Origin: Sclerodactyla briareus
Taxonomy: Eukaryota > Echinodermata > Holothuroidea > Dendrochirotida > Sclerodactylidae
Direction of reading: 5' to 3'
Length of the DNA: 64,000 nucleotides
Assembly (NCBI GenBank): GCA_026419785.1
Contig: JAODTK010004444.1
Location: forward strand, 62,001-126,000
Position numbers and translations under genes: made by a program. Positions 1-64,000 of the stretch are shown piece after piece. Every line of letters begins with the position of its first letter. Position 1 is the first letter of the stretch. The notes beneath the pieces were generated by a model. That model saw nothing but the letters and a program-made list of their open reading frames with translations, made no database searches and was not told where the DNA came from.

Positions 1-3000
1 TTTTGGGCACACAAGTTACTAATTAAGTAAGGTAATTAACAACTATTTTATAAGTTTATTATTTAGGGGCTCGTTGGCAAATGAACCGTGGAATGCTATG
101 TACTTGGTTTGGCACCAGATGCGGGGATTATAAGATAAGTGAACTGATCAGATTTTTCAGCGTATAATAGGTGTTAAGTCGTCTAATTTGCATAATTATG
201 CGAAATTCAAAAGTTTTGCTCGGATTTTCAACGAAACTTTTGAATATGTGTCTAACCATCCTAACTTCAGTCCCGAATTTTTTTAACAAAGATCGGGTTC
301 ACTGGAGTCCTTCAACGTGTCAATTGCATATTTATGCGGTCATTTTTATAGTTTTGTCCGAATTTGTGAAGATTGGTAAAATTGCTAAATATCGCATAAT
401 TCAGGAAATTTTTAGTCACATTTCCACGAGGCTTTTACTCCTTTAGTGATATTGTCAAGAATTAGTCCTTTCAAAATTTTGAAATTGTCACTGATATTAG
501 ACTTTTCCTGCTAATGCTGATACCGAAATCCTTAAGCAACACGTGGAATCCTTGTGATAGGCCAGTTCATAGTTCTAAGGGCGCATGCTCACCACAAGCA
601 GTTCGGGGGGAATAGACAAAATTCGGTCAGATTCCCCCAGCAATATCGTTTTACGGCCATTTTTAAATTGTCACCACTATTGAAAACGTGCAACCAATTC
701 ATCCCATGCTTTTCGAATGTGATGGTTGATTATTGTTTGTATGGTGACTATTAGAAGTAAGCACTGTCGCGCTAAAAAAAACCAGCGAGACACTGGCGAT
801 CGCCTTGATTTTCTTTCAGATAACATTATAAATTGTCTCTAAGACTATTCATGTTGCTGGAGTGATCCGCTGACTAAAACGGGAATGTCTCCATTAAAGG
901 TGTTAAAAAAAACGAAATATAATGGGCGTGGCAATAACTGCCTCGTATATTTTTTTCCTTTTTGGTCGATATCACTAATAACCAATTACTGACAAAAGGT
1001 TTTGAACGTGAATCTATGTGTGAAACCTGTTTGGATCACACCTGCACTGATATATTCCCATTTTTTCGCCAATACTTCCGTCCTGGATAAAGTCGGTACT
1101 CGTCTGCATCCGACCCGTCATACGATTAGGCATTACCTTTGAACACAGGACGGAATATTCCTAAGAATTTAAGTGACATTCCCAATGGAAACCCATCTAA
1201 GCCCAGTGTGATACATATACAAATACAGGCATTATCAAGACGTGATTTGAGATAAACGGGTAATACAATTACTCAAGTTCTTTCTTCTCGCTTGTGTTCC
1301 TTTTTCGTAACGTGGAGTCATCGAAGCAAAAACACTAAAATGGTATTTCATGTGTTTCCATTGTCTGCATTTTATTGCGTGTGGTATAACTTTCAATAAG
1401 TTCTTCCGGCTTCATTCGCAAACAATGACAATATGACATCTCGCGGAAAAGACAGAATGTGGATTAAAGGCTAATGTGTATCCGATGAGACCGCATCAGC
1501 TATTGCAAAATTGCGCTTGTGTCACATCACCGGCAGGGGAGGAAGAGGTGAGGGGGTGGGGGTTGTGGTTTTAATATCCAAATATAAGACAAAGTTTAAT
1601 GCTTAATGCTATAATTTTCGTACCGAACAACCTATAGATGGGGTCCGGAAGAAAGAACCGTTTAAAATCATTCCACAATATAGATTGTTCAATCATTTCA
1701 TAGGCCTCATATAAGAATGTTTCAATTCATTTCATAGGCTAGTGCAAACCCAGGGCGTTTCTGGTTTACTTCCTGCCGTTTGTATAATATGTGTCACCAA
1801 TTTATTTTGTACCGTACTGATGATCATTGTGGGAAAACAACCATGGAATTGAATTATGAACATGCCGCATTTACCATGGTTTATAGGCAGCCTCTGCCGT
1901 TTCCCCGTGATGTCAGATTTCTCGAATTCCTAAAAAAACAATCGAATATTTCCAACGAGGCACATGCTGGAACCTCAATTGGGCTGTGGGTTTCGATATG
2001 TTCGATCTTCTCATCACCTGTGGCTAGTTTGAACAATATGTTACTCGAAAACATTTTTTTCAAGTTTTCGAGGTACTTAAGCCTACCTTCGAAACTTGAA
2101 ATAAAAATGACAAAATTATGAGATCGAACATATGGTATTTTGGAATATTTCATCGAATATTTTATTTGATTCAATTTTCAACCATGGTCGTGACAAGATA
2201 CGACCATCTGTGACACATTGCAAATACGAAACGACACGAACGACCAGCGTTTTTTGTTTTTTTTTGTTTATATGTAAAATAAATAAAAAAAAACGATTTT
2301 AGCCGTATCATAGTAATAACACACGAATAATAATACATGTTTGAGTGAGTTTGCAACGCAGCTTAGAAGCATGTTGGCGCAACCGACCCTCTCGACAACT
2401 GGTAAAATTGTGCCAACATACGACACACCTGCTACCACCGTCTAAGTGGCTTCCCTCCTCTAGAAAATAGCGACAGGTGGAGTGAAACATTGCGTGTTAC
2501 GGCTTCCGCCCGGCTGGGCCGGAACATCATTAAATATCAGCACGGGACGACCCCGTTGAAACATGTAGTGATGGAAACTACAAAAGGAAGTGATAATATT
2601 TTTCTGGAGATATCGCTTCCTGTAGACTAATAACAAGTTGGACCAGGCTAGGGAGAAAGAAATTGTAATGAGGAGTACCAAACGCCTAAAAATGTAGGGA
2701 AAATTCCTCATGCTAAACGAACGTGCGTTTCTAATCTCTCAAAGATCTTCTGTAATACGAGTAACAATGAAATCTGCTTCTGACACCATCTCCACTGATT
2801 CCTATCCCTTCTAAGCCTGAGTAGGAGCATTTAACACGAAACAATTTCAAAGCATCAGGTTCATGCATCTTAAATGAAACAGTAATTAGCTTGTATATAG
2901 ATGGTCAAAGGAACAAGCTAAGATGAATTGATGCTCTCAACAATCCCACAGGGCAACATTATTTCCCCTGGATCTAAACGTTCCTTAATATTAATACATT

Positions 3001-4600
3001 CATGATCATCGCTGCTTTTACAAGTCTGCGGACAACGTTTTTAGTGTTATTCTCTGTTCAATTTTTTGGCCTACTTTTTACATTTAGATTTTGTTACACT
3101 CACATTTGAAAACAGAATGGATAAACATCATATTTACATTCATATCTACTTACATTTTGACAATTCTAACGACACTTCCAAGTGCCGTAAAACTGCCATC
3201 AGGGCATATAAGCCTAAATATTGAGATATTATTGTATGTTGTATTGCTGTTGTATTCCATTTGAGTAAAAGTAACTCACGCCAAGGATCTTGATACTTAT
3301 ATAGAAATCAATGAAAATTACACTCTACTCTCGGTAGCATATGGATTCCTCATGAAATTCATATCATTTGGCAAAGATTGGAAATTCGCATCAACAGCTG
3401 CTGTATAAACAAGACCTGTTCACTATTTGGGATATCTGCTCAATGTCATTAATAGCTCACAGCTGAATACTGACTCATGAACAAGGTAAGTAGATTGAAC
3501 GCTTGCGAGTTAGTTCGTAATATTTTCGATCCAATCAGAATAACTAGGCTGTCGATCCTCAGCACATTATCGCAGTCCACAATAAGGTTACGTTATTACG
3601 TGTCCTCAGCAAACATTCACATAATCAATCAAATATCCAAACCAGGTTCTGAAATCGCAAACGAACTTCTCCAAGCGATTTGAAAGTTACATAACATTTC
3701 AAACCTGGTTTTCATAGGACGCCCGAAATCCAGCTGACACTGTTATTGCATCAATTCACTCAACGCGGATACTCCCTCCGTAACGGTCCATGCTCGCGTT
3801 TTTTTGAAGGAAGACAAGTATTTGATGAGCCTTTGCGAGCGGCTACAGCCATTGTTTAGAAGAGACAGCAACAAACAGGGATCCGACTGTCGATTCCCCT
3901 AACGATAAGCGACTTAGTCACCCGCGGAGGACTCAATGTGTAAGTGCGAGGAAAACAGGCGTAAGAGCAAAGGGAGGAGAGGGGTAGGATAGATTTGTTG
4001 AGAAGTAGGAATACTATTATAGAAATGATAAATATAGAAGACGCCAAACGCCGAAAAATCCAAAAGAAGAACTAGAACGACAGCCGAAAGGAGATAACCA
4101 TATGATACGTATTATTTTTTTTTTTTTTTTTTTTTTTTCGCATATCTAAACAAATAATTTCGGGATTGTGGTAATTGCCAATGTTGCCAAAGGACCATCA
4201 TTTTTAAAGAACATACCTTATGTTAAGATTATCTTCTTCTCACCAAACCAAACAATACTTTTTGTTCACGAGGTCATGAGTGACACAATTTAACATTACA
4301 TGAACCCCTAATGGCATGGCATATCAGTCTTTGCACATAAACATGCCGTACATTGATTCGCAACATTGTTCATTGGTAAATAAAGGCCCAATTAATAGTT
4401 AAGTCTATCGATATTATAGAGGAATGGTGAAGAAAGAAAAAACAAACAAACAAGACAAAGCGAGGAGGCACACAGAAGGGAATTGGCCCTCTTAAAACCA
4501 AATTAGACCTATTCCAATCCGCTGGCATAAATTCCAAAATGTATTTCCCTAATCCCTTTAACTAAAAGCTTAGCAACACTCGATCTGTTATTTCATGCAT
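1..4600. other. No recognised gene or element
   Basis: AT-rich DNA without any reading frame or splice-bounded exon that I recognise on either strand. A 24-base poly-T run lies at 4115-4138. A hydrophobic minus-strand stretch near 3990-4060 was considered as a membrane exon for the gene to its right but is not supported by more than composition. Confidence 0.5.
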
Positions 4601-4642
4601 TAGCTATGGCCATTGATCTATGGAATGGGAACTAAATCTTAC

Positions 4643-4699
4643 CGGTAGGCTTGCCTGGCTTGCTAATTGTCGTAGGAGTTTCTGTACTGTCGGGTTTCG
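4643..4699 (-). CDS. Pro/Thr-rich microexon (57 nt), best preserved copy
   Basis: Read on the minus strand, the exon follows CTATTTTTAG and is followed by GTAAGAT. It is exactly 57 nt, starting with two bases that finish a codon and ending with one base that begins the next. Spliced to a copy of itself it gives the 19-residue repeat AKPDSTETPTTISKPGKPT. This is the most 3' complete copy of the array. Thr, Ser and Pro dominate, as in O-glycosylated stalks. Function is inferred from composition only. Confidence 0.6.
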
Positions 4700-4915
4700 C
4701 TAAAAATAGAAAATGGAAGAGGCATGTTAAAATGAGACATGATGTTAGGCACAATATTCATGGTATTTTTACTACACGATTGAAGAAGCGGGGAGTGTTG
4801 TTCGCAGTTCTAGTTCCTTTATTATAAATGTAGCGAGAAGAACTCTGAAAGCTAATCACATATCATACATTGGAAATTTAAGTTTTCACGATATGTTCTC
4901 CAAAATAAATCTTAC

Positions 4916-4975
4916 CGGTCGGCTTGCCGATCGTAGTGTTAGTTGTCGTAGGAGTTTTAGTACTGTCGGGTTTCG
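4916..4975 (-). CDS. Pro/Thr-rich microexon (60 nt)
   Basis: Same phase-1/phase-1 microexon type, 60 nt, with intact donor GTAAGATT. The end of the repeat reads NTTIGKPT, and NTT is an N-glycosylation sequon. The sequence upstream of its acceptor differs from the usual unit because the flank changes to the 'cattactcaatag' intron type at 4977. Confidence 0.55.
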
Positions 4976-5328
4976 CTACATTACTCAATAGTATCTTTAT
5001 TACACGATTAGAGAAGCACGTAGTGTTGTACGCAATTCTAGTACCTGTATCAGAACTTTAGCATCCAGAATTCTGAAAGCTAATCACATATCATACACAT
5101 TACACATTGGAAATTCAAGTTTCTCACGATATGTTCTCCAAAATAAATCTTACCGGTCGGCTCGCCGATCGCCGAAAATGTAAAATGCATGTTAAAATGA
5201 GACATGATGTTAGGCACAATATTCATGGTATTTTTACTACACGATTGAAGAAGCGGGGAGTGTTGTTCGCAGTTCTACCTTCATTAGAATTGTAGCATGC
5301 AAAACTCGATTCCCAAACTGAATCTTAC

Positions 5329-5388
5329 CGGTCGGCTTTTTGATCGTAATGTTAATTGTCGTAGGAGTTTCTGTACTGTCGGGTTTCA
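5329..5388 (-). CDS. Pro/Thr-rich microexon (60 nt), type A
   Basis: Intact acceptor (TTTTTTAG) and donor (GTAAGATT). It reads V-KPDSTETPTTINITIKKPT. It is the first of three 'type A' cores (5329, 6139, 6945) spaced about 808 bp apart in the higher-order repeat. The later two copies have indels (67 and 71 nt). Confidence 0.55.
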
Positions 5389-7240
5389 CTAAAAAATAAG
5401 GAGGGAAAGGCTTGTTAAAATTAGTACACGTCATTAGGCACATTACTCAATAGTATCTTTATTACACGATTAGAGAAGCACGTAGTGTTGTACGCAATTC
5501 TAGTACCTGTATCAGAACTTTAGCATCCAGAATTCTGAAAGCTAATCACATATCATACACATTACACATTGGAAATTCAAGTTTCTCACGATATGTTCTC
5601 CAAAATAAATCTTACCGGTCGGCTCGCCGATCGTAGTGTTATTTGCCGTGGAAGTTCCGGTAGTGTCGTATGGTCACTAAAAAATAAGATACATGGAAAG
5701 GCATGTTAAAATGCTTACATGGTTATTTGGCACAATACTCCATGGAATTTTCACGACACTACCTTCAATTAGAATTGTAGCAGATGCGATCTAAAAGTTA
5801 ATTCACATACACAATTTGGAAATTCAGTTCTTTCACGGTTGTTTCCCAAAACTAAACTAAACACCGGTCGTCTTGCCTTCGTATGTTAATTGTCGTAGAG
5901 TTTCGGTACTGTTTGGGTTTTCACTAAAAGAAGAATGTAAAATGCATGTTAAAATGAGACCCCAGAGTTAGGCACAATATTCATAGTATTTTTACTACAA
6001 CATAAAGAAGTCCGGAGTGTTGTTCGCAGTTCTCGCTTCAATTTAATGTAGCATGCAAAACTCTAAAAGCTATCACATATCTAATTGGAATTCAAGTTCT
6101 CTGCACGGTATGCTCCCAACAACTAATCTATTATAAACCTGTCGGCTTTTTGATCGTAGTGTTAATTGTTCGCTAGGAGTTTTCCTGTAACTGTCGGGTT
6201 TGTCACTAAAAAAAAAAGGAATGCTTGTTTTTTTTTAAAATTCGTACACGTCATTAGGCACATTACTCAATAGTATCTTTATTACAACGATTAGAGAAGC
6301 AGTAGTTGTTGTTCCAATTCTAGTACTGTAATCATAAATGTTAGCATGCAGACTCCAAAGCTAATCACATATCATTCACATTACACATGAAATTCAAGTT
6401 TCTCACGATATGTTCTCCAACTAAGTCTTACCGGTCGGCTCGCCGATCTGTAGTGTTATTTTCCGTGTAAGTCCCGGTAGTGTCGGGATGCACAAAAAAT
6501 ACATAATGGAAAAGGCCATGTTAAAATGCTTACATGTTATTTGGCACAATACTCCATGTAATTTTCACGACACTACCTTCCATTAGAATTGTAGCATGCC
6601 GGACTCTAAAATTAATTCACATACACATTGGAAATTCAAGTTCTCCACGGTATGTTTCCCAAACTAACTAGTACCGGTCGTCTGCCGATCGTAGTGTTTA
6701 TTGTCGTAGGGAGTTTTCGTACTGTTGGGGTTTCACTAAAAGAAGAATTTAAAATGCCTGTTAAATGAGACTGATTTTAGGCACAATCTTCATAAGTATT
6801 TTTACTACACGATTAAAGAATCAAGGAGTGTTGGTTCGCAGTTCTACCTTCATTAGAATTGTAGGCCTGCAAACTCTAAAAGCAATCACATATCATACTA
6901 GGAAATTCAAGTTCTGCACATATGACTCCCACACTGAATCGTACCGGTCGGGCTTTTTTTGATCGTAGTGTTAATTTTTCGTAGGAGTTTTTTCTGTACG
7001 GAGCTTCGGGTTTCACTACAAAAAAATAAGGAAACGGCTTTGTTAGAAATTCGTACCCGTCATTAGGCACATTACTCAATAGTAATCTTTATTACACTAA
7101 TTAGAAGCCGTAGTGTTGTTCTCACTTCTAGTACCTGTTTCAGAATTTTAGCATTGCAGAGCTCTAAAAGCTAATCACATTTTTCCCATTACACATTGAA
7201 ATTCAAGTTTCTCACGATATGTTCTCCAACTAAGTCTTAC

Positions 7241-7300
7241 CGGTCGGCTCGCCGATCGTAGTGTTATTTGCCGTGGAAGTTCCGGTAGTGTCGGGATGCA
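7241..7300 (-). CDS. Pro/Thr-rich microexon, type B, acceptor damaged
   Basis: 60-nt core reading HPDTTGTSTANNTTIGEPT-like sequence with donor GTAAGACT. Expected acceptor AG is missing one base (sequence is TTTGTG before the core). The sister copy at 6432-6492 has the same lesion, whereas the copy at 5616-5676 keeps AG but has an internal indel. Copies lie 809-816 bp apart. Confidence 0.4.
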
Positions 7301-7474
7301 CAAAGAATAAAATAATGAAAATGCAGTTAAATGCTTACATGTTATTTGGCCACAATACCCCATGGCATTTTCACGACACTACCTTCCTTAGATGTAGCAT
7401 GCCGACTCTAAAAGTTATTCACATACACTTGATTCAAGTTCCTTTCATCGGATGGTTCTCAAACTAAATCTCAC

Positions 7475-7534
7475 CGGTCGGCTTGCCGATCGTAGTGTTT
7501 ACTTGTCGTAGGAGTTTCGGTACTGTGGGTTTCA
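7475..7534 (-). CDS. Pro/Thr-rich microexon, type C
   Basis: 60-nt core with donor GTGAGATT. Its acceptor AG is intact and the base run ahead of it reads GTTTTAG. It is the third of the type C cores at 5865, 6675 and 7475, which are 800-810 bp apart. Confidence 0.45.
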
Positions 7535-8080
7535 CTCTAAAACGAAGAAAGGTAAAAGCATGTCAAATGGAGGACATGATGTCAAGGCCAATATTCATGT
7601 ATTTTTGCTACACGATTGAAGAAGCAGGGACGGTTGTTCGCAGTTCTACCTTCATTAAGATTGTAGCATGCAAAACTCTAAAAAGCTAATCACATATCAT
7701 ACATTGGAATCTCAAGTTCTGCACGGTATGTTTCCCAAAATAATCTGCCTTCGTCTTGTCCGATCGTAGTGGTAGTGTCGTGGGATTTCAATACCGTCGG
7801 GTCTCACTACAATAGGGATGGAAAAGGCTTGTTAAAGTGAGACATGTGGTTATTCACTATACCCATGGTATTTTTACTGCACGATTAAAGAAGCAGGGAG
7901 TGTTGTTCGCAGTTCTACCTTCATTAAGATTGTAGCATGCAAAACTCTAAAAAGCTAATCACCTATCATACATTGGAATCTCAAATTCTGCACGGTATGT
8001 TTCCCAAACTGAATCTTACCTGTCGGCTTGTTGATCGTAGTGTTAATTGTCGATGATTTCAGTACTGTCGTGTTTCATCA

Positions 8081-8889
8081 CTAAACAAGGCGATCGCCAA
8101 AAAGTGTCTCGCCTGGGTGCGTGATCGGTGGTTTCTATTAGCCTATTCACTACACTACACACTATACCAAACCAACGTAGTTCATGCAGACCATCGTCAT
8201 GTCAAACGAACATCACATATTTTCACATATAACAAAAAAGTTCCTAAAAAACTGACCAATAAGTTGAATCTTTTTACAAAATGCCTTAATTGCTTTTTTG
8301 TTTCTTCCTCACCTCCCCCCACTCTTCTCTCCATAATTACCCAAATTTAAATAAAGTTTTATCACTCAGTCAACTCACCTTCCTTGACCCAAATCAACTT
8401 GAAATGTTCTACATCCCTTTAGCAGCCCGGCTTCTTTGCCTTTCAAAATCATTTTCTTCATTATTCTTGCCTTTTATTTCCAAGCATCCAGGAACCAATG
8501 CCACCCCCCCTGTCAGCAGCGAACACCCTCCCCCGCCTCCCTCACACACCAACAAACTATCCCCACGCAGCAGTCAAGGATGTTCAAAATATATTTTAGG
8601 TAACCTCCACATTTGTCCCCAGTCCCCCAGGCAAGAAGAGAGGGGAACAAATGTTTACAGTATTTTTGAATGTCTAATCAACCTAATCAAAGTGGTTGGT
8701 AAGAGAGGTTTGCGTGTGGCAGCATATACAGCACAAGTTTTCCAACAGGATCTAGGGTTTACTCGTTCCTCAGTGCTTTATTTCTAACAGAAGTTATTAT
8801 TAATAATAATAATATTACTAGACTTTAGAACGCTATTCACAGAAGCATCCCAGCGTGTACAGAACCAAAATCAATAACAGATGGGTTGT
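8081..8889. other. Interruption of the microexon array, unassigned
   Basis: From 8081 the array stops and unrelated sequence continues to about 10035. This first part has no recognised gene. A short stretch at 8745-8795 ('actcgttcctcagtgctttatt') recurs at 9745-9795, so the block contains its own duplicated pieces. Confidence 0.4.
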
Positions 8890-9150
8890 TGAGCAACATC
8901 TCTAAAAATTGACAGTGACGCCGCGGAACGCACATCACGAGGAGCCTATTCCACTAGTTGACAGAGTATTAGGTAAACGCTATCGCCGAGAGCATATCTA
9001 CTACGGTTTGGAATCACCAAACGGTTACGCTCGTGCGATGACCTTAAAGTACGCCCTGGGACGTACCTTTGCAGATGGCAAATTAAGTAAGAGGGCGCTA
9101 GACTGTTTAGACACTTGTATACAAAAACAAGATTCCTTAAAAACAATACG
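8890..9150 (-). pseudogene. LINE reverse transcriptase C-terminal fragment
   Basis: On the minus strand the frame reads LVFVYKCLNSLAPSYL, then RTLRSS, then LVIPNRSR. These are the signature pieces of the C-terminal tail of CR1/L2/Jockey-group non-LTR reverse transcriptases (consensus 'YKALNGLAPSYL ... RSLRSS ... L.VPRSR'). Only about 85 residues remain and no RT catalytic motif is present. A 136-residue plus-strand frame over the same bases is its antisense shadow. Confidence 0.7.
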
Positions 9151-9569
9151 CTTGGGAATCGTCAACCAGTGGAGTTCATTAATAAAAGGGGTTGCACTCA
9201 CTCGCCTGCTTGCTCTAAAAATAACGCGGGCAGCGCTGTTCAGAAGAACTGTAGAACGGCCTGGTCTTCTAAAGACAGTTACGAAAACAGGTCGTTACAA
9301 TATTCGAGCCGGGATGTAACTGAGGCGCGAGCTACATGGTGACAATGTTGACACAATATATCTGCGGATACGCCATATGTTCCTAATTGGGAAGTTAACA
9401 GATTGTCTTAGATGAGTGATGTAGTCGCTAAATGACATAGAGGATTAAAGAGAACCCCGATGTTGCGAACAGCAACACTGCGAGTAATATCGGCTTCACC
9501 AATAGTAAGTTAAATTGGTGGAAGCAGCTTTTGATTTGCTTTTGGTTTTGACTCATCCAGGACCGATGG

Positions 9570-9870
9570 GATATGATGGGATTCAATCAAAGTCATGAAC
9601 ATCAAACACATCAGATTCAGGACATGTTAACGGACCATACCTACTGAGTTAAGCGAATTCTTACCGAGTTGGACATTGGAATAAATTATGCAAATTGGCA
9701 CATACAATGAGCTTTAAACAGCAGTAAATTTGTCACAGGAGCTATGGTTCACTCGTTTCTCAGTGCTTTATTCTATGAAAAGTTATTACATGATGGACAT
9801 CAAATTCCTGAACATCAAACACATCAGATCCAGAAAATGTTAACGGACCATACCTACTGAGTGTGTATGG
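9570..9870 (+). repeat. Diverged direct duplication
   Basis: The stretch 9575-9655 (gaacatcaaacacatcag ... ggaccatacctactgag) is repeated at 9788-9866 with scattered changes. The second copy runs straight into the CA microsatellite. Confidence 0.65.
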
Positions 9871-9873
9871 AAC

Positions 9874-9884
9874 ATACACACACA

Positions 9885-9966
<82 letters not shown>
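9874..9966. repeat. (CA)n microsatellite
   Basis: Nearly pure CA dinucleotide run of about 90 bp. Long frames through it are His/Thr or Val/Cys dipeptide artefacts. Confidence 0.95.
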
Positions 9967-9968
<2 letters not shown>

Positions 9969-10127
9969 ACACCATAGTGACCACTAAGTCTCTTCCTGAA
10001 TTTCATTCAGGCGAGACAAAAAGGAGGAAAAGGCTTGCTAAAATTAGTACACGTCATCAGGCGCAATACTTAATAGTATCTTTATTACACGATTAAAAAA
10101 GGGGCAGGGAGTGTTGTTCGCAGTTGA

Positions 10128-10516
10128 TTTGATTTTGATTGCTACGGGTTCAGGAAGCCAATTTGACCCATCATGGAACCCTAACCGATTTTTTTTCTGA
10201 TCGTGGATGAGCACCCGGCGACAACTCGCCTTCTTTTCTAGACTAGTGCTCAGATGATATCGAGGCAGGAGAGTTGACACCCAATCCCTGCCTAAACAAG
10301 CCGACCGCGAGCCTATTGCAAGTGCCCCCCCCGACACACACCCCCCGGAAATGGACAAAGCCCAAGATCAACAGAAGGACCAGGAACAAGCCAGTCGAAC
10401 TGCAGATACAGCCACTTTTGGAAAACGCCCGGTGCTGGTCGGCTGGAATTCGAATCCGGGACCTTTCGCATGCAAAGCGAACCCTGATACCGCTCTACTA
10501 TCCTTCCGCTCAGTTA
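10128..10516 (-). mobile_element. tRNA-derived SINE inside the microexon array
   Basis: Read on the minus strand, the head at about 10510-10435 looks like a tRNA. It has an A-box-like GTAGAGCGGTATC, an anticodon-arm-like CGCTTTGCATGCGAAAG (TGC in the loop), and a B-box-like GGATTCGAATTCC. A body of about 300 bp follows. Both flanks are pieces of the microexon unit: 10036-10126 matches the 'acgtcatcaggcgcaat' intron and 10517-10600 continues it, so the SINE landed in an array unit. Being so diverged in the acceptor stem, it is more likely a SINE head than a functional tRNA-Ala gene. Confidence 0.6.
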
Positions 10517-10619
10517 TACGTACCTGTATCAGAACGTAGCATGCAGAACTTTAAAAGCTAATCACATATCATATACTTTTCAAGTTCTTCACGATATTTT
10601 CCTCCAAACTAAATCTTAC

Positions 10620-10681
10620 CGGTCGTCTTGCCGATCGTAGTGTTTTAGTTGTCGTAGGAGTTTCGGTGCTGTTGGGTTTCA
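10620..10681 (-). CDS. Outlying Pro/Thr-rich microexon (62 nt)
   Basis: Same core as the array at 4.6-8.1 kb, with donor GTAAGATT and acceptor TTTTAG intact. Its length of 62 nt breaks the 57/60-nt rule: an extra T run ('tgtttta') marks a two-base insertion. Flanking intron sequence at 10690-10870 is of array type. It is the most 5' member of the array on the minus strand, separated from the rest by the 8.1-10.0 kb block and the SINE. Confidence 0.45.
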
Positions 10682-10982
10682 CTAAAAGAAGAAACGTAAA
10701 AGGCATGTTTAAATGCCATACATGATGTTTTGTTAGACACAATAATCCATGATACTACGCGCTGAAGAGCGGGAGTGCTGTTCGCAGTTCTACCTTCATT
10801 AGAATTGTAGCATGCAAAACTCTAAAAGCTAATCACATATCATACACATTGGGAATTCAAGTTTTGCCCGATATGTTTCTTAACCTAAGGCGTTTGACCC
10901 TTTTTGTCGAGCGCCAGCAGGTTAGCAATTCACTCTGTTGTAAGAACCTTTTTAGAAACCTGATGAGGAAGGGGACCTAAAT

Positions 10983-11135
10983 GATAGTTAGTTTAGTTTA
11001 GTTTAGTTTAGTTAGTTTGTAGGTTAGTTTTAGGTTAGTCTAGTCCTGTCTAGTTCAGTGTAGTTTAGGTTAGTTTAGTTTAGTTGTAGTTTAGTTTAGG
11101 TTAGTTTATTTGTTAGTGTAGTTTAGTTTAATGAA
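10983..11135. repeat. Degenerate (TTTAG)n pentanucleotide repeat
   Basis: Runs of 'tttag' with one- and two-base variants (ttaggttag, tgtagttt) over about 150 bp. It is internal and irregular, so not a telomere. Confidence 0.8.
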
Positions 11136-11189
11136 AAGGGATAAGGAAGGGACAAAATCCCCTCATGAGAAACCCTGGAAGCCACAACC

Positions 11190-12870
11190 CTCCCAAAAGA
11201 GAAGAAAAACCAGATTGCCGACAGAAGTCGCCCACAATTCTTGAAGAGAATAAATCAAGACTGTTCTTGAACGCATTCACACTTTAGACAGAACAAACGT
11301 CTTCAGGAAGGCTAGTCCACTCAATACTAACTTCTGCGAGAAAAATAATTCCGAATGTCCAATTTAAGCGTTTACCAAGAATGAAGCTTGAGGCAATGAC
11401 CCCTATGTTTATTGAGATAAAGCTGATTTTTCTTTTTTTTTTCAAACCACAAATAACTGGTCGGCACAAAAGATTGTCAATAGAAGGGGTGTAGGGGGTA
11501 AACCCGTCCGGACCAGGAGCTTCGGCAGTTTCTCCTTTATCACATCAGGTGAACATACCAGAATACCAATAGTATTATGAGGCTACACAACCACAAGGTC
11601 GCTGAAATCCAAGTGTCTGAGTGAAAACCGACGAAAAATAATTACTATGAACGCTAGCCATAGCAATCTCCGACTTACGCTGTGGTTGTATTACCAGAAT
11701 TGGACACTAGCAGTGGACCAATGCTGTCCATGACTTTATGCATTCTCCGTTAACATAAGAGTGAAAAACGCACGAGGAGTATCCTTCATATTTGAGGCGA
11801 TCTGCCTCTCGAAATCGAGTTTAGCACCAGAAATAAACGTTTTCCACTAGCCTCTGCCTGACTATCAAATCAGGACAAGAACAGTAGAACGATTATAAAG
11901 TCGCCCCAAACCCCCCAAACGATGTCTGTTACGTTTACTGGCCAGAAACTCCTCCCTTTTCATCCAAGGAAGCACTTTTGTTTTCAAGGATCGCCTTTTC
12001 CAGAATCGTCAAGCTTTCCAGTAATCGTTAACGTTAACTAATGAGAACCTTCCAGGAGCACAGCATTCAAAATTTGCTAAGAAATTTAGAACAATCTCCA
12101 GTTCTCAGAAACCCAGAAATGCCATCCTGATCGGCCCTCGAGACACAAGGAACGAGCATTTGAATATGGGCAGAACAAGACACAGTCGAGAGCTATAATA
12201 TCGTGATCACTGCCACCATGCTACCCTAAATCTCTACATTATCCACGGAACCTGGATCACCATTCAGAGCTAAATCTAATATCTGCGTTTCCGAGTGGGA
12301 AAAATGGACATGCTGCAAAAGAAACGATTTGGGGTGACATTTAAAGAGGCAGAATCGTTGCCTAACCCACTACTACATCAGACAAAGAAAATATGCTGGA
12401 TAATTGGACAGCACCCATAATAATCTTGCGTTCTTACGGAAAACTTTGAATAGCATGTCGAAAAGAAGCGAGTTTTTATTGTTCAGAGCGGTTGGGGAGG
12501 GAGGAACGGTATTACAGTATCGCTATGAAGGTTCCGGGAATACCTGAAGCGTTGGACGGCATTTATTTACACCAAGAAGAATTGACCGTAACTACGAACA
12601 CCATTATCTGTTTTCTCAATGCTATTCAGTCAGACCTAACATACAACAAAACTCCAACCCCAATGCCACGAAGAGTATATGTCCGAGCTTGCATAGGAGC
12701 AAATCATAACTAGAACGTGCACTTCAGCTGAGGAAATGTAAAGGTTTAGCCAAGACTCGGTTTGTTGTCGGCTTGCGTTCCTGGACGAAATTCGGAACTC
12801 ATCAGAATCGTTTTCTTGATACTGTGAAACTATTATCGCAGAAAGAATACAGCTCGCGCGAATATGTCTA
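11190..12870 (-). pseudogene. LINE (CR1/Jockey-like) remnant with internal deletion
   Basis: Minus strand, 5' part: TESWLN at about 12755 and GVLLYVRSD at about 12650 recall the APE endonuclease region of CR1/Jockey LINEs. ILDLALNGDP and a GS-H-like segment near 12280-12180 fit the endonuclease C-terminal end. 3' part: WTSLPEDV then SVNAFKNSLD at 11330-11235 fits the conserved RT tail 'WN.LPE.VV.A.SVN.FK..LD'. Only about 700 bp separate the two, so most of the RT domain is missing. Many stops. Confidence 0.6.
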
Positions 12871-15479
12871 TCGCTAATAGTACTCAGCTAGGTGGAACTA
12901 ATATCCACAACCCCGGTCAGTAGTGGAACCTGATTACCCTCGCTCCCGAATCTAGTTAAACAGCCCTTTCACACAGAAATTAACATTCAACTTTCGAACA
13001 CTGTATCATTGAGGTGAAGACCTATCCTTAGCGAAAAAGATCCTCCTTGCCCAAGAACCACGACACACTTCCCACAAACTGCATTCCCTGCCCAATGCAT
13101 ACCACTACAAAACCTGTTGAGGCCCGCTATCTTTCTATCAGCAACCCGACCCCGTCAAACTGGGAGAATCAAATCGCGACTTTAGACTAATAGACTTCAG
13201 TTTGCACAGCTACTCTTTAAATCGGGATCTAAGGACTGCCATGTCTAAGGGCAGTTCGTCAGTCCACCCAGAGGAGGTATTGGTAGCAGAAGAAAAAACG
13301 GTTTTTTTTTGCCACTACAGAGTAACACTGGCTTTGCACTAAGCCTAGAATATATAATTTCCACTGCTTGTTTGCTACGTAACAATATGTTTGGGGGAAA
13401 AAAAGAAAAAGCCTTAAGAAGAAACGGAATTGAAAGAACAACACAATGTCTACCGGCAAAAGGAAATGAAAACTTATAGAATACAAATTGGTGTGGGAAG
13501 CAGATTGATTTAAGTCTAAAATATGTAGTCATTAGGCCAATAAATCGTGAAATAATAGGACACATACTTATTATGCACTATTAATCGCTCGAACTGGTGT
13601 TAATTTTATTTTTATTATTCGTCATGATTGTACTGTTTAGTCAATGGTGGTCGGCCAGGTTTACGTACGGGAAATCCTTAACACTATGCTGCAATAAACA
13701 GAATTAAGCCAGCGATCCACGACCATCAACGTTCAATGTGCGTTAACATGCGCATATGGTACCTTCAGAGATCACATGAGCTATTGGTAGTACATGGATG
13801 ACTACATTGAATGATGGAGTTGAAACGGGATGACTTCAACAAATAGACCGCATTAGCCAGGGTTTGGTATATTATTGTATATGTTCACCCGAGAAAATGG
13901 GAAACTCGTATGAAAATCTTAAGTGCCCACATAGAATTGCGAGGGCGGGCAGATCGACATGACAAAATGCATAGTAAACCGAAGAGACAAAGTAAGTATG
14001 CGCAACAGCACAATATTGGGCACACGCGGTGGGTACGTGAAGTCGCACGACCCAGTAAAAGGATACACAAACAAAAAGGTCGGTGGTCGGTTGTCACACA
14101 TAGTTCCAGGTCATCGATCGCCCGCGCCGTATTATATGCTTCACTGGAACAATGACAATACTCAAATATGTCTTTTCATGTCCAGGGTTATCGGCGCCAA
14201 TCGTAGAAAACTATGGTGACATACTATTTTGAGGTTTACTATGAGATTCCTCTAACCAGTCCAGTGTACGCTCTCATCAGGATCTTCCCCCTGAGGGGGG
14301 GCACAAGTAGCATCTAAGCCCTAACTTTCATAACGGGTTCAGATGACGATGAGCGATTGCCTCGAATAACTTGTATGAAGAAAGATTGTTTGCATTTTTT
14401 AGACAACCTCATCGCATTGTTCCCAAGGCCTATCTGCCAAAACTATCAGCACGAGCAACTTGAGGCAACACGGGACTCAGTGCACCCGACCTCTCAATAC
14501 CATAGTAGTCCAACATATTTATACATTGAAAATCGGTTATTCTGTTCATTATTATAATTGCAAATTATTAACCCTTACCTGAACTATAGATATATTCTTA
14601 GCGAATAAAGAATACAACAGTTAGTGGGCGTAAGAGCCAAGCGGATCGGGAAGTTCCACGTTGTAATGAACGTTCAGTTCAACTGTTGCTCTGTTAAAAG
14701 TGTTAGCATTTTCAACTATCATTGCATCCCAAAAAACCAACAGTGGGTTTAGGTGTTTACCTGATTCTTTAATGTCTCTGTCTACTTCCTTTCAGTTTCC
14801 ATAGTTTAGTCTATACGAATGGCATGGCATATTTTTAGTAGTTGTTGTTTTGAGTATTTCACCATCCTGACTTTGTTGTGCCGTATTATTATTTTACTAG
14901 ATTATGACCCAGGTATTCCAGTATTTCGTAGGCAAGTCCCTAACTTTTCCGTACCAGTACCTCCATTAATAGTTTACCGTGTTACATTACCTCGTGAATG
15001 AATGAATTTGTTGGCAGCGGTAGCTGGTAAACCGTTGGGCGAGTTGGGTGGCACGAAGAAGTATACATGCATAAGTAACAAACGCGAACCTTAATACTTC
15101 GAAGCGCACATTTGGAGTGTTCATCTTCGGAGAACGTACGTTCAACCTATATGCGATCGCAGTATCCTGAAGTATTGGAATTACGCACAAAATTGATATA
15201 GGTGAACAAATCTCATTCCTTATTGTTAGTCCTCCTCATAGCACAATTATTGTTAGTGGTAACGCTCACTGGTGCTAGTTGCACCTTAAGTTTCAAAAGT
15301 CAAGAGATACAGCACAGTCGTTAGATATCGTTGGCTATAGCACAGACCTATAGAGCCAAAAAGCCTCCAAAAAATCAAAAAATAAGGAATAAAAAGCTGG
15401 TATACACAATAAGGTGAGCATAGGATGACTTGGCAGTGTAACAACTAGACAATGCGCTTACTGGCTGCCAACGGCACAC
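12871..15479. other. No recognised gene or element
   Basis: Mixed unique-looking sequence. Frames of 60-110 residues occur on both strands but none shows a known motif, a splice-bounded structure or biased composition. Confidence 0.45.
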
Positions 15480-16640
15480 TTCCTGTGAGTGATGTTTGCG
15501 TCATTTGTTCCGTCCCTATCTGGCACCGTTGTTGCATATGTTGGGGATAGATATTTCTAGAATTGTCTAGTAGGTCGATGCATCTGCATCTGTCATTTCA
15601 GCTGTCGCGGTACTTTCCAATAAGGTTATTGCCCCGTTTTCTCAGTGCTTCTGACTTTTCTGATGATGTAGTTTTCTGTGAAACGTTACGCTCACTTCCC
15701 GGTGCCTCCCACAAACCGTTGTAGCAGCAGTTGCTGTTGCTGATGATTCGTTACGTCAGTGTATCTGGTCGTCTCTCTAGTACCGTTTGGTGCATCTAGT
15801 TGGGTAATTGGATTTCAGTGATTCTAGTGAGTCGTTGCATCTGTCAATGTGTCATTTCGGCAGCCCCGGGACTTCTCTGTACTGTTGCTTTTGCTACGTC
15901 TGACTCTGATTTTCTAGGTGAACTCGTATTCTGATCAAAGCTGTAGTCGTGCTTGTCGGCTCCATTGCCTCCCAACAACGTTGTAGCAGCAGATGTTGTT
16001 GTCTGTTGATGTTTCGTCGTCCCATATTACCGTTGTTTCATCCGTCAGGACATTGACTTCTGATAAATGTCTGGTAACGTCTTTACATCTGTCAACCATG
16101 TTGGTTCGATTGATTTTCCTGACGATCTAGTATTCTGGGGGGGGGGGGGGGGGGGGGGGGGAGGGGGGGGGAAAGTGTTCAAACGCCTTTGTCGTGTCTT
16201 CATTTCCATTGCCTCCCAACAACGTTGTAGCAGCAGATGCTGTTGCTGTTGATGTGTCGTTGTCCCATATTACCGTTGTGTCATCCGTCAGAGCATTGAC
16301 TTCTAATAATTCTGGTAACGTCGTTACATCTGTCAACAATGTTGGTTCGATTGATTTTCCTGACGATCTAGTATTCTGTTCAAACGCCTTTGTCGTGTCT
16401 TCAGTTCCATTACCTGCGAATAACGTTGCAGCAGATGCTGTTGTTGCGGGTTTTCGTCGTCCCATATTAGCGTTGTTTCATCCGTCAGGGTATTGATTCC
16501 TTGTATCCTGGGTACCGTTGTTACATCTGCCAACGTCGTTGTTTCAACTATCCCTTCGGTAGTTCCCAATGTCTTGTTGTCTCTGTCATTGACGTAGCAG
16601 TGTTGAGATGACTTGTTCATGGAACCAGAATGAAATGTAG
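15480..16640 (-). repeat. Thr/Asp-rich coding-like tandem repeats, period about 200-215 bp
   Basis: At least three clear units begin at 16020, 16262 and 16461 (marker 'cccatatta.cgttgt'), with older, more diverged copies back to about 15500. Read on the minus strand, the units give Thr-rich protein such as LTDVTTLPELLEVNALTDDT, then IWDNDTSTATASAATT and NEDTTKAFE. Frame is shared across two units but breaks at others, and a 35-base G-rich run interrupts one unit. It may be a large mucin-type exon of the minus-strand gene, or a decayed copy of one. Start, splice sites and parent gene are not resolved. Confidence 0.55.
16137..16171. repeat. Poly-G tract
   Basis: 25 consecutive G, one A, then nine G, sitting inside a Thr-rich repeat unit. 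The other units have 'ctgttcaaacgcc' at this place, so the tract is an insertion. Confidence 0.95.
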
Positions 16641-16699
16641 TGGTACGTGAGAAAAAAATGGCTGACATCTGCCTCACCTTGGGAAAGAACTGTTAAAGT

Positions 16700-17154
16700 T
16701 GAGTAGGAGGCCCCCCCAATCATAGTGTAGTATCTTCAGAAATGTTTATTTCAATGGTGCATTCAGTATGTTAACTCATCGCACGTAATAGCCTACTTGA
16801 TCAACAAAATGATCAACAAAATAGTTGAACCCGATAGTTCATGTGCGAAATGTCTTAATATTGTCTGATTAACAAATATTGATGAGGTCGGTATATAAAA
16901 TCTGGGATTACCAGTTTACTGTTTCTGGTGGGGTTCTATTCGTATGAATATAAATTCGTGATAGAATAATAACGTGCTCAATTCCAGGTTGTCCACACAA
17001 TATAGCTCGAACAGACCAGGATGAAGCTTTCCCTCGGTACTTACATTCCCCATAATGGTAAGTACCGAACCATATCGTAGTTTTGTAGGGATCGGGACTA
17101 AAAAAACAAGGCGATCACCCCCAGTGTCTCGCATGGTGCATGTCAGTGGTTCAA
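16700..17154. other. No recognised element
   Basis: Short AT-rich stretch between the Thr-rich repeats and the first TAA array. Nothing recognised. Confidence 0.4.
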
Positions 17155-17178
17155 ATAATAATATAAAAAATAATATAA

Positions 17179-17209
<31 letters not shown>

Positions 17210-17282
17210 TAATAATAATAATAATATAATAATAATAATAATTAATAATAATAATAATAAAATAATAATAATAATAATAATT
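17155..17282. repeat. (AAT)n microsatellite, 3' side of a LINE
   Basis: About 125 bp of AAT triplets with small interruptions. It abuts the 3' end of the minus-strand LINE at 17283. Confidence 0.95.
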
Positions 17283-18668
17283 TCCGTGCTTTATTTCCTT
17301 TTCTGTGCATATCATTAATATACATTTCAAATTAGAATAACTATTATTACCCTTAACATAATTGGTGCTTTAAGAACAAGAAACAATCAAAGATGAACAT
17401 CGTGTATCATACAACTTAGTTTAGGCAAAGTAACGCTCATTTTTTCCTTTCTTAATACCGTTTCTCGACTTCTAGTGAAAACCAAAATTTATTATCAAAA
17501 TTAATAATATTTGGGATCTTATTATCTTACCTGCACTGAAAGATATAAAATTTAAAATGGTAAATTAAATAGTTTATAACTGTTTTCCTCAACTGTTTAT
17601 ACCAAAGAAGATGTCTTCTCTACTAAACACGAAACATTCCCCAATGTACTTTTTTTCAGCATCTAACAAAAAAGAGGACACATAATGACATTCCCAAAGA
17701 CATTTTCACTTTGTTTCTTCTAACTTGATTTTACAAAAAGTGCATTTATCAGCAATTATCAGCGATATTCATAATGTATAAGCGTCTATTTGTGCCTAAT
17801 TCCATGTAAGAAACGGAATTGAAAGTAAGGCAGCTTTGAGTCTTTTGCGGAATACCAAAACTTGGGAAAAATGTGCCCACTTATTCTTATCAACATTGCA
17901 GTTCCATTTCTCTATGATGTAGGCATTTTGCAAACATTCTTGATCATATCTCCATATATCCATTGTGATTTTTTATTTGGTTGTTTCCATTTTAATCATT
18001 TAAAATTTCTTTGAGGTTATTTGCGGAGTCAATACTCTGAAGATTCTGTCTCCACAACTATAGGAAATCTGCGATTAGCCCCATTGTAACAATGTGCATG
18101 GAAAACTCTGTAAATTGTAAGCTTCGAGAAAATCAGCATACAATCGCAGCGTACCGTCATTTTTGAAGAAATAATACACGCAGTTGATATCATTTGAATA
18201 TAGAAACTATAGAAGACAGGCTTTCCGTCAATTTTGATGTGCGGATTATTCCAAACAATTTTCATTCCAAAATCGCATATTGGTTCACGATACGTAAATC
18301 TTGACCATGCTTTACAGAGATCCGTAATAAAGTCATCCCTGAACTTCGGAATGTCAGCGAGAGTATAATTACACTTAAAGTAAAGTGCTTATCAACGTCC
18401 TTTAAGTGATAGTCCATAAAGGTTTTCCGAACAGTATTATCCCCACTCAAATATCACCTGATCCAAGTAATCTTCAAGCTATCAATAAACGTATCAATAT
18501 GCAATACTTCAAACCACCAGACCGGATAGGATTTATCATTGTCTGACGCTTTACCTTATCAGGCTGATTGTTCAAAATTAATCATATAGTATTGAGTTCA
18601 GAAATAAACCATTTTGGAGGATTTGGAAGAATCTGGAACGGGTAAACTAATTTGGACATTGCAAAAGT
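17283..18668 (-). mobile_element. L1/Tx1-like LINE, 5'-truncated and decayed
   Basis: Minus strand: VYPFQILPNPPKWF then KVKRQT and SGGLKYC (18650-18540) match the region just after the RT domain of L1-type elements ('Y...LPNPP', 'K.KR.TL', 'GGLK'). Next, IVWNNPHIKIDGKPVFY at about 18260-18210 matches the 'WNN..I.I..KP.F' block. The 17900-17370 part (LPYFQFRFLHGI, CTFCK, KTVINYLIYH) matches the C-terminal zinc-knuckle tail. Frames shift several times. The element runs exactly between two TAA arrays. The clade call rests on these motifs from memory of the family. Confidence 0.75.
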
Positions 18669-18669
18669 A

Positions 18670-18700
<31 letters not shown>

Positions 18701-18776
18701 TAATAATACTAATAATTAATAATAATATAATATAATAATAATAATAATAATAATATAATTAATAATAATAATAAGA
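18669..18776. repeat. (AAT)n microsatellite, 5' side of the LINE
   Basis: About 105 bp of AAT triplets with a few slips, directly at the 5' end of the minus-strand L1-like sequence. Confidence 0.95.
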
Positions 18777-19049
18777 ATATTGAATATAACAAGACCAATT
18801 TATGAAATATTCCCATCACAAATGAACACCATCTATCAAACCATCAGCCATATCGGTACAGTCTTTAGAGTTGTTGCAGGAACTGTGAGATTTGGCAATT
18901 TTGGTCTTATGATGAGCTGAATGACTTGGATGACATAACGGATTTTATGGAAAATGCTCGCCTCCATGTGATGCAACAAGCCTTAAGAGCATGAAGTCAT
19001 CAGATACACACCCCAATGCTATCCCTAAAAGGTATCAAAACCAACCTTT

Positions 19050-19890
19050 GACCCCTTGAGGACCAGGCGTTAGATTGGAGCGAGAGTTTGTTTCGTCTAT
19101 GTACACACTGACTCTATCACATATAAAAAAAAAAATCGACAGTTTTTGTTTCTTTGACCTGTAAGCACATTCCTTTCTTCACCTTTGCCCTGTTGACTCA
19201 CCTCGTCATTAATGTTGGTTGATACAAACCGAATAAAAACCTAACTGCACTCATTTCAATTGTTATTGTCCTTTTTAACGAAGCTTTGAAATAATTCATG
19301 TAAATTAGTCACATTAAATGACTTTCAATGACCTTGACACTTTTGAAATGATCAGGATTAAAGGGTGTACCATCTCCACCGAGTTTCATGGAAATGTCCA
19401 ACCAACTTGCGAGCTGCATCAATACGCGAATTGGACTACTTAAATGCAAATTATTCACTTTAAATGACCATGTTGACCTTGTCTCTACTGTCAAATTTAT
19501 CGGGGACTATAAAATAAACCATCTCCATCGAGTTTCATGAAAATCCAACATGCTTTCAAAATTCGCATAAATTATGCAAATGAGACTACCTAATGAACAC
19601 TTATAATGCTAGAGATTTAATCATTTCATCTACACTTCATAGTGTTATATACGCTGAACTGCATCACCAATGCATCTTCCGATCAAGAGAAAGTGTACAC
19701 GAGCTTTCGGGCAATTTTCATTAATATGCAAATTTTGCAAATGAGTATGGTCTTTCGGGACGAAAGTGATGCGCCTTTTTACCGTACACCGCCTCGGATG
19801 ATAGTTTCACGGATCAGGGAAAAATATCGAACCGCCGATACGGACAGACGGACAGACAACAGACAGACAAACAAAAACAGATAGACAGAC
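19050..19890. repeat. Dispersed repeat of unknown class
   Basis: Phrases such as 'gagtttcatg(g)aaatcc', 'ttatgcaaatgag' and 'tgaccttgac' recur within this stretch (19370-19420 and 19530-19570) and again at 41890-42330. It ends in a degenerate (GACGGACA)n tract at 19840-19890. No coding capacity. Confidence 0.5.
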
Positions 19891-21944
19891 CACACAATAG
19901 TCTCTCCTTGAAGTTCAGACGGGACGGAAAAGTAATGCATTCAAGAGATAAATACAACTCTGGCTTCATATGACCACACTGTATATCTCTAATCCATACG
20001 CACGCGTCAATGTTGGTTGGACCACTAGACACTTAACACTAGAGCTAAAGTCGGAGGAAGGTGTATTGGTACCGATGCAATTTTTATTGTTTATTTTGTC
20101 TTCAGTAAGAACAGCGTTTGCATAATCAAACTTGTGTTTTCGAGATGATTTTGGAGTGCGATTGATTCAGCCATTGGTTTTGCTGAGGATAGTGTAGCAA
20201 GTGGATCAGTCGTGACTGGGATTAGAATCGGGAAGGCATTGGATAGGCACATAGTAATTGACAGCAATCAGGATCACACGAAGTCTCATATATAGAATGA
20301 TATTATAAATCACACAGCAGGTTCTATGAACTACTCATTATTATCAGCTGCGAATTGGAACATCACAACTCCCGGCAACGAAGCATCTCAGCGCAACCAA
20401 AGCGGACTGAGGACTCCGTACTATTACTCTTACCAGTCGACCTCACATCCTGCCTGAGATTTATACTCCATATGCTCCAATATCTGTGGGTAACAGAAGG
20501 AGCACATTGTTGATCAGGTCAATGGCGGATCATGTTTTGGCCCAAAAGAATCGAATAATAATAACGGCAGTGTGGTGCTTCTATTTAGCCCGCTCAATCA
20601 TGAGAAAATTTACAATGTATCCATTTGTTGTAGCCACTCGGAGTATCACGGTTTAACATGTTTAATCAGCAGTGACTCTGCTACCATGTAGGCCTATAAA
20701 GATGGCGCTATCTCTTGGGGGAAACAATCCATCACACCTCCGTTCCCTCGTGGGAACGTATACTCTAATACACTAATCCAAAACATAAACATGACTTCGA
20801 CACATAAAATCCTGATCATCGGACTCACTCTCTAGGGATTACCCACTGTCGTAAATATTCTGCGGCTGGCCGTCTGAGCTGCAGCGTACAAGGGATAGCG
20901 CGTGTTTGATTGGCTGAACGAGTCCACACCAATTGGAATAGCTGTGAAAGCTGACTGCCTAACCGCAGAATATTCGGATTAGAAACGATAACTCATTGGA
21001 AAACGATCAAGGCTATAATGTGCGGGGTCGCCTAGCATGAGTGTTTTGGGCCGCCCACTACCCATCATTTGGAGGAATGAGAAAATATCGGGAGGTTTGG
21101 TGTTGGATTGGAGGTAGTTTCCTGTCTATAACCCGTTTTCGCCTTGTCGTGGGTTCAGTGAGAAACATCTACAACGATGAAGAAGAAGCACTACGAACTC
21201 ACACGGACTCGATACATCACAATTAGAAAGCAAATTCATCTGTTTTTTCATGATTCTTCTGCCTGGAGAGTCCCGACAATGAATAGACAGCTCCCACCAC
21301 GGAGTACGCATCAATATTAACAAATATTAAGAAGCGTTACATACATTGTCTGACCGTGACATGTCCACAGAAATTTTTAACATTGTGTGCTCCTCCTGCG
21401 ATTAGAAGAAAACTACCTGAGGATTATCTAGGACTCCAACAATTGGCACCCAGTGAGAATTAGGACGGATGGCTCTGACTTCTACATTCGCGAAAAATGC
21501 TTATTTTGGTGCAACGAAACGATTTTCGGACTGGAAGATACAATATACGCCTTGAGGGCGGGGGGGGGGGCGAGGAATGGTATTTCAGTTTATGCGTCGT
21601 TCTTATCACCCATGTCTGAATCCCCACCAGAGGCAGGGAGATCTGAAAGTACCGGGGAGTAACCCTTTATTTTAACAACCGGAAGCCAGTATAACTCTCA
21701 CCTTCCAGGTAATTCAGAAACATGAGATACCAAATTTACGTTCATTCCTCCTTTGCGGTCTATATCATATCTGTGTGTTGCTAGCATTGAGTATAATGAG
21801 ATATCGTTTCATTAAATTAAGGATGGCTAACCTGATCAAAGAACACACTGAATTTTATCTTCCGAGGAAACGGTAGAAAAACCATCCTATCGGCGAATCT
21901 GCAAAAATTGAAATGATAACGACACGTTAATCTGACACCATTAG
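19891..21944. other. No recognised gene or element
   Basis: About 2 kb without a feature I can name. Short frames only. Confidence 0.4.
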
Positions 21945-21947
21945 TTA

Positions 21948-22812
21948 AGCCGCGTCTCCATGCACGCGGGCGGGCGGGCGGGCGTCTAAATCGCTCATCG
22001 TTATTTTCAATGGAGCCGTTTCCATGTACGAGCGGCCAGGCGGGCGGGCGGGCGTTTCTCGAAATCGTCATGTAGCGATTCCTTCGCCCGCCCGCCCGCG
22101 TGTCCGCGTGGTATTTCGTAATCGATTCCGGGGATTTCCCTGCGATCTTACCGGCTGTAGCCCGATAATGGAGAATAGAGGACAATTTCATGTTCAAATA
22201 ATGTTCCAAACAACATTGATAACTGTTTCAACACTAGGGATGAGATTTTATACAGATTGTCTCTAGTTTTAACGGCCAGACACCTATTTGAACACATATT
22301 TACATGTTCAAACCATTGATATGTCAAGTATTTGCTAATTGAATCTCCAAAACCTGTCAATTGTAAAGTTTTAATAGTGGGGCCGTAACGTCATCGTTGA
22401 CAATTAGAACAATGCGTTTTCAGAAAATAAACACCGGTGTTCAGGTTAATCACAGTATAGTATGCGTCCGAGGGTTGATAAATGAATAATAATAATAATA
22501 ATAATATAATAATAATAATATAATAATAATAATATAATAATAATAATAATAATAATATAATAATAATAATAATAATAGTATGCTACACATACTGGCCAAA
22601 CTCGGTTCTTATATAGCGCATATACACACTATTAGTGGGAAGAGGTGCTTGACTCATATAGCGCATATACAAAGTAAAAGTGAGAAGTGGAGAAAACGCG
22701 CCCCCCGCCCGCCCGCCCGCCCGCCCGCCCGCCCGCCCGCGTGCATGGAAACGGGTCTTCCGAAACGCCCGCCCGCCCGCCGCCGCCCGCCCGCGTGCAT
22801 GGAAACGCGGCT
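21948..22812. mobile_element. PIF/Harbinger-like MITE with 3-bp TTA target duplication
   Basis: Left end AGCCGCGTCTCCATGCACGC, right end the inverted match AGCCGCGTTTCCATGCACGC, with one mismatch in 20. Both ends are flanked by TTA (21945-21947 and 22813-22815), the 3-bp target duplication typical of PIF/Harbinger. Each terminus carries (GGGC)n on its G-rich strand, and each has a second, inner copy of the terminal motif (about 22014 and 22757). No transposase: the 865-bp interior holds an AAT microsatellite (22483-22578) and no frame with recognisable motifs. Confidence 0.75.
22483..22578. repeat. (AAT)n microsatellite
   Basis: About 95 bp of AAT triplets with slips, inside the Harbinger-like element. 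Confidence 0.95.
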
Positions 22813-23559
22813 TTACCTGGTTACGGGAAATGCATAGTCTAGTAACATGTCTACTGAAATGCTCAGGGGCAACTATCAACTGGATTATAGAAAGGGACTT
22901 TGTTCTCTCTGTGTTTTCTTCCAGACTGATGTTTCATCTTCTCGACCAAAATCAGCACTCATCCTGATTTGTTCTTGAGCACTGATTGAAAAGAAATCTG
23001 AAAAGTAGAATACTTTACAAACTTGATCTTGATATGTGTGGAATATCGGTTTCTATTTTGATGGCACGGAACTTGCAACATATGGTCGATGTTTACAACC
23101 TCTAACTCCGGGACAATATTTCGCCAAACAACAAATGGTCACCGTATATCGGTACCTTTGAGAGAACGAAGGGCTACACGTTCCCGAGGATATTTTCCTC
23201 AGTTCTTCCGGATATTCGGTTCGGAGTGATTGATTGACATAACCTATCGTAACTGAAGTGTCCTTTCTGAGAACGAAATAAAGTAAATATATATTGCCTG
23301 GGAGCAGTAGAGAGTTTCTCATTGCATTGACTGAGTGATCAGATGTTGACTGACCGACATCTCTAGATAGGATTGACTGAGAAAGTAAAAACACATAAAC
23401 TTCTCATGTGTCATATAATACGTTTCGAATTATGTCGAACTTTCACTGTTAAACTTGGTGTCTTCAATGCACATCGGGAGATAATACACAGGATCAGTAA
23501 AAACGTATGAATAAACTCGCCTGTTTCCGATCGGTAACTATAACTAGACGGCCACACAC

Positions 23560-23682
23560 CACTGGCGGGTAGTCCATTGTTCAGCTTGGTCGCTACCCCC
23601 GAATCTTGAGCGTGCACCGTGACACTGTAGTTGCCAACTTCAGTGACTTTGAAAACAGCGGAATATATACCATCCTCCTCGT
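23560..23682 (-). CDS. CLCA-like protein, beta-sandwich exon
   Basis: The minus-strand exon follows TTCTGTCACTTCTCTCACAG and is 123 nt to a GTGTGT donor. It reads DEEDGIYSAVFKV, then GNYSVTVHAQDSG. CLCA proteins have 'DDGVYSRYFT...GRYSVKVRA' at this place, just after the vWA domain, in the extracellular beta-sandwich region. Its first two bases join the last base of the exon at 24580 to give GAC, so the two exons splice in phase and read IDG-DEEDG across the junction. Function in the family: secreted or membrane-anchored regulator of calcium-activated chloride currents. The 3' end of the exon is less certain; an open frame continues past this donor through YRSETGEF. Confidence 0.75.
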
Positions 23683-24579
23683 CTGTGAGAGAAGTGACAG
23701 AAATTCGGTACAGTAAGGCGTAAAAAATCAAGTTTTGACATTGATTGGTTGCCAAACTTCCCTCTGGTTTTTCTTGTGGTTCAACTAGTGGCACCCGTCC
23801 TCTCGCGAGCTGTGAGAGACTGGTATGTTTCCTTCCCTGGTGGCTATGCGGAACATCACGCACCACCTCAATGGTGCAGTTTTCAGAGCTTTTGGATTGA
23901 CCAGACAGAGAATGATTTTAGCTTTGACTCGCCGAGTGCTCCAACTACTTCATACGTGCATACGATCATACGTTCGGAATGGTGACGGACTTCAACGAAG
24001 CCAGACAACGAGCGGTGACGGTCTGAGTATGTCCATTCATTCGCAAGGTATATCGGTGTAGAGCATTTGTACCCTAGATCAGAATATATGTCAGTCAGTA
24101 TGAGTGAAGTGCATATATTCATAGGTATATGGACTGATACTATTAGAGTTGTGACTATTTGGGAGAATTCAGCAATAGACAAAGAACAATACTTGCGAAT
24201 GTTCGTTCGTGGCATCTTTACGACTGGTTAGAACGTTTGTTTGGTATTCGGAACTTGAATTACCTTATGGTTGGCTTTGAATTGGCACTACCATTTGCCA
24301 TGTAACGTTCACCATATGTATCAACAGCATGCAGAAAATGAAGGCTTGTAACATGTTGAACATGTTATGCGAATTAACCCTCCTAAGTAGCATCATATTA
24401 CTGCCAAGTTTGAACCTAATCAAATGTACAGTTTAGAAAGTATACCGAATGGTCGAATAGAGGGAAATGATGGCTGTTGAGCTGCACTCGCAGCCTAAAC
24501 ACAAGATATAGCTACCCATCGGAATAATTTGTTTCAACCCGATTGTGTCCGAAAAAACCCAAGAGAGAATGAAACATAC

Positions 24580-24743
24580 CCCCGTCGATGCTGTCAATCA
24601 GCTGGAGGTTTAGCTCAACAGTGGGTCCGCGGACAGTAGCAGTGACGTTAGCTCCATGTATTGCTTTATCATTCTTTGAAACCGACACATGGATGGTGAT
24701 GTTCTCATCGTGAAGATTGAGGGTTTTTTCTGGAGACGTACGG
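24580..24743 (-). CDS. CLCA-like protein, beta-sandwich exon upstream of 23.6 kb
   Basis: Minus strand reads SRTSPEKTLNLHDENITIH, then KAIHGANVTATVRG, then VELNLQLIDSIDG, ending at donor G|GTATGT (24579-24575). This matches the CLCA segment 'SRAS..TL..ITV.......ASVTA......TLELLDNG'. NIT and NVT are N-glycosylation sequons, as expected for an extracellular domain. The 3' boundary is firm because it joins in phase to the next exon. The 5' boundary is not: AG occurs after 24743 and after 24729, neither with a strong pyrimidine tract. Confidence 0.75.
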
Positions 24744-24759
24744 CTCAGCAATCACTCTT

Positions 24760-26400
24760 GCCTCATTCTCTCTACGTCCAAACATCTATAATGTGGTGTG
24801 AAAATTATTGGATCAATGATTCCAAAACGGATGACAACATTGTATTTACTCTATCTGGAGGTGAAAATACTTATATGTATTATTCTCCATTCTCACACAA
24901 TAAGTGCTCGACATTGTGAAACCACACATCTGCTATTCGTAGAAACAAACAAGATGGCGCTGAAATACCTATAAAAATTGTTGTTATCATCTCGCAAAAT
25001 GTTGAATGCATACAACCGTTTATTCATATAAATGGTACCGCATAGATCTGTGTACCGATTCCGCTCGACTTTTTTTCCGTTTGAACGTTTTCTGCTCCGT
25101 GCCTCTCCCATTATATCACGTGAAATCCCCATTCAAAGAACGATTTCATGATTCGGTGACCTAGTCAACCCGACCCTTAAGACAACAAGAGACGTTTTTA
25201 GGATTCGTCTTAATATGACCCCAAACGTGTCTTTATGACAACCATTTATGGGACATGAAAGAAATACTATCTTCACGCTGATTGTACGTAAAATACTTAC
25301 AGTTTTGCACCTGAACTACTTTTAGATGCAATTTTCAAGATGCGGTGGGTACAAGATTGGCAAATGAAGCTGATAGACACAGCCATTCCCAGTAACGGAA
25401 CAAATAGGTGGCAATTTTATCACCCTTTCATCTTTATTCTTATCTGAGTCTAATGCAAATTTCTCACCAACATGTTACTACTCACATATTTCACATTGGA
25501 ACCGGAACAATCAATTGTCATGCTATTTCATCACTCTCAACGACAACATTTTCTGTGCATGCAATTGGTAGTGTTTCCCCGTCTTCCGGGCTCCAAATAT
25601 ATGATTCGTAAGATGAATACGTATCCGTTGATATCCCGTGTCGCCGAAAACCTAGTGGCAAGGAAAAGGAAACGTTTACACCGAAAAACAATAGCGTTTT
25701 GATAATTCCCACGAGGTTGTTACACACCAGATCTCTCTTCATCAGACCAAGCGTTATGGTGCACAACGTTTGTGACCTCAGTTGACCTTCGACCTGATCT
25801 CGAAACAATATGTTCCATGAACCAACCATGTTTCAGCCTGAAGCATCCACGTAGAGTATAGTTGTCGTATCTCTGAGCCAACATGTGAATATCTCACAAT
25901 TCATTACCATTGTTTTTACGAGAAAATGACCCAGGTTCACAACGAAAACAAAATGGTTCCTGACCTCCCAGGACCAATCATGTGGACGTTTTCATACGTT
26001 AACCTTTCCTCTCCTCATGACCTTTGACTGGAATTCATTACGATAAGGCTCATGTACTCACAATGGAGAACCCACATCCCAAAGTATTATTTTGATTCCA
26101 GTTTTTTTTCTGGCCCATCATTTAAACGCAGTCTCCCAGACGGGGAGCTGGCGATCTGCCAAATATGCCATCAACTCGGTACAGACTGACAGAGATTCAA
26201 AGAGGTTCAATAAGCCAGTTCGGAGATAGCTCATGCGCATGCGTCATTGTCCCCCGGTGCTGGAATTTGTGAGAATTCTGTACTGCTCGGACAATCCGCC
26301 ACAGTATTTCAATGGAGAAACTGAGATCTTGAGAAACTTCACATTATTAGTCTCTTGTTTTTATTTATTATTTTTAGTTGTATATTAGTTCTAGCATTCA
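24760..26400. other. Probable intron sequence, no recognised element
   Basis: Lies upstream of a CLCA exon on the coding strand. No further exon could be supported, although one phrase near 25750-25830 was weighed and rejected. Confidence 0.4.
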
Positions 26401-26416
26401 CTGTATGCTAATTATA

Positions 26417-27680
26417 TCCCCACTTCGGGTATATTATGGTTTTGCCTTCGTCGGGTCCGCCGCGTCCGCCGCCGCGTCCGCCGCCGGAAGATTCTCTCGT
26501 TAGCGCGATAACTCTCCAACGCTTTAGCTCGATTTAGCTGAAACTTGGTACACGGGTTGACCCCATGGAGATCTAGGATGCTTTCGAAAACTGGTATTAC
26601 CGTAATCTCTGCCTCTGCTTTGGTGATTTTACGCAAAATTTTCAAGTTTGTCCGATCTACACGAACTTAATACTCAGGGATGACAATTGGTCCCGAAAAA
26701 CATGACGGCATTTTCAAGGTCATCCGAGGTCAAATTTGGTGTCATTTTTTGCGATTTTTTGCAACATGTCGGATTTTGGCGAAACTTGGTTATTAGGGGT
26801 AGCAGTTGGTCCCGAAAAACATGACGGCATTTTCAAGGTCATCCGAGGTCAAATTAGCGATATTTTTGCTCAAAGGTAATTTGGGGTCAGTTAGGGGTCA
26901 AAAACTGATTTTGGTACTTTTTCGGCAAAAATGGCGTGTTCATCAGAATGCAAAATTCTCCTAGGAGTGGATGTATCACATGAGAGTTTACAATTTCCTC
27001 CATGAAAACTGTCGTGTCATTGAAGTCATTCAAGGTCACTAAGGGGTCAAAAACTGTTTTCTGGCCATAATCGGAGAATTGAATAATCTGTGAAGGCTGG
27101 AAGGTTCATCATTGTGATATAATTGTTGACCTGCATGTGTGTGAACCTCTGACCTCAATTTGACCTCTGTCGGGTGGTCATGTGGTTAAAGGTTGAGTCT
27201 TGAATAAATGGGGTCAAAGTTTAATTTAATAGCTTTTTTGCAATAACATTAGGCGTGTTCATTGGGGAATGCAATATGCCAAAAAAACAACTAGAGGAGC
27301 ATCAACATGGAAGTAAACAGTTTAGAAAGAACCGCCACACTTGTCATTGAAGGTCATTAAAGGTCACGTAGGGGTCAAAAACTGATTTTAATACTTTTTT
27401 TGGCAATAGCACTGGGCACTTAGGGGTCAAAAACTGTTTTCTGGACGTAATTGGGAAGTGAATATCTGTGAAGGCTGGAAGGTTCACCATTGTTATATAA
27501 TTGTTGACCTGCAGGTCGGACCTCTGACCCCTCATTGACCTCTGTCGGGTGGTCATGTGGTTAAAGGTTGAGTCTTGAATAAATGTTCTATTTAAAGGAG
27601 TTAACTGGGCAAAAAAAATAGGACTGGTTATTGGCACATAGGGAATCAAGTTGGGCGGTCTACCGCCAGGCGGTGTCTAG
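26417..27680 (+). mobile_element. Non-autonomous Helitron-like element, copy 1
   Basis: Starts TCCCC after a host A and ends CTAG before a host T. A GGCGGTCTACCGCC hairpin lies about 10 bases before the CTAG end. These are the hallmarks of Helitrons: 5' TC, 3' hairpin plus CTRR, insertion between A and T, and no terminal inverted repeat. The 5' part is rich in GTCCGCCGC. The interior has two related segments (27000-27220 and 27410-27590) and repeated AGGTCA hexamers, including perfect direct repeats with 4-base spacers at 26717-26732 and 26836-26851. No Rep/helicase frame. Confidence 0.7.
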
Positions 27681-29950
27681 TTAATATAAACGGAAATTCC
27701 GCGAAATGTGATAACTGATCCACGTGTTATGTGTCATACGCACACGTTCGAGATATACTAATACTTCGGTAACCTGGCGTAGAACTGCTAACGTACGGCG
27801 CGCAAGAGCGGTGTTGATTGGCTGGCATTTCCGAATTTGGCAGTCTGGGGTGGTGATATATTCACGTTTTAGTCTGAAGGTTCTCATAGTTTGTTAGTGA
27901 CCTAATAGTTTCCTGGGAATAATTGATAAATTTCCTGTATTTATTTGCTGGAATCGGCTGGTTCTAACAAAGTTATTGCATTTTTCGTACTGAATATTTC
28001 GGCGAGCTCTGAGCCACCAGTAAAACCTATGGACAGGGACGGCACGTTGACTGAAAGTTGTCACAAATGGACAAATTGCGCAATGCCCGTTCTGTAACTC
28101 TGGCTTATTAACACGAACTAATGGCATATGTGACAATGCGCGCGCGCCACACACTGATAGGGTTTTGGTGAACACAACTTTAGGATTGATGCAGGTGTTT
28201 AAAACATCACTAACATCGAACCACACTTTTGTATATTTATTCATAGTTACATATTGTTATTTCAATAGAATCTGAAGGGGTTCCGTGTGTAGTAGTAGCA
28301 AAGTGGTGCGAAGCTCGAATTGTGTGTACGTAGGTTCTATCCCATGTCATGTGAAAGCTAAGCGCAGGGCTGGCTAAGCCGACGCCAAATCAAAATGGTG
28401 CCAAAAGGGCCAATACGATTTTTGTATCCTCGCAGGAGTTCAGTCAGAGTTTCGTTATATCAGTCACGTTTGTTCCCTACAATAAGGGTCAAGCGGGCTT
28501 GCGCGATGTGAGCGTACACAGGTCTGTTATTGTTACGAGTGGATAAGCTATGTGGAGCGTGAAAGCGTAGGAATTTGTGCTGTTGTTGTATCGGTTTAGC
28601 TAGGGTTGCAAGCGTGAGTGCATTCTGCTCCTAGCTACTACCCATGAAGTCGACTGAGGTGGTTGGCTAGGTTCTGGTACAGCATTACGACTGTCGTTAT
28701 AATGAGGGGATCGGGCGTGGCATTCAGGCCAACGCACCGCCTGTATACTCTCTGGACGGACCTTGTACAGCACACCTCGACAGTGACCGCCGTTTATTTT
28801 ATGGTCGCATCAGTGTTATCCCAGGCATGGGGCGCCTTGCAACACCAGGGGCGACCTGATCCTCTATTGTGCGACTGAATACTCTGTGTGCAACTTGTGC
28901 AAGTATGGCTCAAACATCGGTAGAATCAAGCGAATGGTGGTCGCTGTCGAGGCCCACGTAGCTTCACGTTCACTCATTATAGCGGAGGCCACAGTCCGAG
29001 AGACGGGAGGCGTATTTGCTTTGTGTCAAGGACAATGAACCATATTTAATTGGAAGCGAACTGCAATTATTTGGTCGCCCGTATCCAGTGTATATTTGAT
29101 CAAGACGTGATTATTTGATTGAAACGTTATTCATCCGATCAACCAGTGTTTATTTATCCAAACGTATTGAGACTATTGCTAATGAGTATAGTTAAGTATT
29201 GTACTGGAACTGCAGAATAGTATTAGCTAGTTTGATGGGGTCCCTCGTGCACGAGGGTTAGTAGTATTAGGTTTGTAATGTTGTCGTTATTGTTTCATAT
29301 TGCACATAACTGTGTTGTTTACTATTGCTATTGGTTGCTCAAGTGAAACCAACATTTCTGGCAAAAATCTGCCAGTCATAGATTCAGTTCGACACGTTGA
29401 AACACAAAGATGTATCGGTATAGTGTCAGGAAGCTGGTAGTTATAATAACGTCATAATATTTTTGCAAAGTAGACGATTCTAATTCAGATTCAGAATTTT
29501 GCAAACAGGTTTCCCTGTTTCCTAATCATCAGTACTCTATAATGAAACCACACTGCATATATATATGCATGGAATTCAACAAATAACTCATTCAAACGAC
29601 ATGTTACTTGCCTAATGATAAATAAAGCGCTATGGTGGGACGTTTATTATAAATAAAGAAAAAATAAAAAAACAGTCGAGAATAAAAAACCTAGGGAAAT
29701 AACAGGACGAGTTGAGACATTGTTTGTGCGCATTCCCCACCACCCAATTCCTGCAACCAGAAGAAATAACGAATAGCGAGAGCTAGCCTGCTGACCAATC
29801 AGAACAGAATATCTGCAATAATGGATAGCCGGGTGTTGTAGAATTGATTACACCATGCAGGCCTCTGCGGATTCCTATCCTATTGACCCTACTTTCTTCA
29901 ACGGCATCAACGTGCATCATGCAAATCACGTCAACATACGAACGGCATGA
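27681..29950. other. No recognised gene or element
   Basis: Probable intron or intergenic sequence. No exon or repeat recognised. Confidence 0.4.
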
Positions 29951-29959
29951 TAGACTTAC

Positions 29960-30097
29960 CTGGAAAATATCGTCATCAGAAAAGACACTCTTGAGGTCGG
30001 CGATAGCCTCCTGACAACTGGAGTCTCCATTCAGACACCCTGCATCTGCAAGCTTCTCTTCAACCTGATCTTCCATGCCTGACTCTGACACTATGAC
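29960..30097 (-). CDS. Candidate exon, product unknown
   Basis: A 138-nt open stretch (46 codons, phase 0 to phase 0) lies between TTTATAATGGCAG and a consensus CAG|GTAAGT donor. It reads VIVSESGMEDQVEEKLADAG, then a Cys-Asn-Gly-Asp segment, then EAIADLKSVFSDDDIFQ: acidic, with two Cys seven residues apart. It lies on the same strand and within the interval of the CLCA-like exons, in the region where the rest of the vWA domain is expected. I see no convincing vWA motif, so it could belong to another gene or be lineage-specific sequence. Confidence 0.45.
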
Positions 30098-30246
30098 CTG
30101 CCATTATAAAGTATATGCTCCCATTGATACCCTGCATGTAGCTGCTGCTTACAACTAGCAAGTAGACATGACGAATGAATAGTAGGTGGTTAGATGATTG
30201 ATGTTCTTCGAAGCTAATAGTTTCTTGGATGATCAGTTAACCTTAC

Positions 30247-30289
30247 CAGAAAGTCAAAGGGATTAGTCATTTCTTGACTGATCCTGATT
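30247..30289 (-). CDS. Candidate microexon upstream of 30.0 kb exon
   Basis: 43 nt between TTTGCTTAATCAG and CTG|GTAAGG, ending in the phase that the 30097 exon needs. It would read IRISQEMTNPFDFL directly before VIVSES. Evidence is splice signals and phase only. Confidence 0.25.
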
Positions 30290-30715
30290 CTGATTAAGCA
30301 AAACAATGTCCAGTCCATACCGAGTATGAACTTGCTCGTGCCACCTCTCCAGTGTGGTCGGGTTATCGTGTTCACAACTTGACCATGATTAAGAACCAAT
30401 GTAAGCGAAACAGCCTTCCATAGCATACCTAATGCTACCTACCGGAACTTCACAAACTTAGATCGTTCCAGACAAAGTTTTGAAATTCGATTTGGAAGAT
30501 GATTGGATTCGTCTTGAAAGAACTTCTCTGATGGGATTGAACCGTCAGTTAAGCATAAATAATCAAATCTTATCAAAATCCGAACTAACATATATTATCT
30601 TGATTTCCACTGCATCAAGGAAGTTCAGAGTATAATTGCTTTTCGGAGCCGCTGGTGCCGACTAGTTTTCAAGATGCTAGTACTGGGAAAATTAACGCAA
30701 GTTATCAGGAATGAG

Positions 30716-31827
30716 CAGGGCCGGTAGCGAGCTAGGGGGGGGGGGGTGTGGGGGGACCCCCTCCCCTTAGACCCCTCCCCCATATCAATCACCGCGGGAA
30801 CAAAGAAGAAAGAGAAAGAAAAGAAGAGGAAAGAGGATAGAAGGAAAGATGCAAGAAGGGAAGGGAAAGGAAAAGGTAAGTGAAGGGGAAGTCATGGAAT
30901 GAAAGAGGAATGAAGAAAAAACGAGAGCCAGACTTTATTAGCGGCTATTTCGACTTTGGCTCTTCATCCAATTGGCCCATTCATCGTCGGCAAGAGAATG
31001 CACTCGCCGGCAACCATATATTGTGATGGACCGTCGCCGTCGGTGTAATCGGACGAGTGACCGAGTCTGTCGGCAATTCGGCAACAGGGGAATGAAGGCG
31101 TTAGCGTTTGACATTTTATTTTCCATGGGACTTACAGTTCTTTGAAAGTTTCTGTTTCTGGTCATATTCCAGAGATACTTGAAAAAAATTCAAGCCATTT
31201 TGCTGGACACAATTAAGAAGAATTTCCCAGATGAAAAATGAAACAGTGGGTTTTAGGCGGGGAATCTGCGATCTGCAGAGCTAGTACCAAGGCGGGGGAC
31301 GAGGGCACCCCCCAGTTTTTTAGATAAAAAATTAGGCAAGAAAATACCAACCTTTTGGCACAGAATAAGTAACAATCTGGTTAGAGATACCCTATAATGC
31401 ATTGTGGAAGGAAGAAGACTAAATGGCGAAAACTTGATGATCAATTGACCATTGAAGAGTGTCAAATTTTTGCGCGCTTCGCGCGCAGTGGGCATTGATG
31501 GTCTGCTTCATATATACACGAGCTGCTGCAGTGTAAATTGGGCATCGTTTGAAATCGGCCCAAATTTTCGGGCCGTACAAATTGGAAGGGTCCCGCGTAC
31601 GTGGTGGAGAGGGGTCGAGTATAATTTATGAACGCCCAATTGTTACTGAAAATATTGCCCACCTGTGATTGCATCTGAGGACGTTTCAATATTCAAAATT
31701 TCCAAAGGGGAGGGGAACCCCCTCCCCTTAGACCCCTCCCCCATATCAATCACCATTGCCAGATCCGTCGCCAAAACATAATATCGACACCCCCCACCCC
31801 CATCATCAACCCTTCGCTACGCCCCTG
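30716..31827. mobile_element. hAT-like non-autonomous DNA element
   Basis: Left end CAGGGCCGGTAGCGAGC and right end (inverted) CAGGGGCGTAGCGAAGG are imperfect terminal inverted repeats of the CAGGG type seen in hAT elements. The 8-bp flanks GGAATGAG and GGATGAAG are partly alike, as a worn 8-bp target duplication would be. The phrase 'ccccctccccttagacccctcccccatatcaatcacc' appears twice inside, at 30757-30792 and 31718-31754. A TGCGCGCttcgcGCGCA hairpin lies near 31470. The frames inside have no transposase motif. Confidence 0.55.
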
Positions 31828-32020
31828 GGATGAAGGTGTGGCATTTGTGATACGTTTATAAAATTATCCATCTACATTTCTCTGTGAGGATGGATAGGTA
31901 AGAATATAAACTGCGATGGATCACGTGAATCATACAATAGAAACCAAGAAACTTCTGTTTTCGGGTCCCTTGGTGGATCTATCTTCCCTCCCACGGTGCT
32001 GGATTTATCGTTGACCTTAC

Positions 32021-32166
32021 CAAATCTGAAGTGTTTGGCCAACCACGATATATCATATATCCAGTACATATTCTCATCCAACCATAAACGCGCTGCACCG
32101 CCTTCCAGCCCCTTCCTGGTAACTGCTAATTTGTTTTTCATTCGACTCACCCGTCCATCCGTGCTA
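32021..32166 (-). CDS. Probable CLCA vWA-domain exon
   Basis: Minus strand between CGTTCTGTCTGGCAG and a GTAAGG donor, 146 nt. It reads STDGRVSRMKNKL, then GLEGGAARLWLDENMYWIYD. CLCA vWA domains continue after the MIDAS strand with a stretch like 'G.R..RL.Q......', and this exon lies next after the exon that ends at that strand (33465). Phase does not match the best frame of that exon, so either the boundary or the sequence has an error. The homology is weaker than for the other CLCA exons. Confidence 0.4.
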
Positions 32167-33464
32167 CTGCCAGACAGAACGAAGTGAGCACGTCAGCTCG
32201 CCAAGAGTAGCACTCGCTGTTGGCTGAAAAAAACAAACAAAACACATGGGTCCTCAAACAGCTAGTCTCGCCTGTTCCGCGATCAACTGTTGTTTCCTTT
32301 TTTTAGTTGGTTCCAACAATCCTGATAGCAAAAGATAGATAATCGCCAGCCAATGCATCAAAAACAATTTGACAACAATAACCAGTAACAGGAGTCTCAC
32401 CTTGAAACATATAGCGACTGGCTGTTGACGATGCCTACTCCTTTTGTTGATATTTCAACTTTTGTTTCAGGACCAAAAGTGTACCACCAAATCTACCAAG
32501 TTTCCCAAATCCTAGTTTCCTAGTTCCCAGTTTCCTAGACAAACCTTTAAATTTTGCAGCAAGAATGCTAATTCAATAATCAATTCATGTTTTTACTCTG
32601 CCAATCTAATCAAGTCATTTACTTGTTATAATGTACCTAATATGGCAAACAACATCACCATAACTCCCATGTAGGCTCGTATGTAATCTTGCTACCGAGC
32701 CTAAAAACAATTATTTGCACAAAGTAATTTTCTCACCCAAATCTAATATCTAATCGGACCCTGTGCTCTCAATGTCATTATCACATGCCATGTTTTCATT
32801 ATTCAGTCTCACAAGTTGAGGAATCCCTGTTTGCGTGCCCGTGTATTTCTAAGCAAACTTCAAATGGTTCAAAAACCAAACACTAAACGAAAATTCGGAG
32901 AGAGTCTCAGTGGAAGAGAGAGGATGGGTTCGAGGAGTTCCTCTGCTTCTCTGGCGCCGTCAGCTTGGCGTATTATACGGTATACATCATGGTGGTCCAG
33001 AGGGGGAAAGCCCCAGAATCATGGTCTTACAGAAAAAGATTGGGTCATGGATTCGCTGAATTGAAATTCAATCAAGCTTCCGATGACGACAAGCAAACAG
33101 TGGCAAGCAAAATATCATGATTTTGTTTCGGGAAGTTTCATTACAGCATCACGCCCAGCGACAGTGTTTCATCATCATTGTTTGTAATAAATTGCCCTGC
33201 TAATTAACGTATAGACTTCATTGAAAAATATCTTCGGGTGATGCTGTTTTCTTCTTCAACACTTCTCGAAAAAAATTGGGGGAGGTTCAATTGATGTTAT
33301 GTGCCCCCACTGTCCGTCAGAGTCACTGCCCATGTTAAGGCAGATTTCTGTCAGTTGCATACATAGAGGAATTGCAAATAATAAATAATAATGAAAAAAT
33401 AAGACCAGTGTAATCCTTTATGTTTCTGACACGTTTGAAAACTCGTTTTTCCTCATGAACTTAC

Positions 33465-33689
33465 CCCAGATGAACAGGTTACGCCATCGTCGACGAATAT
33501 AAATGCCATCGGTTTTCTCCGCACGTAGACGAATGTTGGCGGGTAACTCTGTGTGGTTCGGTGTGAAATTCCTGAAATCCGGATGGTTGTTCAATACCTC
33601 CCAAGAACTCTTCTATTGCATCTATAGTTCTGGCGATTAAGTGCCACACTATTATGAGCAACGTCATCCTTCCCACAGAAGCGCACCGT
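33465..33689 (-). CDS. CLCA-like protein, exon joining Cys-rich region to vWA domain
   Basis: 225 nt after an excellent acceptor (CTTCTCTTCTTTTTCCAG) and before GGG|GTAAG. Three blocks match CLCA in order: V.FC......HNS.ALNRQNYRCNR (family: VEFC...HN.EAPN.QN..CN.RS), then SSWEVLNNHPDF (family: STWEVI..S.DF), then PPTFVYVRRKPMAFIFVDD (family: PTFSLL.....VCLVLD, the first vWA strand). The first and third blocks are in one frame and the middle block in another, so there are two compensating single-base shifts near 33604 and 33540. The MIDAS-type DxSxS is not clearly preserved. Confidence 0.7.
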
Positions 33690-34099
33690 CTGGAAAAAGA
33701 AGAGAAGTCCTGGCGTTGCAAGATCTCACCGGCAATAACGTGAGTTCTATAAAAAATGTTTCTCTCGGATCATCAAATCTGTAATTTGGGCACAGCTGCA
33801 ACATATAATATCCAACATTATATCTTGTGTGTACTTCAGACTCTCTCCAGAGTCTATATCCATTCAGTCATTCCATATAGATGGCAATGAATCATTATAA
33901 CCAATGGGGCTAACACTAAAATGCTTCTCTCAAATCATTCCTATTTGCTGTATCACTTTGTCACATTTCCACACGGGGTCACACAATACCACTCAGTACA
34001 AGACTCGCTAAATTCATGGAATTTAGCGAATGTTCCTGGAATTAATGGGAGTGGCGACAAATTCATCAAACTAATTCAAAAGTTAACTTGTTCAATTTT

Positions 34100-35760
34100 C
34101 AGATAATTCGGATCGCTTTCATGTTAGGGGGATGCAGAGTGAAGACCTCATTGGTCCATTGTTAGTGTTCGATTCAGATAATACAAACAGCAATAGTCAG
34201 GAGATGGCTAGCGTTCTTAATAACTATTTTTCGTTGGTATTCACTCAGGAAACTTGTATAATTTCAACGACCTTGTGGTTTGTGTGCCTCTCAATACTAT
34301 TGGTAATATATATGTCCCCTGATGTGATAAAGGAGATACTGCAGAAAAAAGCTCCTGGAGGAGACGGAGTCACCCCTTCATTGTTGAGATATTTTGCCGA
34401 CCAGTTGTCTGTTCCATTAGCTATTGTTTCAATAACAAAAACTTTGCAAGGTGTTGTTCCGGATGATTAGAGGAGAGCAACTTTCAAGAAAGGCAACCGG
34501 TCTATTTGTAATGAGTCTTACTAATGTTGTTTGCAAGGTGTTAGAATCCATCATTCGGGATCATATTGTCGATTTTTCGTCAAGTTCGGGTATAGGCTCA
34601 TAGAAGGGTTCTCAGCATGGTTTCAGGAAAAATGCTGTTGATATAATATTCCTGAACTTCCAAAAAACTTTTTGACAAGGTTCCTCATGAGCGTCTCTTG
34701 CTTGAATTGAAAAGTTTTGGCATTAGGAGGAGAATGTCCTTGAATGGATTCGTCAGTGGCTCCTCAATATTGAACAACGAATTGTCATCAATTAGCGTTC
34801 GTCTCCTTGGCAAGAGGTAACTCTTGGTGTTCCCCAAGATCGGTTCTTGGGTCTTCATTTTTTCTGTATGTATTGACGATCTGGAAGATTCGGTGCATTC
34901 CAAATAAAAAGTTTGCGGACGATACCAAGTTGTATCGGGAAGTTGCTTCGAACGATGATGCTGCAATTGTCCAAAGGGATCTTGAAATAATCTCCAAAGG
35001 GTCTTCCGATTGGCAAATGTTTTTCAATGCCGATAAGTGCAAAGGTATGCATGTGGTTTCCACAATCGCAACGCTTCTTCAAGGTAAAAAGGATCAGGTG
35101 AATTCAGAAAGGTATCTCGGTCATTTTTTATTCTTCTTTGAAACCTTACAAGCAGTGTGATGAAGCTGAGGGAAAGTTAAACTGGATTTTGGTGGATTAG
35201 ACGTCATTCAGTTTCCTTGATAAAGATATGTTGTCCGGTGCTTTAAGCAGTGATGAGACCTCAGCGGAGTATGTGTCCCAAGTATGGAATCCATATTCAC
35301 GAAGACAAGTGGGTAATTGAAAACGTTTCATCGGAGGGCCACTAGATTATTTCACTGCCTCAGGATTTACCTTACGAGGAGACATTGATTCAGTATTAAA
35401 ATTGTTCATGGATTCGAGGGCCCTTTCTTTTCACGATTTGGTTTCACTAAAGCTACCACCAATAGAAGCCATTGCCTCAAGTTTGTGGTAACAACATGTA
35501 GATTGGACATTGGCATATTCTTTCCCAGAGAGTTATTTAACGAGTGGAAGACCTTCCTGAAGAAGATGTGTTCTTCTGAGCGTGGATGCATCAAGACAGT
35601 CTGATTTAGGTGGTTGCAAGAATTGGGGGCGAATTCTTCAAGCATCTGGGTTTGTACTTCTCTTTTAGGATGTTGTGGCTTCAAAGGTCTTCGAGGAGAT
35701 TTGTCCTTCCTGACCCCTTTCACTAAATAAACTAAACCATCGCTCGGTGGTAGAAAATAA
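34100..35760 (+). pseudogene. CR1/L2-group LINE reverse transcriptase, 5'-truncated and frameshifted
   Basis: Plus strand reads VLNNYFSLVFT and SPDVIKEILQKKAPGGDGVT at 34210-34370, the classic start of the RT domain. Next come LANDWK-like VVPDD, QHGFRK-like and VPHERLL (34680) blocks, then the FADDTKLYR catalytic motif at 34912. After that come QRDLEIISKGSSDWQMFFNADKC and, in the 3' tail, ENV..RAT and FNEWKTFL. At least four frame changes and stops separate these. It lies in what would be an intron of the CLCA-like gene, antisense to it. Confidence 0.85.
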
Positions 35761-36014
35761 AGGTTCCACGGGAAAGACTAATGGTTATTGTGGTGGGAGT
35801 GGACACACACAAACTGTATCGACAGAATTTTGTGCTCTGGTTGGCTGGTTCGTGTTAATGCTGTTCTGTTAGTGTAACCTGCAAGGTTCCTCCTTGCAGG
35901 ACGACGTATTTTTTAGGCAGGATTAAAGATTTTCAGGGCTAGTTAGGCTAAACTAGAGGGTACAATTCTTTTCAACAATAACATTCAAAACTTTCCTCTA
36001 AATTACAGACATTT

Positions 36015-36338
36015 TCATTAACTTAGATTAAGATTTATAGCGCCTCTTCACACGATAGCCACTTAATCCAATGCGTCATTGGTAACCTGCGGCACCCACC
36101 CCGGGTTGCACGACCTACTACACCTGGCAGCCACCGCAGTGGCGCCTACTTCCTTTACCTCGAAGGTACCCATTTTGACACGTGGGTAGCGTGTCATTCG
36201 AGGAGACATGCTTGTCTAAACAGCACTGCGGAAAAAAACCCTCGAGCTTTCACTGGCATCGAAACTCCAATCTATTGCTCTTAAGTCGGAGCTCCAACGA
36301 ATGCAGCTAATCCGCTCTACGACTGAGCTAATTAACTT
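36015..36338 (-). mobile_element. tRNA-derived SINE, family 1, minus copy
   Basis: Minus-strand head AATTAGCTCAGTCGTAGAGC and a decayed B box precede a body matching, over 200 bp, the copy at 46775-47097 (shared 'gtgggcgccgctgcggtggctgcc', 'gtagtaggtcgtg'). The 3' tail 'GTGAAGAGGCGCTATAAATCTTAATCT' is of the aaagcgctatataaa type. Confidence 0.75.
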
Positions 36339-36400
36339 GAGTTAGTTGAGCTGTAATCCCCAGAAAGATGCAGCCTCAATTGTTTTGGTGATTCGTGGTC

Positions 36401-36631
36401 ATGGCAATTAAAGTCGTATTACTGATGATGCTATGCTATATCAACTGTGCTTTCGAAGTCTCGCCGGGACCGCTGAAGTCGCTGTATATCCGGCCTTTCG
36501 GTGGACGCATGTATTCGAGGGATAGAAATTTGTGGTTTTCGAGACCTGTTTTGTTCCGTCAATATAAACAAGGAGTGGCGAATCATAACTGGCACTTAAA
36601 CATGCATCGGCACTTATACCAGCCATCATGA
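36401..36631 (+). CDS. Possible small secreted peptide precursor (76 aa)
   Basis: ATG in good context (GTCATGG). It reads MAIKVVLLMMLCYINCAFE, a plausible signal peptide with cleavage near NCA, then a Pro/Arg/Tyr-rich basic peptide with LYIRPFGGR, SRDRNLWFSR and several dibasic-free Arg sites, ending in TGA. No family recognised. An antisense frame (about 36656 down to 36441) also begins with a signal-like stretch (MPLLLLMMAGISADA), so only one, or neither, is real. It lies just after a SINE. Confidence 0.25.
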   Translation: MAIKVVLLMMLCYINCAFEVSPGPLKSLYIRPFGGRMYSRDRNLWFSRPVLFRQYKQGVANHNWHLNMHRHLYQPS

Positions 36632-36639
36632 GCAATAAC

Positions 36640-39600
36640 AATGGCATTAAAAACAACATAGATACACACCAACACTGCAAATCAGCAATCTTACACAAGG
36701 GCTGCGAGGATGATTGTATATACACTCTCAAGGAAATAATAGGGAGCTTTAGATTTCACGACGGTACGAAACGTATGACGCAATGTCAAACCTACTGCGC
36801 ATGCGACAACTAACCAACTGCCGTTACAACGTCGTCACGACGGGAATCACTCACTTTTTTCACGTTTGTCCCTACGAGGTGACGTGAAACCCAGAGCGCC
36901 GGCATCATTCAACGGTAAACAATGGAATTGGAATTTAAAGGTCAATACTCGAACAGCACACTCGTAAAAACGCGCCCATTACCTCACGCAATGGCCACAT
37001 TGACAACCGTCGTATGAAATTAGAAGCGCTCTTAGCGGAACGGCGACGTGGTATAACGGGAGAAAAAACAATACGTCATACGTTGCCGTTGCCGCCGCTG
37101 TTGTGAACTAAATCACTACTATCAGGGACCTTACAAACTACGGGAATGGAAAATGCATATCCAAACTGGGTAGGCGGGAAGGAGGAGTCAGTGTAACGCT
37201 TTACGTCACGATCACGTGGACGGCCCTAGCAGCGCCCTCTGTTCGATTAGGGACCATGCGCGTAACGGGACCAGTTCCGTAACAATCCAATCACCGTCCG
37301 CATGAAAAATCTCAAACTACACTAAGCAGGAAAGTCGCGCCCTTCTATTTATCAATTTCATGTTATGGAACGCAAACTTTTACTCATTTTAAGGGACAGC
37401 AGTATGAGAGTTTTGATACGTGGTCTATGAGGGGAAACAGCGCCCTTACTACATAGATTTTTTCTCCACAGAGTTAGAGTATGGAATAATTGGAATGCCG
37501 CGGAGTTAATGGCATCTGCAAATGATGTGCATATCATATGGAAAGCTGTGCTTTAAAAACTAGAGAATAGGTATCCATCCTTCAGTTTCATCTCCCCTTG
37601 TATGGACGTGGTACGTGCACAATTCGCAGAGCTGGAAGAAAATAGAAATTGTCCACTGGGAAGTGGCTCTTGAACTCACAATGATTATTGTGTCTCAACT
37701 TCCATTGATGTAAGGCTAGGCCTTGAACAAAATTGCTGAGCAGAAGAGTTGGGATGATCATTCATGGTTGGGACATAACTTAGGCCATGCAGGGCCTGGG
37801 CATAACACAACTCAACAGTCAGAAGTTAGTTGGACAAACTGCATGTATCACAAACCCCAATCTTAGTGCGCTGTCGATTCCGTTCTAAGAACTTTCCCCA
37901 ACATTGTAACGGGGGAAGGGGGAGGGTTGCTCTAGTGGCATAGCCTCGTTCCCAATTGTTCGTCCCAGCTCAGCAGAATATCGTGAAGTTTGTTCCAACA
38001 TTGGGGGGATTGTAGCTCTCATGTGGGCTCATGGGCAATGTTATGAGAGTACTTGCATCACACAAAACAGTACGACAGCTCTCGCTAGTTGAAACCTACA
38101 TATCTATTGTCTCTGGTTTAATATCAAGTCAATCCAAGTGGATTTTGTTTTAATACTTTGCCTGGATATTACTGATTCTGTGACAGGTGAACTATGCATC
38201 ATTAATTTCAACTTTTTATACCTCTTTTCTACTCCCGGCATAGGCCTACTCATCATAATGCTGTCATACAGACTACAAATGATATTTTACTATATATCTA
38301 AACCATAACCGGTGCCTAATGCAACAAAGAAAATTGGTTGGCGAGGGCTTGCTGTTTGAAATTGGTTGATGGGGAAGTTGGTATTTAAATTGTCATGCGT
38401 CACTAATAACAGGCCCTCACCATAAATCCCATAATTTATATCAACCTATGCCACCTACCTCCCGAAAATCACTGTACTCATTCATGTTACTTGTTCTCTG
38501 TTTAGTATCATTGTATAAATCACAGTATACAGTATACCATCACAATACTTGAAAATCCTCTGGAGGAAGGATAAACAATATATGTGACTAGCGATGTACT
38601 GGTCGTTATTGTCCGTCTTCCTCATGTTAATGGGAGACGGCATACCCTCGCATGAGATCGATGTTGCCGCAATCGATTAAGTACATGGCTACTGAATAAC
38701 TACTCCACAGACATACACTACCAAAAACATATACCCGACCCCCTCCCCGTCCCCTAACCCTATCTCTATACATACTCACAGGATGTCGTAGCACTGCCTG
38801 CGAACATAAACCATGGAAACATAACTCCCTGACGAGCTGTGTTGATTTAGGTACGGATCCATACCTGTACATCAACTGGCTACTGGCATAACACACCAAA
38901 ATGCAATCTCATAATCTCATGTTGCAATCCAGTGGTCACTCGACCTTGCTTAGGCTACTATGACGAGCATATCGAATTTTCTTGAAGTAAATAGATAATA
39001 TTGTTACAACAGACTCACAGCACCATTTCATGCGAGTTTTTTATTTTTGATAAAACACGTCACGGCCACATACCGTGTAAGATAATGGTTGGGTTTCTCT
39101 AATTTAAAAACAAATTCACTTCTGAGGTTGATTTCTCAGTCCTCGGGGAACTATCTGGGTTATTATGAACCAATGCCTGGCAGAGTATGTGGACATTTGA
39201 AATGTTGCATACTGTTTGTTCGCATGGTGGATAGGTAGTGGCCCATAATTTTTCAGGGCTGATGCCTATCCTAGGATACCCCTAACCAGACAAGTTTCCC
39301 CCCCTTAGGGCCCTATGGCCATAACTTTTTTCACGTCCACAGGGTCAAATGTAACACATTTTATGATATGCCTATGTAATGTAAAGATAATTCCAATATC
39401 ACAAAATAGATGTTCAGTTTATCATACTACCTTTATCATTAGACTGGGTAGATGGGGCCTATGATTCCGGAAAGCGAGCTTCCCTATTATTGAGGCCGGA
39501 CACCACCATCAAATGCTAGCATTCCCTGTTATTGATCATACGTACACTTGGTCGATAATACATTCATTTCATACGAGTTGAATGCCTACCAGTTTTGAAG

Positions 39601-40600
39601 AGGGCTCCCAATTTCTGGTGAAATCACATTTTTCGACATTGAGCCAGACACCGGGTCAATAACATGAGATTCCAGGCAACAGAAACTGTCCCATTCCCTG
39701 CAGCCTAGGGCTAGGCCCTAACCTTACCTTCACTCACGCCCACGGAGTTCATATTTAACTTACGCCTAACTACTAATGGAAAGAAACACATCTTTCCGCC
39801 AGATTTGTTTAGCTAGACAACTCTCTTACGAATTTAGGTCAGGCCAAGACCTGACATTGACGCCAGACTGGAGCTAAAACATAATACGAGAATCTGACGG
39901 TTTTGTTTAGTTACACCCAAGATACGGGCCTAGGCTTAAGTGCTAATCTTTATCGTGACAATATAAAAGTTACTGTTAGGCTATCTCTCGTAAATCCATA
40001 TCATGTCTGGTTCTAATTACTAATTATAACCAAATCGGTCACTAGCTCGTCGTATTCCTTTATAACTAACGATCTATTCATATCGTAATCCTTTATTGAA
40101 AATTCCACACAGTTTCCTGACTGTTCGAAGGTAATTTGCCCCGTTCGTAGTGCCCCTTTCCGGCCGGTTCACCGCTAGTCCTCCGACGTATTGTGGGTTG
40201 CTGTCAAAGTGCCTCTATTGTACTGCGCGGCATCGGGCAGTTTTCCATACTATGCACAGCTCTGCAGGCAATAATCCGTTGCGCAATAGCTCTGATCGTT
40301 ACACTTTTTTTCGCCATTTTCATTTCTTGTCCATATAATTCTTTGCTACTATCTACTAAGGTGACGGCTGATTCCGACCACCCCCTCCACGTAGGTCGCT
40401 TCCCGGGGAAGCCCAGCAAGCTCGAGCGTGGCGTTCCAGTTCGACGTCAGCGTAGACCCGAGTAACCGAAGAGCCAATTCCCGGCCCCCTCTAGTTGATA
40501 CGCGTTCGAGGTCCATATATTGTCCCATTATATAGTGCTTCTGAATACCATTAGGAATAGATTGGCAATGCCATGGGCCATGGCCTATTGTTCTGTTATC
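36640..40600. other. No recognised gene or element
   Basis: Almost 4 kb without a recognised exon or repeat. In the CLCA gene interval this would hold exons for the peptidase domain (HEWAH) and Cys-rich region, but I could not find them. Confidence 0.45.
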
Positions 40601-40610
40601 CAGATAATAA

Positions 40611-42614
40611 CTAGAAAATGTCGGGCGGGGTAAACCGCCAGACGTATTCTCCCCCACATCTCGTTTCAAGAAATTTGGTGAATGAAACCGGACATTTCGT
40701 GGAAAGAACATTTATAGGACTTGTGAAGCGAACAACGTGTACAGGTAAATGGGCAATTCCATAATTCACTTGTTTAATTGTATTAGGCACCCCTGACAGC
40801 CCCTGACAAGGTGCGTCCTTAATAAGCACATTTATTCGAGATTCGACCTTTAACCACATGGCCCCCACAGAGTCAAATTCAGGTCAGAGGTCCCACATGC
40901 AGTCAACAATTTCTATCACAATGTGAACCATCCAGCCTTCGCAGATATTCAATTTTCCCATTATAGCCAAAAACAGCTTTGACCCCTAGTGACCCGAATG
41001 ACCTTCAATGATATGACAGTTTTTTATGAGATTGTTACTCTCAATGTGGATACATCCACGCTCTAGGAGCATTTGCATTCGATGACACACTACCCCGTGC
41101 ATTGCCGAAAAAGTTACTAAATCCGTTTTTACCCCTAAGTGAGCTTTAATGACCTTGCAGACATGTCGGTTTTTAATGAAAATTGTTACAAACTCCATTT
41201 GATGCATCCACCCTAGAAGCTATCGCATTCCCATGACCATGTCCAATGTTATGCGAAAAAGGTCTAAAATTGAACTTTGACCCCTTGTAACTAACCAAAG
41301 TAGTGTCCGATCGAAGCGGAGTTGTTTCCCTCCATAAAGCACACAAGCTCTATCCATATCCCAAACTAACCAGTTTTCTCACTTGTTTTGTTTTCCCGTA
41401 CTCCTAATAACACATTTATTTCAAGATTCGACCTTTAACCACAGACCACCCTGACAGAGGTCAATTCAGGTCAGAGGTCACACGATGCAGGTCAACAATA
41501 TATCACATGGTGACCATACAGCCTTCGCCGATATTCAATTCTCCGATTAAGCAAAAAACAGTTTTTTTGACCCCTAAGTTACCCGAAATGAACCTCACTG
41601 CTATGACAGTTTTTAGGAGAAATTGTTTTACTCGCCATGGTGAACATCCACCCTAGGAGCTTTTGCCATTCTGATGAACACACCCAGTGCTATTTTGCCG
41701 ACAAAGTACTGAAAATCATTTTTTGACCCCTAAGTGACCTTTAATGAACTTCACTGACATGGCGTTTTTTATGAACATTGTAACACTCCATGTATTTAAT
41801 GCATCCCCTCCTAGACGCATATTGCTTTCCAATGACCATGTCCAATGTTATTGGAAAAAAGTATTCAACTCATCATTTTGACTGCATCGGACAACTAATA
41901 TGCAAATTAGTCCCACAAATTACCCTAGTGATCTTGAGCTATTGCAAAAAGTTTATCAGGACTGGTAGTAGCGGGTCCTATCTCACAAGTTTCGTCAAAA
42001 ATCCCTAAAAGTGAGAAAATAATGGCATTAATTATTTCTAATTTATGCTAATATGTAAAATAAAACAAATAATGACCTTCCATGATTGCAAAACACTTGA
42101 ATAAATAAATTTATCGAGACTGTTATAAGGTCCTACTCACCAATTTCCGTGAGAATCAACCAAAGTTTATAAATTGCCTAATTGCTTATCGGGCCAACTA
42201 TTATGCAAAAGTCATGCAAGATGGGACCCAGTGACCTCGGACACATTGGGAAAATTCATCTGCACTTATAGTTGGCCCTATTCACCAAGTTTCATGAAAT
42301 CCTAAGTTTTTGAAATATCACATACATTATGCTATAATTAGGCTACTGGCCACAGAAATGCAAAACTTGACCTCGGATGACCTTGAAATTGTAGCCATGT
42401 TTTTCGGCTCCCACAACTACCCACCCCCCCCGTTTCGTGTAAATCGCCGAACTTGAAATTTCGCAAAAAAACCTGCAAAATAGAGGGCACCAAATATTCG
42501 ATATAGACCATTTTCGAACTTATCCGAGATTTTACTCATAGGACATGTGTACCAAGTTTTGGGGTCGATCGTATAAAAGTGTTTAAAGATGAGAGCGCTA
42601 ACGCCTAAAAGTTT

Positions 42615-42648
<34 letters not shown>

Positions 42649-42704
42649 AGACGGCGGGACACGGCCAAAACCAAATCTCCCGAACACTTACAGTGTTGAG
42701 GGGA
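40611..42704 (-). mobile_element. Non-autonomous Helitron-like element, copy 2
   Basis: Minus strand: starts TCCCC after host A, ends CTAG before host T, with hairpin GGCGGTTTACCCCGCC before the end. It matches copy 1 throughout (for example 'ggtcaaaaactgtttt', 'gaaggctgg'). The segment near 40830-41290 is duplicated at 41400-41850. A CGG run lies at 42615-42655. The 41890-42360 part matches the 19.3-kb dispersed repeat, so copy 2 may carry a nested insertion. Triple AGGTCA (spacers 4 and 1) at 41458-41480; another 4-spacer pair, inverted, at 42368-42383. Confidence 0.7.
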
Positions 42705-42712
42705 TTAATTAT

Positions 42713-43370
42713 TCCCCCCGCACACGTAAGGTGTTCGGGGATATTATGGTTTTGGGGTTTTGGGGGTGTCAGCCGCCGCCTCCCAGACTTTAGGCGTTAG
42801 CGCAAATAACCTCTTCAACCGCTTGATAGCGATCGTCTGAAACTTGGTACACATGTCCGTCCTAGCAAAATCTCGGATGAGTTCGAAAGTGGGCGTCCAC
42901 TCTTGTTTGCTGCCCTCTTTTTTGCAGGTTTTGAACGAAAACCAGATTTGGAGACCGATTTACATGAAACCTGGTGGGTGGGGACAAATAATGGTCCCGA
43001 AAAACATGACTATAATTTCAAGGTCACCTGAGGTCAAATTTGTCGTTTTTTTGCGAAAATACAGAGTATTTATTTAACAATAAACTTGTGGGGGGATAAA
43101 AGTGGTCCCGAAACACATACGGGTAATTTCAAGGTTCACCAGAGGTCAAAATTTGCTGTTTTTATTCGAGATTTTTCTAACTTTTTAAGATTCGAACGAA
43201 ACTTGGAGAATGTGAACCACAGTTGGTCTTGAACAAACAGGTAGGGCATTTCAAGTCCCCAGATGTCAAATGGACATAAACTCCAATGTGCTTTCTTCAA
43301 ACGAGGTCGACAAAGGCCATTCCTGCGGGGATATACACGTCGGCGGTTTACCCGCCTGCACATGTCTTAG
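42713..43370 (+). mobile_element. Non-autonomous Helitron-like element, copy 3
   Basis: Plus-strand copy beginning TCCCCCC and ending near CTTAG after hairpin GGCGGTTTACCCGCC. It is shorter than copies 1 and 2 (internal deletion) but shares 'gaaacttggtacac', 'cccgaaaaacatgac' and the AGGTCAcctgAGGTCA pair at 43021-43036. It lies 8 bases from copy 2, head to head. Confidence 0.65.
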
Positions 43371-43371
43371 T

Positions 43372-44430
43372 TTTACCATGGCACTAGTTAGCGCGTGGTA
43401 TTCGCCGTTGACCTATATTTGACACTATGAGCGTCGCTAGCCTTGTATTTTGTACGCCAGGCTGCAGTATTTAGCGGTGGTAAAGTTTGTTTCGGGACGT
43501 TAATTCGAGCATAGTAGCAGCGGGCGCGGGCTAGGCTCTGTACGAACCATACACAAACATGTGTGATACGTATCACAGTTTTTGTTTAACACTCAGAAAC
43601 AGTGTCAGACTGTCTTTGTGTGTGCATGTACTGTAGACTGTATGATGTATTGGAATGTTGCGGTGATATCACAATGTATTACCATAGCAACTATCCAAAA
43701 AAGGATGATAGGTTTTTTCAAGTCGACTTTGTGTGCTGGCCGGCACTTGTGGAGGTGCAGTTACTATGGATGCCCACAGTAAACAAGTAAGATTCCAGTG
43801 TCAAAATTCTCCTCAGTCATAGAATATGCAAAGCACTCTACCCTCAATTCGAATCGATACTGGTCTCGATCAAATCTTGGCCAAATTAGATGCGGGGAGG
43901 AAAAATATAGGTATTTATGAGATTTTAGATATATATGAGTGCAAGGACCTCAAATCGACCAACTTGGGCAAAAGTACGCACGATTCTACAAGGCAAGTTC
44001 CGAGGCGACGCTAACTTGAGGTCCAGTCCAAAGCTGTGGTAAGTTATTCTCTAGAGACGACCTACCTGTGATTGATCTCTTATTGACATATCGAGGCTGT
44101 GATATTTTCGGGGACGTTACACGCCATTTGGATTGCTCAGATTCTCCTCGGCTTGTTCATAGATAGGCTGACCCCACTGGGACATCTTGTATCGAGGGGT
44201 CAGTTGTAGAACTCCGGTTTATCTTCTCGAACAAACAGCCCCCATCTTATTGCCCCAAAGAATGGACTAGGTACTCACTCGGTAACATAGAAGATCCATC
44301 CAAATCCATCACAGAAATAGCGGCGGTATCTAATGCATTACAAATAGTAATGGGGAGCCACGTCGTTGCAAGACCTCTCAGGCATATGTGTGAAACCTTT
44401 GTTTGAATATCATTCGACAAGCCTATTTGC
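43372..44430. other. No recognised gene or element
   Basis: About 1 kb with nothing I can name on either strand. Confidence 0.4.
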
Positions 44431-44436
44431 TGAAGC

Positions 44437-44515
44437 TTCGTTCGTTCGTTCGTTTGTTTGTTCGTTCGTTCGTTATCGTTCGTTCGTTCGTTCGTTTCGT
44501 TCCGTGCCGTTCGTC
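44437..44515. repeat. (TTCG)n tetranucleotide repeat
   Basis: TTCG repeated with a few slips over about 75 bp. Confidence 0.9.
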
Positions 44516-44524
44516 ACGTTCATT

Positions 44525-44815
44525 CGTAATCTCTGAACCGTACTTGCATCAGGTTGAAAATTGGGGGTGGATGAAACATGTCACTGGCTAGGCTAACGTA
44601 CAACATTTTTTGTTGGCAAAGTGCGATGAAATTTTAATTAAATCAATTACTACCCCATGAGTCTTCATTCGTCAAAAAACTTCTGAACCGTACATGGTAC
44701 ATGCAATCAGGTGGAAACTTGGTGGGTGAAAACATCCACTGCTAGGCTGAGTTACATTTATTTTGCATAGTATGAATTAGATTTTTATTTAAATAAATCC
44801 AATTAATGACCCCAA
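44525..44815. repeat. Direct tandem duplication, period about 155 bp
   Basis: 'ctgaaccgtac...gcatcaggt.gaaa.ttg' at 44534 recurs at 44689, followed in both by 'ggtgaaaaca...cactg.ctaggct' and an AT-rich end. Confidence 0.7.
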
Positions 44816-45832
44816 TTTCAACGTTCCATTGAGCTAGCTCTCTGTGACAGTGGAGAGTGGTTTGTTTACATTTACTCTATCCTTTTGAGACCATTGTTCC
44901 CTATCTGTCTGTCAGAAGTTCCTTGTCTGCAGCCTAGTTGAACAAGAAACTCGTGTCCAGGGAAATGATGTGTCGCTCACAATCTCTCTCCGATTGTGCT
45001 TGTGACCGAGTCACAAACAAAGTTGTTTTCACAAGCTGAGTTCTGTTGGGTAGGCTATGTGTAGCTAATATATTAGGCCTAGGAAATGATTTGTTGAGTC
45101 TTTGTGTGGTGATCAACTGTAGCAAATATAGGGGCAATTGGTAAACATGTTTCAAGCCTTCCAGGTTATGACTATGTCAGTAATGGTCATCAAATGTGAA
45201 CAAACAATAAATGTGGATTGGTGAGAACATGCATTGTATTCGCCACAGGAATTTGGCCGTGGGCCGTCCGCAGCTATCAATCAAGTCGTTTAGGCTTGCG
45301 CTTGTTATTAATTTAAGAAATTGGTCTATAAAGGTACTACCAAACTTGGTATAATTTGAAGGAAAGAAAGTGGTTGGTGAGTGGTGAGTGACTACAGTAA
45401 TAAGGGCCACTGCTCTCAGCACTGTATCAAGTCAGCTCATTCATAGTGGATAGAAACTCGCTCGCCCGAGGATCGGGTAATGGAAGCAGCCATGCTCGTC
45501 ATCATATAGGTTAAGCACACACAAAAAAACACAAAGTTCTGTTTTACACGAAATGGGTCTAGTTACATTGTATTTTTTAATGAATGAGACTACGCCGTAT
45601 ATTTCCTTGTTGGTCAGGGTAGCAGAGTCGGTTCCCTTCAGTGGTTCGACCAAGAAGGGGGCAAATCGTACTAAATATGTATACAGATTAATGATCACAC
45701 ATTGGAAGGGAAGGACAGCTTGGTGCGAGTCTACCTTCTCATCAGGGCCAACGACGAAACCGTACTGCATGGACAGTAGTTGACATCTTCAAGGGGTGAT
45801 CACGGTAATTCTATACAGGTATATGGTCATGC

Positions 45833-45895
45833 CTTGGGAGGATGCTTTGCGAAGAAATCCCGGCTCAGTGACATGTAGACTCCTTCTTCCCCACA
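45833..45895 (-). CDS. CLCA-like protein, N-terminal peptidase-domain exon fragment
   Basis: Minus strand after CCACCTGTTGCAG, reading CGEEGVYMSLSRDFFAKHPP. CLCA N-terminal domains have 'CGEKGEYIHFTPDFL' here, shortly before the HEWAH zinc site. The frame meets TGA at 45827; a GC donor (AAG|GCATGA) could end the exon before it, giving 63 nt. The next expected segment (YG..G..FVHEWAH) was not found. A 30-nt YGFVVGPDEK stretch at about 45737-45766 with AG/GT borders is a weak candidate. Confidence 0.5.
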
Positions 45896-46774
45896 CTGCA
45901 ACAGGTGGAACACGAAGGGCTTCAGTCGCGCAGATCCGTAGCAAGAATAGAGAGTGTAATTAGTCTGGATCTGCTCTGATGTCGAAGAGAGCCGGTTCGA
46001 GAATTCACGGGAATTTGACACACTTGTGCAGCCTATCCAATAAGAACGGTGGCACCCCTAGTTGTCCGGAAAAAAGTGGCATTAGTACATGGCAGTGCGC
46101 TTGACCAGAACGATGCTGAGCTGGACAGTTCTACAGGATGACTACAGATATTCATTGACCGAAAAATTTACCTAAATGTTAATATATTTGCGAGTGGACA
46201 GTGCTTTTGAACTGATTACAGTCAACGCGTGACGGTGACTCGCGCATGAATATGACAAAGGTCACTGTCATACACAGGAGTCGCGAGGGTGAGAAATGTG
46301 ATGCACAAAAAAACAAATACCGCGCGTTGAAGTGTAAGGAAGTGTACAGCTTCTTTTCAAGGTAGACTTTCCAGGTGAAGAATTGAACTTGTGCAAGTCC
46401 CAGCAAAATCGTAATGCATCAGTGGAGGAGGTCAGTAGAAAGTGAAACCCTTTTAGATTTCATCATAGATGAAATGAGCATGTTGATAAACCTAAAAGTT
46501 TTTTTGTAGTCAGAATCTTATATTTGGTACCATGCAAACTCGTTCTAGGTACACGATGCAAATTATTTGTCTTTGAAGTCAATGCATACTATCCTTCGAA
46601 TATTATTAGATATCATGTGCATCTAAATTCGCATAAGGTTCACCATGCTGAGATTAGTATAAGTTAATTTCGCATTGACATTGCATCGAACAGGATATCC
46701 CCCCTCTCGGCCCGGAATGTCATAAGATATTTCGTTCATGTTCATTTGCCTGTCTTATCAATGATATAGGAGGA

Positions 46775-47097
46775 GGCGATTAGCTGTCGCGGTAGAGCTC
46801 CAGACGAGGATCAATAGATGCGAGTTCGAATCCCAGTGAGGCCGAGGCTTTTCCGCAGTGCTGTTAGAAAAGGAGGTCCTATCAAGGCATGTCTCACGCT
46901 AACCCCACGGTAAAAGTGGGTCCTGCGAGGTAACGGAAGTGGGCGCCGCTGCGGTGGCTGCCAGGGTGTAGTAGGTCGTGAGCGAACGTGAACCCTGAGG
47001 GTGCGGGCAAGGTCTTCATCAGGTTTACCAATGAACAGGGGATTAAGTCGCGTGAAGAGGCGCTGCCTTGATAACAAGACTATAAAATCGAATCTTA
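46775..47097 (+). mobile_element. tRNA-derived SINE, family 1, plus copy
   Basis: Head GGCGATTAGCTGTCGCGGTAG (A box) and GCGAGTTCGAATCCC (B box), then body, then tail 'gtgaagaggcgct...aatcttaatcc'. It is an inverted-orientation relative of the copy at 36015-36338. It ends where the DIRS sequence begins. Confidence 0.8.
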
Positions 47098-47099
47098 AT

Positions 47100-47645
47100 C
47101 CTAGTCAGCTTAAATACAGCCGTGCATCTGAGAATAAGACTGTCTTTTAGCGGCAATTGATCTTAATAAAGACGCATATTATTCAGTTTCCGTTACACTT
47201 TCCAGCGGAAAATTCCTTCGTTTCATTGAAGGGGATTTGTATCACTACACTGTTTGCCGAATGGTCTGGCTTCTGCTCCTGAATATTTACTAAAGTTAGA
47301 AGCCCGTGTTGGCACTTTGTGCCAGGAAGTCATTGGCTGTCAGACAGTGATGTATTTACATAAAGGGTCATAAGTACGAGAAGTGTTACATCAATACAAA
47401 GAAAACTCTGAATTGCTAAAACCCAGTTGGGGTTGTTCGATTACACCATATGAAGTACGCGTTTTGGATAAGCAAGCAAGCATTGGGTTTTTTGGGTTCT
47501 CTCGATTGAGGAACAATGACCGTTAGGCCCACCCGGAAGAAAAGGTCAGGAAAGTAGTAAAAGAAATTCGACTGTTTAAGAAAAAGTCGACATCTAATAT
47601 CAGAGATCTTGCTAACATAATTGGACTGCTAGTGTCGTTAGGCCT
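47100..47645 (+). pseudogene. DIRS-type retroelement, RT domain (left part)
   Basis: Plus strand, with frame changes: AIDL.KDAYYSV at 47155, KFLRFIEGDLYHYT at 47210, then PVLAL, LHQYKE, and finally PEEKVRKVVKEIRL and STSNIRDLANIIGLLVS near 47540-47640. In DIRS1-like elements these run on to '(F)G...GPLYYRQLE'. Here that continuation is 3.2 kb away at 50850, so the RT gene is split by an insertion. Confidence 0.75.
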
Positions 47646-47659
47646 GGGTCATGTTGTGG

Positions 47660-50600
47660 TATGGAAACCGCCGGGAATGCGCCAAAAATTATGCGTCTTT
47701 ACTCGTTCTGATACGTACATCTTAAGTGGAATACGACCTAGAATCATTATTCCTACTATGTTCCAAGCCCCATAATGAGAAAATTGCTAGTTTTATCACC
47801 AATAAATTTGGTGGACGAAAAATGATTCGCGTTTGCGCCAAAATTCAAGGCAAGTAATGGTATTACCCGTCAGGTTCAGGTGCCGAATAATGCGTTCTTA
47901 GTATTATTGCACCCGTCTCATGCCGTAATAAAGATCTTTTCTCAGTATAGTCTATTGCGGAGGCATATAAGACTTAGTTGTCGTTATCCGCCTATCCCGT
48001 CAGCTCATGACTTAGCGTGGTCCGTATCCTCCTCTCTCATTCATGATAGATTAGTTCCTCGTTATCCTGCATACGATTCATAAAAATGACTTACTTACTC
48101 ATCTAGTCCGACCGTCTCGATCCATAATAATGACTCGATTACCATTATGTGGCCTGGAACGTAGGACAAGCATAATGAGTCTAGGGCGTGATTCGCTACG
48201 CGTGTCGGTAGAAGTGTGAGCTGCACAATGACTAGAAGTTAAGTCCTTATCGCACGTAAAATTGGCGCCCTTCCAAAAATAGTTGGCGCTCTTCCAAACT
48301 TAAAGCGCTCTCCCGGGATCAGAGTTGCCAGTTTGGTGTTTTCGCTGCCCAAGAATGAACATTTGCAGTTTCGTGTGGAATTTTGGATGGAAAATTGTGA
48401 AGGAAACGCCAAAATCACAAATTTGGCTTTATTTGAGTGTGCCTTGCTGTTCATCGAGCAGTATTAATTTCCTTCGTTGTCGATCTGGCTTCGGTATGGC
48501 TTCCTGGAGGCCCAGGTACTCAAGAGTCTCGCCACTGTGTCTGAATCGGATGTAGTCAACTTCAGTGGAGGCGGAAAGACGCCTACAATTTTTTTTTTTT
48601 TTTTTGGGGGGGGGGGGAACGCAGACCAAAAAACTTGCGGAATTGTTGGGTACTATCTAAGCGGGAGCCGGCAACCATTGGTTGGCGGGATCGTACCTAA
48701 AAATTTGGGCTTTAGAAACCTTCCCAGATGGCCGGAAACGGCACTTCTGCGCGTTGGAAACTATTTGTAACCCAGTCATACAACGGGACCTGTCTTAAAC
48801 TCGTAGTTATTAATAAAAATGTATGTAGGAAGAAATAACGCTATCAGCTGGGCTGGAGACAGAAATTCTCGTAGGGAGAGCCCGGGGAAAGGGATGTCAC
48901 ACATTCGCACCCCCCCCCCCCCATCTAAGAAAATCGAAAAGAAAAGGAAATCCTGGTACGATCTGCGCCAACCAATGGTGGCGCTCCGCTTCGATAGTAA
49001 CACACAACAATCATACAAGTGTGGTCTGGTCCCCCCCCCCCCCTCAAAATTTGTAGCCTGCTATCCGCCGCCACTGAAGGGTGGGGTGAGGGGGGTGTTG
49101 GGGAGTGCCTCGCCCTGTGTGGGGGGTGCCTGGAGGGGGTGACTTAAATCACTTATGCAGACATGGATGCGTGGGAGAATCATGAGGGGTAACTGGGTTC
49201 CAGGAGAGGAAGCATACCGAAGGTAGGCCTGTAAAGCAGTACGTTATGGAGAAGTCCGTCCTAAAATAGAGGGGGCTATCGTTATTTAGTATATATACCA
49301 CGGTCGAAATATCACCAACATATTGTCGCAGGTCTCGTTGATCGAATCCCAGAAAATTGGGATTTTGCTCATTAATTCAGGGGACGTAGATGTCAGTTCA
49401 TTCAGTAGAACGGCGTGGATAGGAAAGGGCGACCCTGAAAGATTCAGCGGGAAAATCGCCACATATAGGTCAGTAAATTACAGAAGACTCAATAACCTTT
49501 TACACCACGGAAAATAGGAATTTATCGAAGAATGAGTTTTGAAGCCTAAATTGACCGAAGCCACTGATTCGGTTATGCGAGTGCCGTATGTGGCTGTTTG
49601 GTATCGCGCAGCGACTGTTCAGAAAAAATCTGAATCCTCATATGGCAAATAAAAAAGATATCCATCTAACGTAGCCAAAACTGGTAGGAGGGTGTCTAAA
49701 CGATTCTAAATCAGACCAATAGAGTAATTTTTTTTAATAAGACAAGGCGTTTCCCGTAATCTAGTGTGAAAGAGAGAATGTCGATTGCGCAATCAAAGTT
49801 AACGTCGCAACCCGACCACTAGTACCGCCCATGATACAGCTCGACAGCGAGCAGAACGAAGTCGCCCAGGCGTTTTTTTAGGCAAATTACCGATTGGTTG
49901 AAGGGCCGCCCTGCACATATGAGTGAATGAGGCTGATACGAGGTGAACAAAGCAAACGGCCTGTTTCAACAGGATATAACGAAAAGCCAATCGACAACAT
50001 GGAATGGAAATTATTGCTCGGATGCATAGCCAAATGAATCACTCAAATACAAGCCAAATTGTGATTTCTGCGTTTCTTCCAATTTTCCCAGCAAATTCCA
50101 CACGAAACGCAAATTTTCCATTAATGGGCAGCGAGAACACCAAACTGGCAACCATGATTGGAAATAAAATTGAGCAGTGAAAAAAAATCTCTCCACGTCC
50201 TCTTCATTCCGGGAGAGCGCTTTAATATTGGAAGAGCGCCAATATTCTTGGAAGCGCAATAAGGACTTACTTCTAGTCATAGCAAGCCACACTTCTTCCG
50301 ACACGTGTACGCGGAATAACGACCTAGAAACCTCATTATGCTGTCTCCGTGCCAGGACACTAATGAGAAAATCGTGTCATTTATGAGGATCGAGGACGGG
50401 TGAAAAATGATAATGTGTCATTTTTGATGAATCGGGATGGCAATAACGAGAAACTAAGTCATTATTATGAATTGAGAGAGGAGAATAAGGACCAGCTAGG
50501 TCATTATGATGAACGGGATAGGCGGGATAACGAGCAGCTAAGTCATTAATTATGCCCTCCGAAATAGACGAATAATGAGAAAAGGAAGGTTATTACGGGC

Positions 50601-50861
50601 ATGAGACGGTGACAAAATGACTGAGAACTCATTAATTACGGCACTAAAAATGGACGGGAATACAGACTTGCCTTGACTTTTGGCGCAAACGGCGAGCATT
50701 TTTCGTCCACTGATTTTAATGGCGATAAAACGAGCAAATTTTCTCATTATGTGGGTTGGAACATAGGTGGAATAATGACTTCTAGGTCGTTAATCCGCTT
50801 AAGATTAACGTATCAGAACGAGTGAAGCCAGCATAGTTTTGTGCGCATTCGGCGTTCCATA
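47660..50861. mobile_element. Foldback-type element with about 0.8-kb inverted arms
   Basis: Left arm 47660-48439 and right arm 50040-50861 are inverted copies, for example 'cgttctgatacgt', 'cccataatgagaaaatt', 'gtggacgaaaaatg', 'tgactagaagt.aagtcctta' and 'gttgccagtttggtgttctcgctgcccat' in both. The arms are built of degenerate subrepeats of about 42-46 bp beginning TCATTA(T) on the right arm (50333-50680). The 1.6-kb centre has no recognised transposase. This is the layout of foldback (FB/TU-type) transposons. Its outer ends are uncertain by a few tens of bases because arm similarity runs into DIRS coding sequence on the right. Confidence 0.7.
48585..49055. repeat. Inner inverted repeat within the foldback centre
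   Basis: About 120-bp arms 48585-48710 and 48940-49055 are inverted copies (poly-T/poly-G end, 'caacaat.c..caag', 'ggtacgatc...gccaaccaatggt'), with a 230-bp loop. It looks like a MITE of its own or a second fold inside the centre. Confidence 0.6.
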
Positions 50862-52750
50862 TTTTGGGCCCTTGTATTATAGACAGTTGGAAATAGAGAA
50901 AGTGAAGGCTTTGCAACAAAATTCAGGGGATATCAATGCTCAGTGTTTATTTCAGATAAGGCTGTTGAAGAGCTTAGTTGGTGGGAGACCAACTTACCAC
51001 AGACATTCAAGTCTATTATTGTACGGACTATGTATTGGCAACAGATGATATTTGACTGGATGGGGAGCGATTTTATCAAATACTGACCAAACTACTAGTG
51101 GTCACTGGACCAGTAATGCGAAGCTATTTCATATCAATGTGCTGGAATTGCTAGCAATCTTTATGGCAAGTCGTTGTGCTCAATGCTTAGGCACAAACCA
51201 TATCAGGATTAGGTGTGACAACACACTGTTGTGTGCCCGTATATAATTCAATGGGCGGCACATATTCTGTTTATTCCAATGACGTCACAGAGGACTTTGC
51301 TAGGGGTTTGGAAAGGAAAGATCTTTGGCTAAGCTGTGCTGATATTCTAGGAAATGCAATGTCACAGCGGATCACTCCTCGATTAAGCATGACAACATTC
51401 AAAGTGGATGCTCAATGAAGAGATTTTTCAAGAAAATTACTTTTTTATGGGGTACACCCGAATTAGATTTATTTGCGTCACATTTGAATAACAACTTAGA
51501 CATTCGTATCTTGGAAGCCTGACTCAGGGCCTACGCGTAGATCCATCTCTATAAGTTGTCTCAGACAGTTTTTTATGGCTTTTCCACCTTTCAGTTCGAT
51601 CACACGGTGATTGCCAGAAAGTGGAACGGACAGGAATGGGGATTTTATTGTCCCCAAACTGGCCCGACTCAACCTCGGACGCCAAACTAATGGCCATGGT
51701 TCAAGACAGTCCCAGGGGGGTACTCCCGGTATCGGCCCAACTTCTGAGGCATTCGAATCATCAGCAGCAACATCCTCTTCTCAAGGATCTTCATCTCCTT
51801 GCGTGTCTTCTATCGGGAAGGCATTGCAACATGAGGGGAAAATAAGGGACACGTTTGACAATCATCAGGGTTCGTGGCGAGACAGGCGAGCAAACAGTAT
51901 GATGTACGTGTATACCAGACGATGGGCCAGGTTATGCCTAGTTAACAACAGTATTTCAATGTTGTCTCCCTCTGTGAAGAAGGTTTTCATTTCATGACAG
52001 TTTCTATTCAACAAGGGCTGGGTTACAGTTCAATTAATTCAGCGCGCTGTGCCCGTTGACCTTGTGTCTCTTAACTTCCAGGGAGTCATCGCGGAATAAT
52101 CATTGGTTGTCAGATTGGTTAAAGGTGTCTATAACTACGGACCTCTACAAACCAAACTATCATCGGTCTGGAGATTTCAATTGTTTTAAAATCTTGTCAA
52201 GGGTTACATCCACTGTCGAATTATCATTGGAAAATGCTTTCTTTTCAAGTTAATTATCAAGCTGATCGCATTAGTTTCAGTTTCGGTGTTCAGACGTTTA
52301 CATGTATTAGATTTATCTTCTATGGAAAAAACAGAAGACTCTTTCAATTTTGTTGCGGAAGAAAGAAAATGTTAAGCAATCCAAACCAGGCAGTAAGTAA
52401 AGTAAAAATTAGGGTCATCTTGAGGAAATATCCGCAGATGAGAGGTTGTGTTTTTCGTACATTGGAAGCTTTCTGAAAAACCAAGATATAAGCGGGAATG
52501 CAATCTAAATGTTTTCCTATATTAAACCCAACAAACGAGTATCGAGAGAAATCTATCGGGTTGGGTAAAGAAAGTTCTATTTCTGTCGGGCATAAATACC
52601 GAAATTTTCAAAAGCACATGTCTACCAAGGTCAGCAGCTGCTTCGGCAGCAAAATTCTTGTGCAAGGATTTTGGAAAAATGCGGGATAGCCAGCAGAGTA
52701 TTATTTACTTTTGCTAAAGTTTATAAACAAAACCATTACAACAGAGTGAA
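50850..52750 (+). pseudogene. DIRS-type retroelement, RT end, RNase H and tyrosine recombinase
   Basis: FGPLYYRQLEIEKVKALQQN at 50867 completes the RT. FHINVLELLAIFMA (51130) and IRIRCDNTLL are the RNase H core. AFPPFS and WKPDS-like pieces follow. From about 51880 come the recombinase N-terminal part (YDV.., GLGYSSINSAR, SDWLK) and then VSREI, YRNFQKHMST and NAG* in the place of the catalytic C-terminal region. Frames change often and no intact catalytic set remains. A tyrosine recombinase in place of an integrase identifies DIRS-type rather than LTR elements. Confidence 0.8.
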
Positions 52751-52759
52751 CAGCACCTT

Positions 52760-53960
52760 CAGACCTCATGGCTGAGTGAAGCTTTGACATGTGAGCTGTC
52801 TTGGGTTACCTTCACAAAGATCACGATATGATGGAGGCGGTGTTAGTTTGTCATGAAGCCAGTGAATAAAGTACTTATGTTTCAGATTTGCCGAACATCC
52901 ATGTAATCCCTCCAATTGTGTGATAAGTTCGTAGAATCATAATCAAACTTCAATTGAATTAAGCTCGTGTAAGTGTTAGATCAAATAACCAAATAGAATC
53001 TTCAAAGCCATGCTTTGCACTTCCGCTGATCTCATGGGCGTCGATCTGTTTGTTGACAAGTGGGGGGGGGGGAATATCGAATGCAATTACCATCTAAGCT
53101 GAGCGCCACAAGCGGTTGGGGCGAAGCGCGGCGAAGGAAATTCTAGCTTTTCATACCTCTAGATGGCGGGAAACGCACTTGTCAGGCTCGATAGCACTTA
53201 TCTACCTGGTGATTTTGAGTAGACAACAGAAAAGTGCCATTGTGCATACCAAGTTGATTTATCGATATCACACATGGTATCTTGTATTACCTTTTCACTC
53301 GGCTGTTTGCGTAGGATCCTGGGGTCTACCGACCGGTCGCTGGTGGGATCGAGGGGAGAAGCCATAGGCGTACGGAAAACATTCTAATTTGGGGTCAGAA
53401 CCTTTTTTTAGCCCGCATTTTTTTCAATTCCGTCATCGGAAAGTACAGCGCGCGGCGAAATTTTCTTTTTTGCTTTACACTTGGCCTTTTTCTTTCCAAT
53501 TTTCTATGAATTTTTGCCGAATTTTTCATCTGGGGGGGGGGGGAGCCTGTCCCCCAGGCTTCTGAAAGTATTTGAGTGAACAAAATTATTAGAAGCATTA
53601 CACCGCATAATTATCCTACAACGCCTGGAAAAAAAAGCCGTCCGCGCTCGAAACCTCGTCAATTTATGCCCATTTTGGCTAGTAATTTAAAATTCGGGAA
53701 ATCAGTAAGACATGGGTAATCCTTCGACTTCTTTGGCCCTGGTGGGGTCCAGGATCTTCACCTGGGGTCCGCACCTGGAATTAGTGGACTGAAGGACTTT
53801 TCAAACATTGAATCAGTTAATAGACGATCATCAAATTATGATATCACTGTGAACCACCCGAACACCCGCTAAAATGACCAGAGCACGGTACACGCGTTCA
53901 CGGTACAGTAGATCGGGGCACAAAACAAACTTACGCAGACTCAAAAAGGTAATCATACTA
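52760..53960. other. No recognised gene; G-runs and a dispersed fragment
   Basis: G runs at 53062 and 53534. The stretch 53395-53545 ('ttccaattttctatgaatttttgccgaattt.tcatct') has a diverged relative at 54815-54895, so it is part of an unnamed dispersed repeat. Confidence 0.4.
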
Positions 53961-53974
53961 TTAAGGAAGATATC

Positions 53975-54314
53975 GTTCATTTATATAGCGCGTTTTACGT
54001 CGACGGACATGCTCAAAGCGCTTGTACAGATATTTACCCCTGATCATTCAGTGACTAGTCACAACCCGGGTATACAGATTGCACCTCTGGGCTTGTTCTT
54101 CCAGACGCCACTATTTCAGTACATCACTTTTTCGTGTCCCAATAGGGGGCTGCCAACATTCGGCGCTCGCTACTCTTCACAAGTCAACTCACAAGGTACT
54201 CACTCTAACACGAGGCAACAGCACTACGGAAAGTCCTCGGGCTTCCAATGGGCTCGAACTCGCAGCAAGTTTTTTTTGCATGTATGGAGCTCTACCGGAC
54301 TGAGCTAATCCGCC
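53975..54314 (-). mobile_element. tRNA-derived SINE, minus copy
   Basis: Minus strand: GGCGGATTAGCTCAGTCCGGTAGAGC (A box region) at 54314, GCGAGTTCGAGCCC (B box) near 54255, and a tail with 'AAGCGCTTTGAGC' and 'GCGCTATATAAA'-type motifs at 54020-53981. Confidence 0.75.
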
Positions 54315-54319
54315 ACTTA

Positions 54320-55922
54320 GTGGATTTCATTGCAGTTAATATGCACAACACCGACTTAAATCAAGTCTGGTGCACGCGATTCTTTTGTGTGCTGTGTTTT
54401 GGATATTTAATCTAGCGAAATTCGGCCACGCCCACCGAATTCATATTAAAAACTGTCATTTTTACTTTGCCCAAATTTCTTCACTTATTCCTCCGAATTT
54501 GGGTATCCGTGATCTACTTTACCATCTTACTATAATGGCATAGATTTACATTGTCACCTAATTTGGGGTGAAAAGCCCCTCAATGCCGAGTTGTTAAAGT
54601 TTGCCAATTAGCGATATGAGGTTCGAAAGGGAAAAAAATTGCTGTGATGAGCTGGAATAGGCGTACGGGCTCCTTCTAATTATAGGGCAGCAGACCAGAA
54701 ATGTTTTGCCTAAACGACAGGAAAACAGCCCGCACGCGGAGCGCCCGGAAAAATGCAGGTGTTTTCGGGCATCTGATCAAAAATTTAGGTCAGTCAGCCA
54801 GACCATTTGGCATTTCCTTCACTTTGCCTTTTTTTCTGTCCAAAATTTGCCCCGATTATTCCTCATTTTTTGCCGAATTTCTCATCTCAGAAAAACTTTG
54901 GTATTTATAGGGCGACGCAATTGGTAAGTCTGTGCCAGACAATCAAAGCAGTTGGATTACAAAAAAAAAATTTAGTTTATTAAAAATTTTTGAACACAAA
55001 CTATGTAGCCTAGATATTTTGTCCACAGGTCCAGGCTGGGGCGCGTAAGTCAAAACGAATTATTGGGGTGAAAGGATATTTGCACTGCGGATTTAAATAA
55101 GTGCCATGAGATTTAATGTTGCGGGGAAAACAAAGTTAAATTTAGAATCTGTCACTGTGGTCTAGATTTATTTTTCACTCTGTCGGCAGCAGTTGGACGT
55201 GAGCCAATTCTGATTAGGCGAGGGGCTAAAATTTATCAGGGCGCTGTGTGAGAGGGGTCTCCGTGTTGTTTACCCGTCCCAATTGAAAAGTTTTGGGGCT
55301 TTTTTAGGTGCACAGCCAGCTCTAAAAGTGAGTTTCTTGTGCCAAGATGTGCTGACCTCCAAGGACACTTCGTTTGGTTTATTGCGTCTGAATTCCATGC
55401 ATGGAACCACCGAATGTACCTCAGTTGGGGTTTAGGGAAAGAGGCCTTGAAGTCAGACCCGGTAAGCCCATCTAGAGAACTCGTTTGTTTTGCCTCGTAC
55501 CCGTTTCTTCGACGGAGGAAATTTGTTTGAATTTTACAAAGTTGTTCGAATTTTGTTGCAATCCCATGCAGTAGAACAACAAGTCGAAAGGGTGACTCGT
55601 TTCGCACTGTTTCCTCGTGTAGCTATGATTTTAAAAAAAAGCTTCTCATCTTTGCTAGATTTACACCATTGTCGTGCCTGGATTTTTTTAGACATAAACA
55701 TATTTCCATCATGTTTTTTTTTTATAGAATTAAAAACTAGGAAATTATCTTGACGCGCTCCACACCAATTTTTGTTTGCTGTCTGGTTTCGGACCATGGG
55801 CCACGAAAGTGTTTTTGTTGAAATTGAAGTGACCAAGAAATCTGGTTCAAATGGAGTGCCATCGTATCGATGGCTTCAGATGGCTAGAAATGCCATGTTA
55901 GGCAGCTATTTTCTAAATATGG

Positions 55923-55953
<31 letters not shown>

Positions 55954-57335
55954 TACAAATGCACTAAAGAAAATATTTTGAACGGAATATCAGGCGATCG
56001 TGCACGTGGTCTACGATTAATGACAGCCGAAACAACTGATCAGGTACCGAAACGAACGAAATTCTCGCATATTTCTTGACATCGATAAAAAAAAAGAAAA
56101 GGAGGGTTTGGGGGGAGACGGGAAGGGTCGCTAGTTCCCGGTCTGATAAGGCCCTATATTTGTTTTTCTTGGATGTGCCTTTTTTATTTCAGTTGCATAA
56201 TATTTTCCAACTCTCAAAAATAGTAATTAATATAGCATAATCGTAATAATAATATTTGATATTATTTCTGCAGCCATTTGTTGTCCAAAATATAGGTTTA
56301 CGCCCTGGAACAAAGTAGCATTTTCGCGGTGGAGTAGACACCCTTACTTGACCCCTGAGTTCCGCCGCTTTTCGAGACAGTTAGTGAAAGATCTCGGCTA
56401 TCATGATACAAGCACTAACAATAGGTGGTAAAACATGTTGAGGTATAGTCATGCAGCCACGAGAATAAAAACTCTTGTTGAAAGATTATACGGCGTTTTG
56501 CCGGGAACATGTGAACAAATAAGTATGTTATTTTTTTTAGTGGAGTTGATGACTGAAGCGTCTGAAGGGAGACAAATATTTTCCAGGCAGCGGCCGATTA
56601 CAATCATGTATATTGGCCGATGGAAATTTGGACTAAAAACCCACAACTTCCAAACTTGACAAGATTAACAAACTTTGCTCAATCACTGCGCCAGGCTTCG
56701 ACAAGAGTAATCTGGCAATGTGCTGCAATTGTGGGCAAATTTATCCACTTTGGCACTTTGTCTGCCAGGACTTTATGCCTATTTATTTGCCCAAGCGGTT
56801 GTTCCTCGATCTGCAAACTTGCTTTAACTTCCATAATGATGGGGAAGCAGTCGGACTGATCGCCTCGTATTGCCATCGCCCGCTTTCGTGTTATAACAAT
56901 GGACATTTGTATTGTGAATTTATCCTAATGTAATAAAAGAAAAATAATAGACTAGTCTCACTCTGTTTCTGGAGTGAGAAACGAATAAAGATTCATATCT
57001 CTAGCTATGATAAAAAGGCATTGTTTACGACACTATAGAAACAGGAGGAATAGGTCGTCTGCGCGCGTAGCGGCGCGGAAATTTGGAACCAATAGTTCGG
57101 AATAAAAGGCTATGTGGTCTCTTGAGGCTTTGCTTTCTCAATTTTTAATCCCACGCAGACACTTAACGAATATGTATGTAAACGGACATGTAATTTCCCT
57201 TCATCGAGGATCAAACCGTGGGGGTACATTGATATGATTGTCCCCCCCCCAATTCGAAAGTGGGGGGGGACGTGTTCCCCCTGTCCCCCCCCCCCCCCTC
57301 CAAGGATCGAACGACCATGGCTGATCTGTAACTCA
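54320..57335. other. No recognised gene or element
   Basis: Frames up to 124 residues occur, with a 22-base poly-A at 55922, but none shows a motif I recognise. The 56300-56930 part has Cys-containing frames on the plus strand without a clear finger pattern. Confidence 0.4.
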
Positions 57336-57342
57336 GCGGAAG

Positions 57343-57627
57343 ATTGGTGGCCTAATTGGTTGGGGCGTTCGAGCTTGGAACCAGATGTTGTGGAGTTCGA
57401 GCCTGTCACGTTTGTTACCCGTGAGCCAGGTACTGATCCGCTGCTTCTCTTCACCCAGGTGTACAAATGAAACGTGAGGATCAGAAACAAAATGGGCTTG
57501 TGTTTGTAGCTGCCGCGTATACTTCCGGGATTGTCGGAGTGCGTGACTGGTTCCTATGTCGGGGTAATGTCTGTAAAGCGCTTTGAGCACTTCGGTGGTA
57601 AAGCGCTATATAAGAATTCGACATTTT
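57343..57627 (+). mobile_element. tRNA-derived SINE, second family
   Basis: A-box-like TGGCCTAATTGGTTGG at 57347, B-box-like GTGGAGTTCGAGCC at 57388, and the paired tail motifs 'aaagcgctttgagcac' and 'aaagcgctatataag' at 57577-57614. Confidence 0.75.
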
Positions 57628-57629
57628 AA

Positions 57630-59390
57630 CTCGCGGACGGAATCATGTTAATTACCTGTCCCCAAAAGTAAGCAATCGGGATAAGTACCTCGCCGAAATT
57701 CGACGTCATATACAATGAGCGTGTCGGAAATACGCTGTACGCACGCTCGACGAACCCGTGCTGTGGTAATATACGGAGGAAACAAGGAATCAGGAAAAGC
57801 CCGAGTTCACACGCTCTATGGTCAGTACGTGTACATCACTTCTCGACAAAATCTCAGAATTGTGATAACACTTGACGGGTTGCTGAGGTTGTGTTGCTCT
57901 TCATTTGTTAACTGAAAATATTCATGTTACTTACTAACATCTGCAATCACCGTATGCTGATTCAGTCATTATGATGCTTATTCGTAGTGAAGGAATTCAA
58001 TGTCCTTACTTTCCAGCATTCCACAATCATGTATGCTGTTGTTCCTCAGCTGACATTGTGTAATGGCTTGACGATGTCGGCTGCTGTCGGTGCTGATTCT
58101 TTGCTTTTTTGGCTTCTTCCAATCAGTCCAAAAGGAATGATGATGTAATGAGTAATGCGATTCCCTTATACTGTTCAGGTCGACGGAGATTGTATAGTCT
58201 ACAGTGAATTATATGGGAGGAGTCATCGCGTTAACAAAGTATTTCTCAAAATGTCAAATCGGGCAGTTTGCGCAATATGGTCGTGTTTTATCTTCAAATA
58301 CTTTACTGGCAACCACCTGACCACACACCAGGAAACGTTTCGAAATAACAATTCTGAAAATCATTGCAAAGTCATCAGAGCTTACTCGCTAATGAAAACA
58401 ATTTTCATGAACAACACAAAAACTCTTAACATTGATGGGTTTTCGAATGTATCAGTACAAACAGTAACCATAGGTGGCTGAAAATGTTGAAAGTCATCTC
58501 AAGGTTACCAACAGGTCAAATTGCGAAAATTACCCCATGCAAATTCATGAAAGCGGGTAGGTTTTCTCACTATTGTGGGGGATTGCCCGGAACTTAGAAT
58601 ATTGGGTGAACATCAAGTTACCGCGTACTTGATATAGTAACATTGGGAGAAAAAAAGTGTTGAAGGTCATTTCGCGGCCACAGAGGTTATTAACGGAAAA
58701 TTTAGATAGGTGTTTAAATTGTACTGGTATGTTCAACATTACAAGAGGCGCATATAGTCATCTTAGGGGCAAGTAGCTGAACAATGCGACAGCGATATTG
58801 ACATCACAGGTCATTGGAGGTGACATAATCATCATTACTGTTTTAAAATAGAACCTTGTGTCCTATATTATGCTTGGGATAAGTCGTTCATTTCAAGAGG
58901 TTGTTGTTGATCGTGTTCGTTTCCGTAGTGGTTGACGGGAATCTGTAAAAGAGGGCCTGCAACCTGATCCGTACGTGGGACTTCTGGAAAGTATCTCTCA
59001 ATCTGGGCCAGCGGACGTCTTCGTTGGCTCGGAGGCAGTGCTGGAGGAGTATTCCGACTCTGGCAAACAGTATGTTAGTCGCTGATGTAAGAGTTCTTGG
59101 AGGGTATGGTGATGTGCTCTCGGAACAGAACAGAAACAAGCCGCATGGGTAAGAGTGGAGAGCAGGCATTCAGCTATAATGGCTCGTTGTGCGTGCCAAA
59201 GACGCCCCGATATAGTGAAGGGTCAGTGAGTGGTTATTGTGAACACATCAGTACTCCTCTTGCACGAACAGTTGTGTAGTAAGGAGAAAAGAGCAAGCGG
59301 ATTTAACACCGTGTGTATTCATGGCATGATAGCGAAGTGTTCTTTTTTTCTTTTTTTTAACAAAGGGGACATGAGGAAGGGCGCGAACCC
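57630..59390. other. No recognised gene or element
   Basis: A 108-residue plus-strand frame at 58155-58481 has no recognisable domain. Nothing else supported. Confidence 0.4.
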
Positions 59391-59399
59391 ATAATTGCC

Positions 59400-59900
59400 T
59401 AAACGAAATGAGGCAACCCACCAGCACAAGAAAACATAAAAAGAAGAAGAGAGATCCAAGCTTGTTGATTCTACTCTTGAACCACTGGAGATCGAACTCA
59501 GGAGGCAATACATCCGAGGAAGCCGCTTACAGGCACGCACGAAAAGTGCGAGGAAAAAAATGAGCGGGCATAGAATTTCGGTGCGATGACGTGGAAGATG
59601 CAAACGAAACGGGTGACTGGAAGAGAAGAGCGAGCTATGGCGAGTAACTAGAGTGAAAGGAGAAACAGCCTCCCTGGATAGAGACTGAAGTGAGGAGGTT
59701 AAAGATGCTCATCGTTGATGAGACGAATGGCTTTTCTTTGGATACGATCAAGGACTAGAGAATAGGAATAATGGAGTGAATGTGTATTGCTTCTTGAGGT
59801 GATGAAAGAGAATGAATAGACAGACTTAGGAAAAAAGAGAGAGCATACTAAATATGCGCTCAATAAGCTCAAAAATGTTAGGTCTATAGCTATACTCCTG
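59400..59900 (-). pseudogene. LINE reverse transcriptase C-terminal fragment
   Basis: Minus strand reads LDRIQRKAIRLIND at about 59750, then (other frames) the SFFS/P..LWN-like stretch and FDLQWFKSRINKL at about 59490-59450. These are the typical order 'LDR.Q.KA.RLI ... SFFPR....WN.LP ... F.L..FK..V...' of CR1/L2-group tails. Confidence 0.6.
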
Positions 59901-59904
59901 GACA

Positions 59905-61160
59905 ATGAACCCATAATGAATCCACATGATACATAATTCATCCCATTCGGGCTCTCCGACGAAATGGGGAAATGTACCGGGCGAGGAGAGGGGACCATGC
60001 ACACTCTGAAAACGTTGTGTAGAATCTAGACTACATTTGCAACTAGCACGGCCGATCTCAGAGTTTTTAAAAAAGACACGAATTGTGCAAAGATATACAT
60101 TGATGTGTAATTTTAACATAACACGATATAGGTGTGCTAGTTACACAACATTTAGGAGTGCACATGCCTGGCGCAATTCAAACTTCCACGCAACTACATG
60201 ACTGAGCTGCACAAATTGAATACGTATAATTTTATTCCGATGAATCAGTATTTGAACTTAATGTACAGACAACAATTCTTGGATGCTTCATTCCTGTTTT
60301 AGATATTGTTGACATTGTCAACACATGCTGCACGAATAAGGCAAAATCTGTATCGTTTCGCGGCGTCAAAGCTAGCTCTGTTTTAACTTGACAAGTAAAC
60401 CCAACACATTCTAATACGTAGAGAGGGTCAATGGCACTGAGTAAAAGTTTCAATATTTTACAAGGTCGTCAGCTAAGAATACCTTGTTTGTACCATCTTT
60501 TTAGAGCGTGCAAAACACCATTATACCAGGCAGAGCGGACATATCGATCATTCCCCTGAGGCTAGTAAAACATGTTCAAGTTATGCTTGTACTTGAAGAG
60601 TAAGGTCACGGTGAGGTATGTGTTTAGTGTTCTTAAATTTCATGCTAATGTCAGTATGGCGCCATTGCTATTTACAAGTGTTCTCTGTTTGTTATCGAAG
60701 TTTTTACGCCGGGCCCTTTCCGATGGCGATGGCGCTCATAAATGTAGCCAGGGTTGTTGAACGTTCCCTGAAAGGACGCTATTGCCATCTTCTCATCAGA
60801 CTGCATATGATGTTACGATATGAATTTCTGATCGCAGGACAGATAAAGCATGTTGAACTGTTGTGCATGTGGTTCCTCTGAAGTGCTGCCCACAAACGGG
60901 AAACTGGAATCCAGGGATCATTAGGCATTATATTGATGTGGCGATATCCAAAAGTTTCAGAATATAGATAAAAACGTTGAGGACCTCCTGTGCCTATTGG
61001 GTCTTAAACTATTAATAGATACACACTTCTTAAAAATGTTGTGTAGAATTTACCAAGTAACGAGAGGCCGGATAGGACACGAGCGTATAGTTGGTGTATT
61101 CCCATGTGCTCAATTCTTCTTACCAATAGTCTAATGGGATTTTCCCTAAATGTTTCCATG
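59905..61160. other. No recognised gene or element
   Basis: The 59905-60120 part may be upstream LINE sequence. The rest shows nothing I can name. Confidence 0.35.
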
Positions 61161-61163
61161 GCT

Positions 61164-61216
61164 GTTGGTATCAATAATAATAATATGATAATAATACTAA
61201 TAATAATAATGATATA
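61164..61216. repeat. (AAT)n microsatellite, 5' side of a LINE
   Basis: About 50 bp of AAT triplets with slips, directly before the LINE fragment. Confidence 0.85.
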
Positions 61217-62112
61217 TATCATGAGAGAAAAGAAATGGAAGAACAAGCCCATGCACGGCCACAATACCTCGGCAAGTGGAGGGGATGTACCCCACCAGAT
61301 AGGCTTTCATGTAGCTGTCCGGCACAGGCCTGAAAATCGAGACAGAGCCGCTCCTCATCACAGGGCGGCACAAGACCAGGCACTGAATACGAAGAACCAC
61401 CACAACTTGTATCATGAGAGTGTCGACGGACAGCAAGGCAGCTGTGCAAAGTTCGAGATGAGCAGGTAAACCACTCATATCGGCTTGGTCAGAAGCCTAG
61501 CCGGGTCAGAGTATCTGAAGAGACACAAACAGCGTAGCAGCAGCTCTACACTGGTCCCAATGCAATCAACACAGGTATAACCAGTGCTACCACACCCATG
61601 GCTACACAGACCAGACGCAGAGTATGGAGACAGAAACAACCCAAAATAATCTGGGACTTCGAGGTGAGGACAGAGGTATCACGCAAAGCAAAGAAGACTG
61701 ACATCATCGTAATAGACAAGCAGGACGAGAAGAGCCCAACAGTAATAGATCTGGCGATTCCAGCTGACATAAACATCGCAAGTAAAGAACAAGAGAAGAC
61801 CATGAAGTACATAGAACTGAAGTTGGAGATTCAAGGCTGTGAGAGGTGCAGGAAGAGGTGGTTTCCGAGTAGTGATACGGTTGCGCTCGGGCAGAGTGAG
61901 CTTCAACCTGGTGGCCACATACTACGAATTCCAGAAAGCACACTGTTGAAGCAGTTGGTCAAAAAAGGCTATCCTCGGAAGTGCCCACATCATCAGGAGA
62001 GTCTTAGATTTGTTGTTTGTCCTTCCCAGACTCCGGGTTATAGGATTCCGACGGTACGGAGAGTTGTATATTGTCCATACATTCCACAATGGCAAACGTG
62101 TGAGAAGTTGAT
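61217..62112 (+). pseudogene. LINE C-terminal region with nuclease-like domain (R4/Dong-like)
   Basis: Plus strand: KKWKNKPMHG at 61230, AAQDQALNTK at 61367, then QPKIIWDFEVRTEVSRKAKK, DIIVIDKQDEKSPTVIDLAI and MKYIELKLEIQ at 61636-61840. This is the C-terminal tail of a widespread metazoan LINE group whose D...D/E.K-type arrangement (D-IIVIDK...VIDLAIP) resembles a restriction-like endonuclease. After about 61840 the frame shifts and the last conserved block (VKK..LG.AHIIRRVLDL type) is split over frames. The element is 5'-truncated and ends in a TAA array. The R4/Dong label is inference. Confidence 0.65.
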
Positions 62113-62180
62113 ATAATAATAATAATAATAATATAATAATAAATGAATATAATAATAATATAATAATAATAATAATAATC

Positions 62181-62214
<34 letters not shown>
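62113..62214. repeat. (TAA)n microsatellite, 3' side of the LINE
   Basis: About 100 bp of TAA triplets with slips, continuous with the LINE 3' end ('gttgatataataataat'). Confidence 0.95.
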
Positions 62215-62216
<2 letters not shown>

Positions 62217-62222
62217 TACTAA

Positions 62223-63635
62223 TAATGTTATACACAATACACAAGGTTTTGATGCGACAAAAGGTTTCGATGCGCCAAAAGTAGTCGAGTATTGTGTTGT
62301 GATTACCGAGCATCTGAACAATAGTTAAAAATCAGCAACAGTGAACTTCCCCAGACTGCCAAATTTTCATTCACGGGATTGTAAATAAAACAAAATGATT
62401 AGGTGTCGAGGGATGAGAAGTGTGTCTTGTGACTGTTAAGGCGCGTGCCCCCTTGGGACTATGTTCAGCTAATCCAAAATAGAAATGTCTGCAAAGAACC
62501 ATCATAAATCTGACAAAAACGCGATCGCACACAAATACACACCCATACTTACTAAGAGAACACACAACACCATGAGTAACCACTCTAGGGTTACCCCAGC
62601 TCAGTGAAGAATTCCTTAACCTCACAACTGTTACAATAGCATCCGTGCTATGGCAATCGGTGACAGTAAATTAGCTGGAAGGGCCAACTGACTATAATAT
62701 CTCACCCCGCCCCGATGAGATAAAAATTGGACGAGAGTCCAAAACCTTATGTAGTTTGGGTGTAACTTTGTAAAGTAGAATGAAGGCCTAGAGGACAGAA
62801 GGCGGACAGTGAGGGTTGAGGTCGATGTGGTCGCACATGTGACTGAAATCCACTGCAGTCTGCCAGCAGGGATTCACTCTGTCGAAACTCATCGACAAAA
62901 TAGTATGTCAATCTGTGATGCTAGCACAGACAGAGTTTTATTATGCGTAGGTCAGAGTAACACAAGCACTGCCTAATAGCCAACCGACTACTATTATTAT
63001 ATTCCGCGGAGCTATGCCAGTACAGGCAGTCTACAGCATTCGCTTGTATACAGGGCTACCTTACACCATACACGCGAGTCATTTTACAATATTAGCCATG
63101 AAATACTAATGCATGTCCGTTTGTTCCAATTTGTTACGTCACACATCGTGCAATAGAAGCTATCCCGATTTCTTCGCATGGAGTTAACTTTCAAGGTCAG
63201 AAACTCCAAATAGGAACATCGTATCCATATGGGTTTTGAGCTAGTAGATATAGTTTATATAGTTTATATAGTTTATTACTTATTTCAAGACCAACCCTGC
63301 AGTTGTCCTTCAAATGTTCACTGACTGCTGACTTAACCTGAATTCCTCCCGTGTTATTGGAGGCTTAGCTATTCCACTTCACCAAACTGTTAGTAATGTT
63401 AGTTTGTTCATAGGATTTGGCAAGTAACGCTTTTTTCCATTTGGAGACATAGCTTCCTCGGCGAAGATTAACCATCACGTGTATACTCCTCCAAGCCACA
63501 TATAGAAATTCGTTTGCTCTGTCGAGATATTATTTTTGCTGTCCATCATGCCTTTGGCGAAATTCTTATTTCCCTTTTCAATATTGTATTATTCTTCGAA
63601 GAAATCTACTACATACGCTACCTGTCCGCGAAGAG
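62223..63635. other. No recognised gene or element
   Basis: Nothing recognised apart from a minus-strand AATAAA near 63270 that could serve the exon at 63642-63821. Confidence 0.4.
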
Positions 63636-63641
63636 CCACTC

Positions 63642-63821
63642 TCAAGATGGAGCGGGCCCAGTTATGGAGGAGTTGATGCCGGTCCCCTGCCTCAAGCCGC
63701 CCTTGGCCGCCTCGGCCTCGGCCATGGTCTCGAAGGTGGCGGCCTCGGCCTCGGCCTTGCGCTCGGAAGTCCCAGCCTCGACTACATCACTGAGGGCCCC
63801 CATGATACAGCTTACGGAACA
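63642..63821 (-). CDS. Candidate last exon, GC-rich, product unknown
   Basis: Minus strand: branch-like TACTAAC, then CCGTCTCTAG, then an open frame of 59 codons and TGA. It reads MGALSDVVEAGTSERKAEAE, then ATFETMAEAEAAKGG, ending GPAPS. Ala/Glu/Lys repeats suggest an alpha-helix or coiled coil. GC content and third-base C/G use are far above the surroundings, which argues for coding. The antisense frame is Ala/Ser-rich and less natural. The gene would continue off the right edge. No family recognised. Confidence 0.4.
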   Translation of the reverse strand, partial: CSVSCIMGALSDVVEAGTSERKAEAEAATFETMAEAEAAKGGLRQGTGINSSITGPAPS

Positions 63822-64000
63822 CTAGAGACGGGTACAGTTAGTACCGGGGACTCTCAAATTATAGCCTGATATTCCTCCCAAAACAGAATTTGTTTAAACA
63901 GACCCTTATTTATGCAGCGGTGTAAAAGAAAATACTCATTGTATACTGGTGGGTATTTTACATGCCTCCCTCATTGTTGCATTAACATATATTATTATTA

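Follow-up and report, generated by a model that had tools for sequence, protein, structure and literature searches.

A tandem array of short exon-like units in Sclerodactyla briareus that may encode a Pro/Thr-rich linker

A contig of the holothuroid Sclerodactyla briareus (JAODTK010004444.1, assembly GCA_026419785.1) contains a tandem array of short exon-like units, initially annotated as about 15 symmetric microexons encoding a Pro/Thr-rich stalk. How did this array grow, how many of its units are intact and what would it encode? We explored these questions in the window, which is the whole stretch of 64,000 nucleotides analysed. A repeat array can be over-read: the tidy picture is true of the consensus and of few units as deposited. 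The units, the phases and splice signals of their founding exon and a three-unit periodicity are directly visible. We lean towards the reading that they belong to a minus-strand gene of animal type, in which repeated copying of a 60-nt phase 1-1 exon and its intron would have produced about 15 units, to be transcribed and spliced into a linker.

Consensus and individual units

A profile built from the full units placed 14 full exon-like units and a truncated one on the minus strand, from 10701 to 4625, and detected no further unit at E ≤ 1 anywhere in the 64-kb window, which bears out the place and number initially annotated. The 14 full units were recovered at E 4e-28 to 5e-16, a match by construction, and the truncated unit at E 7e-8. 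Used alone as query, the exon at 4643 recovered 12 of the 14 full units (itself included) at E < 0.003 and another at 0.055, and missed one. The tandem units, each of about 270 nt, hold an exon plus an intron of about 0.2 kb. Two inserts of other, foreign sequence split the array, at about 8090-10020 and at 10126-10510; the latter interrupts one intron copy, the sequence of which continues on either side.

The majority consensus of the 14 units is an open exon of 60 nt that starts and ends in phase 1, flanked by a T-rich tract plus AG acceptor and by a GTAAGAT donor. It encodes KPDSTETPTTINTTIGKPT, with V or A as junction codon when read from the sequence, and its second reading frame is likewise open. 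The founding exon, as represented by this consensus, has a length that is a multiple of three and the same phase at both ends. Individual units are listed in Table 1.

Table 1. Units of the array and larger features in window coordinates
Feature	Coordinates	Strand	Description
Exon unit, last in transcript order	4643..4699	-	57 nt, phase 1-1, intact, KPDSTETPTTISKPGKPT
Exon unit	4916..4975	-	60 nt, phase 1-1, intact, KPDSTKTPTTTNTTIGKPT; AG present, no pyrimidine tract before AG
Truncated exon unit	5154..5171	-	5' part lost; 3' end and GTAAGAT donor only; abrupt junction
Exon unit	5329..5388	-	60 nt, phase 1-1, intact, KPDSTETPTTINITIKKPT
Exon unit	5616..5676	-	61 nt, out of frame
Exon unit	5865..5923	-	59 nt, frameshifted; non-GTRAG donor
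Exon unit	6139..6205	-	67 nt, frameshifted; non-GTRAG donor
Exon unit	6432..6492	-	61 nt; acceptor AG absent
Exon unit	6675..6735	-	61 nt, frameshifted; non-GTRAG donor
Exon unit	6945..7015	-	71 nt, frameshifted; non-GTRAG donor
Exon unit	7241..7300	-	60 nt, open, HPDTTGTSTANNTTIGEPT; TTG in place of acceptor AG
Exon unit	7475..7534	-	60 nt via compensating indels that alter the peptide; AG and GTGAG present
Exon unit	7748..7806	-	59 nt; donor GT absent
Exon unit	8020..8080	-	61 nt, frameshifted; GTAAGAT donor
Exon unit, first in transcript order	10620..10681	-	62 nt, frameshifted; has AG and GTAAGAT
Three copies of three-unit higher-order repeat	5329..7747	-	about 808 nt each (806-810 nt)
Indel-rich stretch	5680..7729		set apart by substitution:indel ratio; read by us as low-accuracy assembly

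The lengths between expected sites, from 10620 to 4643, are 62, 61, 59, 60, 60, 71, 61, 61, 67, 59, 61, 60, 60 and 57 nt. An AG, 57 or 60 open nucleotides and a GTRAG donor occur together in 4 of the 15 units and fail to do so in 11, so that a majority with frame and splice sites retained is not found in a sequence whose accuracy is itself in doubt. The intended 57- or 60-nt frame with AG and GTRAG is kept in three units, the fourth (7475-7534) reaching 60 nt through its compensating indels. Taken singly, GTRAG donors are present in 10/15 units (exact GTAAGAT in 7/15) and an AG lies at or near the expected site in 12/15. Typewise consensus sequences were also built: that of type C (3 units) has no 60-nt exon with AG, and that of type D (3 units) has 60 nt but TTG instead of AG. 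Strict candidates averaged 0.45 over 300 dinucleotide shuffles of the array (maximum 5), and two of the 300 shuffles reached four. Outside the array the AG/open/GTRAG pattern has six occurrences on the minus strand and six on the plus strand as a whole, which means that it is not rare in itself. The description of each unit as a phase 1-1 exon of 57 or 60 nt thus holds for the 14-unit consensus and fails for most single units, of which 3/15 fit; likewise, skipping without frame loss applies to the founding exon and not to most units as deposited.

Expansion of the array and its indel-rich middle

From the unit at 7475 to that at 5616, identity is 93.4% at lags 3 and 6 and 84.6-85.9% at lags 1, 2, 4 and 5. 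In addition, a 194-nt block is present twice with zero differences and abrupt edges (4978-5171 and 5440-5633); this pair may reflect a recent exchange or an assembly duplicate. Because of the three-unit higher-order repeat and, with that caveat, the 194-nt block, the proposed lengthening by unequal crossing over is supported. An ancestral 60-nt phase 1-1 exon for a Pro- and Thr-rich peptide of about 20 residues would have been copied together with its intron by unequal exchange until the array reached about 15 units, each roughly 270 nt long, the latest rounds of expansion probably proceeding in three-unit steps.

The distribution of indels bears on why so many frames are broken. Compared with neighbouring parts of the array, its bins have 49 substitutions and 9 indels (4630-5679; ratio 5.4), 153 and 104 (5680-7729; ratio 1.5) and 51 and 13 (7730-8229; ratio 3.9). 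Four of the seven bins of the first part are exact copies of each other; when these are omitted, its rates per 100 columns are 13.2 for substitutions and 2.4 for indels, versus 9.6 and 6.6 in 5680-7729, which is why the contrast rests on the substitution:indel ratio (5.4 versus 1.5). Indels strike exon and intron alike. Pairwise alignment of the three 808-nt copies gave 45-56 substitutions and 65-70 indel events, whereas with a second aligner substitutions exceeded indels (63:32, 48:15 and 67:36). Homopolymer runs of at least 6 number one in 1080 nt (4600-5679), six in 2051 nt (5680-7730) and zero in two short flanks. Since other repeat pairs in the window are indel-rich as well (40820-41862 with 52 mismatches and 30 gaps; 47660-50861 with 115 and 60), it is chiefly the difference between parts of the array itself that carries the indel argument. 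The second of these regions holds a long inverted repeat pair, 47660-48491 and 49984-50861, in which 686 of 909 columns are identical and gaps are many.

We read 5680-7729 as poorly polished long-read sequence, a low-accuracy assembly to which many of the broken frames would be due; an indel-rich genome or real decay is another possible cause. In the latter case, the exon would have multiplied while the gene still worked; most units, or the gene as a whole, would since have become pseudo-exons that the spliceosome passes over, and the few that are intact, around 4.6-5.4 kb, may still be in use. The 11 units without a complete exon, the foreign inserts and the flat codon-position pattern described below are in line with such decay. 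However, ordinary decay leaves several substitutions per indel, and a ratio of 1.5 is far from that as well as from the 5.4 of the adjoining part of the array, hence we consider this explanation unlikely, though not negligible.

Encoded peptide and comparable exon arrays

Pro, Thr and Ser make up 53-63% of the exon peptides, and N-glycosylation sequons occur in four of the five peptides counted. Substitutions versus the consensus show no codon-position bias in the array exons (24/274, 26/270 and 26/277 for the three positions, the units not being independent), so selection on the peptide is not demonstrated. Among units of the same type, exons diverge by 4.4-5.8% and introns by 7.0-8.8%; over all unit pairs there is no difference (14.1% versus 13.5%). 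Protein searches found no homologue of the array protein in a collection that may hold few animal proteins. The stalk role initially proposed fits the Pro/Thr-rich composition and the sequons; serial splicing of the exons would yield a flexible, probably glycosylated linker, and the product may plausibly be a secreted or membrane protein whose stalk is rich in Thr and Pro.

An intronic or intergenic tandem repeat whose founding unit happened to carry an AG, 60 open nucleotides and GTAAGAT would agree with the 12 occurrences of the pattern elsewhere on both strands, with the open second frame and with the absent codon-position bias, but is improbable given that the consensus combines a T-tract, an AG, an open frame and a strong donor, that same-type exons diverge less than introns and that the same strand has a coding-like Thr-rich repeat further upstream.

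With regard to known systems, the usual limit for a microexon is about 30 nt, which units of 57-60 nt exceed. Collagen exons begin with a whole Gly codon, unlike the phase 1-1 exons of the array, and collagen was rejected since the array peptides lack Gly-X-Y. The likeness to fibrillar collagen lies in short exons multiplied in tandem: the relevant passages of PMC4450265 describe a block of 23 contiguous 54-bp exons in a fibrillar collagen gene and a proposal that the 54/45-bp exons were multiplied in tandem by unequal recombination. Similarly, the PEVK region of titin has many tandem small exons that code for a low-complexity extended segment, with 113 annotated PEVK exons in human and exon numbers that differ between species via tandem duplication, as stated in the corresponding part of PMC6469411. 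The array differs from it by having about 15 units and one repeated peptide that is Thr-rich and sequon-bearing instead of PEVK; no titin domains were found. Schistosome micro-exon genes share rows of short exons and, for the founding exon, multiples of three. They encode secreted proteins and have 10 to 20 very short exons of 6-81 bp, mostly 15 bp and multiples of three, with introns of up to 5 kb, as summarized in the section of PMC10526429 concerned. Measured against that summary, the 57-60-nt exons, ~0.2-kb introns and near-identical ~270-nt units do not fit such a gene, and this reading was rejected.

As far as these sources go, calling tandem short exons uncommon was an overstatement, and the kind is already known from collagen, titin PEVK, micro-exon genes and symmetrical exons in general; a passage of PMC6335736 gives the general argument that symmetrical modules in animals are free from frameshift. 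A literature search for the same kind of array yielded no fitting case, which is no proof of absence from the literature. If many units are spliced, the array would be a compact case of in-frame linker lengthening, in which phase 1-1 exons spare both exchange and skipping from frameshifts. As a speculation to which we give little chance, stalk length might even vary at two levels: through unequal exchange, individuals would carry more or fewer of the three-unit blocks, each worth about 60 residues, and transcripts would skip single exons of 19 or 20 residues, resulting in a ladder of linker lengths from one gene.

Neighbourhood and candidate host gene

About 13 kb upstream of the array and on the same strand, at about 23.6 kb, a choice-of-anchor X match was found (27.3 bits with an NCBIfam cut-off of 25, E 2.2e-6, 23 residues matched). 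It is held by a candidate 162-nt phase 1-1 exon (23521-23682, minus strand) with an AG acceptor and a GC-type donor. Also upstream on that strand is a Thr-rich repeat at 15932-16600 (minus strand), open over 92 residues of which 23% are Thr. This coding-like tandem repeat consists of three copies of about 200-245 nt each, which are mutually out of frame, and has a 35-nt C tract (minus strand) in its middle. We infer that the choice-of-anchor X exon and the upstream Thr-rich repeat belong to one gene with the array.

CLCA-type proteins (calcium-activated chloride channel regulators) can carry choice-of-anchor X before a C-terminal linker, an arrangement that the upstream match would resemble if it is linked to the array. 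Unlike in such proteins, neither a VWA nor an N-terminal CLCA domain was found at E ≤ 0.1 by Pfam on the minus strand outside 4641-10689, and the gene could extend past the window. The same Pfam screen gave sub-cut-off matches only (PRIMA1, NaeI, Filamin and YtkA); on the plus strand, searched at 1-9990 and 28001-37990, there were two matches, both below cut-off. A weak gelation-factor match had E 1.6e-4 for the chain and 6.3 for its best stretch. Rfam gave nothing at the gathering threshold, ARAGORN no match, and PDB, searched with one frame of 22000-32000, weak matches only (E 0.3 or worse). Downstream of the array (1-4600, minus strand), hydropathy alone pointed to several hydrophobic stretches, none of them convincing as a membrane segment.

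Finally, two plus-strand open frames (34087-34467 and 34774-35157) resemble by eye what we take to be a decayed retrotransposon reverse transcriptase, without Pfam support, and have a relative on the opposite strand at 11449-11723.
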